Of a stretch of DNA of 64,000 nucleotides, positions 1-64,000 are shown one piece after another. Below the pieces are notes generated by a model. The model was not told where the DNA came from, did no database searches, and saw only the letters and a list, made by a program, of their open reading frames with translations. The position numbers and the translations under genes are program-made. Source of the DNA: an uncultured Alphaproteobacteria bacterium (GTDB lineage: Bacteria; Pseudomonadota; Alphaproteobacteria; Micavibrionales; CSBR16-224); contig CATLPD010000001.1 of NCBI GenBank assembly GCA_950054485.1, positions 124,001 to 188,000 of the forward strand, read 5' to 3'. Each line of letters begins with the position of its first letter. Positions within the stretch are counted from its first letter, which is position 1.

Positions 1-317
1 TTAAAGGCATTGGCCGTCGTTCCGATAATCGGAAGGTGTTTTTTGATTTTGCCTTCTTTCTGGCGCTTGCGGATCACTTCGGTTGTGGCATAGCCGTCCA
101 TCACCGGCATTTCGACATCCATCAAAACCAGATCAAAATCTTCTTTTTCTATCGCTTTTAAGGCCTCTTCGCCATTAGAAACGCTAACTACCTTAAAACC
201 TTCTTCTTCCAGATAATGCAGAGCAATGATCACATTACCTTCATAATCCTCGACAAGAAGTATTTTTATGGCAGCGCGCCCCTGTTGGCCAGAGGTCATC
301 TTCTTTTTCGTACCCAT
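1..317 (-). CDS. Response regulator receiver protein (3' part outside window)
   Basis: This is the first 105 codons of a CheY-like receiver protein that runs off the left edge of the window. The acidic pair lies in ILLVEDYEGN, the phospho-acceptor Asp in LVLMDVEMPVMDGY, and the switch threonine region in IIGTTANAF; the conserved Lys would lie beyond the edge. The start at 317 gives a basic leader (MGTKKKM) before the receiver fold. The run ELRxG-type spacing and the EMPVMDGY loop are typical of receivers paired with hybrid kinases, but no partner kinase is adjacent. Whether an output domain follows cannot be seen. It is divergent from ligA across an AT-rich gap of about 150 bases. Confidence 0.85.
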   Translation of the reverse strand, partial: MGTKKKMTSGQQGRAAIKILLVEDYEGNVIIALHYLEEEGFKVVSVSNGEEALKAIEKEDFDLVLMDVEMPVMDGYATTEVIRKRQKEGKIKKHLPIIGTTANAF

Positions 318-431
318 ACCTGTAAATACTTTCAGGAAATATTCAAACTGTGGGTTAAGACTAGTTAATAATCATATCTAATACAAATAAATAATAAAAT
401 ATTGCTCGTTCAAGTGTATTTTAAGCTATAA

Positions 432-2537
<2,106 letters not shown>

Positions 2538-2540
2538 AAA

Positions 2541-3572
2541 CTATCGGCGGCGCTTGGGTGTTACACTGGGCGGTGGCGGCCCCATAACAATTCGGCCGAT
2601 GCGCACAGGCTCCATCTTGTCTTGCATGATCGGCTCAAAGAAACGTTTTACATTCTCCAGCCATGGCGATCTGATCGCATCACGTTCAATCCAGATTTCA
2701 TGCTTGGATTTGGGATAATAATCACTGGCCGCATTAAACAGGTGTTTCACAGCACGTTTTTGCGCTGAAACCGATACCAATTTGTCTTTGCCGCAGATCG
2801 AAATATGCGTTGGGGTAATGATTTTTTTCAGCGTGGCTTTTCTGTTGACCCGCTTTAGCGATGACATCGAATTACCGACCCAATCAACTGTAAAATCGCC
2901 CAACTGAATATCGGTTTTATTTTGGTATAGCTCGACAAAACGGCGGTGACGTTCGGCATCGGATGTTTTTCTGTTACTTTTAAAATCATGTTTATCCGCA
3001 GACCAAGGCCCGCCGCCCGGAATATAATCGCCGCCCTTTCCCACAGCACGAAAAGATGCCACGACGGAGCCGACAGCACTGCGCGGCACACCACGGCTGT
3101 TCATATCGAAATATGATGCATTCAAGCTCATCGCGTCAAAGATATAGTTATATCGCTCTGCAAAGCGCGTACCGATATGCCCGCCCATCGAAAAACCCAT
3201 ATAGCCGATTTTCTGATCCTTCGGCACTTCTATAACTTTGGTAGCAAATTGATGCAGATCGTCACAATGATGATCCATAAAATTCGGAACATCATATGGT
3301 TTATGCGGATCGTTTTTATCCTTGCGATCGGACCCACCCTGCCCCATCCAGTCCATAACATAAACGTTATAGCCGGCGGCGGTCAGATCATTCATAAGCT
3401 CGAAAAATTTTTCGCCTGACTCGCCATAGCCGGGGCCCAAAACCATTGTTCCCAAAGGCTTTTCAACTGTTGTCTTGGCGTGGCCATAACGAATTTGCTG
3501 ACCGCGTGAGTTTTCGAAATAAGAAAAGCGAAACCCTTTGGGCGGCGCAAAATTGTCATTTGCGTTGGACAT
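2541..3572 (-). CDS. Alpha/beta hydrolase, lysophospholipase-like
   Basis: This is a 343-residue serine hydrolase of the Hydrolase_4 / monoglyceride-lipase type. The nucleophile elbow is GFSMGGH near residue 147, an oxyanion-loop candidate is LGPGYGES, and the segment VMDWMGQGGSDR matches the post-strand-4 region of these lipases. Probable acid and base are the Asp in ICGKDKLVS and the His in SKHEIW. There is no signal peptide, so the protein is probably cytoplasmic. The substrate cannot be read from the sequence. It lies 65 bases downstream of the family A operon on the same strand, with a weak terminator-like hairpin between, so it may have its own promoter. Confidence 0.85.
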   Translation of the reverse strand: MSNANDNFAPPKGFRFSYFENSRGQQIRYGHAKTTVEKPLGTMVLGPGYGESGEKFFELMNDLTAAGYNVYVMDWMGQGGSDRKDKNDPHKPYDVPNFMDHHCDDLHQFATKVIEVPKDQKIGYMGFSMGGHIGTRFAERYNYIFDAMSLNASYFDMNSRGVPRSAVGSVVASFRAVGKGGDYIPGGGPWSADKHDFKSNRKTSDAERHRRFVELYQNKTDIQLGDFTVDWVGNSMSSLKRVNRKATLKKIITPTHISICGKDKLVSVSAQKRAVKHLFNAASDYYPKSKHEIWIERDAIRSPWLENVKRFFEPIMQDKMEPVRIGRIVMGPPPPSVTPKRRR

Positions 3573-3612
3573 GAATTCCCCTTGTTTGTGTACTACTAAA
3601 GATTACCACAAA

Positions 3613-3640
3613 AAGCCCGAAGATCAAGGTTTAGGCTTTA
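3613..3640 (-). terminator. Weak terminator-like hairpin after the family A operon
   Basis: On the minus strand a 6-bp stem (AAAGCC / GGCTTT) with a loop of about 16 bases is followed by a run of T. It begins at the stop codon of the last family A gene. The stem is short, so termination is likely partial at best. Confidence 0.3.
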
Positions 3641-4348
3641 ATTGCTTTTCGGGGCAAAATCCTTGCGGCGTGGCTTGGGTGTTTTGCGCATATCCGTCCC
3701 AGCCAATATCATCATCATTGCAAGGAACAAAGAGCTGATCGTCCCCAAAAATCCGAAAAGGGTCACATCACTCCAATCCCGATCATTATCAAGGGTCATA
3801 CATTCTTTGACATCTGCGCGATCCCAGTAAGATCCCTCTTGGTTAAAAGCCACCTTACATTCTTTCAACGCATAGGGCTCGACATTAGCATCAACAAGAC
3901 CCAGATCAAACTGATCCAGAATGCTTTCGTAACCTGCAAATTGCTGTTCTGTCATACGGTCATCATCAAACATGTAATTTGAAATTACACTTCTCAGGGC
4001 ACGGCTTTCTGCCGCCTGCATATTTCTTTCTGCTTCCAATTCCGGCGAAACATCGCCATCGTAACGGTCCTGATAAACCTGTTCGTTATAAACATCCTGT
4101 ACTGCGGTAGAGGCCAAATATTCGGCCACATACTTATCCATGCTTTCCGTCATGGTTTGGTCGATTTCGGCCGTATCTGCAGAATAACTGTCAACGGTAT
4201 GATCTTCTGTTAATGGCCCGCTAACCATCAAAAGCGGAGCAGCGGCAGTTAGCCAAAAACGTTTTGATTTTGGGTTTAAAAACCGTTTGGCTTGATACTT
4301 CGTCATCTCGCCTTTATAGGTTTTCTCTTTTTCTTTTTTCTTTGCCAT
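3638..4348 (-). CDS. Family A membrane protein, copy 1 (unknown function)
   Basis: I do not recognise this family. The 236-residue protein has a Lys-rich cytoplasmic start, the family block KYQAKRFLNPKSKRFW (residues 18-32), a first membrane segment (about 31-46), a polar domain, a second membrane segment (about 197-217) and a basic Pro-rich tail (PKPRRKDFAPK). Two Cys, 164 and 183 (LKECK, VKECM), are conserved in all three copies and could form a disulfide if the middle domain is periplasmic. Other shared blocks are TVDSY, MTE, FDDDRMTEQQF and VEPYALKEC. It is the third and last gene of a tandem operon and starts 15 bases after copy 2. Confidence 0.85.
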   Translation of the reverse strand: MAKKKEKEKTYKGEMTKYQAKRFLNPKSKRFWLTAAAPLLMVSGPLTEDHTVDSYSADTAEIDQTMTESMDKYVAEYLASTAVQDVYNEQVYQDRYDGDVSPELEAERNMQAAESRALRSVISNYMFDDDRMTEQQFAGYESILDQFDLGLVDANVEPYALKECKVAFNQEGSYWDRADVKECMTLDNDRDWSDVTLFGFLGTISSLFLAMMMILAGTDMRKTPKPRRKDFAPKSN

Positions 4349-4363
4349 GTCAGTCTCCTCGGT

Positions 4364-5083
4364 TCAATTTCCTTTGGGTTTAAAATCTTTGCGGTTCGGT
4401 TTAGGGCCCTGTTTTAAAAAACTTTCACCGGGTATCAATAAAGCCAACATCCATAAAAGTGATAAAAAGGCACCGCCCAATGTTTTGGTTAAAACCTCTT
4501 CCCAATCAAAGTTATTTTCCAGCGTCATGCAGCGCTCGACTGATTGCGTGGTACTACGAAGGCCGTCACCATGACCATCCCGATCAGTATCTTCATATTT
4601 TATCCGGCATTCATTTAAGGCGTAGGGTTCTACGTTATCAGGGACAACACTGGCATCAAACTGGTCCATTAACCAGTCGTAATCCTTGAATTGATGTTCT
4701 GTCATACGTGGATCATCAAACATATAATTGTAAACCATACGTCCCTTCCACATTGCGTCTTTTTCAGCCAAATTATGTTGGCGCTCCAGATCAACAGAAA
4801 CATTGCCATCATATCTATCGTTATAAACAGCGCGGTCAAGCTCATCGACTTTTTGTTTGGCTGCAATGTAATCCAGCACTGCATTGGCAGCATTTTCCGT
4901 CATTGTGACATCAATCTGTTCGATATCGGGTGCATAGCTGTCAACCGTATCGTTTTCGGTAATTGGCCCAGCCGTCAAAAGGAATAGCGGCGCCAAACCG
5001 GCAACCCAAAAACGTTTTGATTCACCATTAAAGAACTGCTTGGCCTGATATTTTGCCATCTCTTTTTTATATGATTTTGCCAT
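4364..5083 (-). CDS. Family A membrane protein, copy 2 (unknown function)
   Basis: This 239-residue paralogue of the flanking genes has the same layout: the KYQAKQFFNGESKRFW block, a membrane segment at about 24-40, a polar middle domain, a second membrane segment at about 200-218 and the tail PKPNRKDFKPKGN. The conserved Cys are 159 and 185. Between them this copy has an insertion reading DTDRDGHGDG, an Asp/Gly-rich loop of the kind that binds calcium in thrombospondin type 3 and EF-hand-like repeats; the other two copies lack it. It is the middle gene of the operon, 13 bases after copy 3. Function is unknown. Confidence 0.85.
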   Translation of the reverse strand: MAKSYKKEMAKYQAKQFFNGESKRFWVAGLAPLFLLTAGPITENDTVDSYAPDIEQIDVTMTENAANAVLDYIAAKQKVDELDRAVYNDRYDGNVSVDLERQHNLAEKDAMWKGRMVYNYMFDDPRMTEHQFKDYDWLMDQFDASVVPDNVEPYALNECRIKYEDTDRDGHGDGLRSTTQSVERCMTLENNFDWEEVLTKTLGGAFLSLLWMLALLIPGESFLKQGPKPNRKDFKPKGN

Positions 5084-5096
5084 CTAATTTCTCTTA

Positions 5097-5810
5097 TTAA
5101 TTCTTCGGGGGCTCTAATTTTCGTCGATCCGGCCTAGGGGTGGGGCCCATTCCTTGCCCAAAATTAGCAAGCAAAAGGACCAACGTTAACGAAAAAACAA
5201 AGCCAATAAACGTTTTAAATTCAGGTTCATCGTCATAGGCCATTTCACCATCAGCCATACATCTCTCGACTGCTCTATCGCCGCTTAAATTGAAATCGCC
5301 ATCCGAAAATTTCACCCGGCATTCTTTTAACATGTATGGATTGACATCATCTTGCGCAACGCCTAAATCAAGCGCATCCAAAGTTGCCTCGTAGGATATA
5401 AACTGCTGCTCGGTCATACGGGGATCAACAAACATATATTCCCTGATATTCAAATACTGATCAAAACTGTGTCGATTTATTGCCCAGCTGTATTTTATTT
5501 GATCTCTTCCTGACATATCTCCTTCTGTATAGGCGCGAACGGTATCAAGCCGCCTTTGATCTGCCGAAATATAATCTGCAACAAAATTATCCAGATTCTC
5601 TGTCATGGTTTGGTCAGCCTGTTCCATATCCGGCTGAAAATCATCAACTGTATTGCTTTCCAGCGCCGATCCGCCCATCAGTAATAATGGCGATATTGAC
5701 GTCAGCCAGAACCTTTTGGACGCCGGATTAAAAAAGCGCTTGGCCTGGTATTTTGCCATTTCTTTGTTATAGCCTTTTTTGGGAAGTTCTTTACCCACAA
5801 AAATCTCCAT
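5097..5810 (-). CDS. Family A membrane protein, copy 3 (first gene of operon)
   Basis: This 237-residue founder of the tandem triplet has the block KYQAKRFFNPASKRFW, a membrane segment at about 34-50, the shared TVDDF and MTE motifs, VDPRMTEQQF, and conserved Cys 164 and 184 (LKECR, VERCM). A second membrane segment at about 200-217 precedes the tail PTPRPDRRKLEPPKN. Divergence among the three copies is highest in the middle domain and lowest at the N-terminal block and around the Cys pair. A good promoter lies just upstream. I know no characterised relative; a structural or envelope role is only inference from topology. Confidence 0.85.
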   Translation of the reverse strand: MEIFVGKELPKKGYNKEMAKYQAKRFFNPASKRFWLTSISPLLLMGGSALESNTVDDFQPDMEQADQTMTENLDNFVADYISADQRRLDTVRAYTEGDMSGRDQIKYSWAINRHSFDQYLNIREYMFVDPRMTEQQFISYEATLDALDLGVAQDDVNPYMLKECRVKFSDGDFNLSGDRAVERCMADGEMAYDDEPEFKTFIGFVFSLTLVLLLANFGQGMGPTPRPDRRKLEPPKN

Positions 5811-5824
5811 AATCTGTTTGCATA

Positions 5825-5853
5825 AAACTACTACGGGGCGCGCACAGAGTCAA
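5825..5853 (-). promoter_or_regulatory. Sigma70-type promoter of the family A operon
   Basis: Read on the minus strand, TTGACT and TAGTTT are separated by exactly 17 bases, ending 15 bases before the start codon at 5810. The layout matches the promoters in front of family B genes at 23306 and 52969. Confidence 0.5.
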
Positions 5854-5914
5854 GGAATTATGTATAAATTATACCGTAGGTAAATATCAGGGGCTTTTGT
5901 TTAAAAACACAAGA

Positions 5915-7297
5915 CTAGGCCTTAAGGTCAAAGCGGTCCAGAACCTGTTTCTGATTTTCTTCCAGTTTTTCAACTGAAAAATCCTGCGTTAGGTCATTGA
6001 ATAGTTTGTACCAATTGACTTCCGCTTTTAAATGCAGAAAAACCGAACCCAGGCCCAGTGCGGCACGATCCATGAAAACAAATTCACGCGGCACCTTTAC
6101 ACCCCCTGCGCGGCGCAGTTCCTGATGCACTTTTTCTGCGGTTTCACGGCCATACACACCCTGCCCCTCCTGAACAATGCCGATTGGGCGGGTTTTATCC
6201 TCCAGAATCGGCCCGTATAAAAAGCGCGCCCATACGTTCAAAATTTCCAGCATGTCTTTATTTATATTCTCAAAGCCCCAGCGTTTATATGCGCTGACCG
6301 TAAGTTCGGGGTCATCATCGCGTAGGGCGCGATACAAATCGATGACACCCTGTACGAATTTTGGCGGGAAAATCCGCACACAGCCAAAATCAAGCAAATT
6401 TACCGACAGGTCGTCACGAATGGTATAATTGCCCGGATGCGGGTCACCATGGATAATACCGTAATGATAGAACGGCACGTACCATGCATGAAACATATTC
6501 ATTGCGATCTGCGCACGCACGTCAGGGGCCGCATCTTTATATGTCATGATTTTTTGCCCCTCCAGCCAGCTGGCTGTTAAAAGCCTGCCCGTTGATAAAT
6601 CATCAATGACTTCGGGCACATAGACGTTTTTCTGATCCCGCAGCATATAACCATACATTTTGGTATGCCTGGCTTCGCGCTTATAATCCAATTCTTCGAA
6701 CAGACGTTCAGTAATTTCTTTGTAAATTTCTTTGGTGTCAATCGCCTTGTCATAGCTTTCGAAAATCGAAAGGATCAGCTTTAATTGCGAAAGGTCGGAT
6801 TTAACGGCCGATTCCATATCCGGATATTGCAATTTGCAGGCAACCGTTTGTCCATCAGGCGTTATACCTTTATGCACCTGCCCCAATGATGCGGCTGCAA
6901 CCGCGTCATGGGTAAATTCCTGAAATTTGTCCTGCCAGTCCGCGCCCAGCTCGGCGCGCATACGACGCTTGACAAAGGGCCAGCCCATCGGCGGTGCATC
7001 CGCCTGCAGTTGCTGTAATTCAGCCGTATATTCCGGCGGCAGGGCCTGTGGGATCGTAACCAGCAATTGCGCAACCTTTAACAACGGGCCCTTTAAATTA
7101 CCCAAAGCGGCCGTTAGCTGTTTTGCATGTTCCGGTTTGTCAATTTCGCGCCCCAGATATTTTTGACTGGCCAATTTTGCCGCCAAGCCACCCATTGTCG
7201 TCGAAACCTTGGCATAGCGTGCCGCGCGCCCTAAAACCGATCCTCTATCAAGATTCTTGTCCTGTCGGTCACGTTTACCTGTTTTTTTATCTGTCAT
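5915..7297 (-). CDS. AarF/ABC1/UbiB-family kinase-like protein
   Basis: This is an atypical kinase of the ABC1/ADCK family, whose members support quinone synthesis or lipid homeostasis. The usual KxGQ motif reads KVAQ here (LLKVAQLL), followed by the family sequence LPPEYTAELQQLQADAPPM. The Ala-rich nucleotide loop is AAASLGQVH, the catalytic loop is HGDPHPGN and the metal-binding motif is LLDFGCVR. It has no C-terminal membrane helices, unlike classical UbiB. At 460 residues the length is normal. Its start overlaps the stop of the upstream GGDEF gene by 4 bases, so the two are translationally coupled. A COQ9 gene lies just beyond on the other strand, which supports a ubiquinone link. Which ABC1 subgroup it belongs to is uncertain. 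Confidence 0.88.
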   Translation of the reverse strand: MTDKKTGKRDRQDKNLDRGSVLGRAARYAKVSTTMGGLAAKLASQKYLGREIDKPEHAKQLTAALGNLKGPLLKVAQLLVTIPQALPPEYTAELQQLQADAPPMGWPFVKRRMRAELGADWQDKFQEFTHDAVAAASLGQVHKGITPDGQTVACKLQYPDMESAVKSDLSQLKLILSIFESYDKAIDTKEIYKEITERLFEELDYKREARHTKMYGYMLRDQKNVYVPEVIDDLSTGRLLTASWLEGQKIMTYKDAAPDVRAQIAMNMFHAWYVPFYHYGIIHGDPHPGNYTIRDDLSVNLLDFGCVRIFPPKFVQGVIDLYRALRDDDPELTVSAYKRWGFENINKDMLEILNVWARFLYGPILEDKTRPIGIVQEGQGVYGRETAEKVHQELRRAGGVKVPREFVFMDRAALGLGSVFLHLKAEVNWYKLFNDLTQDFSVEKLEENQKQVLDRFDLKA

Positions 7298-8232
7298 TGT
7301 GAAATATCTTTAAAACGGAAAACCTGATTACGCCCGTTTTGCTTGGCGTGCCGTACAGCCGCTGCTGCACGCGCAACAGCGCTATCAATTCCGGTTTCGC
7401 TTTTCTTGAATTCTGATATACCGATGCTGATCGTACATTTCAAACGATCGGCATTTTCACCTATCTCGCTTTCGCCGATTGTTTTACGCAGGCGCTCCGC
7501 AATAATTTTGGCTTGCTCGGCTTTGGTTTCCGGCAGTATTGCAATAAATTCACCGCCGCTCCAGCGACCGAACAGGTCGACATTACGCAACATGTTATAA
7601 CAGATCGTCGATATGCGTTGCAGCATCTTGTCGCCCGTCATATGTCCATGCGCATTATTAAAATCCTGAAAACGGTCAATATCCAGCAGTAATAATGACA
7701 ACGGTCTGTTGTAGCGTTTTGAACGCCTGGCTTCAGCCTCGGCCAGCGAGATAAAGCGTTGACGGTTATATACGCCAGTCAGCGCATCTGTTGAAATCAA
7801 ACGCAGAACTTCTTCATCGTTGCGGCGTTCACTGGCAATATCTTTAATAACCAGCACTGCCAGATTACGCCCACCCTGCCTGTAGGGCAGCATATGGGCA
7901 TTGGCCTGAAATTCATGACCGCTTTTCTTCAAACCGATAAAGGTAAAATCATGGTCGCTGACATCTTTATGAATGCTTTTGTCTTTGGTCAAAACCTCAA
8001 GAATGCGCTGCTGATCCTGACGCAAATGTTCGGGCACCAGCAGGCTAAGCGGTTGGCCGATAACTTCTTCCTTGTGGTAAGAAAATATCTTTTCTGCCTG
8101 CTCGTTAAACATCAAGATGCCCATTTCCTCGTCAAGGGTAATAATGGCATCAGATGAGAACATGACAATCTGTTCGGATATCTTTTCCGTCAGGTGAACA
8201 TTGCCAATTGCTTTTTTTATTATTTCGAACAT
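7294..8232 (-). CDS. PAS-GGDEF protein with SGGEF active-site motif
   Basis: A PAS sensor domain (about residues 18-135, with SSDAIITLDEEMGILMFNEQAEKIF) is followed by a GGDEF domain (about 145-305). The signature loop is RWSGGEF rather than RWGG(D/E)EF, so the first Gly is Ser and the residue that normally binds metal is Gly. The product-inhibition site RNVD is intact five residues upstream, and the fold motifs LLLDIDRFQDFN and GHMTGD are conserved. It may therefore be a weak cyclase or a c-di-GMP-binding protein rather than an efficient synthase. There is no membrane segment. It is translationally coupled to the ABC1-kinase gene and divergent from COQ9 by 47 bases. Confidence 0.88.
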   Translation of the reverse strand: MFEIIKKAIGNVHLTEKISEQIVMFSSDAIITLDEEMGILMFNEQAEKIFSYHKEEVIGQPLSLLVPEHLRQDQQRILEVLTKDKSIHKDVSDHDFTFIGLKKSGHEFQANAHMLPYRQGGRNLAVLVIKDIASERRNDEEVLRLISTDALTGVYNRQRFISLAEAEARRSKRYNRPLSLLLLDIDRFQDFNNAHGHMTGDKMLQRISTICYNMLRNVDLFGRWSGGEFIAILPETKAEQAKIIAERLRKTIGESEIGENADRLKCTISIGISEFKKSETGIDSAVARAAAAVRHAKQNGRNQVFRFKDISQ

Positions 8233-8279
8233 TCTGCTATAATCTTGTTATCTTCTGCATAATAGCATAAATAATAAAT

Positions 8280-8882
8280 ATGAATAAATCTTCAAAAACA
8301 CGTAATGAAAAGCATAAAATCCTGAATTCAGCCCTAAAAACCGCTGAAAAAACGGGTTGGGACGATGATCTGCTACAAGAACTTAAGGCAGAATACGGAA
8401 TCGTTGCCATGACACAGCATTATCCGGATGGTCTTTTAGATCTGGCCTATGAATTCGCAGACTGGGCGGATGCCGAGATGTTACAGGCGCTGGCCGCAAA
8501 AAAAGATAAAGGACAAATGAAAATCACAGCGCAGATCACATTCGGCGTTCGGGCGCGCCTGATGGCCCTTTCGGCACATAAAAAGGCCTTTAAATCATCT
8601 GTGAAATACATGATGCATCCGGCGCGCGCACCTTACGTCAAAAAAATGACCTGGCAAACCGCCGACCGGCTATGGAATGCTGCGGGCGATACCGCAACTG
8701 ATTACAATCATTATTCCAAACGCATACTGCTGTCGGGCGTGCTGGCATCGACCACGCTTTACTGGTTAAAGGACAAGTCAGAAAATTACGACAGCACATG
8801 GGCCTTTCTGGATCGTCGCATAAATAACGTTTTAAAAATAGGTGGCCTGATCGGGCGCCTAAAGAGAACGGCAAAATCTTAA
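8280..8882 (+). CDS. COQ9-family ubiquinone biosynthesis protein
   Basis: COQ9 proteins bind isoprenoid lipids and deliver ubiquinone intermediates to hydroxylation steps. The C-terminal signature is clear: ADRLWNAAGDTATDYNHYSK, then RILLSGVLASTTLYWLKD and a final amphipathic helix (RINNVLKIGGLIGRLK) matching the membrane-binding helix of the family. The 200-residue length is normal for alphaproteobacterial members. It is divergent from the GGDEF/ABC1-kinase pair. ABC1 kinases and COQ9 act in the same pathway in mitochondria, so the neighbourhood is consistent. Confidence 0.9.
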   Translation: MNKSSKTRNEKHKILNSALKTAEKTGWDDDLLQELKAEYGIVAMTQHYPDGLLDLAYEFADWADAEMLQALAAKKDKGQMKITAQITFGVRARLMALSAHKKAFKSSVKYMMHPARAPYVKKMTWQTADRLWNAAGDTATDYNHYSKRILLSGVLASTTLYWLKDKSENYDSTWAFLDRRINNVLKIGGLIGRLKRTAKS

Positions 8883-8904
8883 AAACTATAGTGTTTATTA
8901 ACCG

Positions 8905-8918
8905 TTTTAGCGCTAAAA
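8905..8918. promoter_or_regulatory. Perfect 14-bp palindrome upstream of the HExxH gene
   Basis: TTTTAGCGCTAAAA is a perfect palindrome placed 10 bases before the ATG at 8929, in the 46-base gap after COQ9. Its position suits an operator, but no regulator is known. Confidence 0.3.
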
Positions 8919-8928
8919 TGAAGATGTA

Positions 8929-9597
8929 ATGTTTGGGTTAGAGCTTTTGACAGTTCCTGCCGTGATGGCAACACAGATCGCATTTTCACAATGCGAAGAT
9001 AAGCCTTTGCCTAAAATCAAGACACAGATCATCGCCCGCGAGACGATGTATGATAACAGTAAAAGCCACCGTCAGCTGGAACAATTCAGCATTGATACCG
9101 TCTCCCCCTACGAGGCCGGCGTCCATTCCAAAGTCAGCGGCCTGATGTCAGGCAATATCAATGTTTCCATGAAAGCGAATATTGCATGGAGCACCCATCC
9201 GATCACTAAAAACACATGTATGTGGTATGACGAAATCAAGGTTGATATTATCAGCGAGCCGACAATCTACATTGCCTCCGAACATCAGGGCGATCGTTGC
9301 CGCTATAATGCGACTATGCGCCACGAATTAAAGCATATCGAAGTCGATCAGGCGATTATGCGCAAATATAGCGCACAGTTTGACAATGTCGTCAGACAGG
9401 CCGCACGTAAAATTGATGTCGTAGGACCGTTTCACGCCAATGATATCGAAGCACGGCGCGCCTATTTCGATGCGGGCATTCAGGATGCAATTGAATATAC
9501 ATTGGAACAAATGAAGGCCGAGCGCCGCATCAAACAACAGAAAATCGATTCAAGACACGAATACGACCGTCTCTCCAGAATGTGCGGCGGCCGATAG
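8929..9597 (+). CDS. Small HExxH protein, putative exported zinc peptidase
   Basis: The 222-residue product has a hydrophobic N-terminus (MFGLELLTVPAVMATQIAF, then a Cys) that could be a short signal peptide. A zinc-binding HExxH motif (RHELKHIEVD) lies near residue 128, after a beta-rich region containing NTCMWYDEIKVDI. Four Cys residues are present. The third zinc ligand is not obvious; the Glu of HANDIEARRAYFDAG is a candidate. It resembles in layout the DUF922-type predicted peptidases, but I cannot assign it to that family by eye. The ribosome site is weak. It is convergent with the S24-type regulator. Confidence 0.75.
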   Translation: MFGLELLTVPAVMATQIAFSQCEDKPLPKIKTQIIARETMYDNSKSHRQLEQFSIDTVSPYEAGVHSKVSGLMSGNINVSMKANIAWSTHPITKNTCMWYDEIKVDIISEPTIYIASEHQGDRCRYNATMRHELKHIEVDQAIMRKYSAQFDNVVRQAARKIDVVGPFHANDIEARRAYFDAGIQDAIEYTLEQMKAERRIKQQKIDSRHEYDRLSRMCGGR

Positions 9598-9604
9598 GCC
9601 CCGG

Positions 9605-10246
9605 TTATGCGCGGCCGATGACCGTGTAAATCTCGTCAATATCATCTGCATGCATAATATCGTCCTGCGGCGGATTGAATTGGCGCATATGAAGGCTGTT
9701 GCCGTTCCGGTCCATATAACGGCGCAGATGGGCCTGACCGTTTTTCATCTTGATCAAACAGTCTTTGCCGATTTCAGGGGGACGACCGGGATGAATGTAA
9801 ACCAGCTCGCCCGGGAAATAGCGTGGTTTCATATCGTCAGAGAAAACATAAATGGCAAAACCGTCTTGAACACCATTCAGGTATGGATGCCTGATAACCC
9901 AATCGACAGGGGCTTCACTCTCAATATCCAAATCCATTTGCAAGGAATCGTCCTGACGTCCGTATACGGGCACAGGCATATTTTGCGATGCGGACACGGC
10001 CTGACCGGATGGGGCTGCAGCGGCGTAAATTTCAGCCTGCGGTGTAAAATGACCATTATTATTCTGATATGTTTGCCCCAGATATTTTTCGATAACCGAA
10101 ACCTCGTCAACTTTGACTTTGCGGGCGCCATGTAGCATGCGGTTGACTGCGGCAGGGTTTAGCCCCATTGCCTCAGCCAAGCCTTTTTGTGAAAGATCAC
10201 GGCTGGAATCAATAACGGACTTTATCCAGATATGTATCGGCTGCAT
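9605..10246 (-). CDS. HTH / S24-LexA-like transcriptional regulator
   Basis: Residues 1-60 form a Cro/CI-type helix-turn-helix (LSQKGLAEAMGLNPAAVNRML). Residues about 110-210 resemble the S24 signal-peptidase-like domain of LexA/CI repressors (MKPRYFPGELVYIHPG, then KDCLIKMKNGQAHLRRY). The catalytic Ser of the usual GDSMxP motif is replaced: the segment reads SDDMKP. Self-cleavage by the normal mechanism is therefore unlikely. It is divergent from an unknown gene at 10425, across an AT-rich gap holding an inverted repeat that may be its operator. No phage genes accompany it. Confidence 0.82.
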   Translation of the reverse strand: MQPIHIWIKSVIDSSRDLSQKGLAEAMGLNPAAVNRMLHGARKVKVDEVSVIEKYLGQTYQNNNGHFTPQAEIYAAAAPSGQAVSASQNMPVPVYGRQDDSLQMDLDIESEAPVDWVIRHPYLNGVQDGFAIYVFSDDMKPRYFPGELVYIHPGRPPEIGKDCLIKMKNGQAHLRRYMDRNGNSLHMRQFNPPQDDIMHADDIDEIYTVIGRA

Positions 10247-10369
10247 TTAAGTTCTCCCTTTGCACCAGTCTAAGCATTTCAATTTACAAATCCAGAAAAA
10301 ACGCATCTTATTGTAATTTTATCAATAAATTATAAAAAAAGTGATAATTTAGAAATTTATATGGACATT

Positions 10370-10388
10370 AATTGCGATTTATGCAATT
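10370..10388. promoter_or_regulatory. Candidate operator between the S24-type regulator and 10425
   Basis: The inverted repeat AATTGC-N7-GCAATT lies in the divergent intergenic region, 37 bases before the ATG at 10425. Spacing and symmetry suit a CI-like dimer, but there is only one clear copy. Confidence 0.3.
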
Positions 10389-10424
10389 TATTTATATCTG
10401 CAAAAATAAAACAAAGAGCCGGAT

Positions 10425-10982
10425 ATGCCCACACCTTCAGACACATCCCTGATTAATGCCGTCAACCTCATCGATTGGACAGATTGGAAACCCGTATGGA
10501 CGATTAAACCCGGTAAACGCAAAAAGCAAGTTGCCGTCACACCATATGACTTCCAGGAAAACCATTCCCCTACACGTCGCGCATCGTCAAATGCACGCCA
10601 GCGCATTCTTGATGCACGCCTGTGGAACAAGCTATCTGCTAATCAACAGGATGCGGCCATCCGAATCGAACGTGCCTGCCACCTGCTCAACAAGGGCCTT
10701 GGATTTCGGATATCATCACCACATCGTGAACGCATTTCGGGCAACCGGCCACAGAATATCGATGATTACCAAAACCATTTGACCAATATTTATCTGAAAT
10801 GGGCGCAGGAATGTCAAAAGGAACAGCTGTCCCACGCCGCCTGCATCGATATTCTGGTTTTCGGTAAAAGCTGCAGCGCCGTTGACACTGCCCGCCGTAT
10901 CCGCAAAGGCTGGGCGCGGCAGAATCTGGATGATTGCCTCAATCTTTATTGCAAGTTGAAAGGCTGGCCAGTTGAGAAATAA
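10425..10982 (+). CDS. Hypothetical protein, possibly DUF6456-like
   Basis: This 185-residue basic protein has no signal peptide or membrane segment. The ATG at 10425 follows GAGCCGGA, a usable ribosome site. The C-terminal half (residues about 70-183) is helical, and its arrangement (RIERACHLLNKGLGFR ... CIDILVFGKSCSAVDT ... LDDCLNLYCKLKGW) recalls the DUF6456 domain found in alphaproteobacterial regulators; that resemblance is from memory and weak. It is divergent from the S24-type regulator and may be controlled by it. Confidence 0.65.
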   Translation: MPTPSDTSLINAVNLIDWTDWKPVWTIKPGKRKKQVAVTPYDFQENHSPTRRASSNARQRILDARLWNKLSANQQDAAIRIERACHLLNKGLGFRISSPHRERISGNRPQNIDDYQNHLTNIYLKWAQECQKEQLSHAACIDILVFGKSCSAVDTARRIRKGWARQNLDDCLNLYCKLKGWPVEK

Positions 10983-11089
10983 TACTTGATTTATTTTTCA
11001 TAGGTAATTATCATAATATAAAATTATTCGCGAGAGACTCTGGTATAAATATAAATAAAGAAAATTTAAAAGCTGCGCTTGATAAAGCT

Positions 11090-11536
11090 TTGGCCCGCAA
11101 AAGCAAGATCGAAGGAGAGCGGGAAAGATACTATAACGGTCTTGACCACCCGGATGCCGATTATATACGGCAAGATGTCGGCGATGCTTTTAAAGCACTT
11201 GAATACGCGCTCGATAAAGCCCAGATTTTATCACAGCCTGTTATTATTGATAAAAACCCAAAAGGTAGCGTTCAAATTTCAATCGAGATATGGGGGACAC
11301 AATTCAATTCCCCTATAAAAGTTAGCCTAACTGAGGATAAGCGTTACAGAAATCCGCCCCATGGCCTTATTCATAAAAAACACTCAAGAGAAGAAGTTTT
11401 AAATATCCTCATATCCAAAGCTGCCAGCCAAGGGATAGGCGTTTTGAATGACTTTATCTCCCATTTGGAAAACCTTAAGAAGGAAAGAGGTTGGGACTTT
11501 AATCCCAATGCCCCTGTAAAACCTTTCAAACTTTAA
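11090..11536 (+). CDS. Hypothetical protein, start uncertain or 5' truncated
   Basis: The frame encodes about 148 residues from a TTG at 11090, the only ordinary start codon in it. No ribosome site precedes this TTG. The same frame stays open upstream into the previous gene and still reads like protein just before the TTG (NKENLKAALDKALARKSK), which suggests either an unusual start or loss of the original 5' end. The product is soluble and contains EIWGTQFNSPIKVSL and a helical C-terminus. I recognise no family. It is convergent with the aminotransferase, which ends at the next base. Confidence 0.5.
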   Translation: MARKSKIEGERERYYNGLDHPDADYIRQDVGDAFKALEYALDKAQILSQPVIIDKNPKGSVQISIEIWGTQFNSPIKVSLTEDKRYRNPPHGLIHKKHSREEVLNILISKAASQGIGVLNDFISHLENLKKERGWDFNPNAPVKPFKL

Positions 11537-12907
11537 TTAATCAACCTCGTTCAGCACTTTACGCAGGCGATCGACAATCGTGCCAATTTCGTCTTCGTTG
11601 ACGATAACCGACGGGTACAGCCCCAGTACATCGACGGTATAGCGCATCGTAATGTCCTGTTCAAAGAACATCTTGTTGAATACCTCGGCTGCACGTGATT
11701 TTTGATCGTCTGGGCGATCACCCAAATCAATCTGCACCCCGCCCATTAAACCGCAGGCGCGGACATCAACAACATAGGGCGCATCTTTCAGCGTATGCAG
11801 CGCATCTTCCCAGACAGGGGCAATGGCTTGCGCCTTTTGATACATACCGTCTTCGTCAATTAATTCCTGCGTTGCAAGCGCCGCTGCACAGGATAAAGGA
11901 TGCCCCGAATAGGTATAACCATGCAGGAATTCAATATTGTTTTCGGGTCCTTGCATAAAAGCATCATAAATTTTATCGGATACGAACGTTGCACCCAGCG
12001 GCACCGTCGCATTCGTAATCCCTTTGGCGGATGTTATGATATCGGGCATGACATTGAATTTTTCAGCAGCTGTCGCATAGCCCAAACGTGCCCAAGCGGT
12101 AATCACCTCGTCAAAGATCAGTAAGATATCATGTTTCGTGCATATTTCGCGCAGGCGCTCAAGGTATCCGACTGGCGGCACCAATGTGCCTGTCGACCCC
12201 GCCACAGGTTCCACAATCACACAGGCAATATTCTCGGCGCTATGCAGGTAAATCATATTTTCAAGCTCGTCCGCCAGATGTGCGCCCCATTTGGGCTGGC
12301 CTTTTGAAAAGGCCTGATGGTCCAGATTATGCGTATGCGGCAGGTGATCACAGCCGGGAATCAATGATGACGCATAGTTTTTCCGCATATAGGAAATTCC
12401 GCCCACAGAAATGCCGCCGAAATTCACGCCGTGATAGCTGCGTAAACGGCCAATCATCCGCGTTTTTTCGGACTTGCCGCGCGCACGCCAATAGGCAAGG
12501 GCAATTTTCAGCGCCGTATCGACAGCCTCTGATCCAGAATTACTGAAAAAGACATGATTGATATGCTCGGGCATCGCTTTGCACAAACGGTCTGCGGCCT
12601 CGAACGCGACAGGGGATGAAAATTGAAAATTCGGCGCAAAATCAAGCTGGGCCGCCTGTCTTTGGATCGCCTCGGTAATTTTGGGGTGATTGTGCCCGAA
12701 ATTCGTACAGCCAAAGCCCGAACAGCCATCCAGCATTGTGCGCCCATCATCGGTTTTATAGTACATTCCTTCGGCCGAAACCAACGTGCGCAAACGGTTC
12801 TTCTTGTAATCGCGTTGCGGGGTAAAGGGCATCCAGAACGCCTCCAGTTCCTTTGGAACGTCTTTGTGCTTATTCTTCTTTTTCTTTGCCCCGATGCCAA
12901 AAACCAT
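11537..12907 (-). CDS. Class III PLP-dependent aminotransferase
   Basis: This 456-residue fold-type I aminotransferase is of the omega-amino-acid / acetylornithine / DAPA group. The cofactor-binding Ser-Gly-Ser-Glu (SNSGSEAVDTALK), the Asp of LLIFDEVITAWARLG and the Schiff-base Lys in IITSAKGITNATVPLGA are all present. The loop after the Asp is AWARLG, where most relatives have GFGRLG; substrate choice may differ. A Lys-rich stretch (AKKKKNKHKD) precedes the catalytic domain. It resembles pyruvate-dependent omega-transaminases, but the amino donor cannot be read. It has its own promoter and is divergent from the rhomboid gene. Confidence 0.88.
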   Translation of the reverse strand: MVFGIGAKKKKNKHKDVPKELEAFWMPFTPQRDYKKNRLRTLVSAEGMYYKTDDGRTMLDGCSGFGCTNFGHNHPKITEAIQRQAAQLDFAPNFQFSSPVAFEAADRLCKAMPEHINHVFFSNSGSEAVDTALKIALAYWRARGKSEKTRMIGRLRSYHGVNFGGISVGGISYMRKNYASSLIPGCDHLPHTHNLDHQAFSKGQPKWGAHLADELENMIYLHSAENIACVIVEPVAGSTGTLVPPVGYLERLREICTKHDILLIFDEVITAWARLGYATAAEKFNVMPDIITSAKGITNATVPLGATFVSDKIYDAFMQGPENNIEFLHGYTYSGHPLSCAAALATQELIDEDGMYQKAQAIAPVWEDALHTLKDAPYVVDVRACGLMGGVQIDLGDRPDDQKSRAAEVFNKMFFEQDITMRYTVDVLGLYPSVIVNEDEIGTIVDRLRKVLNEVD

Positions 12908-12938
12908 GATTTTTCCCCTGTAATGTAATAGACTATCC

Positions 12939-12966
12939 AGTATAGCATTATGCGGTACGACTGCAA
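12939..12966 (-). promoter_or_regulatory. Promoter of the aminotransferase gene
   Basis: On the minus strand TTGCAG and TATACT are separated by 16 bases, followed by an AGGGGA ribosome site before the ATG at 12907. Confidence 0.45.
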
Positions 12967-12984
12967 TAGATTGGGATCAAGATC

Positions 12985-13701
12985 ATGACAGACAAAGAAA
13001 AATTAAACGGCGCGTCACAGGGTAATGTACGCGATATTTCGGAAGAGCGCGCCAAACGTCAGAACAAGCCTGAAAAGCCCGAACACGAACCGATTTTGAA
13101 CATCCCGCGTATGGTCAAAATTCTCTGCAGTATTTTTATTGCGATGTTTTTACTGACATATTTTCTGGATGTCGAAACAGCGAACCAAATCTTTCTCTAT
13201 CTCGCCTTTCTACCCAACCTGTACGTCGACCCGTCACAGGGATATGTCTGGCAGCTGCTGACAATGCCCTTTACACATGCATTACTGCATGGCGGGTGGT
13301 TTCATTTATTCATCAACCTTGGCATGATGCTGGCCTTTGGGTCTGCCGTTGAAAAATATATCGGCGGTAAAAAACTGCTGGTCTTTTTCCTGATCACTAC
13401 GGCGATCGGCGGTCTGACACATTTGGCGTTCTATTGGGGGTCGGTCGGGGCGCTAATTGGTGCATCAGGCGGAATCAGCGGCCTGTTCGGTGTTTTGCTG
13501 CGCATATTGCAAGATCGCGGTCAAATGGAACCCGGCTGGCGCGGGTTGATGCCGATTACACTTTTGTGGGTTGGTGTGTCAGTTCTATTTGCCCTCTTTA
13601 CGACAGCGCCCGGCGGCGGATCAATTGCATGGACCGCACATGTCGGCGGCTTTTTATCGGGGCTATTGCTTTATACGCCCGTCATGCGGATGGTAAAATA
13701 A
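12985..13701 (+). CDS. Rhomboid-family intramembrane serine protease
   Basis: Rhomboids cleave transmembrane helices within the bilayer. A hydrophilic N-terminal tail of about 42 residues is followed by six predicted membrane segments. The catalytic Ser lies in IGASGGISG near residue 159 and the catalytic His in TAHVGGFLSG near residue 219. The oxyanion His/Asn motif appears as HLFINLGMM, and the preceding loop has the usual FTHALLHGGWFH. The 238-residue length fits the compact bacterial six-helix form. Its substrate is unknown. It ends one base before the convergent hemY gene. Confidence 0.92.
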   Translation: MTDKEKLNGASQGNVRDISEERAKRQNKPEKPEHEPILNIPRMVKILCSIFIAMFLLTYFLDVETANQIFLYLAFLPNLYVDPSQGYVWQLLTMPFTHALLHGGWFHLFINLGMMLAFGSAVEKYIGGKKLLVFFLITTAIGGLTHLAFYWGSVGALIGASGGISGLFGVLLRILQDRGQMEPGWRGLMPITLLWVGVSVLFALFTTAPGGGSIAWTAHVGGFLSGLLLYTPVMRMVK

Positions 13702-15060
13702 TCAGGCCGATGGCGGCTCGATAAAGCCCGTATTTTCAACATAGGCTGGTCGGTCCGGCAATTGGCGGACCAGCCCATCGGGGCTGCGCCAGTCAATCGT
13801 GTTAAAGCTTTGGCAAGATGGGCACAGCGGGTTCCAATCAATGGCTTTATATCCGCAAGCATTACAGTGCCAATCCGGGCCGGGGCGCGCCTCGGCCGCC
13901 AGTTCCAGCCATTCGCGTGATGTTACATCGTGTCGCCCGTCACGCTGTTCCAGTTCAGCCAGCTGACGGTATGCGCCCGCTGATTTCAGCCAGTCGCGTG
14001 CCTCCTGATAAAAGCCCATCTCCATTGCCGCCTGCCCCATCAGCGCATTACTTTCGGGGCGATAGGTCGCTGTTGAATACAAACGTTTGTACCAACCAAG
14101 TTTATTACTCTTTTTATCATCTTCTGTTTTGCCTTTGGCTTTTGGCGCCAGATCAGCCCACAATTTTGCCAAATCAGGGTGCGGGGCCTGCGGCCAGGCT
14201 TCCTCGATCACTTTGATGGCTTGACGTTTTTTACCACGCTTAACCAGCAGCTTCGCATATAGGGTCGATGCCGGCGTATATCCGACATCAATGCGGTAGG
14301 CTTTTTTCGCAAGGCTGAGGGCTTGGGTTTCAAGGCCTTTTGACAATCCCTGCTGCGCGCGTGCGACCAGCAGACATTGATGGTGCGCATTACCTTTTTC
14401 ACGATCAAACACGCCAAGGCGAATTGCCTTTGTCAGCGTTTTATCCGCTTCAATCCACTGGCAGGCATGTGTTTCGGCATCAAATAGGGCGCGCAATATC
14501 CATTCACGCTTAGGGTGCAGGTTTTCAGCAACGCGCAACAACAACAGCGCCTGTTCCTGATCGTTTTCTTTAATCGCTTCGTTCATCAAACCGCGCAAAC
14601 CAAAGAAAGCGGCATTCTTATCCTCCAGCAAGGTTTCAAATTCAACGCGTGCGCGAGACGGATTATCATTCAATAACGCCGATTGTGCGGCCAGCAAACT
14701 CGCCAGCGGGGCATCCGGAATCAAATCGCTTGCGCGTTTTGCCTGCTTATCAGCGGCTTTGGCATCTCCCGCTGCAACCGCCACAAGGCCCTTTGTCACA
14801 GCCTCGTATCCTTTTTCACGGCTGCGCACCGCATGATACTGACGCATAAAGGCCGGCACATTCACAAGGCCACGCCATAAATGATAAACAACAGCAAAAA
14901 GAACACAGATTGTCAGGCCCACTGCCATTAAAAAGCCGAATGTCGTTTCGAGTAAATATCCGTTCCAGTTGATGACAACCTCGCCCGGGCGCATCGACAG
15001 CCACATGACGATACCGACAAAGATAATAAGCTTAAACAGAAACCATAGGGGTTTTAACAT
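13702..15060 (-). CDS. hemY: HemY-like TPR membrane protein with C-terminal zinc ribbon
   Basis: HemY_N-family proteins are inner-membrane TPR proteins that travel with haem-synthesis genes; their exact role is unsettled. Two membrane segments (about 5-22 and 36-60) are followed by the VNVPAFMRQYHAVRSREKGY region typical of the N-terminal domain and then TPR helices to about residue 380. The C-terminus carries a CxxC...CxxC ribbon (CNACGYKAIDWNPLCPSC). It is the last gene of a hemC-hemD-mitofilin-hemY run and starts 15 bases after the mitofilin-like gene. The name follows the family, not proof of function. Confidence 0.88.
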   Translation of the reverse strand: MLKPLWFLFKLIIFVGIVMWLSMRPGEVVINWNGYLLETTFGFLMAVGLTICVLFAVVYHLWRGLVNVPAFMRQYHAVRSREKGYEAVTKGLVAVAAGDAKAADKQAKRASDLIPDAPLASLLAAQSALLNDNPSRARVEFETLLEDKNAAFFGLRGLMNEAIKENDQEQALLLLRVAENLHPKREWILRALFDAETHACQWIEADKTLTKAIRLGVFDREKGNAHHQCLLVARAQQGLSKGLETQALSLAKKAYRIDVGYTPASTLYAKLLVKRGKKRQAIKVIEEAWPQAPHPDLAKLWADLAPKAKGKTEDDKKSNKLGWYKRLYSTATYRPESNALMGQAAMEMGFYQEARDWLKSAGAYRQLAELEQRDGRHDVTSREWLELAAEARPGPDWHCNACGYKAIDWNPLCPSCQSFNTIDWRSPDGLVRQLPDRPAYVENTGFIEPPSA

Positions 15061-15075
15061 TTATAACATCCTGTA

Positions 15076-16800
15076 TTAAGGGGCCAGACCAGGGTATGTG
15101 CCCTGTATTGCCCCCGGTTTGTTGTTTTGCGGTTGGGACACGACAGCCTTTGACGGCCCCGAAAGGGGACGCAACAATCGAGACATCAGGCTTTGCAAGC
15201 CATCCGTTGAAAGGCTTTGCCCGGACATCAGGCTCTGCATCACATCCATGGTCAGTGCGCGTGTCGCCTGATCGGCGTAAACACGGCTTTGCGCATCTGC
15301 AATCCATGGGGCAGCAACCTTGGCAGATTCCCCTTCCAGTTTTTGCAGCTCGGCAATCGCACCGCTAATATCACCTTGGTCGATTTTCATTTGCGCACGT
15401 ACAACCGTTGCGTCAACCGTATCACTGGTTGAATCATCAACGCGTCTGACAGTCATCATACGGCTGAGGCGTTCCATCGCACGGTTCTGGATGGATGCAT
15501 CTTCGCCGCGCATCTTTGCCATGACAATATCACCCGCAAGGCTTTGAAATTCGCCGCTTAGGTTTTCTTGGGACAAAACCCCCGATTCCGCATAAGGCGC
15601 AAGGCGCTGGATCGAAGCCTGTATTTCAGGATTGTCGTTATTCAAAGATTGCAGTAACTGCAAATCGTTTCTGAAAGAAGTATTTTCACGCCCCAAGCTG
15701 CTGCGCACTTCGTTAAGGGTCAAAAGCATCAAACCTGCCTTCACATCTTCGGCTTTCACATCTTTCATAACCGTTGCCAAAATCGGGTCTTCCTGGCGAA
15801 TAGCGCTGAGGTCTTGCGATGTCAGGTTCCCGCCGTATTGGTTCAGGGTCTGTTGCAAGGCCTGTAAACTGTTTTCCAATGCCTCTGTTCCACCCGGCGT
15901 ATTCATCAATCCGGAAACCTGATTCATCATACTGCCCAGGCCATATAGTTTTTGTTCGGCAAAACTCATTTGCTGTTGCCAATTGCTATTGGCCATATTT
16001 TCAGCCACTTGTTCGGCCGATTGAACCTGTTTCATAATTTCATTTTTAACGCGTTCCAGCTGATCCAATCCTTCATTGATACGTCCGCCGATTGATGAAC
16101 GCTCTTCCTTGATCGTCTCAAGGCGGCGATTCATAGCCGCCATTTCTTTCTGCATCTGTTCATATTCAGCCGCACGTTTTTTCATGCCGTTATATTCGGG
16201 AAGTAAAAGGAATACGCCAACAATCATGATCACGATAAATAGAAACACAAATGTTAAGAGCGAACGCTCCAGAAATTTTTTCTTATGTTGCCATTCGGCT
16301 GCACGCTGTTGACGGCGGTCCAGGCCGGAACGGCGGTCATTAACACGGCGGTCGGGTCCTTTAAAATTCGGATCCTGTTCACGGCGGCGATCGCCCGCAT
16401 TGCGTCGGTCGCTGTAATCACGACGGTCACTTTCAATATCGGGTTGCGCCATAAATTTTGATGATGTTGACGATGCCGGCTTTGGATCGGCATCTGTTTT
16501 TTTATCTATAATCTCCGGCTTTGGTTCGGATTTTTGAGCTGCCATTGGTGTATCCGATTTGGCTTCTGGCGCCTCTGTTTTTTCAGGTTCGGGAGTGTTT
16601 TGCTCTGCCGCATCCAGTGCAATGCCGTCTTCTTTTGCCGCCTGCAAGACTTCAGGTACACGGTTTTCAGGCACAATGCCGCGTTCTTTCCATCCTTGAA
16701 CGGTACTGGCGGCAATGCCGAGGCGGTTCGCCAATGGGCGCAGGCCACCGAACTTTTCAATCACTTCTTCTGCCGGTAATGTTTTATTGTCATCACTCAT
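15076..16800 (-). CDS. Mitofilin/HemX-like membrane protein with N-terminal HTH
   Basis: This 574-residue protein sits where alphaproteobacteria carry a mitofilin-like (COG4223-type) gene in the hem operon. Residues 1-60 form a helix-turn-helix (GGLRPLANRLGIAASTVQGW). An acidic Pro/Ala-rich linker and an Arg-rich stretch with six DRR triplets (about 135-180) come before a single membrane helix (SLLTFVFLFIVIMIVGVFLLL). A coiled coil follows, and then a helical C-terminal domain ending near residue 560. The start used has AAAGG 10 bases upstream, overlapping the hemD stop; a TTG/ATG further upstream (16827) is also open. A DNA-binding-type domain on a membrane-anchored coiled-coil protein is unusual. 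Confidence 0.8.
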   Translation of the reverse strand: MSDDNKTLPAEEVIEKFGGLRPLANRLGIAASTVQGWKERGIVPENRVPEVLQAAKEDGIALDAAEQNTPEPEKTEAPEAKSDTPMAAQKSEPKPEIIDKKTDADPKPASSTSSKFMAQPDIESDRRDYSDRRNAGDRRREQDPNFKGPDRRVNDRRSGLDRRQQRAAEWQHKKKFLERSLLTFVFLFIVIMIVGVFLLLPEYNGMKKRAAEYEQMQKEMAAMNRRLETIKEERSSIGGRINEGLDQLERVKNEIMKQVQSAEQVAENMANSNWQQQMSFAEQKLYGLGSMMNQVSGLMNTPGGTEALENSLQALQQTLNQYGGNLTSQDLSAIRQEDPILATVMKDVKAEDVKAGLMLLTLNEVRSSLGRENTSFRNDLQLLQSLNNDNPEIQASIQRLAPYAESGVLSQENLSGEFQSLAGDIVMAKMRGEDASIQNRAMERLSRMMTVRRVDDSTSDTVDATVVRAQMKIDQGDISGAIAELQKLEGESAKVAAPWIADAQSRVYADQATRALTMDVMQSLMSGQSLSTDGLQSLMSRLLRPLSGPSKAVVSQPQNNKPGAIQGTYPGLAP

Positions 16801-16805
16801 TTTTA

Positions 16806-17528
16806 TCAGCCTTTCAACTCGATACATTTTTTAATCAGACCGTTTTCGGTTTTTTCGTCCGAGACCAGAATTTTTTTCCAGTCTGCAAATTTCAAAGCCT
16901 CTGTCACAGGATCGCTGATGCATATTGCATTCACATCATGCATATGATCCATCACGCCATGCTCTTCCGCCAGCGCGGCAAAAGCCGCCGCCGTACGTTT
17001 CGAAAAAAAGACGACAGATGATATATCACCCGTACGTATCGAGACCAGTGCATCTTCCTGCATACGCGGGGCGCGGTCCATGCGGTAGACCTGAAGGGGG
17101 GCGACAATAAAGCCATCCTCTTTTAAGGTCTCGTAAAAGTTATCCTCAACATGTTCGCCGCAGGGGTGCATCAAACGTGCGCCCGGTTCTGCCTTTTCCA
17201 TGATCAGTTTTGCCAGATCGGCACTGCCGCCCGGCCCGGCTGTCACATTTTCAAAGCCGCGATCTTTTGCTTTTTGCGCCGTTTTCTCCCCGACGCAATA
17301 GGCCGGCATGTCAAAATTGACTTGAAAGGACAGATCACAGAAATATTCAACCGCGCGCGGGCTGGTAAAAATAAAACCGTCTTCAGCATGGCGATCCATA
17401 AAGACGACATTATCGGCACGTACGGGAATCAGCATCGGATCCAACACGCATTCGATTCCGTTTGAAACCAATCTGTCTGCCATTTTCTGTGCAACGTCTG
17501 CGGGCCGTGTAATCAAAACTTTTTTCAA
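16806..17528 (-). CDS. hemD: Uroporphyrinogen-III synthase HemD
   Basis: HemD closes and inverts the D ring of hydroxymethylbilane. The 240-residue length fits. The family is weakly conserved; recognisable parts are KVLITRPADVAQKMADRL at the start, FIFTSPRAVEYF, the AYCVGEKTAQKAKDRGF hinge, and VVFFSKRTAAAFA in the second lobe. The start is TTG with GGGGA 8 bases before it. The assignment is strengthened by the position directly after hemC (82 bases) and directly before the mitofilin-like gene. Confidence 0.9.
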   Translation of the reverse strand: MKKVLITRPADVAQKMADRLVSNGIECVLDPMLIPVRADNVVFMDRHAEDGFIFTSPRAVEYFCDLSFQVNFDMPAYCVGEKTAQKAKDRGFENVTAGPGGSADLAKLIMEKAEPGARLMHPCGEHVEDNFYETLKEDGFIVAPLQVYRMDRAPRMQEDALVSIRTGDISSVVFFSKRTAAAFAALAEEHGVMDHMHDVNAICISDPVTEALKFADWKKILVSDEKTENGLIKKCIELKG

Positions 17529-17610
17529 AATGCAAATCCCCGTTTAAATATGCATATAGATTAACGCGAAGGCGTACGCGTACACAAGGATAATATTACT
17601 GATTTATAAC

Positions 17611-18555
17611 TTAAACAAAGCCCTTGGGCAGACCCTTCAACATCTCGGCGGCCAGATCGGCGCCCATTTTTTGCGCTTGTATTTCGTCCTGTACGCTTGC
17701 CGTGATATCGCATGTTTTTACGTCCGTGCCTTCGAAGTCACTGGCAAAAGCACGCAGGCGCAACTGATCACCGTTCAGTTCCGCATATGCCGCTAACGGA
17801 CTGCGGCACGACCCGCCCATGCCGGCCAACCACGCGCGTTCGGCCTTAACACAGATGCCCGTTTGCAGATCATGAATTTCAGAAAATAAGTCATGCAGAT
17901 CATCGCGGTCTTTTTTGAATTCAATCCCGATCGCACCCTGCCCGACTGCGGGCAGCATTTCAGAAGGCTCCAAAATGGTTTGCATCATATCTTTATACCC
18001 GCCGCGGATCATACCTGCCGCTGCCAGAAAGGTACCATCAACCTCAGCGTGGGCAATTTTCTTCAGGCGCGTGCCGATATTTCCACGAAACGTAACAATG
18101 TTCAGATCGGGCCGTTTCGCCAAAACTATCGCTGCACGGCGTGGGCTGGATGTGCCAATTGTCGCGCCCTCGGGCAGGGCGGTAAAATGACCAACTGTAG
18201 ATGATAAAAATACATCACGCGCATCGGCCCGCGGCAAAAAGCACGGCATCACCATGTCATCATCCAGAATGCCCGGAATATCTTTGGTGGAATGCACCGC
18301 GCAATCAATGATGCCATCGCGCATCGCCTGCTCGTGTTCTGATGCCCACAAGGCCTTGCCGCCATGTTCGACCAAAGACAGGTTATCTTTTTGGGTTTTA
18401 TCACCGTATGTTTCCAAACCCACGATTTCAATCGCGCCATCTGAACACAGTTCAGAATGCGCAGCCTTCAGTGCCGCCACAACCATTTCCGTCTGGATCA
18501 TGGCAAGTGCCGATTTGCGGGTACCAATGCGTAAAGGGGCCTGAAATTTCATCAT
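17611..18555 (-). CDS. hemC: Porphobilinogen deaminase HemC
   Basis: HemC (hydroxymethylbilane synthase) joins four porphobilinogens. The 314-residue protein starts LRIGTRKSALAMIQTEMV, has the active-site region HSTKDIPG, the arginine-rich GTSSPRRAAIV segment, and the dipyrromethane-cofactor Cys in MGGSCRSPLAAYAEL. All are canonical. Two adjacent ATG codons start the frame; the second (18552) is better spaced from the AAAGGGG site. It heads the hem operon and lies 73 bases after the DinG-like helicase gene on the same strand. Confidence 0.97.
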   Translation of the reverse strand: MMKFQAPLRIGTRKSALAMIQTEMVVAALKAAHSELCSDGAIEIVGLETYGDKTQKDNLSLVEHGGKALWASEHEQAMRDGIIDCAVHSTKDIPGILDDDMVMPCFLPRADARDVFLSSTVGHFTALPEGATIGTSSPRRAAIVLAKRPDLNIVTFRGNIGTRLKKIAHAEVDGTFLAAAGMIRGGYKDMMQTILEPSEMLPAVGQGAIGIEFKKDRDDLHDLFSEIHDLQTGICVKAERAWLAGMGGSCRSPLAAYAELNGDQLRLRAFASDFEGTDVKTCDITASVQDEIQAQKMGADLAAEMLKGLPKGFV

Positions 18556-18628
18556 ACCCCTTTGTACAAAAATTCGGATTTAGTTAATAGGATTATTTTG
18601 AAATAAAATAATGTAGGGGTATTGATAT

Positions 18629-21445
18629 TTAATAAAAATCCTTAACAATCGAAACGGCATCTGCCAGACCGATGCGTTCAATTTCAACACCCTCAGGAAA
18701 GGCACTGCACAGGCGTGTCGGCAAACTGGGATCGAGCATAATAAACAAACCGCGGTCATTGACTGATCGCACCAAACGGCCATAGGCCTGTTTCAGGCGC
18801 GCGCGTGTCAGCAAATCATCATAGCCCCGCCCGAATTCGGCGCGGCGGGCCTTGTGCAGAATATCAGGCCGTGGCCACGGCACGCGGTCGAATACGATCA
18901 TCCTGAGCGAATGGCCCGGCACATCCATACCATCGCGCGTGGCATCTGTCCCAAACAATACCGCATCTTCATCATCGCGGAACATATCAATCAGCGTTGA
19001 TACATGCAGCCCGTCCAGATGCTGGGCATAAATCGAATAGCCCGCCTGCTCCATATCGCCCGCGATCCTCTTATAGATATCTTTTTGACGACGGATTGAT
19101 GTAAAGAGGTTCAAGGTTCCCCCGCCTGCCGCGAAGTTTAACGCACGATAAGCGGCCGCAACCTGCTTGACGTCATTTTTCGGCACATCGCGCACAACCA
19201 GAATACGGGTATTATCGGCATAATTAAACGGCGATGTTTTCTGCGTTCGCGTTGGCGGGTTATCGATATGCGACAGTAAACTCAGGCCTGTGCGGTTTTC
19301 CGCGACCTGCCAGTCGGATTCATCATCGCCCGAATTATCCCGCAGCGATGCGGATGTCATGACGACACCATGCGCAAAGGGTTTAATCGTCTGGGCAAAA
19401 GGCACTGTCGGGTCCACCCAATGGCGGAACATGCCGACATCGTAATCGCGCCCCTCGATCCGGTCGACGCCGAACCAGTCAACGAATTGTTCTGGTGTTT
19501 TATCATTCAGCGTTTGCAGCATTTTGATCCAGCCGTCAATCATATGTGACGTGCGGCGTTTTAAGCTGTTCGTCACACTTTCGATGCGCTGGCGCTCCTC
19601 GGTCGACATCAGTTCAAACTCGTCCGTGTCTTCCAAACGTGCGCGAAGGCGTTTGATCAAAGCCTCCATCGGGCGTTTCAGATCATTTAGTTTCAAAGAC
19701 AGGGCATAGGCAGCCTCGAACAATCCCGTGTTTAACGGATGCACCGGCGTTTCAATGGAATAGGGCGCATCTTTGTCATCGGCGCGGGCATAGACCTGCT
19801 CACGCAAGGCGGCCAGAAACTTTTCGGTCACACCGCGCGGTTTTTCATCACGCAGGCGTTGCCGCCAGCCCTGACCCGGCAAGCTGCGGGCGCATTCCTG
19901 AATATCTTCCAAAAGGGCCTTGCCATCGTCATCATCCGACAACAGCTCCTCGACACGGCGAGACAATCCGCGGGAACGCGATCTACTCCCGCCTTCCGAT
20001 CCTAAGATCCAGCGGCGCAAATCGGCGGTTTCGACACCAGACAAGTGAACGGCAAAGGCGCTGTCGGCAGCCTCGAACACATGGTGTCCTTCATCAAAAA
20101 TATAGCGGCTGGGCAATTGGTCGGCTTCGGTTGCAAGGGCCGCCTGTATCATCACCAACGCATGGTTTGCGATTACGATATCGGCGCGTTTTGCACGGCG
20201 TTTCGACTTCTCGATAAAGCATTTCGAATAATGATTGCAGGCCCCGTAAATACATTCGCCCCTGCGGTCGGAAAGGCCGTATGTGCGACCCCATCCCAGC
20301 AAACTGACCAACCAGCCGGGGAAATCACCCCCTGTTAAATCACCATCGCGTGTCACCGCCGCCCAGCGCGACATCAAACCGACAGCAACGGCATTTTGCA
20401 CATTATGCTGCAACGATGGGCTGTTAATCGCGTCTTCCAGATTTAACAGGCACAGATAATTTTCACGGCCCTTTCGCACAACGACTTTGCGCTGCTTGTA
20501 TGATGGATCGGTGTAAAGACGGTCAAGCTCCTGATCAATCTGGCGCTGCAGGTTACGGGTATAGGTTGAAACCCAGACCGTGCCCTCGTTCTTTTCGGCC
20601 CAGACCGTAGCGGGCGACAAATAGCCCAGCGTTTTTCCGATCCCCGTTCCGGCCTCGGCAATCACGGTATGGGGCTGTTCCTCGGTTTGCATTGGTCCAA
20701 ATGCTTTTGAAAGATCGCGCGCGTATTCAATCTGCGGTGCGCGTGGGCTTTGCCCTTTTTTATCGAGCAATTCATGCAAGCGGCCTTCTGCCTCATCGAT
20801 ACTGACAGCGTTATGCGCAGGCGGCGCCTCGGGTACGCCTTCGACCCATTCAGATAACCTGTGCCATATTTGCACGCCGGCGCGGGCCATTGATTCCCGC
20901 TCGGGCCCGTTCGGCGCGCCCAGCGCATGCAAAACAGGCCGGGCCCATGGCCAACCCTGATTATTTTCAAAACCCTTTTGCCCCATCGCCATAATCCATG
21001 CGGCTGCCACGGGATCGGATTTGTGATCTTCATTTTTCATCTCGATCAGATCTTGAAGTAAATCACGGACCAGATTCAATAGGACAACAGGGTCGCCTTC
21101 GGCCCCCTCAGGAATAAAAAGCCCAAGCGTACGCGCAAGACCCGCAGGGGTCGGTAGTGTAAATTTACCGGGATGAACAAAGGCAAATAACTCCAACACG
21201 TCATAGGCCAGAAACGGTTCGATCCCCAATTTTTGAGCCATGAAAGGCGCATGGCAAACAATCGGCATGTCTTGCATAATTGCATTTGAGAATTCTTCAC
21301 CATTATTCAGCGTTTTCAGCTCGCCGTCCGGGGACAGCCATTGCACACGCCCCGCTGACAGAACGCAGACCGGTGCATCCGGCAAAACCATTGTTTTATC
21401 GGAAATTTCCTTTTGTGTATTGGGGGCAACAGCCTGTTGGGTCAT
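18629..21445 (-). CDS. DinG/Rad3-like ATP-dependent DNA helicase
   Basis: This is a superfamily 2 helicase of the XPD/DinG type, 938 residues. After an N-terminal region of about 230 residues come the Walker A (AEAGTGIGKTLGY) and, later, the DEAH-type box (FDEGHHVFEAADSAF). Four Cys in between (NYLCLLN, GECIYGACNHYSKC) look like ligands of the family's iron-sulfur cluster. Motifs V-VI are LFGTDATRDGMDVPG and RLKQAYGRLVRS. The N-terminal part is not the exonuclease found in some Gram-positive DinG proteins. A near-match LexA box and a palindrome overlap its 5' end, consistent with an SOS link. Confidence 0.9.
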   Translation of the reverse strand: MTQQAVAPNTQKEISDKTMVLPDAPVCVLSAGRVQWLSPDGELKTLNNGEEFSNAIMQDMPIVCHAPFMAQKLGIEPFLAYDVLELFAFVHPGKFTLPTPAGLARTLGLFIPEGAEGDPVVLLNLVRDLLQDLIEMKNEDHKSDPVAAAWIMAMGQKGFENNQGWPWARPVLHALGAPNGPERESMARAGVQIWHRLSEWVEGVPEAPPAHNAVSIDEAEGRLHELLDKKGQSPRAPQIEYARDLSKAFGPMQTEEQPHTVIAEAGTGIGKTLGYLSPATVWAEKNEGTVWVSTYTRNLQRQIDQELDRLYTDPSYKQRKVVVRKGRENYLCLLNLEDAINSPSLQHNVQNAVAVGLMSRWAAVTRDGDLTGGDFPGWLVSLLGWGRTYGLSDRRGECIYGACNHYSKCFIEKSKRRAKRADIVIANHALVMIQAALATEADQLPSRYIFDEGHHVFEAADSAFAVHLSGVETADLRRWILGSEGGSRSRSRGLSRRVEELLSDDDDGKALLEDIQECARSLPGQGWRQRLRDEKPRGVTEKFLAALREQVYARADDKDAPYSIETPVHPLNTGLFEAAYALSLKLNDLKRPMEALIKRLRARLEDTDEFELMSTEERQRIESVTNSLKRRTSHMIDGWIKMLQTLNDKTPEQFVDWFGVDRIEGRDYDVGMFRHWVDPTVPFAQTIKPFAHGVVMTSASLRDNSGDDESDWQVAENRTGLSLLSHIDNPPTRTQKTSPFNYADNTRILVVRDVPKNDVKQVAAAYRALNFAAGGGTLNLFTSIRRQKDIYKRIAGDMEQAGYSIYAQHLDGLHVSTLIDMFRDDEDAVLFGTDATRDGMDVPGHSLRMIVFDRVPWPRPDILHKARRAEFGRGYDDLLTRARLKQAYGRLVRSVNDRGLFIMLDPSLPTRLCSAFPEGVEIERIGLADAVSIVKDFY

Positions 21446-21457
21446 ATTTTAAAATAT
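21444..21457. promoter_or_regulatory. 14-bp palindrome overlapping the helicase start codon
   Basis: ATATTTTAAAATAT is perfect and includes the first two bases of the minus-strand start codon. There is no ribosome site before this ATG, so the transcript may be nearly leaderless. Confidence 0.3.
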
Positions 21458-21481
21458 AGACCAGAGAGTCATGTAAGGCCA

Positions 21482-21496
21482 GAACAAAACGTGAAA
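21482..21496 (-). promoter_or_regulatory. Degenerate LexA box upstream of the helicase
   Basis: The plus strand reads GAAC-N7-GAAA, one base off the alphaproteobacterial LexA site GAAC-N7-GAAC, 37 bases before the helicase start. E. coli dinG is a LexA target, which makes the site plausible. Confidence 0.3.
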
Positions 21497-22096
21497 TTAA
21501 AGACCAAATCCACCCGGTTTCGGACTATTCTTTTTCTGTCCGGTTGATAGATCAATAATATTTTCGGCGTTCTTTTCTCGATCCTTTGTCGGGTACGCGG
21601 TCATGATAAGCAGAGCCTCGCCTGTTGGCTGGTCATTTTTATCCGCAACTTTCAAATAAGCTGAAAGATCCTTGCCAAAATCCAGTAGCTTTTCTTTTTT
21701 GGCTTCCAACTTGCGGCGTTTTTTCTTATCGCTTGGCGAAAGGTATTTAAGCTTGTCAGATGTTTCAATCAGCTTTGCTTCTAAATCTCTGTAAAAGTCA
21801 TGCGCCCATTGCGCACCATAAAGACGCTGACCGGCCTTTGTTCTTTTAATCAGTTCTTTTTGCGCCGCCATATCTTCAGCAAAAGAACCCAGCGTTATAA
21901 TACCACCTGCACCGCCCGCCATAACTAGGGCGAAGGTTAAACCACCATCAACGAAAGCCATAGGCGCTGCCAAAGCTGCCGTTAGGCCAGTGGTCAGCTT
22001 GCCGGCCTTAACAGAATTGTTAAATTTTTTGGACAGGAATTTGCGCGCTTTGCGCTCTTGTTTTTCTGCTTCTGTTCTTTTCTTTTTTCCGAACAT
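21497..22096 (-). CDS. Family B membrane protein, copy 1 (unknown function)
   Basis: I do not recognise this family. The 199-residue product has a very basic start (MFGKKKRTEAEKQERKARKF), two adjacent hydrophobic segments (about 35-50 and 52-75) joined at the motif FVDGG, and a charged helical region with RKLEAKKEKLLDFGKDLSAYLKV. A Pro/Gly-rich tail ends the protein. The N-terminus is nearly identical to copy 3 (22680). The hydrophobic hairpin suggests membrane anchoring with most of the protein in the cytoplasm. It is the last of three tandem genes, 9 bases after copy 2. Confidence 0.83.
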   Translation of the reverse strand: MFGKKKRTEAEKQERKARKFLSKKFNNSVKAGKLTTGLTAALAAPMAFVDGGLTFALVMAGGAGGIITLGSFAEDMAAQKELIKRTKAGQRLYGAQWAHDFYRDLEAKLIETSDKLKYLSPSDKKKRRKLEAKKEKLLDFGKDLSAYLKVADKNDQPTGEALLIMTAYPTKDREKNAENIIDLSTGQKKNSPKPGGFGL

Positions 22097-22105
22097 GTCT
22101 ACTCC

Positions 22106-22678
22106 TTATAGGCCGAATGATTTTGGCGATACATCATCGCCTGGTTTTGCAGGATTAATGCGTGCGTTATAATCTTCTTTCTCGTCACCCGTTAATGGAC
22201 GCTTCAGATACAAAACGGGTGCTCCCGTCGGTTCGCCATCTTTGTCCACCACAATTAAAAACTCTGCAAGGTCACGTGCTGTATCCAGCAGCTTCTCTTT
22301 CTTTTCTTCAAGTTTTTTATATCTTTTCGGCTTTTCTTCATACATATTCATCGCTGCATATGTCAGCAGCAATTGTTCCTGCAGTTTTTCATGCATTTCA
22401 ATTGCCCAGCCCTGTCCATGTAAACGTTGATTTGCATCAGATGTACTGACGCGGGCCTTCATGTTTTTACTGTCATTGGCATATCCGATACCGCCATATA
22501 ATAATGTTGTGCCGCCTATCATTGTAAGAGCCAATGTTATGCCCCCATCAACAAAAACCATCGGCAACACCATCGCAGAACTTAATCCGGCACCAAAACC
22601 GCCAAAAGAAGCTGCGCTGTTAAATTTCTTCATCAGAAATTTTCTTTTTTTCTTATCGCTTTTATCTTTTTTAGCCAT
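22106..22678 (-). CDS. Family B membrane protein, copy 2 (unknown function)
   Basis: The product is about 190 residues from the ATG at 22678, which has GGGGA 6 bases before it and lies one base after the stop of copy 3; the longer open frame upstream runs inside copy 3 and is rejected. It has a Lys-rich start (MAKKDKSDKKKRKFLMKKF), the hydrophobic pair around FVDGGITLAL, the helix YKKLEEKKEKLLDTARDLAEFLIVVD and the motif PTGAPVLYL. It shares the layout of its neighbours but has diverged in the tail (DDVSPKSFGL). Function unknown. Confidence 0.83.
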   Translation of the reverse strand: MAKKDKSDKKKRKFLMKKFNSAASFGGFGAGLSSAMVLPMVFVDGGITLALTMIGGTTLLYGGIGYANDSKNMKARVSTSDANQRLHGQGWAIEMHEKLQEQLLLTYAAMNMYEEKPKRYKKLEEKKEKLLDTARDLAEFLIVVDKDGEPTGAPVLYLKRPLTGDEKEDYNARINPAKPGDDVSPKSFGL

Positions 22679-22679
22679 T

Positions 22680-23273
22680 TTATTTCCCCTGCCCTGGTGG
22701 TTTCGGCGCGTCCTGTTTCTTGGCATCGCGACCCGGATAAACATAAAATTCACGGTCAGCATCGGCATCAGCTGTTACTGTTTTGGTAATATAGGCGACA
22801 GGCTCTTTTGTCGGACGGTTTTTATCGTCAATGACGGTCAAATATTCTTCAAGCCCTGCTGCAATTTCAAGCAGCTTTTCTTTACGCTCTTCAAGTTTGC
22901 GGTATTTCTTACCCGATGCATCGGTAAAATTCATTTTTAAACAGGTTTTAATCAGATCCGCCTGCAGGTCTTCTTGTAATAATTTTGCCCAGCCCTTGGT
23001 GAAAACGCGCTGGTCACAATCTGTTGTATAAAGAACGTCCTCCTGATTTTTGGCATCTATAAATACAGCAAATGGCGTTGCCGTACCCATCATAGCAGAT
23101 GTAATCATCAATGATGCGCCGCCATCGACGAAAGCCAGCGGAACGGCCAATGCCGCAGCACCACCGCCGATAATAGGCAAGCCTTTTGTTGTGCCTTTAA
23201 ATTTATTGGTAAGGAACTTTTTCTTTTTCTGCTCAGCTTTTTCAGCTTCGGTTTTTTTACGTTTTCCGAACAT
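22680..23273 (-). CDS. Family B membrane protein, copy 3 (first gene of operon)
   Basis: This 197-residue protein starts MFGKRKKTEAEKAEQKKKKF, then has hydrophobic segments at about 33-48 and 52-72 around FVDGG, the helix YRKLEERKEKLLEIAAGLEEYLTVID and PTKEPVAYITK. The LTVxD...PxxEPVxY segment is shared with the distant copy at 52376. It contains two Cys not kept in the other copies. It is the first gene behind a clear promoter, with GGGGA before the ATG. The next gene upstream on this strand is nusB, 83 bases away. Confidence 0.83.
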   Translation of the reverse strand: MFGKRKKTEAEKAEQKKKKFLTNKFKGTTKGLPIIGGGAAALAVPLAFVDGGASLMITSAMMGTATPFAVFIDAKNQEDVLYTTDCDQRVFTKGWAKLLQEDLQADLIKTCLKMNFTDASGKKYRKLEERKEKLLEIAAGLEEYLTVIDDKNRPTKEPVAYITKTVTADADADREFYVYPGRDAKKQDAPKPPGQGK

Positions 23274-23305
23274 TGAACTTCCCCGACTATGAAATATGAT
23301 TCCAT

Positions 23306-23334
23306 AACCTAAAGATCAACGCCTAATATGTCAA
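23306..23334 (-). promoter_or_regulatory. Promoter of the family B tandem operon
   Basis: On the minus strand TTGACA and TAGGTT are 17 bases apart, ending 32 bases before the start at 23273. Confidence 0.5.
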
Positions 23335-23356
23335 GGTGAACTTCAGCGAAGCGGTT

Positions 23357-23866
23357 TTACGCGCCGCGCAGGGATTTTGCCAATGTATCCAAAATGGCAT
23401 TAATCATTTTTGGTGCGCCGTCTTCATAAAATGCATGGGCGACATTCATGTAATCACTAATGATAATCGGGGCATCAATATCATGATGCGCCATAACCTC
23501 ATATGTTGCCGCCATTAATATAGCGTTCAAAATCGGCTCGGTCTTTTCCTTATCCTTTTTGGCCAGCTGTGCTGCAATCATCTGGTTCAAATTTTCACGG
23601 CGATCGACAACGCCATAGATTATTTTTTCAAGCAATTCCGGGTCAGCCGGTACGAAAATATCACCATCAAATTCAAAACCGTTTCTATGCTGCAGGAAGT
23701 CACGCATGGCTTCGGTCGGGTTTTGGTCATTCAGATCCGATTGATACAGGACCTGAACGGCCGCCAAACGTGCAGCGGAACGGCGGGCTTTCGCCGATCC
23801 TTCGTTCAGTTTGACGGCGCGGGTTTCTATCGCTTTCGGGGCGGGGGTATATTTTTTCTTATCCAT
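23357..23866 (-). CDS. nusB: Transcription antitermination factor NusB
   Basis: NusB binds boxA RNA with S10 and supports rRNA antitermination. The 169-residue protein has the family's helical pattern: SAARLAAVQVLYQSDL at the start of the fold, then LEKIIYGVVDRRENL, and the C-terminal signature EPILNAILMAATYEVM and APIIISDYMNVAHAFYEDGAPKMINAILD. A basic N-terminal extension of about 28 residues precedes the fold. It lies 31 bases after the Sua5 gene on the same strand. Confidence 0.95.
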   Translation of the reverse strand: MDKKKYTPAPKAIETRAVKLNEGSAKARRSAARLAAVQVLYQSDLNDQNPTEAMRDFLQHRNGFEFDGDIFVPADPELLEKIIYGVVDRRENLNQMIAAQLAKKDKEKTEPILNAILMAATYEVMAHHDIDAPIIISDYMNVAHAFYEDGAPKMINAILDTLAKSLRGA

Positions 23867-23897
23867 GGCCTTTCAATAACACTCCCTGTCCACCCAA

Positions 23898-24893
23898 TCA
23901 AGCGCTTTCCGCGGCGCGGGTCAGGCGATCGTTAATCGCCCTGCCAATTCCCGTATCGGGGATATTCATGACCGCAATGGATGGCGCCTTGATTTGATCC
24001 AAAGCATGCAACATCGAAAACAGGTTTGATGCGCCCTCGGCCAGGTCACCTGTCTCGCTCAGGTTCATATAATGTGAAATCGGCAAGTCGCGCACATGCC
24101 CGCCGCCTTTGATGCCCATAAATTTGACAGACCCAAAAGCCAGTAAAGCTTCGCCTTTTTCGATATCGACAGCATTTAACCGTAATTTCGTTTTCGGGGC
24201 ATAGTGCTTTAACAATTGCCCTGGCGCTGTGGGGGCATCTTCGGTTTTTTGTTTCGTATTATCCTGAACACTTTGTCCAATCAAACGTTCAATTGCATCA
24301 CCCGTGACAAACCCCGCCCGTAAAAGCGCAGGTTGATCGCCCGTCAAATCGATAATGGTTGATTCCAGCCCGACGGCCGACTTGCCACCCGTGACGATGA
24401 CATCAATTTTATCACCCAGCGAAGCGACGACATGTTCGGGTTTCGTCGGGCTAAGCCGACCCGATGCATTCGCACTGGGTGCTGCAACGGGTTGCCCCAA
24501 ATGTTTGATAATATTTCGTGTGACGTCAGACGCCGGCATACGCACGCCAATTGTTTTCAAACCCGCCGTCACATTCGGCGCAATCCCCGCATTGATATTC
24601 AAGGGCAAGATAAACGTCAAAGGCCCCGGCCAATAAGTTTGCGCCAGCAATTCCGCCGTTGGGTTAAATTCTGCAATTTTTCGCGCCATCTGAATATCAC
24701 TGACGTGAACAATCAACGGGTTAAAGTCAGGCCGACCCTTGGCTTTGAATATTTTATCGACAGCGTTTTTATTTGTCGCATCTGCCCCAAGGCCGTAAAC
24801 CGTTTCTGTCGGCAGCGCTGCAATTTGACCGTCAGCCAGCATATCGCCGACCTCGCGAATTGTTTCAGGCGATGGGACTAAAAACCGGCTCAC
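23898..24893 (-). CDS. L-threonylcarbamoyladenylate synthase (Sua5/YrdC type)
   Basis: The enzyme makes threonylcarbamoyl-AMP for the t6A37 tRNA modification. The N-terminal YrdC domain (about 1-200) has LPTETVYGLGADAT, KGRPDFNPLIVHV, YWPGPLTFIL, and VAAPSANASGRLSPT. The C-terminal part (about 220-331) is the extra Sua5 domain with an APGQLLKHYAPKT linker, so this is the long Sua5 form rather than the short TsaC. The start codon is GTG and overlaps the anmK stop by 4 bases, indicating translational coupling. Confidence 0.95.
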   Translation of the reverse strand: MSRFLVPSPETIREVGDMLADGQIAALPTETVYGLGADATNKNAVDKIFKAKGRPDFNPLIVHVSDIQMARKIAEFNPTAELLAQTYWPGPLTFILPLNINAGIAPNVTAGLKTIGVRMPASDVTRNIIKHLGQPVAAPSANASGRLSPTKPEHVVASLGDKIDVIVTGGKSAVGLESTIIDLTGDQPALLRAGFVTGDAIERLIGQSVQDNTKQKTEDAPTAPGQLLKHYAPKTKLRLNAVDIEKGEALLAFGSVKFMGIKGGGHVRDLPISHYMNLSETGDLAEGASNLFSMLHALDQIKAPSIAVMNIPDTGIGRAINDRLTRAAESA

Positions 24894-26032
24894 AGCTCTG
24901 CTTGTGCCGGGACATTTGATGCGGGCTCAAAAATCTCACCGCCTGTCATCGGGTTCGGCACACCTGTCGTCGTCGGGAATGAAATCGGCTCGCCCAGAAA
25001 ACGGCGCACAGCCAGATAACCGAAACATTCGGCTTCCAGCGCATCACCGTCCCAGCCGACAGCCTCGACGGGTTCGACGGGCACATCCAATTTGCGCATC
25101 AGCGCATACATGATGAATTCGTTGTGGCGCCCGCCGCCGCTGATCAGCCAGCGTTTCGGCGAATTCGGAAACAGGGCCAGCGCCTTGACGATCGTGTCCA
25201 CCGTAAAGGCCGTCAATGTTGCCGCACCATCTTCCAGTGACAGGCCTGCCGCCTCGACCTCCTCCCGCACGAAATCAAAATCATTGCGATCCAGCGATTT
25301 TTTATGATCTTTTTTGAAATAGGGATGCTCCAGCCATTTTGTCAAAAGATTGCCGTGCACCTTTCCCTTTTTGGCGATATCGCCATCCTTGTCAAAATTC
25401 TGCCCCGTCTTTTTAAAAATCCAATCATCAATCAGCGCGTTGGCCGGACCTGAATCAAAGGCAAGAATTTCACCCGCCGCGCCAAGATATGTAAGATTGG
25501 CAACACCGCCCAGATTGACAACACCAACGGGCTTTTCCAGTTTTGAAGATCGTGCGTGATGATAAATCGGCGCCAAAGGTGCGCCCTGGCCGCCGGCTTT
25601 GACGTCTGCCGTTCTGAAATCAGCCACGACGGGAATGCCGAATTCGTCAGCCATCATTTGCGCATTACCGATCTGGCATGTAATACCGTTTTCAGGATCA
25701 TGATGCGTTGTGTGGCCGTGGAAACCGATGAAATCGACCTTGTTTTCCGCGATGCCACTTTTGGCCAGCAATTCATAAACTGTCGCATTATGGGCGCGGG
25801 TGATCGTGTCTTCAACTTCTTTCAGGCGAGCCAGATCTTCTGCACCTGATCCTTGGTGAATATTAAACACCGATCCAATCTTGTCGCGCAGGTCGCGCAC
25901 ATAAGGTGTTGTCACCGACATCACAGGTTCAATATATTCATATCCGTCTGTTTTGATCAGTGCCGCATCGACCCCGTCATGGGATGATCCGCTCATTAAT
26001 CCGACCGCTGTATAAATCTGGTTGTCAGGCAT
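24890..26032 (-). CDS. anmK: Anhydro-N-acetylmuramic acid kinase AnmK
   Basis: AnmK phosphorylates and opens 1,6-anhydroMurNAc during cell-wall recycling. The 380-residue protein starts with the ATP-binding [16 protein letters not shown], has [36 protein letters not shown] and LISGGGRHN, all family signatures, plus [12 protein letters not shown]. The length is normal. It is the promoter-proximal gene of the anmK-sua5 pair and is divergent from tyrS, with 55 bases between start codons. Confidence 0.96.
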
Positions 26033-26087
26033 GGTTTTGATCCTTATTATTTTGATTCAAAGTCTAACCCAAATCACCAAGGCTGTC

Positions 26088-27350
26088 ATGGCAAACTTGA
26101 GCACTTTAAAATATAAGTCGGATTTCCTGAATATCATGGAAGAACGCGGATTTATCCACCAATGCACCAACTTCGAGGAGCTGGACAAACTTCTAACCTC
26201 GGGAAAGGTTACCGCCTATCAGGGCATTGATGCCACCGCAAAAAGTCCGCATATCGGAAACCTGCTGCCGCTGACGATGTTGCGTTGGCTCCATAAATGC
26301 GGGCACAATGTCATTACCCTTGTGGGGGGCGGGACAACCAAGGTTGGTGATCCGTCCGGAAAATCTGAATTGCGCCAGATGCGCACCGAAGATGAAATCA
26401 ACGATAATATAAACAGCATCAAAGAGGCGCTGACAGGCTTGTTCGATTATAACGAACGTACAACTATGGTTAATAATGATGATTGGCTCAGCGGTCTTAA
26501 ATATATTGAGTTCCTGCGCGATTATGGCCGTCATTTCAGCGTAAACCGCATGCTGTCAATGGATAGTGTTAAATTGCGTTTAGAGCGCGAACAACCCCTA
26601 TCCTTTATTGAATTCAATTATATGATTTTACAGGCTTACGATTTTGTCGAGCTTTACAAAGAATATGACTGCCGCCTGCAAGTCGGCGGATCTGACCAGT
26701 GGGGCAATATTGTCAATGGCGTTGAATTGGGCCGGCGCACAGAAAATGTCGAATTGTTCGGCCTGACTTGCCCGCTTCTGTTAAATTCAGCAGGCGAGAA
26801 AATGGGAAAAACTGCAAACGGCGCAGTCTGGCTAAAATCCGATATGCTGTCGCCCTATGATTACTGGCAATACTGGCGCAATTGCGATGACGCTGATGTC
26901 GGCAGGCTATTGCGCTATTTCACCGAACTACCAATGGATGAAATCAGACGCTTGGAAAACCTGAAAGGCGCTGAAATCAACGAGGCCAAAAAAGTACTGG
27001 CCGATGAAGCAACCGCCATCATTCACGGCAAGGCCGAGGCTGATAACGCCCGCGAAACCGCCGAAAAAACATTTGAAGAAGGCGGCGCATTATCGGCGGA
27101 TCTTCCCGTCTATGAAATTTCGCGTGATGCATTGGCCGATGGTATTCCTGTCTTTGTTCTGTTCAAAGATTCCGGCCTTGCAGCATCCAGCGGAGAAGCG
27201 CGTCGACTGATCAAAGGCGGCGGCGCACGCCTGAATGACGAGAAAATCGAAAGTGATGACATGGTCATATCCAATCAGGATTTTGATGGGCAGGACACGA
27301 TCAAACTGTCTGCCGGCAAAAAGCGTCACATCCTGTTAAAGGTATCCTAA
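26088..27350 (+). CDS. tyrS: Tyrosyl-tRNA synthetase
   Basis: This class I synthetase charges tRNA-Tyr. The first signature is HIGNLLPL and the second is KMGKTANG, both within the range for bacterial TyrRS. The tyrosine-binding parts [24 protein letters not shown] and [10 protein letters not shown] are present. The C-terminal S4-like RNA-binding domain covers about 355-420 ([17 protein letters not shown]). I use the ATG at 26088, which gives 420 residues and has AAGG before it; the longer frame from 26022 overlaps anmK and adds a hydrophobic leader not seen in the family. It overlaps the end of the next gene by 4 bases, tail to tail. Confidence 0.97.
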
Positions 27351-28606
27351 AGATTTAGCGGCGTATTTATTTGCACAGGCCGCGCTATCGTATAACGTCC
27401 GGTCTCCGCATAATTTATGCGTGATTGCGCGGCGACCGGGAACCTGTCTTCCACGGTACGGCGCAATAAATCCCTGTTCTGGCTGTAGGGTTTATCCATT
27501 CCGTTTTCGCGTAGATAGATAACAGCATAGTGGCGTATGATTTCAGCCTGCTGTTCAACTGTATAATCTTCAAAAGTTTTATCGGCAGTAAGGTCATAGT
27601 GGTATCTTTGATGGTCCGAGCCCAATGGGTTTTGGGACATGCCGCCTTCTTGCTGCAACTGCCAGATGTGGGTTAGTTCATGCACAAATGCGCCCCACAG
27701 GTCATCATCCTCGACTGTCGCATAATTGTCCCTAAAATATTCGGCCCCATGAAAATGCAGTGAATTATTGATGTTTGTGAAAATATCTGCACCCTCACAC
27801 TTGCGGTTCGAAAAATATTTGCGTGTCTGACTGACATCAATTTCATCACCGAAAATCGCATGCGCCAAATTGGTTTCATCACGCGTAAAAAGCTGCATCG
27901 ATTTCGGCGTGGGCAAAGCCAAACGATAATGAACAGCATTAAAAAATTCGCGTTCGATGGTTCGCATCAAAATATTATCATCTTCGCAATTCGCAATGCC
28001 GTTATGTGATGGGTGCACAAAGCGCTGCGCATAATCCCCCATTATGGCGGCCTGTTGGAAACGGTCGTAACCTGAAAAGCTTTTATCGTAATCCAATGTA
28101 TAAAAATAACGGCTACGCTGATCAATTCTTGCATTTCCAGGCCATTGCATCCCTTCGCGATTTTGTCTTAATAAAACCAGACGCTCTATAAAAACACCTA
28201 ATTGATCGACCTCATCCTCGCGTGCGTAATCTTCGGAGTAATCACGTTCATCAAGGTAAATATAATTGGTATTATTCGCCCAGAATTCGGCGCTGTTGTA
28301 ATCATGAATATCGTTTGCAAAGGCTACAATTCGCACCCCATTGACATTTACCTGCGTTCCTAGAATACCGTGGGCCATTTCGCGTTCGGCACGCGTCAGG
28401 GCGCGGTCGTGAACCGGCAAATATTGTCTGAAACTGTCACTATTAATCCAGTCAATAACATCAAGGCCTGCGCCCTTATCCTCCGCGACAACATCATCCT
28501 GAACGAACGGTTCTGGCATATAAGAGCTGGATGACAGCATTGCTGTGCTGCCCAGTGCGACAGCCCCAAAAATAAGCCTTTTTGATTTTTTCTTGAAATC
28601 TTTCAT
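27347..28606 (-). CDS. Exported HELTH protein, internally duplicated, Vgr-related/DUF4157-like
   Basis: The 419-residue product has a probable signal peptide (basic start, then [18 protein letters not shown]). The C-terminal half (about 238-365) has [18 protein letters not shown], then [10 protein letters not shown] with the HExxH at 309-313, then [20 protein letters not shown]. This pattern matches, from memory, the Vgr-related / DUF4157-type putative zinc peptidases. The N-terminal half (about 68-195) is a second copy of the same domain: [20 protein letters not shown], then [10 protein letters not shown] in place of [10 protein letters not shown], then [20 protein letters not shown]. The N-terminal copy has thus lost all zinc ligands. 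It starts 2 bases after the stop of its paralogue at 28609. Substrate and role unknown. Confidence 0.8.
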
Positions 28607-28608
28607 AT

Positions 28609-30078
28609 CTATCTTCTAAAGAAATACCCGGCAGGGGCGCGCTCGTATGCAGGGTGCGAACATGCATTTTGAAACCGTCCGTCCACAATTTTCGCTTCGG
28701 AATCAACGCGGGCCATGCCTGGAAGATGACCATTTGTTTCAAAAAACAGACGTGTTTCGCGCGCGCGCGGAAAGCGGCTTTCCACCAAACGTTTGATCGC
28801 CTCTTCAACGTCCGCTTTATTATCTTCCTGACCATTCAGTGAAGATGGCAGTCGGTCAGGGCATCGCCCGTGATGTAAAAACAAAGATGCGTAATCACCG
28901 ATAATCGCCGCCTGCTGTTCAGTGCCGTAATCCCCAAAGGACCAGCGGTCAGGGTCAAGCGGATACTGGTATTTTCCACCCCTGTTTACAAACCCTTCGT
29001 TTGTATATTGGTTGTCTGTCTGTCTTTGCCAGTTGTGCGTTAATTCATGATAGAGAGTATTGATAACATTCGCATCTTCGACACGTGAATAATCATCGGC
29101 GTGATTACTGCGTAAAAAGAAGATGATATCTACAGGCGAATAAACCATTCCAGCTGTATGTGTGCCATCATTATTTTGTATGGTATAAGGGTCCATGTGA
29201 AACCACATTTCCGATGTGTCCAGTTCGTCACCGAAAATCATTTCAGCCATGGCGCGTTCGTTTTGATGGATCGGGCGCGCCTCGATCATATGATCCATTC
29301 GGAAATCTCTTAGGTTCGGGAATTCGGCCTCGACCATCTCGATGAAAGCTTTTTGCTCGCGACTCAGGCTATCAGGGCGAGTATATTCTGCACCCCTGTT
29401 TTGCGCGCGTCTGTTCAGATAATCAACATAGGCATTCATCGGGTTGGTTCTGGATGCCGGATGTGCAAAATTATGCATGTAATCCTGTAAAATCTGGCTG
29501 CGCTGCATAACCGTATATTCAACAAAATTTTTGCCGGGCTGAAAACGATATTCAAAACCATTATCCCCCTCGGACGGGTCAGCACCCTCCCAGGCCGAAA
29601 CTGTACGGTTTTGCGTCATTAAGCTGATAAGCCCTGCAAAATGTACGAAACTATCACGCTGAGAGGTATAAAAATCATCCTGATACTCTGCACTGGAGAC
29701 GATGATATATTTATTGTTACTGCGCCAATAGTCTGATTGATTCACAAATGCGGGAAGACGGTCATAAGTTAAAACCTCAATATTATCGGTATCAATATCC
29801 CGCGAAGTGATTTTCTGCACAAGTTGCTCTTCGCTATGCGTCAGACCCCGGCGCTGCTGCGGTGGATTTTGCGCAATCATATCATCTAAATTAAAAACAC
29901 CTGCCGTCAAATCCGGCAGCTTTTGAACAGTACCTTCATCGGTATTTTCAATCTGCGTATCATCCGCCTCGCTCGGTGCTTGATCCGAACAACCGGCAAC
30001 CGCCAAACTGAACGCACCTGCCATCATGACAGACCAGTTTTTGAAAGACGAAATATGAAATCGTTTTTTAAGACGCAT
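28609..30078 (-). CDS. HELTH lipoprotein, internally duplicated, paralogue of 27347
   Basis: The 489-residue product has a lipoprotein signal (LAVAGC, lipidated Cys 30). The C-terminal domain (about 272-402) has ERAMAEMIFGDELD, LYHELTHNWQ with HExxH at 344-348, and KYQYPLDPDRWSFGDYGTEQQAAIIGDYA. The N-terminal domain (about 78-205) repeats the order: GLTHSEEQLVQKI, then a region around 146-156 (FAGLISLMTQ) where the HExxH would be but is not, then EYRFQPGKNFVEYTVMQRSQILQDYM. A linker holds TNPMNAYVDYLNRRAQ. It is the first gene of the pair. A hairpin-forming repeat precedes the start codon. A membrane-anchored partner to a soluble paralogue is plausible but not shown. Confidence 0.8.
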   Translation of the reverse strand: MRLKKRFHISSFKNWSVMMAGAFSLAVAGCSDQAPSEADDTQIENTDEGTVQKLPDLTAGVFNLDDMIAQNPPQQRRGLTHSEEQLVQKITSRDIDTDNIEVLTYDRLPAFVNQSDYWRSNNKYIIVSSAEYQDDFYTSQRDSFVHFAGLISLMTQNRTVSAWEGADPSEGDNGFEYRFQPGKNFVEYTVMQRSQILQDYMHNFAHPASRTNPMNAYVDYLNRRAQNRGAEYTRPDSLSREQKAFIEMVEAEFPNLRDFRMDHMIEARPIHQNERAMAEMIFGDELDTSEMWFHMDPYTIQNNDGTHTAGMVYSPVDIIFFLRSNHADDYSRVEDANVINTLYHELTHNWQRQTDNQYTNEGFVNRGGKYQYPLDPDRWSFGDYGTEQQAAIIGDYASLFLHHGRCPDRLPSSLNGQEDNKADVEEAIKRLVESRFPRARETRLFFETNGHLPGMARVDSEAKIVDGRFQNACSHPAYERAPAGYFFRR

Positions 30079-30138
30079 TTATTTTAACCTTTGGAATCGC
30101 TATCCAAAGACTTTAACATGATGGAATTTTTATGTCAA

Positions 30139-33100
30139 TTAATTTGCAGGGGAATCCTGCTCGAAAAATATGTCGCGTAATATCCCGGGGGCCAATGCCG
30201 CCAAGGGGTTAACGGTTGTCGTCGGCGTTTTAATCGGACCCTTGACGCTGTAAGTTGCCGCAAAGACGCCATCGCCACCCCCTGTCAGTAAATCACCCAG
30301 AACCGGAATATCGCTGAAAGCCGTATTAATATTGGAAACCGGCACGATATTACCCTGTATATCAACGGTTTTGTCCGCCATATCCATCGTTCCGCCGAAC
30401 GTCAGGCCGAGTGACGCACCGGATGTTTTGCCCTCCGATATCGTCAGTAAGCCGCCGTCTTTGCTGCGCGCGGATTTATCCTGCCATTTAAAATTGCCCG
30501 ACAGACGCGCAAAATCTATCCCATCGCCCTGTAACAGGGCCGAAAGGCCATTTACCGACATGCCATTTAAAAGACGTGCCAATACCGGTGCTTCGACCAT
30601 ACTGAAGTTACTGATCTGGAACCGTCCGGCCATATCGCGCCCTGTCCCCTGACCAGACGGACGACCATCAACCACCATGACACCGCCGCGAATTGATTTG
30701 CTATATCCCAGCGTTTTCAAAGTTGCACCAGCATCGTCGGCCTCTATGCGCAGGTTATATCCTGCGCTATCTGCAGGTCTATAACGCAGGTAAAGCTGCC
30801 CGTTTCCAGCCAATCCATCCAGTTCAAGCCTGTCAATTCGTCCCGCAGCACTACGTTCAAGAAAAACTTTTGCATTGCGAATATATTCATTTTGCGCTGT
30901 GATCAGTTGGTCCATTTCACCTGAAATTCTAATCGGCGTATATGTCTGTTTTGTGTCTGATTGCTGGTCATCATTGCCACGAAGATACGAGGATATATCA
31001 AAACGTTTCCCCGAAACCTTCATTGCAATTTCGTCTGCCCGCCTGTCGGCTTTTAAACCAAAATCATTGTCACCGTATTTCACAACCGGGAAAATCACAT
31101 TGTTCCACTGATCCGATTGCCCGCTATCGACAGTCATATCAACCTGCCCCGAAAAGGACAGCGCAGGTGTGTTAAAATCGATTTCACGCAGGTTTTGCAA
31201 TCTACCGGCCTGGTAATTCAGGATCAAATCGGTTTTACCAGGAACACCAACAGGTTTCACAGCCTTAATAGATGGAATCTCAAAGCCCGCTTCCTGAAGG
31301 TTTGCGGATATTTTTACAGTCTTGCGCTTGTCGGCATATTCATTTTGCTCGATATACACCGGTGTCAGCCCCGATATAGAAATCTGCTGTTTTAATGCCT
31401 CGGGTAAAAAACGTGCAGGCGCCACACGTGCCTTAGCCGTCAATTTGGTTTCAAGGTCTGATTCTTCGAAATATTTTGTGTAATCAAATTCAACGGCCTG
31501 GCCTGCCAGCTGCCCGTTACCTGCAACATTCATCATTGGCCCGTCAATCTTCAAATCGATATTTGCATCGTTCAGGTCCATGTCTTCAAGAATATCATTC
31601 CAGCGGAAATTAAAAGATGATGCGCTGGCATCATATTTGATTTCTTTGTCTGTCAGATCCTTTTTCAAAGGGAAAGCAAAATTCAGATTAACGGCAGCAT
31701 CCCCCGACATATTCATGTAAGGGAGTTGCATTCTGGTTGTAAATTTATAGGGTTCGTGATCCAGAATATCCAAAGCATCTTCCAAAGTCGTCTGGATATT
31801 CAGGGCGATATCTATTTTCGATTGTCCGCCAAAACCATCAATTGTAATTTTGGACGGCGTTAATTGCGTTTGACGATAAAGCCCGCCATCTAGATTAATA
31901 ACGAATCTTTCAGGGTCAAACAGCGCGGTCCCCGAAACATTTTCAACTGCGGGAAAATCAGAAAGATATGTGACACTCGCCTTTTCAAAATGGATGTCCC
32001 CTTCCAAAGCTTTAATTTCAGCGCCATCATTGCGCTTGATGATATCCAGTTTCTGACTGGCCGACGTCACAACCCCCGAACGGATATTTTCTGATACCCA
32101 TGTGCGTGCAGCCGGCACAACATTCTGCGGCCAGTATAAACCGATATCGTTTACGGGCAGGTTTTCAAGGCGGCTTTCAAGGACAATCCTGTTTGCAGCG
32201 CCGTCTTCCAGAATGCTTGATGTACCGCTCAGTTCGGCCACCAGTTCCTGATTTTCCAGACGCAGGTTTTCAAAACTCATATCCTGCGTTTCAAAATCAA
32301 ACGATGAAATCATTCCCAAGTTTTCAAAGGCGACAGGCTGCGCAAAAACATTGTCAAAATTGAACAAACCGTTTTTAACATTCATTTCAAAGCGTACATT
32401 CTGCGGTTGAAAATCGGTATCAAAACTGATGTGGCTGGTGCCCTTGAAAACACCCTCAAGGGTCAGGCGTTTGCGCCATTCTTCGGAAATCAGCGATTTT
32501 ACATCTGTAATTTCAAGATCCGAGAAATGAAGCGATGCAATGTTTGTTTTCGCATCAGGGTTAAAATAGATATGACCTAAAAGCGGCGTTTCATTTTCAC
32601 GAATATTCATCATACCGTCCAGCGTGGCCGCAATTTGCGCATCGTTCTTTTTCATGACAATGCGTGTGTCGCGCAAAATAACATCTTCGGCAAAATTATC
32701 ACTCTGGATTAAAACGTCAGCATTGATAATGCGAATGGTTTGCAAAAACCGCAGGCGGGACGATACATCTTGCGCACCATCTTTTTTTTCAAATGCACCC
32801 CGACGCAACGTTTCAAGAAAATTGTTGTCCGTGTCGGTTTTTTCATTGTGATCAAGACTAAGGCTGATCCCCTGATCTTCATCATAAAAAACGCGAAGGC
32901 CGATGTTATAAAAATTAATCGCACTGGGTGCGATTTCACCCGTCATCAGCGCACCCTTTGATAATTCCAAACCGATTTGCGACACGCCGGCCAGCATCAT
33001 ATCGCTGTCCTTGTCAAAAACACCGACGTCAGTCATCTGTAATTCCAGCGGCGTACGCAGTCCGCCCCAGCCCAACTGCACATCATCAAAACGGATATTG

Positions 33101-33288
33101 TAATCATCAATATTGCTGTTCAGGGTTTGCTGTAATGGCCCCCGCAACATCGACAAATTTACCGGCCCCTGGTCAAGCCGCCACAACAGGCCGCCCCACG
33201 CCAACAAAATAATCGCCGCAAGGGTCGCGACAACCTCAAGACACAGGATAAATAATGATCGGGATGACCGTGATAGAATTTTGCGCAT
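30139..33288 (-). CDS. AsmA/YhdP-like giant envelope protein (DUF3971)
   Basis: AsmA-like and YhdP proteins bridge the periplasm and are implicated in phospholipid transport to the outer membrane. The 1049-residue product has one N-terminal membrane helix (about 8-36), then VNLSMLRGPLQQTLN typical of the alphaproteobacterial DUF3971 members, a very long beta-rich repeat region, and an AsmA-type C-terminus (GRFQISNFSMVEAPVLARLLNGMS, then GTMDMADKTVDIQGNIVPVS near 990). The ATG at 33288 is preferred over an in-frame TTG two codons earlier. It lies 93 bases downstream of the DUF4139 gene. Confidence 0.88.
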   Translation of the reverse strand: MRKILSRSSRSLFILCLEVVATLAAIILLAWGGLLWRLDQGPVNLSMLRGPLQQTLNSNIDDYNIRFDDVQLGWGGLRTPLELQMTDVGVFDKDSDMMLAGVSQIGLELSKGALMTGEIAPSAINFYNIGLRVFYDEDQGISLSLDHNEKTDTDNNFLETLRRGAFEKKDGAQDVSSRLRFLQTIRIINADVLIQSDNFAEDVILRDTRIVMKKNDAQIAATLDGMMNIRENETPLLGHIYFNPDAKTNIASLHFSDLEITDVKSLISEEWRKRLTLEGVFKGTSHISFDTDFQPQNVRFEMNVKNGLFNFDNVFAQPVAFENLGMISSFDFETQDMSFENLRLENQELVAELSGTSSILEDGAANRIVLESRLENLPVNDIGLYWPQNVVPAARTWVSENIRSGVVTSASQKLDIIKRNDGAEIKALEGDIHFEKASVTYLSDFPAVENVSGTALFDPERFVINLDGGLYRQTQLTPSKITIDGFGGQSKIDIALNIQTTLEDALDILDHEPYKFTTRMQLPYMNMSGDAAVNLNFAFPLKKDLTDKEIKYDASASSFNFRWNDILEDMDLNDANIDLKIDGPMMNVAGNGQLAGQAVEFDYTKYFEESDLETKLTAKARVAPARFLPEALKQQISISGLTPVYIEQNEYADKRKTVKISANLQEAGFEIPSIKAVKPVGVPGKTDLILNYQAGRLQNLREIDFNTPALSFSGQVDMTVDSGQSDQWNNVIFPVVKYGDNDFGLKADRRADEIAMKVSGKRFDISSYLRGNDDQQSDTKQTYTPIRISGEMDQLITAQNEYIRNAKVFLERSAAGRIDRLELDGLAGNGQLYLRYRPADSAGYNLRIEADDAGATLKTLGYSKSIRGGVMVVDGRPSGQGTGRDMAGRFQISNFSMVEAPVLARLLNGMSVNGLSALLQGDGIDFARLSGNFKWQDKSARSKDGGLLTISEGKTSGASLGLTFGGTMDMADKTVDIQGNIVPVSNINTAFSDIPVLGDLLTGGGDGVFAATYSVKGPIKTPTTTVNPLAALAPGILRDIFFEQDSPAN

Positions 33289-33387
33289 GAACAAACTGTT
33301 TAAAGCGTTACAACAGCCTTTATCTTACGCCAGATAATCGATTTTTTAAAAATAATTTTTACGAACTCATACAATCTGTTTAAAAAT

Positions 33388-35445
33388 TTAAAGCTTCATG
33401 TTGCGGATTATTTCCGACATTTCGGCTTGTTTTGCACGCAGCTCCTGGCGCAGTTGAGCTATGGTCTCTTCCAAATCTTCCAGTTCGTCTTCCTGCGCAT
33501 TTAATTCGCTGAGATACCGGTCTTTCAGGTCAGAGGATCCTGCCAGAACTTTGATATTCTCGCGAAGGCGGTCCTGACTTCTGTAGATTTCCTGCTTTTG
33601 ACGTTCGGCGTCCTGCATTTTTTGTTCAATCGCTGATGCTAATCTGCGGATTTTGGCTAATTCCTCCAGCGTTTTTCTTGTATCGGCGCTGATTTCATTA
33701 TTCGATGATACCAATGCCAGAATATCGCGTGATGACATCGATTGAATATGCACGCTCTCCCAAGCAGTTCTGATCAGGCGCGCTTTGTGCGTTACGGTCT
33801 CTCCCGCTTTTAAATCAACCGGAATGCGATAATGTGTTTTGGTAACCTCGATATCATCATTTTCGCCCGCCAGTTTATAATCATTCATCCGCGGATGTTC
33901 GATAACGACTTTTCGGTTTTCTTCGGCAGGTGCTTTCAGGGTGTAAACCGTTTCGTTGATATATCGGACCGCGCTTTGCAGCACACCGTTTTCAACGCGA
34001 AGGGTGCCGACTATACGTTCGCTTTTCACCTCGCGTTCAATCTTGGTTTTCTGATCCAGCGCATAGCTGACCATGCGTTTTTCACCCTTCGGCAGAAAAG
34101 CCATTTGCGCATCACCGACAAAGTCCATCGGGGCATTATCTGACGCCTGTTGGTAAATTGTCAGGATACCCGGCGGCAATGTGCTGTTTGATTTATTTTC
34201 AACCGAGACCGATAAAAACGGATGATCGGCATGCTGTTCGGGCTGGTACAGCGCAACACTTTGCATTGGCAGTTTTTGATCAACGAACGGCACCATCATG
34301 GTTTTACCGCTTTCCAATGTGAATTTTTGCGGGAATTTGAATTCGACCTGTGCCGTTGTTTCGGATGCCGCTGCAACATTTTGCCTCGCCGTCAGGTTTT
34401 GCATGTTGGCCTGCATGGGGGCTGCCATAACCTCGGCCATTGGTGCCATCGCCATATCGGCCATTTCATTTGCGGCAAAACGACTGGCCTTTGCACGACC
34501 CACTGCGCCGCCATATTGGTCGCCGAATGCTTGCAGGTTATCATCTGCCGCCATTGCGCCATCATCACGGCGCGGCATCACGCGCCCGAAAACATCCACC
34601 GGAACAAACGGACGCGATGTAAAATAGGCCGGATATAAGTCCTGTTGCAAGGTCACGGGGTTGCCTGATGTCAGGCTCAGATCGACATCATTCCAATCGC
34701 CGCCTGTCAGGTTTTCAACAATCGCCCAGCCCTGCATGTGGCCGTCACTAGCGTCTTCAGATGGCAAGACTAAACGGTATGATGTTTTCCACAATGGGGC
34801 TTCAACAACATAGGACAGCATCACATCACGCGGTGCGCCATCGGCAAAATCGATTGTCAAACGTCTGCGGTCAGACTGCCCGTTTTCACGCACGGCTTTC
34901 AATGCGCGCTGAACTTCATTCTGAATAGCAGCATCAGTCCACTGAATGGATTCCAGATCTTCATAAATAAATGTTTTTAGCCCTTGTGACGTCATCAATG
35001 TCAGATCATGACGTTTTACCTGAACCTCGTCGATTACATATGTACGCTGCTTCACGCGCACCAGTAAACCTGTGTGGTTTTTGCCATCCGCTGTAATGGT
35101 CAGCTCTGCCCCTTGATAGCTGTTCAAAAGGGCAACGGGGTTATTCAAATCACCTTGCGAAAACGGCATGTCGCGGAATAATTGTTCCAGCGGCTGTTTG
35201 CCCGGAAGCGATACATCCTGCAGCCCACCCGCCGGGTCAAAAACCAAAAGGCTTTTTAAAATATCATTTACCTGATTCAGGCGCACCGGAAAACTCAGAT
35301 CACTGTTATCTGTCAGCTGCGCGCCATGTTCAAAATAGCCAAGACCACCTGTTGACAGAACAACGCGCTTGACCGGAATATCCTGATTGGCATTTGCGGG
35401 GTTTGAAATTAAAAATAAGGCACAAAAAATAAATAAAATACGCAT
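33388..35445 (-). CDS. DUF4139-domain exported protein
   Basis: A 19-residue signal peptide (cleavage after ANA) leads a 685-residue protein. The sequence VVLSTGGLGYFEHGAQL and the region LLVFDPAGGLQDVSLPG match the N-terminal part of DUF4139 proteins. The central part has the family's VMLSYVVEAPLWKTSYRL and LTGGDWNDVDLSLTSGNPV. The last 85 residues form a strong coiled coil ending in RAKQAEMSEIIRNMKL. A Met/Ala-rich stretch (about 300-355) is low in complexity. The function of the family is not established. The start has GGAG 7 bases before the ATG. Confidence 0.85.
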   Translation of the reverse strand: MRILFIFCALFLISNPANANQDIPVKRVVLSTGGLGYFEHGAQLTDNSDLSFPVRLNQVNDILKSLLVFDPAGGLQDVSLPGKQPLEQLFRDMPFSQGDLNNPVALLNSYQGAELTITADGKNHTGLLVRVKQRTYVIDEVQVKRHDLTLMTSQGLKTFIYEDLESIQWTDAAIQNEVQRALKAVRENGQSDRRRLTIDFADGAPRDVMLSYVVEAPLWKTSYRLVLPSEDASDGHMQGWAIVENLTGGDWNDVDLSLTSGNPVTLQQDLYPAYFTSRPFVPVDVFGRVMPRRDDGAMAADDNLQAFGDQYGGAVGRAKASRFAANEMADMAMAPMAEVMAAPMQANMQNLTARQNVAAASETTAQVEFKFPQKFTLESGKTMMVPFVDQKLPMQSVALYQPEQHADHPFLSVSVENKSNSTLPPGILTIYQQASDNAPMDFVGDAQMAFLPKGEKRMVSYALDQKTKIEREVKSERIVGTLRVENGVLQSAVRYINETVYTLKAPAEENRKVVIEHPRMNDYKLAGENDDIEVTKTHYRIPVDLKAGETVTHKARLIRTAWESVHIQSMSSRDILALVSSNNEISADTRKTLEELAKIRRLASAIEQKMQDAERQKQEIYRSQDRLRENIKVLAGSSDLKDRYLSELNAQEDELEDLEETIAQLRQELRAKQAEMSEIIRNMKL

Positions 35446-35472
35446 GGGAATTCTCCATTCATCAATATCTGC

Positions 35473-36279
35473 CTAAAGGATAATGAAAAACAGTAAAGCA
35501 ATCCCTAATAACAAGCGATAAACGACAAAGGGCATAAAGGTCGAGGACGACAGCCAGCGCATCATCAAAACAATCGCGGCATAGGCCGTTACAAACGATA
35601 AAACCATTCCGATCAGCGCATCAATCCCCAGCATGCTGTCGCCACTTTGAATGACATCAATGATGCCCAATGCCCCCGCACCCAAAATGGCCGGAATCCC
35701 CAATAGCAATGAAAAACGGGCGCCTTCGGTACGGGTATAACCCAGAAACAGCGCTGCAGTCATGGTAATACCCGACCGGCTGGTTCCCGGGACCAGGGCC
35801 AGCATTTGCCCCAGCCCGATGATCAGGGCATCCCTGACCGTCAGTTGATCAAGGGTTTTTGTACATTTACAGGTCTTATCCGCAAGGCCCAGCAATAGCC
35901 CAAAGAAAACAGTTGTCGCCGCAATCACCGAGACGCTCCTGATCCCCTCAGGCAAAATCATATGCATGATAAAGCCCGCAATGATGACGGGGATAGAGCC
36001 GATGACAACCATTTTCCCGAGGTCGCGACCCGCGCGGGCCGCCTTTGTCGTTTTACCGAGATCAAAGGTATAGGCACGGGCGATATCCAAAATATCGCAG
36101 CGGAAGTACAGCATCACGGCAAATAAAGTGCCCAGATGGACCGCCACATCCAGAACCAGCCCCTGATCGGCATGGCCTGTGATTTCCGGCAATAAAACCA
36201 GATGCGCGCTGGAGCTGATCGGCAGGAATTCGGTAATCCCCTGCACCAAAGCCAACAATATTAAATAATGAATGGACAC
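35473..36279 (-). CDS. uppP: Undecaprenyl-diphosphatase UppP (BacA)
   Basis: UppP dephosphorylates undecaprenyl diphosphate to recycle the lipid carrier of peptidoglycan and glycan synthesis, and its overexpression gives bacitracin resistance. The 268-residue integral membrane protein carries both signature regions: GITEFLPISSSAHLVLL near the N-terminus and LVPGTSRSGITMTAALFLGY in the middle, with the catalytic Ser/Arg residues. About seven or eight membrane helices are predicted. The start codon is GTG after AAGGGGC. It is divergent from the small membrane gene at 36421. Confidence 0.96.
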   Translation of the reverse strand: MSIHYLILLALVQGITEFLPISSSAHLVLLPEITGHADQGLVLDVAVHLGTLFAVMLYFRCDILDIARAYTFDLGKTTKAARAGRDLGKMVVIGSIPVIIAGFIMHMILPEGIRSVSVIAATTVFFGLLLGLADKTCKCTKTLDQLTVRDALIIGLGQMLALVPGTSRSGITMTAALFLGYTRTEGARFSLLLGIPAILGAGALGIIDVIQSGDSMLGIDALIGMVLSFVTAYAAIVLMMRWLSSSTFMPFVVYRLLLGIALLFFIIL

Positions 36280-36304
36280 TCTTGCCCCTTTTTTCGTTTG
36301 CCTT

Positions 36305-36334
36305 ATTAGAACGCCTAAAAGACCGCATATGCAA
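36305..36334 (-). promoter_or_regulatory. Candidate promoter of uppP
   Basis: On the minus strand TTGCAT and TCTAAT lie 18 bases apart, 26 bases before the GTG start. Confidence 0.35.
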
Positions 36335-36341
36335 GTAAATA

Positions 36342-36370
36342 TTGCGATAATATACCCAATTTGGTAGAAT
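36342..36370 (+). promoter_or_regulatory. Promoter of the small membrane gene at 36421
   Basis: TTGCGA and TAGAAT are separated by 17 bases. This places transcription start near 36377, so the open frame's first ATG at 36361 cannot be the start. Confidence 0.5.
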
Positions 36371-36420
36371 TAACGCGTAAGAGCTGTGGGGGCCTTGCAT
36401 TTGCTGAAAGGGGAATGTTA

Positions 36421-36729
36421 ATGAAAAAATATAACAAACAGGATCTCGCCAGTTTGACAATCGCAGGTTTATTGCTTGTCATTGGTATCTTCACGGTCGG
36501 TGTCGTCAGCTTCGGGGTTATATCCGGCATCGAAACAGTCGAACCGCAACAAACAGCATCTATTCAGGCAACTGATTTTGACTATGACGAATATATCCGC
36601 GAGGGTAAATCATATATGCCTGCTGATCTGAATGCTGTCGAGCCCGCGGCCGGCGGCGAAAAACAGCGTCATATCCAGTTATTCGAAGAAACACTGGATA
36701 TGCAAAAAACTGAAAACGCGGTTAAATAA
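36421..36729 (+). CDS. Small single-span membrane protein, unknown
   Basis: A 102-residue protein begins MKKYNKQDLASLTIAG. One membrane helix (about 9-33, LASLTIAGLLLVIGIFTVGVVSFGVI) is followed by an acidic tail of about 65 residues rich in Asp/Glu (ATDFDYDEYIREGKSYMPADL). The start at 36421 is chosen because AAAGGGGA (36407-36414) is too close to the ATG at 36415 but well spaced from this one. The last 8 bases overlap asd tail to tail. I recognise no family. Confidence 0.75.
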   Translation: MKKYNKQDLASLTIAGLLLVIGIFTVGVVSFGVISGIETVEPQQTASIQATDFDYDEYIREGKSYMPADLNAVEPAAGGEKQRHIQLFEETLDMQKTENAVK

Positions 36730-37747
36730 GACCGTCTTCGATCACCCGCTCTGCAATCTGCACAGTATTCAGGGCGGCGCCTTTACGCAGATTATCTGCG
36801 ACAATCCACATATTCAGGGCCTTTGGGTTACTGGCATCTGCACGGATACGGCTGACGTATACGCCTGAATCGCCCGCGATTTCAGATGGGGTTACATAGC
36901 CTTCACCTGCATCATCCGGATTATCGATGACCAGAACGCCGTTGAATTCGCGCAAGGCTTCACGCGCCTGATCGGCCGATATCGGGCTTTCAAATTCAAC
37001 ATTCACCGCCTCGGCATGGCCGACGAAAACAGGGACACGCACACATGTCGCCGTGACCTTGATGTTTTCATCCAGAATTTTTTGCGTTTCAACACGCATT
37101 TTCCATTCCTCTTTGGTCGCCCCGTCCTCCATAAAGACATCAATTTGCGGGATAACGTTAAAAGCAATGTTTTTGGCAAAGACATTTTTAAAGGTTGGCT
37201 GGTTCATATAGACATGGCGTGTTTGCTCGAACAATTCATCCATGCCGGCCTTGCCCGCACCTGAAGTTGACTGATACGTCGATACGACAACACGTTTAAT
37301 GGGCGATATATCATGCAAAGGCTTTAGGGCCATAACCATTTGGATTGTTGAACAATTCGGGTTTGCGATGATATTTTTCTTTTTGAAATCTTTCAGGTCC
37401 TCGGCATTAACCTCGGGCACCACCAACGGGACGTCGGGGTCCATACGCCAATATGATCCGTTATCAATAACAACTGCACCTGCAGCCGCCGCCTTTGGCA
37501 ATATCGTTTTTGAAGCCTCTGATCCGGCTGATGCCAGAACGATATCAACCTTTGAATAATCGAAATCTTCGGCTGACAGCACCTTTAGGGTTTCATCTTC
37601 GCCGAATGATACCTCGCGGTTGACCGATTTGCGCGATGCCAGCGCGTATACTTCGTCACATTTAATGATTTCGCTTTCGGAAAGGCTGGCCAGAATTTCA
37701 CGCCCGACATTTCCGGTTGCACCAACGATTGCAAGCTTGTGTCCCAT
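36722..37747 (-). CDS. asd: Aspartate-semialdehyde dehydrogenase
   Basis: Asd reduces aspartyl phosphate to the semialdehyde, the branch point to lysine, diaminopimelate, threonine and methionine. The 341-residue protein has the NADP-binding start LAIVGATGNVGREIL, the catalytic Cys in IIANPNCSTIQMVMAL, STYQSTSGAGKAGMDEL, and the substrate-binding CVRVPVFVGHAEAVNVEF with its His. The ATG at 37747 is clear. It is divergent from the hybrid histidine kinase by 78 bases. Confidence 0.97.
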   Translation of the reverse strand: MGHKLAIVGATGNVGREILASLSESEIIKCDEVYALASRKSVNREVSFGEDETLKVLSAEDFDYSKVDIVLASAGSEASKTILPKAAAAGAVVIDNGSYWRMDPDVPLVVPEVNAEDLKDFKKKNIIANPNCSTIQMVMALKPLHDISPIKRVVVSTYQSTSGAGKAGMDELFEQTRHVYMNQPTFKNVFAKNIAFNVIPQIDVFMEDGATKEEWKMRVETQKILDENIKVTATCVRVPVFVGHAEAVNVEFESPISADQAREALREFNGVLVIDNPDDAGEGYVTPSEIAGDSGVYVSRIRADASNPKALNMWIVADNLRKGAALNTVQIAERVIEDGLI

Positions 37748-37759
37748 GGTTTACACTCT

Positions 37760-37789
37760 TTGTTAAGGTCTTGTTACTAGACTTATACT
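37760..37789 (+). promoter_or_regulatory. Promoter of the hybrid histidine kinase gene
   Basis: TTGTTA and TATACT are separated by 18 bases, 36 bases before the ATG at 37826. Confidence 0.45.
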
Positions 37790-37825
37790 TACCACGTTTT
37801 CCGTTGGTTTCAACAGGTTAAAATC

Positions 37826-40201
37826 ATGAGTCCAGAAGATACAAATAATCAGGTTACACAAACATCCCTTATGAATGCCCTGCCGGTCGGCATCGGCGTA
37901 TTATCCAAAGGGGCCGACGGCTTTGAATTCCAGAACGCGAATGTGCGTTTGCGCAATATGTTGGGTATAACCGAACAGGTCAGCCTGAACCAGTTACTGG
38001 GCGAAAAAGCCGGTAAAATGGTGAACGATCTGTCCAAAACTGTCGGCGGTGAAACCGTTATTGAACATAACGGCAATTGGTTTGCATTCAATATTACATC
38101 ATTTCAGGGCGGCGAATGGCTGGCTGTTGTCAGCGATGTTACCAACATTAAGTCCAAAGTGCAGGCCGCCGAAAACCTGACCGAAATGAAAGGCCGCTTC
38201 CTCGCGATGATGAGCCACGAAATCAGAACCCCGATGCAAAGCATCTTTGGATTGCTGGAGCTGATTTCCGACGAAGACAACCTGACCGAAGACGCTGTAT
38301 CCATGCTGGGCACAGCCAAAACCAGCGCGACAGGTCTTTTGGCTATTCTGGATGATATTCTGGATATCGCCAAGGTTGATGCGGGTAAGATGGATCTTGA
38401 TATTCTGGAGGTTCCGGTCCGTACCCTCGCCTATGGTGTGATTGAATGTATGGAGGTCAAAAAACAGGGCCATAAAGTCAAACTGGTCACAGAAATTAAC
38501 AAGGACGTTCCCGCGGTTATCACGGGCGACCCGACCCGATTACGCCAGATCCTGCTGAATCTGGTCGGAAATGCCATGAAATTCACCGATAAGGGCGAAA
38601 TCCGTCTTAAAATCACATCCGACACACATCATTTGAATATCAAAGGGTCCGAGCTTGGCCTTCGCTTCGAAGTGATTGATACCGGCATCGGCATGCCCAA
38701 AAATGTTGCCGATAAACTGTTTCAGGATTTTACACAGGCTGACAGCTCGACCACACGCAAATACGGCGGTACAGGATTGGGCCTATCGATTTGTAAAAAG
38801 CTGGTTGATTTAATGGGCGGCGAAATCGGTGTGATCAGTGTGCCGGGGGACGGGTCAAACTTCTGGTTTGAAATTCCGACCGAACCCGTAACCGGTGAAA
38901 AACCGCAACAATTACCTGATCTGAACGGCATTGCCGTTTTATCAGTTGAAGACCACCCGCAGGGCGCCAAAGAGATCGAGCGCACATTGAAATCCATGGG
39001 CGCAGATGTGACAAGCGTACCAAGTTATGCCGAAGGGCTCAGCATGATCCACAACCGCCGTTACGATGTGGCGCTGATCGATCAGGGCCTGCCCGATGGC
39101 CTGGGGATTGACCTGTTAAAAGAAATATCAAAGGCCCAGCCCTATACCGGCATGATCATGTATACCGTTCGCGATGATTACGGTTTGCAGCACACAACGC
39201 GGACGCTTGGCGCAAAATATCTGTCAAAACCCGCATCCCGCATCGGCCTGGGCGAAGCAGTGCGTGACGCGGCGCGGCAAAACAATGCGCCGGCATCCGA
39301 CAATAAGCGTCCACGAAAACTGCTGATTGCCGAGGATACGGCCGCCGTTCAGGATGTTTTAAAACGTCAGCTCAGCAAATTGGGGGTCGAGGCTGACTTT
39401 GTTGATAACGGCCTGCAAGCGCTGGAAAAACTTAAGACCGAAGAATACGGCATTTTATTCACCGATCTGCATATGCCCGAAATTGACGGATACGAAGTTG
39501 TAAAGCGCCTGCGCGCAATGGAAGAACAGCAGGGCATTAAAAACAAGGCCGATGGCTTTCCGATTGTTGTTCTGACGGCCGATGTACAGATGGCCCAAAA
39601 ACAGGCCTATTTGTCCTATGGCTTTAACGAATGTCTGTTAAAACCTGTCAGCTTAGGCCAGTTCAAACAGCTTTTAGTGCGTTGGAATATCCTGACCGAG
39701 GGCGATAAACCCACAGTCAAACCGCGCGCGACCGAAGCCGAGGCCAAGGAAGGGGTTGAAGACAATGATGCCTCCAGAGAAACCGTATATATTACGGATT
39801 CCCCGGCAGAAATCGATCTGGCCGACCCGGCCACAGCACATGTCAACCAGATCCGCGATAATGGCGAAGACACGCCGCCCGCCATTGACCCGAAAGCAAT
39901 TGAGGAAGTCATGGGTGGCCTGGATGCCAATACGATCGAAATGCTGAATAAATTTGTTCAGATGACGGAACCGCAAATCGACGCCTTGGAAGACGCCTAT
40001 AAAGCCAAGGACCATAAAAAAATTATCAATGTTGCCCATAGCCTTAAAGGCGCGGCGCGATCCGCATGTTGTTTACGCTTGGGGGATTTGGCTGACCAAA
40101 TTCAACTGTCTGCCGAAGAAGGCGAGGCCCCGCCCGAACATCTTTTGGATGAATTGATCATGGAATTTTCACGCGTTGCCCGTGAAGTTGCGCAATTGTA
40201 A
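37826..40201 (+). CDS. Hybrid histidine kinase: PAS-like, HisKA, HATPase, two REC, HPt
   Basis: The 791-residue cytoplasmic kinase has, in order: a PAS-like domain (about 10-110), HisKA with MMSHEIRTPMQSI (phospho-His near 132), HATPase_c (about 220-360, with GTGLGLSICKKLV), a first receiver (about 375-485, VALIDQGLPDG), a second receiver (about 495-620, FTDLHMPEIDGYE with Asp near 547) and a C-terminal HPt domain (about 690-791, AHSLKGAARSACC). There are no membrane segments, so the signal is probably internal or passed by a partner. The HPt implies phosphotransfer to a separate regulator. The layout resembles BarA/ArcB without their membrane part. It is convergent with the last pilin gene, one base away; that placement suggests but does not prove a link to the pilus. 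Confidence 0.95.
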   Translation: MSPEDTNNQVTQTSLMNALPVGIGVLSKGADGFEFQNANVRLRNMLGITEQVSLNQLLGEKAGKMVNDLSKTVGGETVIEHNGNWFAFNITSFQGGEWLAVVSDVTNIKSKVQAAENLTEMKGRFLAMMSHEIRTPMQSIFGLLELISDEDNLTEDAVSMLGTAKTSATGLLAILDDILDIAKVDAGKMDLDILEVPVRTLAYGVIECMEVKKQGHKVKLVTEINKDVPAVITGDPTRLRQILLNLVGNAMKFTDKGEIRLKITSDTHHLNIKGSELGLRFEVIDTGIGMPKNVADKLFQDFTQADSSTTRKYGGTGLGLSICKKLVDLMGGEIGVISVPGDGSNFWFEIPTEPVTGEKPQQLPDLNGIAVLSVEDHPQGAKEIERTLKSMGADVTSVPSYAEGLSMIHNRRYDVALIDQGLPDGLGIDLLKEISKAQPYTGMIMYTVRDDYGLQHTTRTLGAKYLSKPASRIGLGEAVRDAARQNNAPASDNKRPRKLLIAEDTAAVQDVLKRQLSKLGVEADFVDNGLQALEKLKTEEYGILFTDLHMPEIDGYEVVKRLRAMEEQQGIKNKADGFPIVVLTADVQMAQKQAYLSYGFNECLLKPVSLGQFKQLLVRWNILTEGDKPTVKPRATEAEAKEGVEDNDASRETVYITDSPAEIDLADPATAHVNQIRDNGEDTPPAIDPKAIEEVMGGLDANTIEMLNKFVQMTEPQIDALEDAYKAKDHKKIINVAHSLKGAARSACCLRLGDLADQIQLSAEEGEAPPEHLLDELIMEFSRVAREVAQL

Positions 40202-40202
40202 T

Positions 40203-40808
40203 TTACGGGCAATCGTCCCGTATAAAAAATATCTTTATGCAATTTGTGCCACAACTTCCATGGTCTAATTCTGCCTCACAATTCCCAAAGCGCTTGACCA
40301 AGTTTTCTAATGCCAATTGCGTTGCCATGCTGTCGTCACCATAAGTTCGAATATAAACATTATTGTTAACAGAATGGTTGGTATATACCCAATCAGTAAA
40401 GCCAGCTGGCGGATTTGGCAGGAATCTGCCTCTAGCCGCGCCATAGACAAGCTCCTCACCACTCGGCGCACCCGGACATTTTAAATATTGCAACGTGCTA
40501 TCGGCCGCCGCGCCGCCCGGGTTATTAGCATCCGTGGGGCTCAATGGATATGGCGAATTATTATTATCGTCAGTATCAATATCGCCATCACTGTCCAGAT
40601 CACCACCGCCATCCGGGTATGACACGCTGCATTCCATGACCGCACTGCGAATAGATTCTGCCTGCGTATAAAGTGCTTCGGATATTTGCGCCGCACGCGC
40701 GCTGGTCTTGTCTTCGCTGCTCGTATTAACAAGCGATAAAGTCAAAGCCGCCAAAAGACCGATGGCGATGAATATATAAAGGATGACGCTGCCATTCTGA
40801 TTACGCAT
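40203..40808 (-). CDS. Pilin-like protein 3 with calcium-loop motif
   Basis: This 201-residue protein has a very short leader (MRNQNG) followed by a hydrophobic helix (SVILYIFIAIGLLAALTLSLV). It looks like a prepilin cut after the Gly, but residue 5 of the mature form is not Glu. After the helix comes the Asp loop DLDSDGDIDTDDN, which fits the dockerin/EF-hand calcium pattern D-x-D-x-D-G-x-I-x-x-x-D. Four or more Cys could make disulfides. It is a tandem paralogue of the gene at 40812 (shared PYPLxPxDxNNP, CPGAP, GFxxWxY, NNVxIxTY). The start has GAAGGG upstream. It is the last gene of the pilus operon. Confidence 0.8.
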   Translation of the reverse strand: MRNQNGSVILYIFIAIGLLAALTLSLVNTSSEDKTSARAAQISEALYTQAESIRSAVMECSVSYPDGGGDLDSDGDIDTDDNNNSPYPLSPTDANNPGGAAADSTLQYLKCPGAPSGEELVYGAARGRFLPNPPAGFTDWVYTNHSVNNNVYIRTYGDDSMATQLALENLVKRFGNCEAELDHGSCGTNCIKIFFIRDDCP

Positions 40809-40811
40809 GAT

Positions 40812-41510
40812 CTAGCACCCTTCCCGTTTCAGGTAAATTTTAAAATACATCGTTGATCCGGATGTATCCTCATCCGTCTCGCAGTCCGTAAAACGGTTTT
40901 TCAAACGCTCTTTCGCCGAGACCAAAATAGGATCATTGGTCGAAAAATAGGTATAAATAAAGACATTATTATTGCCGGCTTCACTCACATTACTGTAAAA
41001 CCACTCACTGAAACCGTTCGGCGGTGGGAAAAAACGTGTATCCGGATCAAACGATCCGGAATTATCAAATAGATAATAATGTCCCGCAGGTGCCCCGGGG
41101 CACTGCACGTGGATAACGCGGCTGTCAGGCCCTGCGCCATCCGGATTATTGCCATCATTCGGATACAAGGGGTATGGCGGGCTCAGGTTATCATTGCTGT
41201 CAATATCGCCGTCAGCGTCAAGATCAACGGCATTCGGATAGGTATTAACACAGCCCATGATTGTTGCACGAATGGTATTCGCCTGAACGTATAGTTTTTC
41301 AGTAATTTGTTGCGCGCTTTGTGTAGAGGCACTGTCGCGCGTGCTGTCGACCAGTGAAACGGTCAGCAGGCCAAGCAAGCCCATCGCCAGAAACACATAA
41401 AACAGAACACTGCCGCGTTCGTTATTGTCACAGCGTAAAAACGGGAAAAGCGGCCACCGTTTCCGGTGCGCCGCTTTGGCATTCATTCGTAAATGCTTTT
41501 GTCCCTTCAA
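40812..41510 (-). CDS. Pilin-like protein 2 with calcium-loop motif
   Basis: The frame opens with a TTG at 41510, or an ATG at 41486, giving a basic leader of about 27-35 residues before NERGSVLFYVFLAMGLLGLLTVSLV. Cleavage after the Gly would leave a mature N-terminus without Glu5. The Asp loop DLDADGDIDSND again fits the D-x-D-x-D-G-x-I-x-x-x-D pattern. The C-terminus ends YLKREGC with a likely disulfide to an earlier Cys. It is a paralogue of pilin-like protein 3, 3 bases upstream of it. It could be a minor pilin or tip protein; which of the three forms the shaft is not clear, though the gene at 41523 is the better candidate. Confidence 0.8.
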   Translation of the reverse strand: MKGQKHLRMNAKAAHRKRWPLFPFLRCDNNERGSVLFYVFLAMGLLGLLTVSLVDSTRDSASTQSAQQITEKLYVQANTIRATIMGCVNTYPNAVDLDADGDIDSNDNLSPPYPLYPNDGNNPDGAGPDSRVIHVQCPGAPAGHYYLFDNSGSFDPDTRFFPPPNGFSEWFYSNVSEAGNNNVFIYTYFSTNDPILVSAKERLKNRFTDCETDEDTSGSTMYFKIYLKREGC

Positions 41511-41522
41511 ATCAACCCCAAC

Positions 41523-42194
41523 TTAGTTTTCAACCAAGGCGTGGAAATAGATTCTGTTTGTTGTTGTCGCTGTGCCTGAATAGACACAACCAAAAGCTTC
41601 GCCCGGCAAAGCGTCAATTACACCTGCCGCCGATGTAGAGCCATCGTATGTGGCAGCAGCGGTTGTATCGTCATAAGCTGCGCCATTTACTACGGGGTCG
41701 GTTGCTAATCCCAAACCACGATTGATTTCCTGACATACATTACTGTTCAAATCATCCGATGCATCAGTTACAACAAAAATATCCGGGCTGGTGTCACCAC
41801 CAATATCATCCAGAAACTGTCCAGTTGTAGAAGTAGCTGGCACAATGTATGCATAAGCTGTTGCACCCGCGCCTGACGGCGGATCTTGTTCAATGGCACC
41901 ACCACCTGCAGAGTTAAACACTTCGTTATCAGCGTCTGAGTCATCGTTATCGAATTCAAACTCTAACAGGCTTGTACCTGTAATAGACATACGTGTCACT
42001 GTTGTACGCAAGCCGGCTGCATATTGTGTAATTTGAGAGGCTGTAATCAAAGCCTGCTCTTTATCAACACCACCACCGCCACGGCCTGATTGTGTAATTG
42101 CGTAGGACAAGGCTGCGAATAAGGCAACCGCAATCAGAATCAGGAACAACGCGTTACCTTTCTCCGACTTTCTAAATTTCTTAATGTTTAACAT
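41523..42194 (-). CDS. Pilin-like protein 1, probable major pilin
   Basis: The start at 42194 (MLNIKKFRKSEKG) is chosen because AAAGGA lies 9 bases before it; ATGs at 42200 and 42212 are also in frame. A 13-residue basic leader ending in Gly precedes the helix NALFLILIAVALFAALSYAI. The mature residue 5 is Leu or Phe rather than Glu. The 223-residue product is rich in Gly, Ala, Thr and Asp, and has one Cys pair (VCQEIN, GCVYSG) near the C-terminus. It has Asp-rich DNDDSDADNE but not the full calcium loop of its neighbours. A 15-bp palindrome lies in its leader region. Confidence 0.8.
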   Translation of the reverse strand: MLNIKKFRKSEKGNALFLILIAVALFAALSYAITQSGRGGGGVDKEQALITASQITQYAAGLRTTVTRMSITGTSLLEFEFDNDDSDADNEVFNSAGGGAIEQDPPSGAGATAYAYIVPATSTTGQFLDDIGGDTSPDIFVVTDASDDLNSNVCQEINRGLGLATDPVVNGAAYDDTTAAATYDGSTSAAGVIDALPGEAFGCVYSGTATTTNRIYFHALVEN

Positions 42195-42220
42195 GCTCAT
42201 ACTTCCTTTCATTAAACCCT

Positions 42221-42235
42221 GTTAAAAATTTTAAC
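42221..42235. promoter_or_regulatory. AT-rich palindrome in the pilin leader
   Basis: GTTAAAA-A-TTTTAAC is a 15-base palindrome (7-1-7), 27 bases before the pilin start used. This is the longest gap inside the pilus operon (86 bases), so a pilin-specific promoter or RNA processing site is plausible. Confidence 0.3.
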
Positions 42236-42280
42236 TCTTTTAATAGTTAATTCAACAACATAAATGCTTTTTTCTTGTTT

Positions 42281-42823
42281 TTATCCCGACGGCGCATCCC
42301 CAACCTTAATTGTCGAGACTTTTAAACTTGTCTGTAATGTACCGCCCTGACATTCATCACCAATACACATCGAATCCACTTCAACCTTCCAGTTTTTACC
42401 ACCGCCCTGAACGTGCCCGATGGCATAGGTCATGGCGGTAAATTCTTCAGCCTTGGAATTGATTTCCAGCTTTCCATCACCCGCAACACGGAATGTTAAA
42501 ACCGGATACAAATTAATGCGCTCAACGCTTTCAACAAACCCATCCAACTGCGATTTACCGACAGGTACAAAATCGATGACCGGAACAGGCGGCTGCAAAC
42601 TTTCAACCTTCAACAATTCTGTTCTCAGCTCCGCAACTTTCGAGGCCTCGGTCATTGCAAATAAAACCGCACCCGCTGCCAGCAGCCATGTCAGGCCCGC
42701 TGCAATCAACGCATTATACCCGACAGTTGCCGGCAGATTATCCAGAAACTTGTCCAGATCCTTGGCCGCGTTCGGGTCCATCAGGCGTTTCAGCTTATTT
42801 ACATCAAATTTTTTAAAGTCCAA
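42281..42823 (-). CDS. Pilus inner-membrane accessory protein (PilO/PilP-like position)
   Basis: This 180-residue protein has a short cytoplasmic start (DFKKFDVNKLKRLMD), one membrane helix (about 36-57, YNALIAAGLTWLLAAGAVLFA), a brief coiled coil (KVAELRTELLKVESL) and a compact periplasmic domain with a Cys pair (SMCIGDECQGG). This is the topology of PilN/PilO-type alignment proteins. By position between the membrane proteins and the pilins it matches the accessory genes of type IVb loci. Sequence homology cannot be claimed by eye. Confidence 0.7.
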   Translation of the reverse strand: MDFKKFDVNKLKRLMDPNAAKDLDKFLDNLPATVGYNALIAAGLTWLLAAGAVLFAMTEASKVAELRTELLKVESLQPPVPVIDFVPVGKSQLDGFVESVERINLYPVLTFRVAGDGKLEINSKAEEFTAMTYAIGHVQGGGKNWKVEVDSMCIGDECQGGTLQTSLKVSTIKVGDAPSG

Positions 42824-42904
42824 AGTTAACCCCTTAGTGTTCTTCTATTATTCTAAACATGAAATGTGGCGAAAATGTGGCAGAAAGATGTTTTTTTTGT
42901 TATT

Positions 42905-43966
42905 TTATCGCGTCCCCTTAATTCGCAGGAACCCCCGTTGTTTTTCATCAATACCTTCGGTTGTTGCGCCGATACGGCTGATATCCCCCTCCATTGCGCG
43001 CGGGACGATGGCCAGCCACTCGACCTGTTCTCCGCCCGGTTTAACCTCGTATTTCAGCAAACGCCCACCAAAGGCACTTAATTCCAGTGACAGCTCGTTA
43101 ATACGTGATATGTGGTCTGTCAGGTTTGAACGATAGGCGTTTGACGCCTCGCGCATCAGGGCGAATGTTTGTTCTTCCGTTTTCTTTTTCGCCTCTTCCA
43201 GGTTCGGCTTGAAAATACTGGCGAGCGTAAAGCTTCCAAACCAGTACAAAAGCGCCAATAATGTGACACCCAAACCCGACAAAAACAGCCATTTTGTCAA
43301 TTGGCGCGAAAGATGTTCCTGTTTCAGGGCACGGCTATGCCAGGCGACGGGCTTTGCGGCTTCAGAATTAATCGTCACGAAACTGGCTTCCATGCTTTGG
43401 ATGCGCGGCATAATCGTTCTGGACGCCCCCAAAAAGACCTGCATGCGTCCCGATTCCGGGTCCCATCGCAATGCACTGGCCGAACCATCCTGTTCATAAA
43501 TGTAAACCGTTTCCTTGTCCCAGAATTCGCTGTTTCCGGGCAAAGCTGCTGCCAGCGGGCACCATGTATCGGGAATATTCGCCATAGAAGATGACGGACA
43601 TGCCAGATACCAACATTTTTTATCGGCAATGCTGTAACAAAAATGGACGCGTTCGGTCCCGCAGGCTTGTGATGCTGCGTTCCAGACCATTTCTTCCTCG
43701 CGCCCCGCAATGTGCGGCACCTCGCCCCCAATCAATTCGGGCGGCAGGGCAGGCCTTAGAAATTTAGTATTATCTTCAACAACCGTATCCGCTTTTTTAG
43801 TTGACGATTTCAAGATACCGGATAATTTACCGCTGACTTTTTCCTTCGCCGACTGTACTGCAGATTGCGCCTGTTGTTCGGCGCCCGGTATCTTATTTTC
43901 CTCAACCGGTGGTGACGCGGGTGGCGTCAGCGGCTGCTGGCCAAGATTATTATCCTGATCACTCAT
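42905..43966 (-). CDS. Pilus inner-membrane protein with cytoplasmic domain (PilO-like)
   Basis: This is a 353-residue bitopic protein. A Pro/Gln-rich N-terminal tail and a cytoplasmic domain (about 75-210, containing several Cys: ACGTERVHFCYSI, CWYLACPSS) come before a membrane helix (about 228-252) and then a periplasmic coiled coil and small domain. The order cytoplasmic domain, helix, coiled coil, small domain is that of R64-type PilO proteins. It lies 3 bases downstream of the GspF-type gene and 82 bases upstream of the next accessory gene. The assignment is by architecture and context. Confidence 0.7.
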   Translation of the reverse strand: MSDQDNNLGQQPLTPPASPPVEENKIPGAEQQAQSAVQSAKEKVSGKLSGILKSSTKKADTVVEDNTKFLRPALPPELIGGEVPHIAGREEEMVWNAASQACGTERVHFCYSIADKKCWYLACPSSSMANIPDTWCPLAAALPGNSEFWDKETVYIYEQDGSASALRWDPESGRMQVFLGASRTIMPRIQSMEASFVTINSEAAKPVAWHSRALKQEHLSRQLTKWLFLSGLGVTLLALLYWFGSFTLASIFKPNLEEAKKKTEEQTFALMREASNAYRSNLTDHISRINELSLELSAFGGRLLKYEVKPGGEQVEWLAIVPRAMEGDISRIGATTEGIDEKQRGFLRIKGTR

Positions 43967-43968
43967 TT

Positions 43969-45186
43969 TTATCCCCCCGAGGTCAAAGACCCCATCATAC
44001 TATCCATACTCATGTTCATTACGGTCAAGGCGTAAATCGCACTACCGAAAGCCACAACCAGATACAATCCGGAAATGCCAAAGGCCAGCCAGACAATTAA
44101 ACTGTGTTTTGATTTTGATGCCTGCTGACGCATTTCAGAAATTGATTCCATAACGGTACCGACCTGTGACAGGTCGGCAATACCGGCCAGTTCCAGACGC
44201 TCACTTTTGGTCAATGGTGGGCGGTCCAGCGCGGCACCCAGAATAACGCCGCGTTTCAGATCTTCGTTCGCATCATCCCAATATTGACTTACTTCCGGAA
44301 TCGTTGTTGCCTCAGACGCCTGGCTTAGCACATCTGAAATCGGAACCTTACCGCGGATCATACGGGCTGCCGCCGCCGTTGAATCCGCAAAACCCAAATC
44401 GCGCAGATACCCATTGATCAGGGGTATTTTGCGTGTCATGCGTGCGGCCAAAAAGTTCTTTTTTCCGCGATTGTGCCAATATGATAACAGCATCCATGCA
44501 AAGAAAACGGCAATCCCGACAGCGGTCCAGATCAGAACATCCCACAGCAGTTCAAGGTTTCCGACAACCTCGTTATATTGTTCCAGTTCTTCGGCTTCCT
44601 GTGGTGGGTTTTCACGGAACCAGGCGATAATTTTACCGCGTCCCCAGAACATACCCTGCACAATCGTAAAAATATCAAAACCCAACCAGGCCATCGTACC
44701 CATAATTGCGCGGCGGTTTTTACGCTTGTTGGTAATATTTTGAATGGCGTGCGGGATACCTTCATGCAGGCGGTTACTTTTTTCACTGGCCGATAAAATC
44801 GCAATGGTACCGTGGTCAAAAATATTCAAGGCTTTCAAGGCATCAATAACCCCAAGGCCACGCGACAAAGCCTCACGCGCAGGTGATAAAATATTCTGAC
44901 GGCGCGGGTTGGTTTCGGCCTGTATCAAACGCCACAGGGCAACCCCCGGCGATGTCGCAGTCGATCGGAACTGGATACCGCGTAATAACTGAACCTGCCA
45001 CCAACTGGATCGGGCCAGCCAGCGCTCGAACGCGTTACGTTCATGCGGGCGGATTGACAAAACATATCCACCACGCTTCACAATCAACTGGCGAACGTCC
45101 TGTTCGGACGGCATGTAGAACGCTTCGGAGCTCACTTTTGGCCCCCGCGGCGTATCAACAGCAAATTCAACCAGCCATTGTTGCAT
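43969..45186 (-). CDS. Type II secretion F / PilC-family inner-membrane protein
   Basis: This 405-residue platform protein of the pilus machine has the duplicated F-domain layout: a first helical domain ending IMGTMAWLGFDIFTIVQGMFW, a membrane helix (LLWDVLIWTAVGIAVFFAWML), a second F domain and a C-terminal helix (LIVWLAFGISGLYLVVAFGSAIYAL). The segment SREALSRGLGVIDALKALNIF fits the first domain. It interacts with the ATPase and pilins in related systems. The start has AAAGG 8 bases upstream. It follows the ATPase gene by 52 bases. Confidence 0.85.
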   Translation of the reverse strand: MQQWLVEFAVDTPRGPKVSSEAFYMPSEQDVRQLIVKRGGYVLSIRPHERNAFERWLARSSWWQVQLLRGIQFRSTATSPGVALWRLIQAETNPRRQNILSPAREALSRGLGVIDALKALNIFDHGTIAILSASEKSNRLHEGIPHAIQNITNKRKNRRAIMGTMAWLGFDIFTIVQGMFWGRGKIIAWFRENPPQEAEELEQYNEVVGNLELLWDVLIWTAVGIAVFFAWMLLSYWHNRGKKNFLAARMTRKIPLINGYLRDLGFADSTAAAARMIRGKVPISDVLSQASEATTIPEVSQYWDDANEDLKRGVILGAALDRPPLTKSERLELAGIADLSQVGTVMESISEMRQQASKSKHSLIVWLAFGISGLYLVVAFGSAIYALTVMNMSMDSMMGSLTSGG

Positions 45187-45238
45187 TAATTAAAACCTTT
45201 TCTTTCATATACCCTTTAGTATAGGGGCTATTCCTAAA

Positions 45239-47083
45239 TTATTCGTCAATCTGCGCCAGCGCTTTGTTCGGGTCAATCAACCCTTCCTTCACCAGCGATT
45301 TCAAATTATCAAGACGTCTGTAATAGGTAACGCCGTCTTCCAAAGCGACATTGTTCACGTTTTCCATCAAGGCGTGGAAAATCGGATCACGTTTCGCGAG
45401 CGGCGTATCAATCAGCAGTGCCTCCAGCAGCAGCGTACGGCCAAGAATACCTGTACGGTTACACAAATCACAGCCGTTCGGGTTTTGCAGATGGACAACC
45501 GTGTGGGCATCCAGCTCAAGGCGTTCTATTTTATCTGGACTTAAAACCTCGTGCGCAGGGTATTTCTGTGCACAACTGTGACACAATGTGCGAACAAGGC
45601 GCTGGTTCAAAATCGCGCGAATTTGCTGAGACAGCGTATAAGTTGAAGATCGCGCACGCTCTGACGGCATAAAGGATCGCAATCGCTCCAGCGTCTGTAC
45701 AGCCGTATCGGCGTGAATGGTTGAAATCACGGTGTGGCCTGATTCCGCCGCTTTCAGGGCGGTTTCGACAGTGGCGCCATCGCGCATCTCACCGATGATG
45801 ATATAGTCGGGATCATGACGCATCGCGGATCGAATAAAGTCAGAAAACTCCAGCCCTTCGCGCCCCGATGACACCTGCCACTGCGTTGCATAGCGCATTT
45901 CATATTCAATCGGGTCTTCAATCGTCAATACGTGACGTCTGCGGCGATCAATTTCAAGAACACAAGCATACAGGGTTGTCGATTTACCGGAACCGGTTGG
46001 ACCTGACATCAAAATCAGACCCCCACCACCCTTAATCTCAGGTGAAAGCAGCTTGGCCAAATGGTCACCCACATGGGGGTGTTTTTTAAACAACTGATCG
46101 AAAGATTTCAGACTGGCCCTATCCAAAAGACGTAAGGTCAGCTTTTCACCATCCTGCGCATGCGGGCCCGCCGCAACACGAACATCAATATTACGACCCT
46201 GCCAGCCAAAACCGAAACGGCCATCCTGCGGGCGGCTTCTGTCACCAAAGTTCAACCCTGAATCGCGTTTAATCAAGGTGGTCAAACGCGCCATCGCATC
46301 AGACGGCAGCAAGTGCATTGGTACCAAATCCCCGTCAATGCGGTAATGAATCCAGTTCGGTGCATCCTGCGCAAAGTTCTGAATGATGTGAATATCCGAT
46401 GCACGCAACTGCAGGGCTTCGGCCAGCATATCGCGCTGGAACTGGTTGAGCAAAAGACCGTTATCAATATCCAGCAACCACGAAGACAATGTTTTTTCTG
46501 TACGGTCAGCCGACAGATCATGAACCGATTGTAAGGTCGATGTCAGTTCGGCCCTGTCCCACAGCTCGATCTCCACATTATCAACATGGAAACTGCTTCG
46601 GTTCGCGGTTGATTTCAAATTTGCAAGCTGACGTTCTGATAATTCATTCAAAGGGGCAATTTTTAAAACGCCGTCTTCCAGTGACACCAGATGAATATTC
46701 AGCGGCAGCCAGGACTGCACCGGCAACATAGCGCGCAACTGGTCACCGGTCGCGTTTGTGCGAACACCTTCTTCACTGGCCTCCTGATCACTACCGGCAC
46801 CTGTCATACTAAGGAGTTGTTCGGCCGATTTTGAAATACCCTGCTGCATTAATAGCGATCGTTCTTTCAAGACCATATCAAGATAGCGTTCACGCACAAT
46901 TGACAAACGGTTGGTGCGGCGATCACCTTTGCGGCGGTCATCAAGCCCTTCGGGCGGGCCGGCATCCTCTTGACGGCGGTCCCCACCTGTCGTCCGCAGT
47001 TCAGGCGGCACTGTACCGCCTGTCTGTTTTGTCAGGCGGTCAATGTGGATATCCAACGGTGAATTTTCGTTCTGCTCGTCCAT
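45239..47083 (-). CDS. GspE/PilB-family pilus assembly ATPase
   Basis: The 614-residue cytoplasmic ATPase powers pilus extension. An N-terminal tail has DRR triplets (GGDRRQ, DDRRKGDRR). The MshE-like N-terminal domain is followed by the ATPase domain: Walker A GPTGSGKSTTLYA near residue 357, the Asp box TIEDPIEYEM, Walker B YIIIGEMRD, and the His box ESGHTVISTIHA. The four-Cys metal site of the family is present (LCHSC and CDLC). No retraction ATPase (PilT type) is seen in the window. The gene is 11 bases downstream of the Ig-like/PilP-like gene. Confidence 0.93.
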   Translation of the reverse strand: MDEQNENSPLDIHIDRLTKQTGGTVPPELRTTGGDRRQEDAGPPEGLDDRRKGDRRTNRLSIVRERYLDMVLKERSLLMQQGISKSAEQLLSMTGAGSDQEASEEGVRTNATGDQLRAMLPVQSWLPLNIHLVSLEDGVLKIAPLNELSERQLANLKSTANRSSFHVDNVEIELWDRAELTSTLQSVHDLSADRTEKTLSSWLLDIDNGLLLNQFQRDMLAEALQLRASDIHIIQNFAQDAPNWIHYRIDGDLVPMHLLPSDAMARLTTLIKRDSGLNFGDRSRPQDGRFGFGWQGRNIDVRVAAGPHAQDGEKLTLRLLDRASLKSFDQLFKKHPHVGDHLAKLLSPEIKGGGGLILMSGPTGSGKSTTLYACVLEIDRRRRHVLTIEDPIEYEMRYATQWQVSSGREGLEFSDFIRSAMRHDPDYIIIGEMRDGATVETALKAAESGHTVISTIHADTAVQTLERLRSFMPSERARSSTYTLSQQIRAILNQRLVRTLCHSCAQKYPAHEVLSPDKIERLELDAHTVVHLQNPNGCDLCNRTGILGRTLLLEALLIDTPLAKRDPIFHALMENVNNVALEDGVTYYRRLDNLKSLVKEGLIDPNKALAQIDE

Positions 47084-47094
47084 ATACCTAACTA

Positions 47095-48630
47095 TTAATT
47101 GTCATCATCTGATGAAGATGACGCGTTATTATTACTATTATTGTTGTTTGATGATGACGAAGAATCATTCGTAGTATTGTTTATACGTGTCGGGGTCAAT
47201 GATCTGTCAAAAACCAACAATATCGAATTATTTCCGTTCATCAAATCAACGCCAGTCGACTTGATGTCAACTTGCCATGGGACACCGGCAATAACCGTTT
47301 CCTGGCCGTCTTTAACAACAATTGTTCCAATCGGACCTGAAATCACAGCGGTTCTGGGGGATAAAGAGGTGACAATATATCCATCCAGATTGATCGGAAC
47401 ATCATCCTGTATTTCGCCGTCCATCGTTCTGACCGATATTGAATCACGTGAAACGGCAGCATCTGCCTCGCCGCGAACCGGAATAACAAGAATACCGCGC
47501 GCGCCGGTGTGACGGATCTGTACATCATCCAGTAACGGCCCCGTGCGACTGGGTGCCCATGTGATTGTCAAAGGGCACGCCGCGTTCGGCGCCAATACGC
47601 GCCCGCGATCGCAACCGTTTCTGCCGACGCTTAAGCCGTTGTCACTGCTGGACAAACGAATATCCTGAATGATCAGATCCTGATCACCGACATTCACCAA
47701 GCTGGCCGTAATCGCGGAAACGCTTTCAATACCACTTTCAAAATCAAATTCACTTTTATCTGTAATCAAAAGACCCGAATTCGGGACCGTATCGGGATAG
47801 ATCGGTGCGTCAGCGGGTGTATCAGGCGCATAGTCACCGGAAACATCAACGCGGCTGATCCCCGTAACACCATCATGCTTAATGACAAGACTGCCCAAAG
47901 ACGGACCACGAATAGTCGGCGACCATGTCACTGTTGCAATACAGGCCGCGCCGGCTTTCAGGTTTTCACAATTTGTTTTATAGCTGTAGCCCGACTTAGG
48001 TGCCGCCTCCAGATATATTTCGTCAATTTTGATTTCCTGCGGGGTCTTGTTACGAAAGGTAATCGAACGGATTTGCTCGATACCCGAGCTTACCGATCCG
48101 AAATCCAAAGCCTCCGGAAAAGCTTCCAGTTCGGATTGCGCCGTTTGTTCCTGATTTTCCAAACCCTCAACGGTTCCCGAAACAGATGCTGTCGCCAAAC
48201 GCGTGCGTCCGTTATGATCAATCAGCATTTCGATGCGATAGCTACCGACCTGAAGGCCCGATGCCGCAATCGTAATCGCACAGTCAGCACCAGGTGGTAA
48301 CGGTTCGCGCGCACATTGATTCAAAGAAACATTCGCCGAAACAGTCGAAGATGGATAAAGATTGATTTCGCCAACCTCGACAGGTGAAACACCGTCATTA
48401 CGGAACAGCACGACGATATATGATGTTGAACCGACAGTCAGCTCGCCGCCTTCGATACTTTCTTCAACCGCTGTTAGGTTTGGTCCTGCCGTTGCTGACC
48501 CGCCGCCGCCAGAGCCATCAAAGGACCGGAACTGCGCCTGTGCATTACCGGAAAATGATGTAAGAACCAACGCCATAGACATCATGAACGCCGAAAACAA
48601 AACCGGTAATCTGTTTTTTATAACCTGCAT
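47095..48630 (-). CDS. Exported pilus protein: Ig-like repeats plus PilP/GspC-like domain
   Basis: A signal peptide (cleavage near AQAQ) leads a 511-residue periplasmic protein. Three tandem beta domains of the ASH/choice-of-anchor type (about 45-155, 165-270, 285-390) each have the repeated pattern LDFGSVSSG...ITFRN...C...W(S/A)P. The next part, about 400-475, reads PINLDGYIVTSLSPRTAVIS, then IGTIVVKDG and GVDLMNGNNSILLVF, which fits the PilP/GspC homology domain that links inner-membrane parts to the secretin. The last 35 residues are Ser/Asn/Asp low complexity. It lies between secretin and ATPase genes. The fusion is an inference from pattern, not a search. Confidence 0.75.
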   Translation of the reverse strand: MQVIKNRLPVLFSAFMMSMALVLTSFSGNAQAQFRSFDGSGGGGSATAGPNLTAVEESIEGGELTVGSTSYIVVLFRNDGVSPVEVGEINLYPSSTVSANVSLNQCAREPLPPGADCAITIAASGLQVGSYRIEMLIDHNGRTRLATASVSGTVEGLENQEQTAQSELEAFPEALDFGSVSSGIEQIRSITFRNKTPQEIKIDEIYLEAAPKSGYSYKTNCENLKAGAACIATVTWSPTIRGPSLGSLVIKHDGVTGISRVDVSGDYAPDTPADAPIYPDTVPNSGLLITDKSEFDFESGIESVSAITASLVNVGDQDLIIQDIRLSSSDNGLSVGRNGCDRGRVLAPNAACPLTITWAPSRTGPLLDDVQIRHTGARGILVIPVRGEADAAVSRDSISVRTMDGEIQDDVPINLDGYIVTSLSPRTAVISGPIGTIVVKDGQETVIAGVPWQVDIKSTGVDLMNGNNSILLVFDRSLTPTRINNTTNDSSSSSNNNNSNNNASSSSDDDN

Positions 48631-48653
48631 ATTACCCCTTATTACGCAAAGAA

Positions 48654-50186
48654 TTAAGGCTGACCCTCAATTGTTAATATAGGCTGTGGCTCTGAAATTG
48701 CTACTGGCGCCAATGCGTCAGCAGGAATTGCGCCCATTGACAGCCCTTCCATATCCTCGTCCATATCATTATCGGCACGGTTTTTCTGTTCTTTCATTGC
48801 GCGAACTTCCGGTGTTTCATACACCAGAACGCGTGGACGGAACAGGAAGACCAGCTCGGATGTTTCGGTTGACGCCAGACGTGATGTCGGGAACAGCGGC
48901 TTCATAAAGCCCGGACCGCTTTCTGTGTTATTATCATTTTCCGTGACCAAACCGCCGATCAAAATCGCATCCCCCGGACGCACACGCACCTGCGTTTGCA
49001 AGCCGCGTTCAGTCGTATTCGGCAACTGAACGGTCGTCCCGTCACCGCCGACAAAGTTTTGCAATGCTAAGAGTTCGTTCAAAGTAATATCAATCGTGCC
49101 GTAAACGGTTGATTCATCCCATCCACTGCCGATAGTCAGGTTCAAACCTGTATCGATTGTATCTGTCTGAATCGAGAATGTTTCATCGCCGACATCGTCA
49201 ACCGTACGCGTCACTTCACTGACATAGTTTGATGAATTCTGGACGGATAGCGTGGCTTCAGACCCTGAAAGAACCGTCAACTGTGGTTGCGATACAGTTT
49301 TGACCGCGCCATATTCGGAGATAAATTCAAACACAGTCGTCGCATTGAAATCGCCACCGCTGAATGTCGGCGTAATCGTAATTGGCGCAGCTGAACCTGC
49401 AGGCGCAGCCCCCGGGACGTTAAAGTTGATATCAAAATTACCCAGATTCTCTAGAAGACCCGACCAATTAATACCGGTGCGGTTTTCGTTATTCAAGGTT
49501 ACTTCCCAGATATGGGTTTCAAAAACGATCAAGGCCGTATTCTTGCGCAGACGCGCAAAATAATCGTCGGCATATCGCGCCGATCTGTTTGATGCCTGAT
49601 AGACAATAACATTTGTTGATTCATCGATGATCGGCTCCGCGCTGTCTTCTCCCAAAACAGTGCTGAGGCCTTCAACAATACCGTCCAAACCGGTTTCACC
49701 ACTTAAAGGCGGCAAATCAACAACAAAAGTTTCTGTTTCTTTCACCGTTAAAAGACCATCGCTGTATGAACAATAAAGATTGGCCAGACCGCAGACGCGG
49801 TCGACCACTTTTGGTAAACGGCCACTAAGGTTTGCAACGGTAATCCGCTCGTTCAAACCGGCATCGGTTTCAAACGCCATCGAAATATCGAAATCCGACA
49901 GGATCAATTGCAACGCTCCGGCCAGCGTTTCCGAACGCAATTCATACGGCCCCACGTAAACATCGGGCAACGGGTCGCTTTTGGCGGCCTTTGGTACCAA
50001 AACATCATTTTCAAGTGGAATATAGGTAATCGGCTGATAGCTTTCGTTCAGCGCTTTCATCTTTTCACGCGCCTTAACTGGTGATCCGATATCAACGCTG
50101 TGATCGCCCGGCCTGTCAACAGGAGCACAGGCTGTCAGAACAAATGCAGCCGCCGCACATAAAATATATTTTTTTATTATCCCCAT
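48654..50186 (-). CDS. Lipoprotein secretin (PilN/BfpB type)
   Basis: The signal ends in LTAC, so this 510-residue protein is a lipoprotein, as in the type IVb PilN/BfpB secretins. The N-terminal part has a STN/N0-like domain (ILSDFDISMAFETDAGLNERI). The N1-like domain is FVVDLPPLSG... with a VYQASNRSARYADDYF segment. The C-terminal secretin domain has the signature LQTQVRVRPGDAILIGGLV and ends with LVFLFRPRVLVYE. It forms the outer-membrane pore. It is the second gene of the cluster, 10 bases after the response regulator. Confidence 0.92.
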   Translation of the reverse strand: MGIIKKYILCAAAAFVLTACAPVDRPGDHSVDIGSPVKAREKMKALNESYQPITYIPLENDVLVPKAAKSDPLPDVYVGPYELRSETLAGALQLILSDFDISMAFETDAGLNERITVANLSGRLPKVVDRVCGLANLYCSYSDGLLTVKETETFVVDLPPLSGETGLDGIVEGLSTVLGEDSAEPIIDESTNVIVYQASNRSARYADDYFARLRKNTALIVFETHIWEVTLNNENRTGINWSGLLENLGNFDINFNVPGAAPAGSAAPITITPTFSGGDFNATTVFEFISEYGAVKTVSQPQLTVLSGSEATLSVQNSSNYVSEVTRTVDDVGDETFSIQTDTIDTGLNLTIGSGWDESTVYGTIDITLNELLALQNFVGGDGTTVQLPNTTERGLQTQVRVRPGDAILIGGLVTENDNNTESGPGFMKPLFPTSRLASTETSELVFLFRPRVLVYETPEVRAMKEQKNRADNDMDEDMEGLSMGAIPADALAPVAISEPQPILTIEGQP

Positions 50187-50196
50187 TATAACCCCT

Positions 50197-50643
50197 TTAC
50201 GATGCAGCCTGTCCTAACAGCCGCTGCACGGTTGCGATCAGCCTGTCTTTTTGCACCGGCTTCAGCATAACAATATTAATGCTATAGTGACTTGCCTGTT
50301 CTAGCAAATCATTATTTTGATCACCGGTCAGCAGAATAATAGGCACCCTGTGGTTTTGACCGTGTATGTTTTTGACAAATTCAAAGCCGCCCATGGGCTC
50401 CATCCGAACATCCAGAATAATCAAGCCGATTGAACTGTCCAGCTTTTTCAGCGCCTCGGTTCCGTCGGCAGCCTCCTCGAGCGTATAACCAACACCCTTC
50501 AGGAAACCCGCGATTTGCATGCGAACGAATTCGTTATCTTCGACAATCAATATTTTTTTGCTATTTGAATCCGGCATCTGGTGTGAATACTTTATAGAAT
50601 AAATTGGGCGGGAGGCGTCCAGATCGAAAAAACCCTTAGCCAT
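50197..50643 (-). CDS. Single-domain response regulator at the head of the pilus operon
   Basis: This receiver-only protein has the acidic pair in ILIVEDNEF, the phospho-acceptor in LIILDVRM, the Thr in ILLTGDQN and the Lys in VMLKPVQKD. After the Asp the usual MPxMDG reads MEPMGGFE, so the conserved Pro and Asp are altered. The frame opens at 50643, but the promoter found just upstream would start transcription almost at that ATG; translation from MPDSNSKK at 50577 is equally likely and matches the family's normal N-terminus. It probably controls or tunes the pilus, perhaps with the hybrid kinase at 37826; that pairing is inference. Confidence 0.88.
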   Translation of the reverse strand: MAKGFFDLDASRPIYSIKYSHQMPDSNSKKILIVEDNEFVRMQIAGFLKGVGYTLEEAADGTEALKKLDSSIGLIILDVRMEPMGGFEFVKNIHGQNHRVPIILLTGDQNNDLLEQASHYSINIVMLKPVQKDRLIATVQRLLGQAAS

Positions 50644-50651
50644 GTCCCGTC

Positions 50652-50681
50652 ATTATATATTAGACTATAGGCGTGATGCAA
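50652..50681 (-). promoter_or_regulatory. Promoter of the pilus operon
   Basis: On the minus strand TTGCAT and TATAAT are separated by 18 bases. The -10 ends 8 bases before the ATG at 50643, so the transcript is leaderless or translation begins at 50577. Confidence 0.5.
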
Positions 50682-50688
50682 TAGTCTA
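50661..50688. promoter_or_regulatory. Candidate operator between pilus operon and prepilin peptidase
   Basis: The perfect inverted repeat TAGACTAT-N12-ATAGTCTA sits in the divergent region. One arm lies in the spacer and the other abuts the -35 of the operon promoter, a normal site for a repressor. Confidence 0.4.
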
Positions 50689-50709
50689 TATCCAATCTAG
50701 GGATCACGA

Positions 50710-51216
50710 ATGTTTTTTAGCACGATGGCCTTTTTTATACTGATCTTTGCCCTGCTGGCCAAACTGGCCTGGACAGATCACAAGTTTTATTTATTACCAA
50801 ACGTCTATAATCTGTCTTTGCTGATCTGCTATCTCGGCTTTCACATGATGACCAAATGGCATTTTGTCGCCATCGACAAGGCTATATGGGGCGCCATTGC
50901 CGGCGGCGGGTTTCTGATTATCCTGCGGGCCGTTGCCAACCATGTCATGAAAACAGACACAATCGGTTTCGGCGATATCAAATTTGTGATTGCCGCAGGT
51001 TTTGGCCTTGGTATTCCCAATGTCTTTCTGGTTTTAACAATCGGATCGGCCCTTGGAATTTTCCACGGCATCATTTTATATATGATTGAAGACCGCAAAA
51101 CCGAAGAAAACCTTGACCTCAGTCACGTTAATGTTCCGGCAGGTGTCGGCCTTTGTATCGCAACCGCTTTGATTACACTCTATCAATTTAATGGTTGGTG
51201 GAGGCTCTTCTCATGA
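50710..51216 (+). CDS. Prepilin peptidase (A24 family, CpaA/TadV-like)
   Basis: This 168-residue integral membrane aspartic protease cuts prepilin leaders. The two catalytic Asp are in WTDHKFYLLPN (near residue 22) and GFGDIKF (near residue 95), the GxGDxK motif of the family. It has about six membrane segments and lacks the N-terminal methylase domain of PilD. That agrees with pilins that do not have a Glu5 cue and may not be methylated. It is divergent from the pilus operon and overlaps the CoA transferase gene by 4 bases. Confidence 0.88.
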   Translation: MFFSTMAFFILIFALLAKLAWTDHKFYLLPNVYNLSLLICYLGFHMMTKWHFVAIDKAIWGAIAGGGFLIILRAVANHVMKTDTIGFGDIKFVIAAGFGLGIPNVFLVLTIGSALGIFHGIILYMIEDRKTEENLDLSHVNVPAGVGLCIATALITLYQFNGWWRLFS

Positions 51217-52379
51217 CAGGATCGGCCCTTGACGGCATAAAGGTTATTGACCTAACCCGCGTTCTGGCCGGGCCATCAGCCACCCAAATCCTTGGCGATT
51301 TCGGCGCAGATGTCATCAAAGTCGAAAAGCCCGGCACAGGCGATGACACGCGCGCATGGGGCCCGCCATTTGTCAGTGATGGCAGCAGCGAAAGCGCCTA
51401 TTACCTGTCAGTCAACCGATCAAAACGATCAATCGCCCTTGATATCACAACCGCTGAGGGGCAAGAAACCTTGCACCGCCTGATTGAAAAAGCCGATATT
51501 CTGGTCGAAAATTTCAAGGTCGGTGGACTTGAAAAATATGGGCTGTCCTATGAACAGATCAAAAATAAATATCCGCGCCTGATTTATGCCTCGCTGACAG
51601 GCTTTGGCCAAACGGGCCCTGCCAAAGATGCGCCCGGATACGACTTTATGATCCAAGGCATCGGCGGCATTATGAGCACCACAGGCCCCGCAGATGGCGA
51701 ACCGTACAAGGTCGGTGTCGCGATATCGGACTTGATGGCGGGACAATATCTGTTGAATGGTATTTTGGCAGCCCTTTACAACCGTGAAAAATCGGGCGTG
51801 GGACAGCAGATTGACGTCTCGCTGTTTGAAACGCAATTGGCCTGGCTTGCGAATTTGGGGCAATATTATTTGACCAGCGGTGAAGACCCGCCCCGCGTCG
51901 GCAATGCCCATACGACGATTGTGCCTTATGAAGCGTTCGAGACATCAGACGGACATTTCATTCTGGCGGTTGGCAATGACACCCAGTTTAAAAGCTTTTG
52001 CATGATTTCAGGCCTACGCGATCTGGCAGAAAACTCCGCGTATAAAACGAACCCCGCCCGTGTTAAGAACCGCGAAAAACTGCTGCCGATCATCCGGGAC
52101 GCTGTGAAAAAGAAAACACGCGCCCAATGGCTGGACCTCTGCGAAAAAAATAATATTCCCGCGGGGCCGATCAATAAAATCAGCGAGGCCTTTTCCCTGC
52201 CCCAGGTCGCCGCCCGTGATATGGTGATTGAAATGAGCCATCCCGACAGCGATACGCCTGTGAAACTGACAGGTAACCCCGTCAAATTTTCAGGCACGCC
52301 TGTGTCCTATAAAAAAGCCCCGCCCAAATGCGGCGCGGATACGGATGACATTCTAAAAGATTGGCTGGGTCAGGATTAA
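51213..52379 (+). CDS. CaiB/BaiF-family CoA transferase
   Basis: This class III CoA transferase is 388 residues from the ATG at 51213, which has GGAGG 8 bases upstream and overlaps the peptidase stop (ATGA). The N-terminal part has GIKVIDLTRVLAGPSATQILGDFGADVIKVE and SVNRSKRSIALD. The catalytic Asp region is APGYDFMIQGIGGIMS. The C-terminal part has VGNAHTTIVPYEAF and IPAGPINKISEAF. Substrate acids in this family vary (oxalate, carnitine, bile acids, branched acids), so none is assigned. It is translationally coupled to the prepilin peptidase, an odd pairing that may be chance. Confidence 0.92.
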   Translation: MTGSALDGIKVIDLTRVLAGPSATQILGDFGADVIKVEKPGTGDDTRAWGPPFVSDGSSESAYYLSVNRSKRSIALDITTAEGQETLHRLIEKADILVENFKVGGLEKYGLSYEQIKNKYPRLIYASLTGFGQTGPAKDAPGYDFMIQGIGGIMSTTGPADGEPYKVGVAISDLMAGQYLLNGILAALYNREKSGVGQQIDVSLFETQLAWLANLGQYYLTSGEDPPRVGNAHTTIVPYEAFETSDGHFILAVGNDTQFKSFCMISGLRDLAENSAYKTNPARVKNREKLLPIIRDAVKKKTRAQWLDLCEKNNIPAGPINKISEAFSLPQVAARDMVIEMSHPDSDTPVKLTGNPVKFSGTPVSYKKAPPKCGADTDDILKDWLGQD

Positions 52380-52936
52380 AGCTTAAAGGCCTCAATTTTT
52401 TGTTTTGGCAATTGCGCCGGACGGCCTTTTGAATCGATCGCATATTTCAACGGATTTTCATCACTGTCTTTCGGCAGCTCACGTGTCATGTAGTAAACGG
52501 GTTCGTCGATTTTATTACCGTCTTTATCGACTACAGTAAGCTTGGGTTCCAGCGCCTGCGCGAACCCCAATAACTCGTGAATTTTTCCAGAGGCTCCTTC
52601 AACGGTTAGCTTTTCATTTTCGTAGGTTTTTAAAAGTTCTTTCTGAATATTTGCATACACATGGTGACTGGGTACATCTGCAAGAATACTTTGATATGCA
52701 TTTGTTTTGCGTATGTCCTTATCTGGGAAAAACGTCAGCACCCCTACAGCGCCATACATTAAAGCAATAATAGGAACTGTTATTAAACCGCCGTCAAGCG
52801 CCAAAGCCCAAAGGGGCATCGACGCAACACCACCATAGGTAAATCTTGGACCTAAATATTTTGTTTTCGCTTTAAATTTCTTTTTCAAAATACCTTTTGA
52901 TGGAATTTTATCAGGGTTAATTTCAATATCGCGCAT
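52376..52936 (-). CDS. Family B membrane protein, distant copy 4
   Basis: This 186-residue protein is about 29 kb from the tandem copies but clearly related. It has a basic start (SKGILKKKFKAKTKY), the hydrophobic pair around ALDGG (VDGG in the others), and the segment LTVVDKDGNKIDEPVYYMTREL that matches LTVIDDKNRPTKEPVAYITK of copy 3. I use the ATG at 52936, which has CGGAG 8 bases upstream, over a TTG at 52942. It has its own promoter. It overlaps the CoA transferase tail to tail by 4 bases. Function unknown. Confidence 0.8.
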   Translation of the reverse strand: MRDIEINPDKIPSKGILKKKFKAKTKYLGPRFTYGGVASMPLWALALDGGLITVPIIALMYGAVGVLTFFPDKDIRKTNAYQSILADVPSHHVYANIQKELLKTYENEKLTVEGASGKIHELLGFAQALEPKLTVVDKDGNKIDEPVYYMTRELPKDSDENPLKYAIDSKGRPAQLPKQKIEAFKL

Positions 52937-52968
52937 GAGCAATACTCCGTTTTAAATCATGAAAAACA

Positions 52969-52997
52969 CACTAACATATACATTCTTTTTTTGTCAA
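52969..52997 (-). promoter_or_regulatory. Promoter of family B copy 4
   Basis: On the minus strand TTGACA (perfect) and TTAGTG lie 17 bases apart, 32 bases before the ATG at 52936. Confidence 0.5.
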
Positions 52998-53061
52998 TAT
53001 GTAAAGTAATTGCCTGTTTTAGCATCTTGATTGCAACAAAAAGATATGGTCTTTTAAAATC

Positions 53062-53949
53062 ATGAAACGCAATATCATCAGCATTCAAAATCTTGATCAG
53101 GACAAAATCCAACGCTTATTAATGCGTGCTCAGGATTTTGCCGATATGGCAGAATATCCACCGATTTTGAAGGGCAAATGCATTTTGGCGCTGTTTGCCG
53201 AAAATTCGACACGCACGCGCCTGTCCTTTGAAATGGCGGTTAAGCGCCTGGGCGGTCAGTTTTTGCTGATGACAGCGGACGGATCATCGCTGAAAAAAGG
53301 CGAAAGCGATCTGGATAACATCCTGACCTTGAACGCCTTACGCCCCGATGCCCTGATCGTACGCCATGGCCAAAACGGTTTTGCCGAAATGGCATCCCAA
53401 CACATGAATTGCCCCATTTTGAATGCGGGTGACGGCACGAATGAACACCCAACTCAGGCTTTGCTGGATGCCCTGACCCTGACACAGCAATTCGGTGACC
53501 TATCAGAAAAAAATATTGTTATTTGCGGTGACACCAAACACAGCCGCGTTGCGCATTCAAATGCCTATCTGCTGACAAAGCTGGGCGCACAAGTTACATT
53601 TGTCGGACCAAATGATCTGATGGATCAGACCTGTGATGTATACCGCAGTGATGATTTTGATCAGGCCATTAAAAACGCCGATGCCGTCATGATGCTGCGC
53701 ATGCAAAAGGAACGGTTCGACCAAAACCTGAATATTAATTTCGATGATTATATTTCAAAATATCAGTTGAATGATGCGCGCCTTTCCCAACTGCAAGACC
53801 GCTGCGTTATCATGCATCCGGGGCCAATGAACCGCGGGGTCGAAATTACAGATGCCGCCGCCGATCATGACCGCAGCCTTATATTGCGTCAGGTTGAAAA
53901 CGGCGTTTACGCGCGTATGGCCTGTCTGGAATATTGTCTTATTCGCTGA
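53062..53949 (+). CDS. pyrB: Aspartate carbamoyltransferase catalytic subunit PyrB
   Basis: PyrB joins carbamoyl phosphate and aspartate in pyrimidine synthesis. The 295-residue protein has the carbamoyl-phosphate loop FAENSTRTRLSFE, the second loop DGSSLKKGES with catalytic residues, HPTQALLDALTL, and MHPGPMNRGVEI near the end. No pyrI or pyrC is adjacent, so it is likely the form that works without a regulatory chain. It overlaps the tail of the Y-family polymerase gene by 11 bases. Confidence 0.96.
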   Translation: MKRNIISIQNLDQDKIQRLLMRAQDFADMAEYPPILKGKCILALFAENSTRTRLSFEMAVKRLGGQFLLMTADGSSLKKGESDLDNILTLNALRPDALIVRHGQNGFAEMASQHMNCPILNAGDGTNEHPTQALLDALTLTQQFGDLSEKNIVICGDTKHSRVAHSNAYLLTKLGAQVTFVGPNDLMDQTCDVYRSDDFDQAIKNADAVMMLRMQKERFDQNLNINFDDYISKYQLNDARLSQLQDRCVIMHPGPMNRGVEITDAAADHDRSLILRQVENGVYARMACLEYCLIR

Positions 53950-55207
53950 ATTCTTCCACCTCGGGAATGCGGTTAAAAGCGATTTTAGTGCCGACAAATC
54001 CGGCATTGGTTTTCGGTGCCATCCCGACCGTCACCGTATTGGCCCCATGCTTTTTATTCATCTTATCCATTGCATCCGACAGATTGCGGTTCACGCGCGC
54101 CTTGGGGGTATAATCCTCGAACAGATCGGGCGTGATGGTTGCGGCCTCTTTCAGGTCGCTCAGCGATATCGAAACCTTGAGCAACAAGCCCGGCTGCAAT
54201 TCACCCATCATCCGATCCCACAAAAACGATAGTGTTTCCAGCAGTTTGAAGCTGTCCTGCGTTGCGCAAAATGTGCGATCACCCCACCATTTTCGACGGT
54301 CAGGCGTTCTAACCCCCAATGACAAGCGCCCCGTATACATTTCATAGCGGCGCAATCGGGCCGACGCCTTGTTCGTCAGATAACGCGTGACCTGGGCTGC
54401 CTGTTCGGGCATGCGTAATTTCGGATCCAGCATCCGGCTATGACCGATCACGCTTTTGCTGGTTTTCGTATCGGGAATGTCATAGCCGTGCAGCTTATAC
54501 CAGAACCGTTCGCCCCCGACCCCACCCCAGATGCGGCGCGCGTGTTTGGGTGCGATATTCCAGAAATCCCCGACGGTATAGATGCCGGCATAATTCAATC
54601 GGCGCTCCATATTGGTATTGATACCCGTCAGATCACGCAGGGATAATTTGCAAACGGCATCCTTAATGTTATGGGGCATCAAGACCGTCAAACCATCGGG
54701 CTTTTGCATGTCCGATGCCAATTTCGCCAGAAATTTGTTCGGCGCCAAACCGATCGAACATTTAATGACCGGGCTGACATTATTGTATATCCCCTGTTTG
54801 ATTTTCAACGCCAAGGCGCGCGCCTGTTCCGGCAGGCGATCCTGTTTCGCAAGCAGACAGGCGGCCTCGTCAATCGAACAAATTTTCGTCACGTGAATAT
54901 GGCGTTCGACCTCGTTAAAAATTTTATGATGATATTCAACATAGACATCATGGCGCGCGGGCACACAGACCAGATCGGGACACATTTTTTTCGCCTCCCA
55001 GATTTTGGTGCCGGTTTTAATGCCGAATGCTTTGGCCTCGTAACTGGCTGCAATAGCGCAAGTCGCATCTGTCATGCTGGGCAGCACGGCAACGGGCCGA
55101 CCACGCAAATCGGGCTGCATATGTTGTTCGACCGATGCGAAATAACTGTTTAAATCCAGAAACAGATATTCCAGCGTCTTATTGGGTTGAAAGCCGTTTT
55201 CATTCAT
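53939..55207 (-). CDS. Y-family DNA polymerase (DinB/UmuC superfamily)
   Basis: This 422-residue translesion polymerase has the first metal motif FLDLNSYFASVEQ (Asp then Asn, as in UmuC-type VDVN), the YEAKAFGIKTGT region, and the catalytic ICSIDEAA motif with adjacent Asp-Glu near residue 114. The fingers and thumb have VSPVIKCSIGLAPNKFLAKLASDMQKP and a helix-hairpin-helix (LRDLTGINTNMERRLNYAGIYTVGD). The little-finger domain covers about 245-360. There is no clear beta-clamp motif at the end. A LexA box overlaps the promoter, so it belongs to the SOS regulon. Whether it is nearer DinB or another subgroup is not settled. Confidence 0.92.
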   Translation of the reverse strand: MNENGFQPNKTLEYLFLDLNSYFASVEQHMQPDLRGRPVAVLPSMTDATCAIAASYEAKAFGIKTGTKIWEAKKMCPDLVCVPARHDVYVEYHHKIFNEVERHIHVTKICSIDEAACLLAKQDRLPEQARALALKIKQGIYNNVSPVIKCSIGLAPNKFLAKLASDMQKPDGLTVLMPHNIKDAVCKLSLRDLTGINTNMERRLNYAGIYTVGDFWNIAPKHARRIWGGVGGERFWYKLHGYDIPDTKTSKSVIGHSRMLDPKLRMPEQAAQVTRYLTNKASARLRRYEMYTGRLSLGVRTPDRRKWWGDRTFCATQDSFKLLETLSFLWDRMMGELQPGLLLKVSISLSDLKEAATITPDLFEDYTPKARVNRNLSDAMDKMNKKHGANTVTVGMAPKTNAGFVGTKIAFNRIPEVEEFSE

Positions 55208-55260
55208 TTTTATATCGCCCTGTTTTCCAAGAATCGGGTCTTGTTTTTCTTGATCTCAGA

Positions 55261-55289
55261 ATATAACATTAAGAACAAAAAGTGAACAA
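55261..55289 (-). promoter_or_regulatory. Promoter of the Y-family polymerase
   Basis: On the minus strand TTGTTC and TTATAT are exactly 17 bases apart, about 54 bases before the start codon. The LexA box covers the -35. Confidence 0.55.
55273..55287 (-). promoter_or_regulatory. LexA operator, alphaproteobacterial type
   Basis: The minus strand reads GTTC-N7-GTTC, the exact consensus known for LexA in alphaproteobacteria such as Caulobacter and Rhodobacter. It covers the -35 hexamer of the polymerase promoter. Confidence 0.7.
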
Positions 55290-55305
55290 TTTTTTAAATG
55301 CAGGC

Positions 55306-55334
55306 TTGTTGATTTTTCAAAAATCGACTAGATT
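55306..55334 (+). promoter_or_regulatory. Promoter of plsY, with palindromic spacer
   Basis: TTGTTG and TAGATT are 17 bases apart. The spacer holds the palindrome GATTTTT-C-AAAAATC (55311-55325). Confidence 0.45.
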
Positions 55335-55363
55335 AAAACCATAATCAACAAAGCAGGTTAAGC

Positions 55364-55993
55364 ATGTCCGAATTTTTTCTAAATCCTTTTATGCCTCAGG
55401 AACCCTATATAATCTGGATCTTTCTGGTGGCGGCTGCCTATCTGATCGGGTCAATCCCCTTTGGCATTTTTGTGGCCAAGGCTTTTAAAGGTGGGGACCT
55501 GCGCACGCAAGGTTCGGGAAATATCGGCGCGACCAACATGCTGCGTGTTGTCGGGAAAAAAGCAGCCTTCATTACCCTGATCCTTGACGGGTTAAAGGGC
55601 GCAGTGCCCGTTTTAATGGCACAAGCCATGATGCCGGAATCAGCCGCCTTTTGCGGGTTGATCGCGGCCTGCGCGCATATGTTTCCCGTCTGGCTGGGCT
55701 TTAAAGGCGGGAAAGGCGTTGCATCCTTTCTGGGTGTAATGCTGGCCTTATCACCTGTTGCCGGAATCATCACGGCCCTGGCTTGGCTGGTTTTTGCCTT
55801 TGCCTTCCGTTATTCGTCACTGTCGGCCTTGGCGGCGACCGCCATTGCGCCCTTTATCTATTATTTTGTGACAGGCCTGAATTTTGTTCCTGTTCTGGTG
55901 CTGACAGCTTTTGTCTGGTGGCGTCACCGTGCGAACATCCGCCGCCTGATCGACCGTACCGAACCCAAAATCGGTGACAAATCCAAAAAATGA
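55364..55993 (+). CDS. plsY: Glycerol-3-phosphate acyltransferase PlsY
   Basis: PlsY transfers acyl groups from acyl phosphate to glycerol-3-phosphate, starting phospholipid synthesis. The 209-residue membrane protein has the three signature loops: SIPFGIFVAKAF with GGDLRTQGSGNIGATNMLRV, then HMFPVWLGFKGGKGVASFLG, and the LRVVGKKAAFITLILDGLKG region. About five to six helices are predicted. The stop overlaps the dprA start by 4 bases (ATGA), a pairing common in bacteria. Confidence 0.97.
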   Translation: MSEFFLNPFMPQEPYIIWIFLVAAAYLIGSIPFGIFVAKAFKGGDLRTQGSGNIGATNMLRVVGKKAAFITLILDGLKGAVPVLMAQAMMPESAAFCGLIAACAHMFPVWLGFKGGKGVASFLGVMLALSPVAGIITALAWLVFAFAFRYSSLSALAATAIAPFIYYFVTGLNFVPVLVLTAFVWWRHRANIRRLIDRTEPKIGDKSKK

Positions 55994-57114
55994 GCGCATC
56001 CGAACAACAGCAGCTGGACTGGTTACGCCTGATCAGATCAGAGGGTATCGGCCCTGCCACTTTCAAACGTTTGATGGAATTTTATGGCGATGCAGGCCGC
56101 GCGTTAAAGGCCCTGCCCGATATGGCGAAACGCGGCGGGCGTAAAAAACCGATTACGGCCTATGCCGAAAAAGATGCCGCCGATGAAATCAAAGCCCTGA
56201 AAAAAATGGGCGGGGAAATTTTACTGCAATGCGATCCGCGCTATCCAAAACATTTGACATCCTGCGATGATGCACCGCCTGTCTTATCCGTTTTGGGGGA
56301 TATCAGCCTGCTTTCAAAACAGGGGCTTGGCATTGTTGGGGCGCGCAATGCCTCAATTGCAGGTAAAAAAATCGCCGCACGTTTTGCGGATGATATCGGG
56401 GCCGAAGGCTATCCGATTATTTCGGGACTTGCACGCGGGATTGATACGGCAGCGCATAAGGCATCATTGCCACACGGCACCGTTGCCGTTGTCGCGGGGG
56501 GCATTGATGTTGTCTATCCCGAAGAAAACAAAGACCTTTATGATGAAATTATAAAATACGGCGCGATCGTCGCCGAAAGCCCATTGGGCACCCCGCCCGA
56601 CCGCCGCCATTTCCCGAAACGCAACCGTATTATCGCGGGGTTATCGCACGGCGTCATGGTGGTTGAAGCCGCAAAAAAATCAGGCAGCCTGATTACGGCG
56701 AATATGGCGCTTGATTATGGGCGCGATGTTTATGCAGTCCCCGGATCACCGCTGGACCCGCGCGCCGCAGGCACAAACAGTTTGATCAAACAACAAGCCG
56801 CCCAACTGGTGACATCCCCGCAGGATATTTTGCAGGACCTGTCGCGCCTGAGCCCCCTGATGGAAACCGATGATGATCAGGGATTAAAAGGCACGCCCCT
56901 TGCCATGGCAGATGCCGCCGCCCATTATCAAGATAAGCATGATGCCTGCCGCGCAGATATCATGGATTCATTATCCCCAACGCCAGTCCATGTGGATGAG
57001 TTGATCCGCGAAACAGGCCACCCGCCCGCGCTGATTTTAGCGATTTTGCTGGAGCTGGAATTGGGCGAACAGATCACCCGCCACCCCGGCAATAAAGTCA
57101 GTTTAAATTTATAA
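55990..57114 (+). CDS. dprA: DNA-processing protein DprA
   Basis: DprA loads RecA on incoming single-stranded DNA during transformation. The 374-residue protein has an N-terminal SAM-like helical domain (about 1-75), the Rossmann core with IVGARNASIAGKK, ISGLARGIDTAAHKASL, GGIDVVYPEEN, FPKRNRIIAGLSHGVMVVEA, and YAVPGSPLDPRAAGTN, then a C-terminal winged helix (about 315-374). Its presence next to the type IVb-like pilus locus elsewhere in the window hints at natural uptake, but many non-competent bacteria keep dprA. It is translationally coupled to plsY. Confidence 0.97.
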   Translation: MSASEQQQLDWLRLIRSEGIGPATFKRLMEFYGDAGRALKALPDMAKRGGRKKPITAYAEKDAADEIKALKKMGGEILLQCDPRYPKHLTSCDDAPPVLSVLGDISLLSKQGLGIVGARNASIAGKKIAARFADDIGAEGYPIISGLARGIDTAAHKASLPHGTVAVVAGGIDVVYPEENKDLYDEIIKYGAIVAESPLGTPPDRRHFPKRNRIIAGLSHGVMVVEAAKKSGSLITANMALDYGRDVYAVPGSPLDPRAAGTNSLIKQQAAQLVTSPQDILQDLSRLSPLMETDDDQGLKGTPLAMADAAAHYQDKHDACRADIMDSLSPTPVHVDELIRETGHPPALILAILLELELGEQITRHPGNKVSLNL

Positions 57115-57118
57115 CCAT

Positions 57119-57148
57119 TTGACGACAGAATCCTTTTGTGCATAACAT
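57119..57148 (+). promoter_or_regulatory. Promoter of topA
   Basis: TTGACG and TAACAT are 18 bases apart, followed by an AAAGGA ribosome site before the ATG at 57179. Confidence 0.45.
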
Positions 57149-57178
57149 TAAATAAATTTAGCTAAAGGACACATATAT

Positions 57179-59836
57179 ATGTCAGCCGATAATCTTGTCA
57201 TCGTGGAATCGCCGGCCAAGGCCAAAACCATCAATAAATATCTGGGCCCTGATTATAAGGTCATTGCCAGTTTCGGGCATATCCGCGATTTACCACCCAA
57301 GGACGGATCGGTTCGCCCCGATGAAGGGTTCGCGATGGACTGGCAAATGGGCGAGCGCGCAAAAAAGCCGGTCAAAGAAATCCTTGATTTGGCGAAAGCA
57401 TCGAAAACCGTGTACCTCGCGACTGACCCGGATCGCGAGGGAGAAGCCATTTCTTGGCACATCCGCGAAGTTTTAAAAGATAAAAAAGTTGCCGATAAGG
57501 TCAATCTGAAACGCGTCACGTTTAACGAGATCACCAAAGGCGCCGTACAGGATGCTTTTGCCAATGCCCGTGATTTGGACACGCATTTGATCGAGGCTTA
57601 TTTGGCGCGCCGCGCACTTGATTATCTGGTGGGGTTCAACCTGTCACCTGTTTTGTGGCGCAAATTACCCGGTGCAAAATCGGCAGGTCGCGTTCAGTCT
57701 GTCGCCCTTCGCATCATCTGCGAGCGGGAAATGGAAATCGAAACTTTCAAGACCGATGAATATTGGTCGATCGAAGCCTTGCTGCAAACCCAAGAAAAGA
57801 AAAGTTTTACCGCGCGCCTTCAGGCTGTTGACGGTGATCGTCTGGACAAGCTGGATATCAAAACCGAGGCTGAAGCGAAAAAACTGGTCGATCGTATTCA
57901 GGCACAGAAATTAAAAGTCGAAAATATCGAACGCAAACAGGTCCGCCGCAACCCGTCTCCGCCGTTCATTACATCAACTTTGCAGCAGGAGGCTTCACGC
58001 AAGCTGGGCTTTTCCGCCACGCAAACGATGCGCACCGCGCAGAAACTGTATGAAGGTATCGATATCGGCGGCGAGACCGTCGGTCTGATTACCTATATGC
58101 GTACCGATGGTGTGACCCTTTCACAGGATGCGATCAGCCAGACCCGCAAATATATCGGCCGCAAATTCGGCGAAAAATTTGTGCCGGAATCCCCGCGCAT
58201 TTATAAATCAAAAGCCAAAAATGCGCAGGAAGCGCACGAGGCGATCCGCCCGACAGACGTCACACGCAGCCCCGAGGCGATGGCAAAATACCTCGATGAA
58301 GGTCAGGCAAAACTCTATGACCTGATCTGGAAACGTACCGTTGCCTGCCAGATGGAAAGTGCCATCCTGGATCAGGTATCTGTTGATATTCAGGGCGATA
58401 AAAAAGATTTTAATTTGCGTGCGACGGGATCAATCGTTGTCTTTGATGGTTTTTACGGCGTTTACAAAGAAAGCTTTGACGATGAAAATGATGTACAAAG
58501 CGAAAATGACGACGATCGTCGCCTGCCAAAGCTGAATGTGAACGATAATTTACAGCAAGATGAAATAACGCCAAACCAGCATTTCACCCAGCCACCACCA
58601 CGTTATACCGAGGCGTCACTGGTGAAAACAATGGAAGAAATGGGCATCGGCCGCCCGTCGACCTATGCATCGATTTTGCAGGTTTTACAGGACCGCAATT
58701 ATGTTGTGCTGGATAAGAAACGTTTTATCCCCGAAAGCCGCGGCCGTCTGGTTGTCGCCTTCTTGAAAAACTTTTTCAGTAATATTGTTGAATATGATTT
58801 TACCGCCAATCTTGAAAACCAGCTTGATGAAATCTCGGCTGGGGATGCTGATTACAAAGCTGTCCTTGGTGATTTCTGGACCGCCTTTCACAAAGCTGTC
58901 GAAGATACGCAGGAACTGCGCATCACAAATGTGATTGATGCGTTGGATGAAGATCTGGAGGAGCATTTGTTCCCGAAAGATCCAGAAGGCAAAAAAGACC
59001 CGCGTAAATGCCCAACCTGTGATGATGGTCGCCTGTCATTGAAGATCGGAAAATTCGGTGCCTTTGTCGGCTGTTCGAACTATCCCGATTGTAAATTCAC
59101 ACGCCCCTTTATGGCGCTTGACGGACAGGAAGCACCCGAAGATTCGGGCCCGAAAGAATTGGGCAACCACCCTGAAACAGGGCGTGCCGTTAGCCTGAAA
59201 CGCGGCCCATACGGTTTATATGTTGAAATGGAGGCCGAAGAAGCGCCACCACCCGAAATCGGTAAAAACGGTAAACCGAAAAAGCCGAAAAAACCAAAAC
59301 CGAAACGTACAACCATCCCACAGGGCATGGACCCCGATACGGTTGATTTGGCCAAGGCGGTCGAATTGTTGGGCCTGCCGCGCGAAGTTGGTACACACCC
59401 TGAAACCGGCGAGATGATCAAGGCGGGTATTGGGCGTTACGGACCCTATCTGGTGCATAACGGGAAATTCAAATCGATACCGAAAGATGATCCGGATGGC
59501 GTATTGACAATCGGTCTAAACCGCGCAGTTGATCTGATTGCACAATCAGGCCGCGCCGGATTTGGCGAGCTGAAAAAACTGGGTGAACATCCCGAAGACA
59601 AAAACCCTGTGACCATCAACCGCGGTCGATACGGCCCCTACGTCAAACATAACAAGACGAATGCCACAATTCCGAAAGGCTTGGACCTGGAAGCGATCAC
59701 CCTGGAGCAAGCCGTCGAATGGATAGCGGAAAAAGCAGCCAAGGGCCCTGCCCCCAAGAAAAAAGCGGCGAAAAAGAAGGCACCGGCAAAAAAGAAAGCC
59801 CCTGCCAAGAAGAAAAAATCTACCACAAAGAAATAA
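57179..59836 (+). CDS. topA: DNA topoisomerase I TopA
   Basis: This type IA topoisomerase relaxes negative supercoils. The 885-residue protein has the TOPRIM start VIVESPAKAKTINKYLG, ATDPDREGEAISWH, the active Tyr in LITYMRTDGVTLS near residue 306, and RPSTYASILQVLQDRNYV. A four-Cys zinc ribbon follows (CPTC...GCSNYPDC) near 610-635. Several further C-terminal repeats have the RYGPYLVHNGKFKSIPK pattern, as in alphaproteobacterial TopA. The last 25 residues are a Lys/Ala tail that may bind DNA. A strong terminator follows. Confidence 0.97.
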   Translation: MSADNLVIVESPAKAKTINKYLGPDYKVIASFGHIRDLPPKDGSVRPDEGFAMDWQMGERAKKPVKEILDLAKASKTVYLATDPDREGEAISWHIREVLKDKKVADKVNLKRVTFNEITKGAVQDAFANARDLDTHLIEAYLARRALDYLVGFNLSPVLWRKLPGAKSAGRVQSVALRIICEREMEIETFKTDEYWSIEALLQTQEKKSFTARLQAVDGDRLDKLDIKTEAEAKKLVDRIQAQKLKVENIERKQVRRNPSPPFITSTLQQEASRKLGFSATQTMRTAQKLYEGIDIGGETVGLITYMRTDGVTLSQDAISQTRKYIGRKFGEKFVPESPRIYKSKAKNAQEAHEAIRPTDVTRSPEAMAKYLDEGQAKLYDLIWKRTVACQMESAILDQVSVDIQGDKKDFNLRATGSIVVFDGFYGVYKESFDDENDVQSENDDDRRLPKLNVNDNLQQDEITPNQHFTQPPPRYTEASLVKTMEEMGIGRPSTYASILQVLQDRNYVVLDKKRFIPESRGRLVVAFLKNFFSNIVEYDFTANLENQLDEISAGDADYKAVLGDFWTAFHKAVEDTQELRITNVIDALDEDLEEHLFPKDPEGKKDPRKCPTCDDGRLSLKIGKFGAFVGCSNYPDCKFTRPFMALDGQEAPEDSGPKELGNHPETGRAVSLKRGPYGLYVEMEAEEAPPPEIGKNGKPKKPKKPKPKRTTIPQGMDPDTVDLAKAVELLGLPREVGTHPETGEMIKAGIGRYGPYLVHNGKFKSIPKDDPDGVLTIGLNRAVDLIAQSGRAGFGELKKLGEHPEDKNPVTINRGRYGPYVKHNKTNATIPKGLDLEAITLEQAVEWIAEKAAKGPAPKKKAAKKKAPAKKKAPAKKKKSTTKK

Positions 59837-59855
59837 GTTTTAAATAAAGTTATAA

Positions 59856-59885
59856 AAGCCCCTGAGATGTTCAGGGGCTTTTTTT
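59856..59885 (+). terminator. Rho-independent terminator of topA
   Basis: A 10-bp GC-rich stem (AAGCCCCTGA / TCAGGGGCTT) with a 5-base loop runs into seven T. It begins 20 bases after the topA stop and is the only strong terminator seen in the window. Confidence 0.9.
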
Positions 59886-59890
59886 ATGCG

Positions 59891-59907
59891 CAGGTTTCAA
59901 AAACCTG
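59891..59907. promoter_or_regulatory. Inverted repeat in the rnr promoter region
   Basis: CAGGTTT-CAA-AAACCTG is a perfect 7-bp repeat, directly followed by a likely -10 (TATACT at 59909). No good -35 is present, so the repeat may be an activator or repressor site, or a second hairpin. Confidence 0.35.
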
Positions 59908-59958
59908 TTATACTCGCATTAATATGAACCCACCCGCCCTTTTTACGTTAGCAGATAT

Positions 59959-62289
59959 ATGAGCAATAACCTTCCACCACATGACGATATCGTCGAATTT
60001 ATTCTGGCCAATAATGCGCCTGTCACACGCCGCGAAATTGCGCGCGCCTTTAACATCAAAGGGCAGGAGGACCGCATCTGGTTAAAACAGGCCCTAAAAG
60101 AAATTGAAAAAAAGGGTCTGATCGAAAAGAATACCGGCAAATCTTACAAAGCGCCCGAGGGACTGCCCGGTGCCGGTGTTATCGAAGTCATTGAAATCAG
60201 CGATGATGGCGAGGTCATTGCCAAGCCGACCGAATGGGCCGGTAAAGGCCGCCCGCCCCGTATCTATGTTCTGACATCCAAAAAGAAACAACTGGGCGTC
60301 GGCGAACGCGCGCTTGTACGTTTGAAACGTATCAATAAAAAAGATTACGAGGGGCGTATCATCCATGTCCTGAATACGCAGGAAAGTAAAATCACAGGAA
60401 CCTTCGGACTTGGCAATGACGGCAGTGGTATTATTTATCCTGCCGATAAATCGGCGCGTTACGAATTATATGTTGCGCCAGATGACCGCAACAATGCCAA
60501 AGACGGCGATCTGGTGACGGCCGAAATCATGAGCGCGAATGCGCTGAATAAAAACCGTAAACAGGCGCGCGTACTGGAAGTTTTGGGCCGCGAAGATGAC
60601 CCCAAAATGATTAGCCTGATCGCAATTCTGGATCATGAAATTCCAAATGAATTCCCGAAAGAAGTTTCAGCCCAGGCCGATAAATTCGGCGTTCCCGATT
60701 TGGGGAACCGTCAGGATATGCGCACCATTCCGTTGGTCACAATTGACGGGGCGGACGCGCGCGATTTTGACGATGCCGTATTTGCAGAGCCCGATTCCGA
60801 CCCGAAAAATGAAGGCGGATTTCATATGGTCGTCGCGATTGCTGATGTCTCCTATTACGTGACACCGGGATCACCCCTTGATCATGAAGCTTACAAGCGC
60901 GGCAATTCAACCTATTTCCCTGACCGCGTTGTCCCGATGCTGCCCGAGGCCTTGTCAAATGACATCTGTTCATTGCGCCCGCACGAACCGCGCGCCTGTA
61001 TGGCGGCACACATGTGGATTGATGCCCAGGGTAATTTACTGCGCTTTAAATTTGTGCGCGGACTGATGCAATCACATGCGCGCCTGACCTACGAACAGGT
61101 ACAGGCTGCCGTTGATGATACGCCCGATCCCGATATCGCGCCGTTGATGTCGCATATTGAAAATCTTTATGATTGTTTCAAGGTCTTGCTGGGCGCACGC
61201 AAAAAACGCGGCGCGCTGGATCTGGATTTGCCCGAGCGCAAAGCCGTTATTGATTACGACACTGGAGAGATCAGTGCCATCGTACCGCGCGACCGCCTTG
61301 AAAGCCATATGCTGATCGAAGAATTCATGGTCCTGACAAACGTTGCGGCCGCGATGGCTTTGGAGGAGAAAAACGCACCGTGTGTCTATCGCGTCCATGA
61401 CAAACCTGACAGTTCAAAAATTGATGCCGCAGCCGATTTTCTGGCCAGTTTTGATATCCACCTTGATAAAGGTGCGGTCATGACGCCGAAGCGCATGAAC
61501 CATATTCTGGAGAAGGCCAAGGGAACGGATGAATCCGAACTGGTCAGCATGATGGTCCTGCGCAGTCAATCCCAAGCTGTATACAGCCCCGATAACCTCG
61601 GCCACTTTGGTTTGGCGCTGGAAAAATATGCGCATTTCACATCACCCATTCGGCGTTACGCCGACCTGCTGGTCCATAGATCAATGGTTAGCGCGTGGAA
61701 ATTGCCGGGCGGCGGCGGCCTGCAAGAGGATGATGCGCGCCTGCTGGGGCAGATGTCCGAACATATTTCAGATACCGAACGCCGTTCAATGCTGGCAGAG
61801 CGTGATGCGATGGACCGCTACACATCCCTGTTCCTGCAGGATCGTGTCGGTAATACATTTAACGGCCATATTGCAGGCCTGAATAACGCCGGCCTTTTTG
61901 TACGCCTTGATGAAACCGGGGCCGACGGTCTGGTGCCGATCCGCACCCTGCCGAATGACTATTACATTCATAACGAACAATATCATTGCCTGATTGGTCG
62001 CAATAGCGGGCGCGCTTTTAGATTGATGGCGCCCGTAACCGTCAAATTGATCGAGGCCGACCCGATACAAGGGTCAATGCTGTTTGAATTGCTGGAATAT
62101 CACGGATCGCCTCTGCCGCCAAAAGGCGCTGTTTTAAGTCAGGGCAGACGCGGTCGCGGCGGGCCGAAACGGCAAAAGCCAAAAAACATGAAACAAAATA
62201 ACGTCGGCAAGCGTAAGCCCCGTAAGAAAACAACCACGCCCAAGCATAAACGTAAGAACAAGGGTGGCGGCAAAGGAAAGAAAAAGTGA
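59959..62289 (+). CDS. rnr: Ribonuclease R
   Basis: RNase R degrades structured RNA 3' to 5'. The 776-residue protein has an N-terminal winged-helix-like domain (about 5-60), cold-shock domains (about 75-235), the RNB catalytic domain (about 260-600) with the metal-binding Asp cluster GADARDFDDAVF and DVSYYVTPGSPLD, and HFTSPIRRYADLLVHR at its end. An S1 domain (about 630-715) and a basic Lys/Arg-rich tail follow, as in most RNase R proteins. Its stop overlaps the GTG start of the LpxR-like gene by 4 bases. Confidence 0.96.
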   Translation: MSNNLPPHDDIVEFILANNAPVTRREIARAFNIKGQEDRIWLKQALKEIEKKGLIEKNTGKSYKAPEGLPGAGVIEVIEISDDGEVIAKPTEWAGKGRPPRIYVLTSKKKQLGVGERALVRLKRINKKDYEGRIIHVLNTQESKITGTFGLGNDGSGIIYPADKSARYELYVAPDDRNNAKDGDLVTAEIMSANALNKNRKQARVLEVLGREDDPKMISLIAILDHEIPNEFPKEVSAQADKFGVPDLGNRQDMRTIPLVTIDGADARDFDDAVFAEPDSDPKNEGGFHMVVAIADVSYYVTPGSPLDHEAYKRGNSTYFPDRVVPMLPEALSNDICSLRPHEPRACMAAHMWIDAQGNLLRFKFVRGLMQSHARLTYEQVQAAVDDTPDPDIAPLMSHIENLYDCFKVLLGARKKRGALDLDLPERKAVIDYDTGEISAIVPRDRLESHMLIEEFMVLTNVAAAMALEEKNAPCVYRVHDKPDSSKIDAAADFLASFDIHLDKGAVMTPKRMNHILEKAKGTDESELVSMMVLRSQSQAVYSPDNLGHFGLALEKYAHFTSPIRRYADLLVHRSMVSAWKLPGGGGLQEDDARLLGQMSEHISDTERRSMLAERDAMDRYTSLFLQDRVGNTFNGHIAGLNNAGLFVRLDETGADGLVPIRTLPNDYYIHNEQYHCLIGRNSGRAFRLMAPVTVKLIEADPIQGSMLFELLEYHGSPLPPKGAVLSQGRRGRGGPKRQKPKNMKQNNVGKRKPRKKTTTPKHKRKNKGGGKGKKK

Positions 62290-63314
62290 TATACCGTTTT
62301 ACCCTTTTGGCCCTTTTGATGGTCGCTTTCACCCTGCCTGCTTATGCGCAAGACAGCGAAACGGGTGACGAACCCTATGCAAAAGATACGATTGTCAGCC
62401 TGACAATTGAAAACGATTCATTGGGTAATGGCCGTGACGGTAATTATACCAGCGGCGTGCGTTTCAGCTATTTGAATCTGAATGCCGAGCTGCCCGATAT
62501 TGCCTATACGATTGCAGATTCAATTCCGACGTTCGAGCTGAATGACAGCTCCAGCGTTTATTATTCATTTGGGCATAACATTTTTACGCCGAATGATATT
62601 ACCTTGCCGAACCCGCCTGTCACAGACCGTCCTTATGCAGGCTATGTCTATGGATCACTGGGGTTGGTGACCGTAACGGGTGATCATGTCGACGATGTCG
62701 AGGCGACCCTTGGCCTTGTGGGCCCGTGGGCATTGGGTGAGGAAATCCAAAGATTTGTGCACAAGGATATTTTTCCAAATGCACCCGACCCCGAAGGCTG
62801 GGATTATCAATTGGATAACGAGCCCGCTTTGATGGTCGGCTGGCAACGTCGATATCCTGAATATTTTGAAGAAGAGTTTTTTGGCCTGAACTTCAGGGCC
62901 GAGCCGAACTTCGGCGTCACCCTTGGTAACGTTTATACCTATGCCAGTACAGGAATTAACTTTCGCCTCAGCCCGGATACCGAGCGCTGGACAGATGCGC
63001 CGCCGCGTGTACGCCCTGCCATTCCGGGAACCGGCTACTTTGAAATCCCCGAAGACAAGCATTTCAGCTGGTATCTATTTGCAGGTCTGGATGGCCGCCT
63101 GATGGGCCGGAATATTTTTCTGGATGGAAATACATTTTCGAATTCGCGCAACGTTGATAAAAACTATCTGGTTGGCGATGCAAATGTCGGCATTGCCACA
63201 ACATTTGATCAAATGCGTGTCAGCTATACTTTGAATTACCGCACGCAAGAATTCCACGGTCAGCGCGAATCAAACGCCATATTCGGCGCTGTGAATGTCA
63301 GTTATAGATTCTAG
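62286..63314 (+). CDS. LpxR-like lipid A deacylase family outer-membrane protein (DUF2219)
   Basis: This 342-residue protein starts at a GTG (AAAGGA upstream) and has a signal peptide cut near AYAQ. The mature N-terminus has VSLTIENDSLGNGRDGNYTSGVRFSY, whose Glu-Asn-Asp matches the active-site region of LpxR, which removes 3'-linked acyl chains from lipid A. GHNIFTPNDIT and TDRPYAGYVYGSL are further signatures. It ends in NVSYRF, a terminal aromatic typical of outer-membrane beta barrels. It is translationally coupled to rnr. The catalytic activity is likely but is inferred from motifs. Confidence 0.88.
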   Translation: MIYRFTLLALLMVAFTLPAYAQDSETGDEPYAKDTIVSLTIENDSLGNGRDGNYTSGVRFSYLNLNAELPDIAYTIADSIPTFELNDSSSVYYSFGHNIFTPNDITLPNPPVTDRPYAGYVYGSLGLVTVTGDHVDDVEATLGLVGPWALGEEIQRFVHKDIFPNAPDPEGWDYQLDNEPALMVGWQRRYPEYFEEEFFGLNFRAEPNFGVTLGNVYTYASTGINFRLSPDTERWTDAPPRVRPAIPGTGYFEIPEDKHFSWYLFAGLDGRLMGRNIFLDGNTFSNSRNVDKNYLVGDANVGIATTFDQMRVSYTLNYRTQEFHGQRESNAIFGAVNVSYRF

Positions 63315-63336
63315 CAATTTAAAAAAGACTTATAAG

Positions 63337-64000
63337 TTACACGGCTGCAGGATCGTAAGCTTTAACGCGATTACGACCGGCTTGTTTCGCATCATACAAA
63401 GCCTCGTCCGCACGCGCGATCATTTTTTCAGGCGTATCGCCTTGGCCGAAGAATTCGGTTACCCCTACAGACAGTGTAATTTGGCCCAGGTTTTCGTTCG
63501 TTGTGCGGTTAATGACCTCTTTGCGCTCAACAACACGGCGCAGAGCGTTACCGACTGATACGCCACCCTGTACGTTGGTATCGGGCAGGATAATCGCAAA
63601 TTCTTCACCGCCATAGCGGGCAGCCAGATCGCGGCCTTTAATACCGTCTTTCAAGCTGCGGGCAACAAGGCGTAGAACCTGGTCACCAATCAGGTGACCG
63701 TATGTATCGTTGAATTTCTTAAAATGGTCAATATCCATCATTAACAAAACCAGCGTGCTTTTTTGCTCGGCCGCTTCGGCCATCGCCAATTCAAGATAAT
63801 TATCAAAAGCCTTGCGGTTTGACAAGCCTGTCAGGCTGTCTGTCATCGCTTCTTTACGCACAGTATCCAGGTTCTGGCGCAGCTCGGCCATTTGCTGGGT
63901 TGAATTACTCAACTGGCTTTCAAGCGACTTGTTATATTCAACAACTTTTTTGGTGCTTTGCACCATTTCAGATACAACCTCGCTAAGATCATCAAGGCTG
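63337..64000 (-). CDS. GGDEF diguanylate cyclase (5' part outside window)
   Basis: The frame enters from the right edge; the Met at 63966 is internal because the frame stays open to the edge and still reads as protein. A coiled coil (STKKVVEYNKSLESQLSNS) leads into a GGDEF domain with DSLTGLSNRKAFDNYL, LLMMDIDHFKKFNDTYGH and the canonical RYGGEEF motif. The c-di-GMP inhibition site is KGRD, where RxxD is usual, so feedback control may be weaker. The sensor part is not seen. It is convergent with the LpxR-like gene, 22 bases away. Confidence 0.92.
   Translation of the reverse strand, partial: SLDDLSEVVSEMVQSTKKVVEYNKSLESQLSNSTQQMAELRQNLDTVRKEAMTDSLTGLSNRKAFDNYLELAMAEAAEQKSTLVLLMMDIDHFKKFNDTYGHLIGDQVLRLVARSLKDGIKGRDLAARYGGEEFAIILPDTNVQGGVSVGNALRRVVERKEVINRTTNENLGQITLSVGVTEFFGQGDTPEKMIARADEALYDAKQAGRNRVKAYDPAAV

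Follow-up and report, generated by a model that had tools for sequence, protein, structure and literature searches.

The C-terminal effector domain of VgrG2b (VgrG2bC-ter) is a periplasmic antibacterial toxin whose activity depends on catalysis (PMC6899460). Zinc is coordinated by H935 and H939, with E983 as the third ligand and E936 in the catalytic triad (PMC6899460). The toxin depletes lipoproteins from membranes, direct cleavage of a substrate not having been identified in that main study, and a distinct immunity protein located in the envelope neutralises it (PMC6899460). In solution, VgrG2bC-ter is mainly a monomer, with dimeric species also present (PMC6899460). VgrG2b-type domains are often annotated as DUF4157/eCIS_core, and homologs occur in Sphingomonadaceae, though the T6SS is rare there (PMC6899460). 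In the open-access literature, we found no role for VgrG2b-family homologs outside the T6SS, no published VgrG2b-type protein with a dead duplicate, and no report that assigns a substrate, a partner or a phenotype to an exported protein with two such domains. Here, this family is compared with the products of two adjacent genes, A and B, in the window (the whole 64,000-nucleotide stretch of alphaproteobacterial DNA that was analysed). Sequence and fold both indicate that A and B almost certainly belong to the VgrG2b C-terminal (Tpe1-type) gluzincin family, as two-domain proteins exported by a Micavibrio-type alphaproteobacterium.

The A/B gene pair and its surroundings

Gene B lies upstream of gene A on the same strand, with a gap of 2 bases (28607-28608), and the open reading frames, coordinates and gap given in the initial annotation of this DNA were reproduced exactly (Table 1). 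One product had been taken for a lipoprotein and the other for a protein with a plain signal peptide, and both export signals were found: in B, a lipobox (LAVAGC) runs up to Cys30, and A has a basic and hydrophobic N terminus with no lipobox. A one-sequence search aligns the two proteins end to end at E=5e-30, and about 400 residues are covered at 25% identity. The start of B is 60 bases beyond a YhdP-type gene on the same strand, the stop of A overlaps that of the convergent tyrS gene (27347-27350), and genes for anmK, BacA and a DUF4139 protein are located nearby. No small immunity-type ORF adjoins A/B, since A ends in tyrS, B abuts the YhdP-type gene, and there is no space between B and A. 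In a neighbourhood comparison, no flanking gene of the two-domain members was common to different genera, and gene context therefore gives no functional clue. Besides A and B, the window genome contains three more single-domain members. Elsewhere in the window, a HemY-type gene stands beside a mitofilin (Mic60)-domain gene (13702-16827), and a type II secretion-like cluster is also present (Table 1).

TABLE 1 Coordinates of the A/B gene pair, its domains and motifs, and the type II secretion-like cluster (positions in the window)
Feature	Position	Strand	Description
Gene A	27347..28606	-	419 aa: export signal without lipobox, dead N copy, live C copy
A dead N copy	27911..28417	-	Residues 64-232
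A live C copy	27404..27907	-	Residues 234-401
A HELTH zinc motif	27668..27682	-	Residues 309-313
A predicted third zinc ligand	27554..27556	-	Glu351 (EQQA)
A degenerate zinc motif	28172..28186	-	ERLVL, N copy, residues 141-145
A lost third-ligand position	28058..28060	-	N copy, Phe183 in RFQQA
Gene B	28609..30078	-	489 aa: lipoprotein signal, dead N copy, live C copy
B lipoprotein signal peptide	29989..30078	-	Through Cys30
B dead N copy	29293..29862	-	Residues 73-262, most diverged copy
B live C copy	28732..29283	-	Residues 266-449
B HELTH zinc motif	29035..29049	-	Residues 344-348
B predicted third zinc ligand	28918..28920	-	Glu387 (EQQA)
B degenerate zinc motif	29620..29634	-	GLISL, N copy, residues 149-153
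B lost third-ligand position	29506..29508	-	N copy, Met191 in VMQRS
T2SSF protein	43969-45186		In type II secretion-like cluster
T2SSE ATPase	45239-47083		In type II secretion-like cluster
ASPM-SPD-2-Hydin (ASH) domain protein	47095-48630		Between secretin and ATPase
Secretin	48654-50186		In type II secretion-like cluster
Prepilin peptidase	50710-51216		In type II secretion-like cluster

Relationship to the VgrG2b effector domain

Among solved structures, the only significant match was to the P. aeruginosa VgrG2b effector domain (PDB 6h56), at E=3.2e-24 with the A1 profile and E=1.6e-10 with A alone. The initial annotation had described the domain as "Vgr-related/DUF4157-type"; the first part stands, the relative being the VgrG2b C-terminal metallopeptidase, and the second does not hold by profile. 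DUF4157/eCIS_core (PF13699) has the HExxH helix in common with A and B, but neither protein matches its profile, and the relatives reach at best E=0.15 (2 of the 12 members of A1). Pfam as a whole gave nothing above cut-off for A, B or their relatives, and neither A nor B matched an NCBIfam family.

The AF2 model of A (pLDDT 79, pTM 0.70) presents one order of strands and helices twice, in much the same form, and its C half matches 6h56 with Z 13.9 over 160 residues (rmsd 3.7), the next entry scoring Z 6.1. The N half of B, modelled alone (pLDDT 82, pTM 0.79) from an alignment that included live relatives and was thereby biased toward the family fold, matches 6h56 with Z 10.6 over 139 residues, with the next entry at Z 5.0. 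By Foldseek alone, 6h56 is again the top match for this half, at an E-value of 2e-3; the VIA-align 2 re-comparison was restricted to Foldseek's own candidates, and the absence of other families there is uninformative. A different fold for the N half, which would have spoken against the initial annotation, was looked for by structure prediction, and the fold of 6h56 was obtained instead.

When aligned to 6h56, the Glu of the zinc motif corresponds to chain residue 171 and that of EQQ to residue 218, a spacing of 47 that is the same as that from E936 to E983, and the Glu of EQQA, residue E351 of A and E387 of B, is therefore predicted to be the third zinc ligand. The C copies thus show sequence homology with the VgrG2bC-ter/Tpe1 family together with its ligands in both A and B and its fold in the A model. 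The N copies do not qualify as active members; all three ligands are gone in both A and B, and the homologous fold is all that connects them with the family.

One live and one dead copy in each protein

The domain profile matches twice in each protein, in agreement with the earlier reading of A and B as two copies of one domain of which only the C-terminal one keeps HExxH. The 10-residue stretches that had been quoted from the N copies, at residues 139-148 of A and 147-156 of B (FAGLISLMTQ), were likewise found as described. When scored with a profile of live single-domain relatives only, from which A, B and all N copies were excluded, the N halves of A and B reach 87 and 53 bits, respectively, and the best of 860 shuffles reaches 10 bits; the column template of this profile was built including the window sequence, making the profile independent in sequences and not in column layout. 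The internal repeat in A and B is far beyond chance, and by both profile and structure models the N half has the fold of the C half and is a dead duplicate of it. The third-ligand Glu is also lost in the N copies (F183 in A and M191 in B), indicating that the entire metal site is gone and not HExxH alone, a loss that is read from the sequences and was overlooked in the initial annotation. The alternative pairing of an active gene with an inactive one was ruled out for A and B by the presence of a live C copy in both genes.

Conservation of the live copy and selection on the dead copy

Ten distinct two-domain proteins were available, namely A and B of the window, two from L035, and those of L054 to L059, plus a near-identical ortholog in G052. 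HExxH and the Glu are kept in all 10 C copies. The third-ligand Glu is kept in none of the 10 N copies, and none of the nine that have the HExxH segment has it intact. Among the single-domain relatives in the tree, 37 of 38 keep both HExxH and the Glu. The exception, L063:3731-4900 (the same gene as L040:8530-9699), has HEMTR for HEMTH with the EQQA Glu kept, and it is the second of three single-domain genes in tandem, a possible separate inactivation. The N-copy motifs of relatives include the intermediates HEFTR, YELTH, YELTR, and YEITQ, the first three of which indicate that the N copy decayed from an active site. In addition, A, L058, and L059 carry one Cys per copy (C207/C270, C210/C272, and C191/C253, respectively), at the end of the N copy and in the C copy and 62 to 63 residues apart, which are the only Cys residues of these proteins outside the signal region. 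This pair is present in 3 of the 10 two-domain proteins, and an inter-domain disulfide is possible in these three.

The N copies retain 6 of 37 cells at the four zinc/catalytic positions versus 78 of 94 at the other near-invariant positions (at least 90% invariant in live copies), with a Fisher p of 1e-12 that is overstated, the rows being related. Between the G020 and G052 orthologs, the one related species pair to which dN/dS refers, the window lineage having no close ortholog, the ratio is 0.10 to 0.13 in the N copy, compared with about 0.07 in the C copy. The low N-copy value indicates that the dead copy is maintained in the G020/G052 lineage. That the dead copy is decaying baggage with no function is highly improbable. 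The N copy does evolve faster than the C copy (the end branch of B_N is 2.1), and the N copy of L056 lacks its front half, which means either that the protein can sometimes do without a full N copy or that the L056 gene is decaying. However, the N copy is under purifying selection in G020/G052, frames are open through the full-length N copies, and N-copy positions such as F132, H134, and N85 are strongly conserved. With its catalytic residues lost, its fold kept, and purifying selection acting on it in the G020/G052 pair, the N copy is, by sequence and model and by dN/dS from that one related pair, an old, maintained pseudopeptidase, and the dead half is very probably a maintained non-catalytic module.

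Distribution and origin of the two-domain genes

Besides the window genome, genomes from one other family of the same order contain two-domain genes, and 289 sampled genomes of the class showed none elsewhere; L057 and L059 are two-domain proteins from two MAGs labelled only Alphaproteobacteria. A scan of genome contigs with A alone as the query returned no relative. Tandem pairs of single-domain genes are common in the order, and the genes of one such pair (L060:3911-5286) have overlapping ends, with one lipobox and one plain signal, as in B and A. Many of the short single-domain relatives (about 150 to 200 aa) have no evident export signal, the protein starting directly with the domain, and L020 and L021 (G046 and G053; single-contig, about 2.5 Mb) have one single-domain lipoprotein member each. 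A 229-aa protein with no Pfam match (L035:11218-11907 and L039:7559-8248), 84% identical between two genomes, adjoins the two-domain genes of that lineage. The second gene of the G052 pair (L030:1401-2312) has a single domain with an N-copy-like front and a C-copy-like back; it looks recombined between copies, or it could be an assembly artefact of a short contig.

The domain tree joins A_N and B_N as a sister pair (support 99/97) and groups all N copies except L059_N together. A single clade for all N copies is compatible with the data (p-AU 0.369), but the long branches of L059_N and B_N leave one origin of the N copies unproven. The C copies do not form one clade (3 changes), and few branches there are well supported. 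The simplest reading of these sequences would be one domain duplication with early loss of the metal site, after which the gene as a whole was duplicated in the window lineage. By their placement in the tree, A and B are sister products of a gene duplication that postdates the N/C domain duplication, and a separate gene duplication probably took place in the G020/G052 lineage.

What the dead copy may do

Sequence and model support a course in which a single-domain peptidase would have been duplicated in tandem, the N copy would then have lost its zinc ligands and kept its fold, and the two-domain gene would have been duplicated to give the B-A tandem. The C copy may cleave a cell-envelope protein, with B acting from its lipid anchor and A being periplasmic or weakly anchored. 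The dead copy would be a fixed partner of the live copy, binding a substrate or a partner protein, and may position or restrain the catalytic site through a putative contact with the active site. We lean towards this explanation as a whole, that is, an exported pair in which the dead half partners the live half, and a binding, positioning, or restraining role of the dead half in particular is plausible, if a little short of probable. The initial annotation's proposal of a regulator, substrate clamp or inhibitor-binding face for the inactive half is likewise plausible. Because export is by a signal peptide, the enzyme comes into contact with the envelope of the cell that makes it, and there the dead copy may also keep a toxin-family peptidase harmless, a task for which T6SS relatives use a separate immunity protein. 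It is quite unlikely that the dead N copy goes as far as being a built-in antidote that occupies or caps the live copy and replaces an immunity protein, and it is equally doubtful that such an antidote lets a T6SS-less bacterium pass a VgrG2b-type peptidase safely through its own periplasm or that release follows upon contact with a target or prey.

A fixed partner might also be a scaffold and nothing else. If an ancestral dimer had been fused by tandem duplication, each protein would be a covalent pseudo-dimer with one active site per dimer, which we consider rather unlikely. This arrangement is consistent with the dimeric species of the mostly monomeric VgrG2bC-ter in solution (PMC6899460), with the fold positions kept by the N copy, and with the common tandem single-domain pairs of the order, which point to frequent duplication. 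Nevertheless, single-domain relatives persist without a fused partner, indicating that the partner is not obligatory, and dN/dS and conservation fit the pseudo-dimer and a dead half that partners the live half alike.

The N-terminal domain of anthrax lethal factor has a zincin-like fold without a zinc site and docks on the translocation channel. By analogy, A and B could be effectors that are moved into prey at predation or contact, with the dead copy as a docking or delivery adaptor, a scheme that seems unlikely. The C copy of the A model resembles the N-terminal and catalytic domains of lethal factor at Z 5 to 6, although this may reflect merely a common arrangement. The relatives that have been characterised act as antibacterial toxins in the periplasm (PMC6899460), and the window contains the type II-like secretion cluster (43969-51216). 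In addition, some related contigs in the order were deposited as Micavibrio sp., and M. aeruginosavorus is an obligate predator (PMC6145908); A/B-type enzymes may therefore bear on predation. However, the genes have no linked delivery machine and no signal beyond the one for export, and the lipoprotein anchor of B argues for retention.

Comparison with known systems

Domains I and IV of anthrax lethal factor are a dead copy beside a live copy in one chain. Lethal factor is an unrelated family or resembles A/B at the fold level, and the function of its dead domain is not transferable by homology. The same is true of carboxypeptidase D, which also has an inactive and a live copy in one chain (reviewed in PMC11266112) and is an unrelated family or alike at the fold level only. 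The single-domain relatives of Sphingomonadaceae, Moraxellaceae, and Micavibrio-type bacteria have the same domain, with HExxH and EQQA, but they contain one live copy only. In contrast to Tpe-Tpi systems, A/B have no adjoining immunity-type ORF, and the T6SS markers VipB and Hcp, the two that were searched, had no match in the 99.99% complete genome. T6SS linkage of A/B was ruled out by the absence of these two markers.

The VgrG2b effector domain (6h56) and the Tpe1 family have the catalytic domain and the three zinc ligands in common with the C copies of A and B. The known members act in the periplasm, and A and B are predicted to go there too. Unlike these members, A and B carry an export signal instead of relying on T6SS delivery, and each has a dead N-terminal duplicate. 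The A/B architecture is real and conserved and extends a family known as an injected antibacterial toxin, and a lineage that exports such enzymes behind a dead twin offers a tractable system for the family's target and for pseudopeptidase control of a live copy.

Follow-up and report, generated by a model that had tools for sequence, protein, structure and literature searches.

The three pilin-like open reading frames (ORFs), here called A, B and C, are the last genes of a minus-strand operon that, within the window (the whole 64-kb stretch of DNA that we analysed), belongs to a complete type IV filament system (Table 1). A response regulator heads the operon and is followed, in order, by a secretin, an Ig-like protein, an assembly ATPase, a platform protein, two conserved proteins (P2 and P1), and then C, B and A; a prepilin peptidase is encoded divergently. 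We take this A24 peptidase, with its 168 residues, to be too short for a methylase domain. Note that the start codon of B is uncertain (a TTG start is used here, with a later ATG at 41486) and that C has an alternative start, an ATG at 42194, which was the end coordinate in the original prediction.

Table 1. Genes and sequence elements of the filament locus, with positions in the window.
Feature	Position	Strand	Remarks
Pilin-like protein A	40203..40808	-	201 aa; class III leader, Tyr5, calcium-type loop
Loop DLDSDGDIDTDD of A	40566..40601	-	placed in the alpha-beta loop, after helix 1
Pilin-like protein B	40812..41510	-	46% identity with A; Tyr5, calcium-type loop; from TTG
Loop DLDADGDIDSND of B	41190..41225	-	calcium-type
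Pilin-like protein C	41523..42212	-	GNALFLILIAVALFAALSYA helix, Leu5; operon member of dispersed paralogue family
P1	42281..42823	-	conserved operon protein; no family matches
Promoter-like motif GCCACATTTTCGCCACATTT, TAGAAT downstream	42862..42881	-	architecture as upstream of dispersed pilin genes
P2	42905..43966	-	conserved operon protein; no family matches
GspF/PilC-like platform protein	43969..45186	-	PF00482
GspE/PilB-like assembly ATPase	45239..47083	-	PF00437
Ig-like repeat protein (ASH/HYDIN, choice-of-anchor D)	47095..48630	-	conserved in operon
Secretin, MshL/PilN-like	48654..50186	-	PF00263
Response regulator	50197..50643	-	operon head
Prepilin peptidase A24	50710..51216	+	168 aa, GFGD motif; divergent from operon

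Convergent to the pilin block lies a hybrid histidine kinase gene (37826-40201), conserved at many loci and followed by asd. This kinase and the response regulator (50197-50643) may be controllers of the filament system. Elsewhere in the window, groups of short proteins (at 3638-5810, 21497-23273 and 52376-52942) begin alike, with Lys-rich sequence, and have a membrane segment, which gives them the look of tandem paralogues; the three that we tested had no Pfam matches.

All three ORFs begin as prepilins do, as had been predicted: a charged leader ending in Gly is followed by a hydrophobic stretch (A, MRNQNG/SVILYIF; B, ...NNERG/SVLFYVF; C, ...KSEKG/NALFLIL, with a slash at the putative cleavage site). 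Their homologues start likewise, with a class III leader site assignable in 158 of 159 C-, A- or B-type proteins from 80 loci and one ORF lacking a site. Glu5 is missing from all three, also as predicted, position 5 of the mature chain being Tyr in A, Tyr in B and Leu in C. The residues originally listed for this position (Leu, Phe, Tyr or Ile) are correct for the family, but A, B and C themselves have only Tyr and Leu. Across the 158 assignable homologues, position 5 is Tyr (67) or Leu (1) in A/B-type proteins and Leu (89) or Gly (1) in C-type proteins. None has a credible Glu5 under a site rule that leaves positions 1 to 5 free, the sole formal match falling inside the leader. Residue 1 is Asn in C-type and mostly Ser in A/B-type proteins. 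For dispersed paralogues in the source genome, sites were assigned with a rule that bars charged residues just after position 1, and the C-type ORFs without an assignable site are short or broken pieces. Furthermore, a Glu5 prepilin pattern that recovers the known Glu5 pilins of the genome gave two formal matches among the 6,320 ORFs of the 80 loci. One of these, at locus L148, lies in a stretch unlike a pilin leader; the other is a real N_methyl-type Glu5 pilin at L076, where its gene immediately follows a C-type gene and no motor genes are present.

The predicted folds of A and C have a long N-terminal helix and a beta-sheet head, and of the solved chains with which they were compared, type IV pilins are the nearest in fold. 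Sequence searches of Pfam, NCBIfam and the PDB with A, B and C gave chance-level matches only, and Pfam searches with 56 and 62 homologues found no pilin family above chance level. The model of A (pLDDT 91.5; mature chain of 195 residues) has a helix at residues 2-57, an alpha-beta loop that contains the calcium-type loop, and then a strand-strand-helix-strand-strand head with one 13-residue helix. In the model of C (pLDDT 86.6), the N-terminal helix is broken at Gly-rich residues 26-29. Foldseek alone returned nothing significant for A (kinases) or C (PilA1 of C. difficile, E 1.4). When A was realigned to the 998 top Foldseek chains, the first ten entries were all type IV pilins or pseudopilins, among them PilA1, PilW, PulG, GspG of EHEC, two Thermus pilins and TcpB, with kinases ranking after them from Z 3.5 downward. 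Their Z scores run from 8.7 to 4.0, and as values below 8 are weak taken alone, we give weight to the consistency of the top rows. Similarly, all six entries listed for C, realigned to 100 chains, are type IV pilins (best Z 7.2).

The machine is conserved through most of the Micavibrio order. C-type proteins occur in 103 of its 119 genomes (87 of the 98 good ones), with 16 genomes having no match. Genes C and A are adjacent at 67 of 80 related loci, and upstream conservation was scored where 8 kb or more of upstream sequence was available, at 51 of the 67. The ATPase, platform protein, P2 and P1 are found together at 44 of the 51, the secretin at 44 and the peptidase at 37, while the P1-C-A block is detached from the motor genes at seven. 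Outside the order, related proteins were found in 6 of 289 genomes sampled from the class. Position 5 is Pro, Thr or Leu in the C-like relatives at the loci we read, and Ala in pilin-like proteins that neighbour them; the site rule tolerates Glu5, and the scan also takes in unrelated membrane proteins and one row (L248) that starts within the leader. The distant relatives in three genomes of other families (G137, G152 and G255; loci L249-L254, L256 and L258) have Pro5 (G/IAIGPILF...), and Pro is unusual at that point of a pilin helix. One C-type gene (L111) lies on a metagenome-assembled contig labelled Acidobacteriaceae, which is possibly mis-binned.

The other two filament systems of the source genome have pilins that keep Glu5 (GFTLVELAI-type in one, Flp GATAIEYGL in the other). 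Platform proteins occur at three loci, one of them a Tad-like pair, and there are three A24 peptidases, one near each; contig C6 carries the T2SSF pair together with Flp. The filament operon itself has a single platform gene, as opposed to the paired single-domain platforms and Glu5 Flp that characterize Tad (T4cP) systems. Among 38 genomes examined, Glu5-type families are encoded elsewhere in the genome in most (N_methyl in 37, Flp in 35), and the N_methyl exception (G028, 85% complete) has Flp matches; we found no genome among the 38 that has this system without any Glu5 pilin. A genome of the same family as the source genome, G003, has no C-type match and no Flp but 30 N_methyl matches. In the stretches of it that we read (L260-L267), Glu5 pilin genes (GFTLVELAIVMTIIG) are scattered among unrelated genes, some alone, some as pairs and, once, seven in a row. 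Dispersed repertoires have thus arisen from pilins with Glu5 as well as from pilins without it, which speaks for a role of subunit variety and counts against Glu5 loss as their cause.

The main surprise beyond the original prediction is that the source genome carries 36 further intact C-type genes scattered outside the operon, many of them behind a common promoter-like motif. Searching C against its own 2.28-Mb genome gave 43 matches, comprising 37 intact C-type proteins (operon C included) and several broken copies. The dispersed genes are mostly single or paired and lie between unrelated genes. Among the 37 proteins, residues 1-22 have a mean identity of 0.74 and the remainder one of 0.20, and the first 19 residues are identical in 23 of them. 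The third codon positions of the N-terminal helix are nevertheless no more alike than chance (identity 0.404 in 24 copies, against 0.405 expected for independent codon choice), so we infer that these are old genes whose helix is held by selection on the protein. For the same reason, we rejected recent amplification or gene conversion of the helix. Silent donor cassettes are also unlikely in the case of C-type genes that have their own upstream motif. In a quick tree, whose deep forks are weakly supported, most dispersed genes of the source genome (G000) and of G017 fall apart from the operon genes, mostly in genome-specific groups. Most relatives have between 0 and 10 C-type matches, with none in 6 of 38 genomes and 26 in G017; among the matches listed, G389 has at least 22 and G386 at least 15.

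The promoter-like motif consists of GCC-N8-GCC and a TATAAT-like box at equal spacing, ending a few bases before the ATG, which suggests leaderless transcripts. It was found in 13 of 33 upstream regions; the matrix used had been built from the very sequences that it scored, and simple shuffles served as the comparison. With 0-1 mismatch, all 16 matches in the source genome lie directly upstream of C-family genes or remnants; as the pattern was derived from the same genes, the weight rests on the lack of matches elsewhere. Allowing two mismatches adds four matches, one before the P1-C-B-A block (42862-42881), one before a spore-coat-U-like gene and two inside other genes. A reversed control pattern had four matches. 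The variant before the operon pilin block ties the dispersed genes to the operon in this genome. A search of five relatives, among them G017 with its 26 C-type matches, found no copy of the motif at 0-1 mismatch, so co-regulation is suggested for the source genome only. The spore-coat-U-like gene (L204; motif at G000:C11:3486-3505) adjoins chaperone- and usher-like genes, as named from our reading of their sequences, and C-type pilins and another type of pilus may have a regulator in common.

Glu5 is almost invariable in bacterial pilins, although often absent in archaea, and Glu5 mutants form no homopolymers but co-assemble with wild type (passages of PMC4471445). The A, B and C subunits could therefore depend on a Glu5 partner. 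They might even be minor or tip subunits only, similar to GspK or PilX, on a shaft built from a Glu5 major pilin encoded elsewhere, although we consider this rather unlikely. In the passages cited, a Glu5-less subunit caps tip complexes (PMC10191384) and it is usual for a system to have one minor pilin without Glu5 (PMC5207764), whereas here all three operon pilins and the dispersed C-type family lack it. Candidate shaft pilins exist in 37 of 38 genomes; however, the other two systems own their platform proteins and peptidases, just as this locus has its own motor, secretin and peptidase. Gene A does come last in the pilin block, a 3′ position that it shares with GspK-type genes (PMC5207764), and the Glu5 pilin of L076 directly follows a C-type gene, yet within the available flanks of the 44 machine loci no recognisable Glu5 pilin lies beside the motor genes. 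The original claim that assembly must use another cue is plausible and strengthened by order-wide conservation, but a Glu5 subunit encoded elsewhere in the genome may take part. It is very improbable that the three do not polymerise and are either ordinary exports of the Sec pathway, with cleavage by signal peptidase I, or membrane-anchored proteins left uncut. At its conserved ALSYA end, the C-type helix looks like an AxA site, with Gly-rich sequence after it, but a clear AxA is missing from A and B. Signal-peptide cores drift, in contrast to the 19 residues identical in 23 of the 37 C-type proteins despite saturated synonymous change, and to the Gly-Asn junction, invariant in 16 aligned proteins. 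An A24 peptidase in the operon and a pilin fold predicted with the helix included also argue against this reading.

A and B each carry one Dx[DN]xDG loop and C has no loop of this type. The original prediction related these loops to dockerins and EF-hands, and they do share the 12-residue DxDxDG...D/E ligand pattern with dockerin/EF-hand and Dx[DN]xDG loops in general. The loop is not a dockerin, however: it is single instead of paired, lies inside a pilin alpha-beta loop, and has Asn at residue 13 in both proteins (hydrophobic in EF-hands), followed by a Pro-containing stretch instead of a helix; none is predicted in residues 58-98 of A. Ten of 74 A/B-type proteins have the strict 12-residue loop, where shuffled sequences would give 0.19. 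In nine of these ten the shorter core is matched too, always at mature residues 63-64; the tenth has Ser at loop position 5 and does not match the core pattern. Both loops probably bind Ca2+. They are unlikely to be decayed or purely acidic linkers without metal: although 64 of the 74 proteins have no strict loop and no helix follows it, loop positions 1, 3, 5, 6, 8 and 12 hold their residue class while intervening positions vary, and the loop keeps one location in divergent A/B-type proteins. A DxDxDG core likewise stands at one place (index 71) in 8 of the 37 C-type proteins, against 1.06 expected by shuffling, and the motif binds Ca2+ in many non-EF-hand contexts, according to passages of a paper whose main text does not contain the word 'pilin' (PMC3123361). 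The idea that calcium switches the fibre between states, also part of the original prediction, is quite improbable. It could draw on the GspK homologue XcpX, which binds calcium with a Kd of 26 uM by ITC (in PMC6211770, passage cited), and on the importance of calcium for PilY1 (PMC4471445, likewise), but the loop is optional within one conserved system and we found neither a partner nor a regulatory site. Because most orthologues that retain the same operon do not have the loop, assembly cannot depend on it across the family; it is probably an optional stabiliser and not the basis of assembly.

We therefore think it probable that the Micavibrio order has a dedicated Glu5-less filament machine whose type IV pilins include A, B and C, with an optional Ca2+ loop and interchangeable C-type subunits. 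The short A24 peptidase encoded next to the operon would remove the class III leaders by cleavage after Gly, a GspE/GspF-type motor would extrude the subunits, and the filament would leave through the MshL/PilN-like secretin. As hydrophobic or aromatic residues (Tyr in A/B-type and Leu in C-type proteins) appear to take the place of Glu5 in the whole system, docking would probably depend on residue 1 and on the N-terminal helix, which is nearly invariant, not on a salt bridge from Glu5 to the N-terminus. The Dx[DN]xDG loop could serve as an optional Ca2+-binding staple in the alpha-beta loop. The C-type family would have multiplied into its 36 intact genes outside the operon, with the promoter-like motif at 16 family loci (genes and remnants), and the dispersed proteins may be interchangeable subunits or tips of the same filament.

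According to passages of PMC5207764 and PMC6211770, the minor pseudopilins GspK/XcpX of type II secretion similarly have a pilin fold, no Glu5, calcium sites and a place at the 3′ end of the pilin genes. There is, however, one GspK per system, beside Glu5 pilins and with a bulky helical insert, while here all operon pilins lack Glu5, chains have about 200 residues and no helical insert is predicted; GspK was not among the matches listed in the fold realignment of A. The Kil (Tad) pilus of Myxococcus, as described in passages of PMC12075869, also belongs to a predator and combines one machine with paralogous pilin-like subunits encoded at several loci, including interchangeable minor-pilin tips in four tip complexes. 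It differs in its Tad-type machine, separate major pilin and 15 pilins in all, organised as tip clusters, compared with the 36 mostly solitary C-type genes plus operon A, B and C, MshL/PilN-like secretin and GspE/GspF motor found here. Archaeal type IV pilins often lack Glu5 as well (PMC4471445, passage cited), but this system is bacterial, includes a secretin and has Gly invariably preceding the cleavage site. The passages concerned of the Micavibrio ARL-13 genome paper mention pili, prepilin-type signals and pilin expression, and do not describe the filament system of A, B and C (PMC3189940). Our search of the open-access literature found no system whose own pilins all lack Glu5.

Most likely, then, this is a type IV filament system of Glu5-less subunits, with an exchangeable set that has expanded in this genome, to which the calcium loop is secondary and optional. 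A machine whose own pilins are all Glu5-less, kept through most of an order, is a natural test system for the function of Glu5. Glu5 is otherwise described as needed for homopolymerisation (in PMC4471445, passage cited). More tentatively, our findings open up a bolder reading: a bacterial type IV filament with Glu5 in no subunit and a docking code in the N-terminal helix, whose exposed heads come from a scattered and co-regulated set of nearly 40 C-type pilins, some of them calcium-stapled, for the recognition of prey or hosts by predatory or epibiotic bacteria. If so, its role would be comparable to that of interchangeable pilus tips, with a repertoire several times larger. The dispersed C-type repertoire, found in relatives of an epibiotic predator, is a candidate for the recognition of prey or surfaces via exchangeable pilus subunits.
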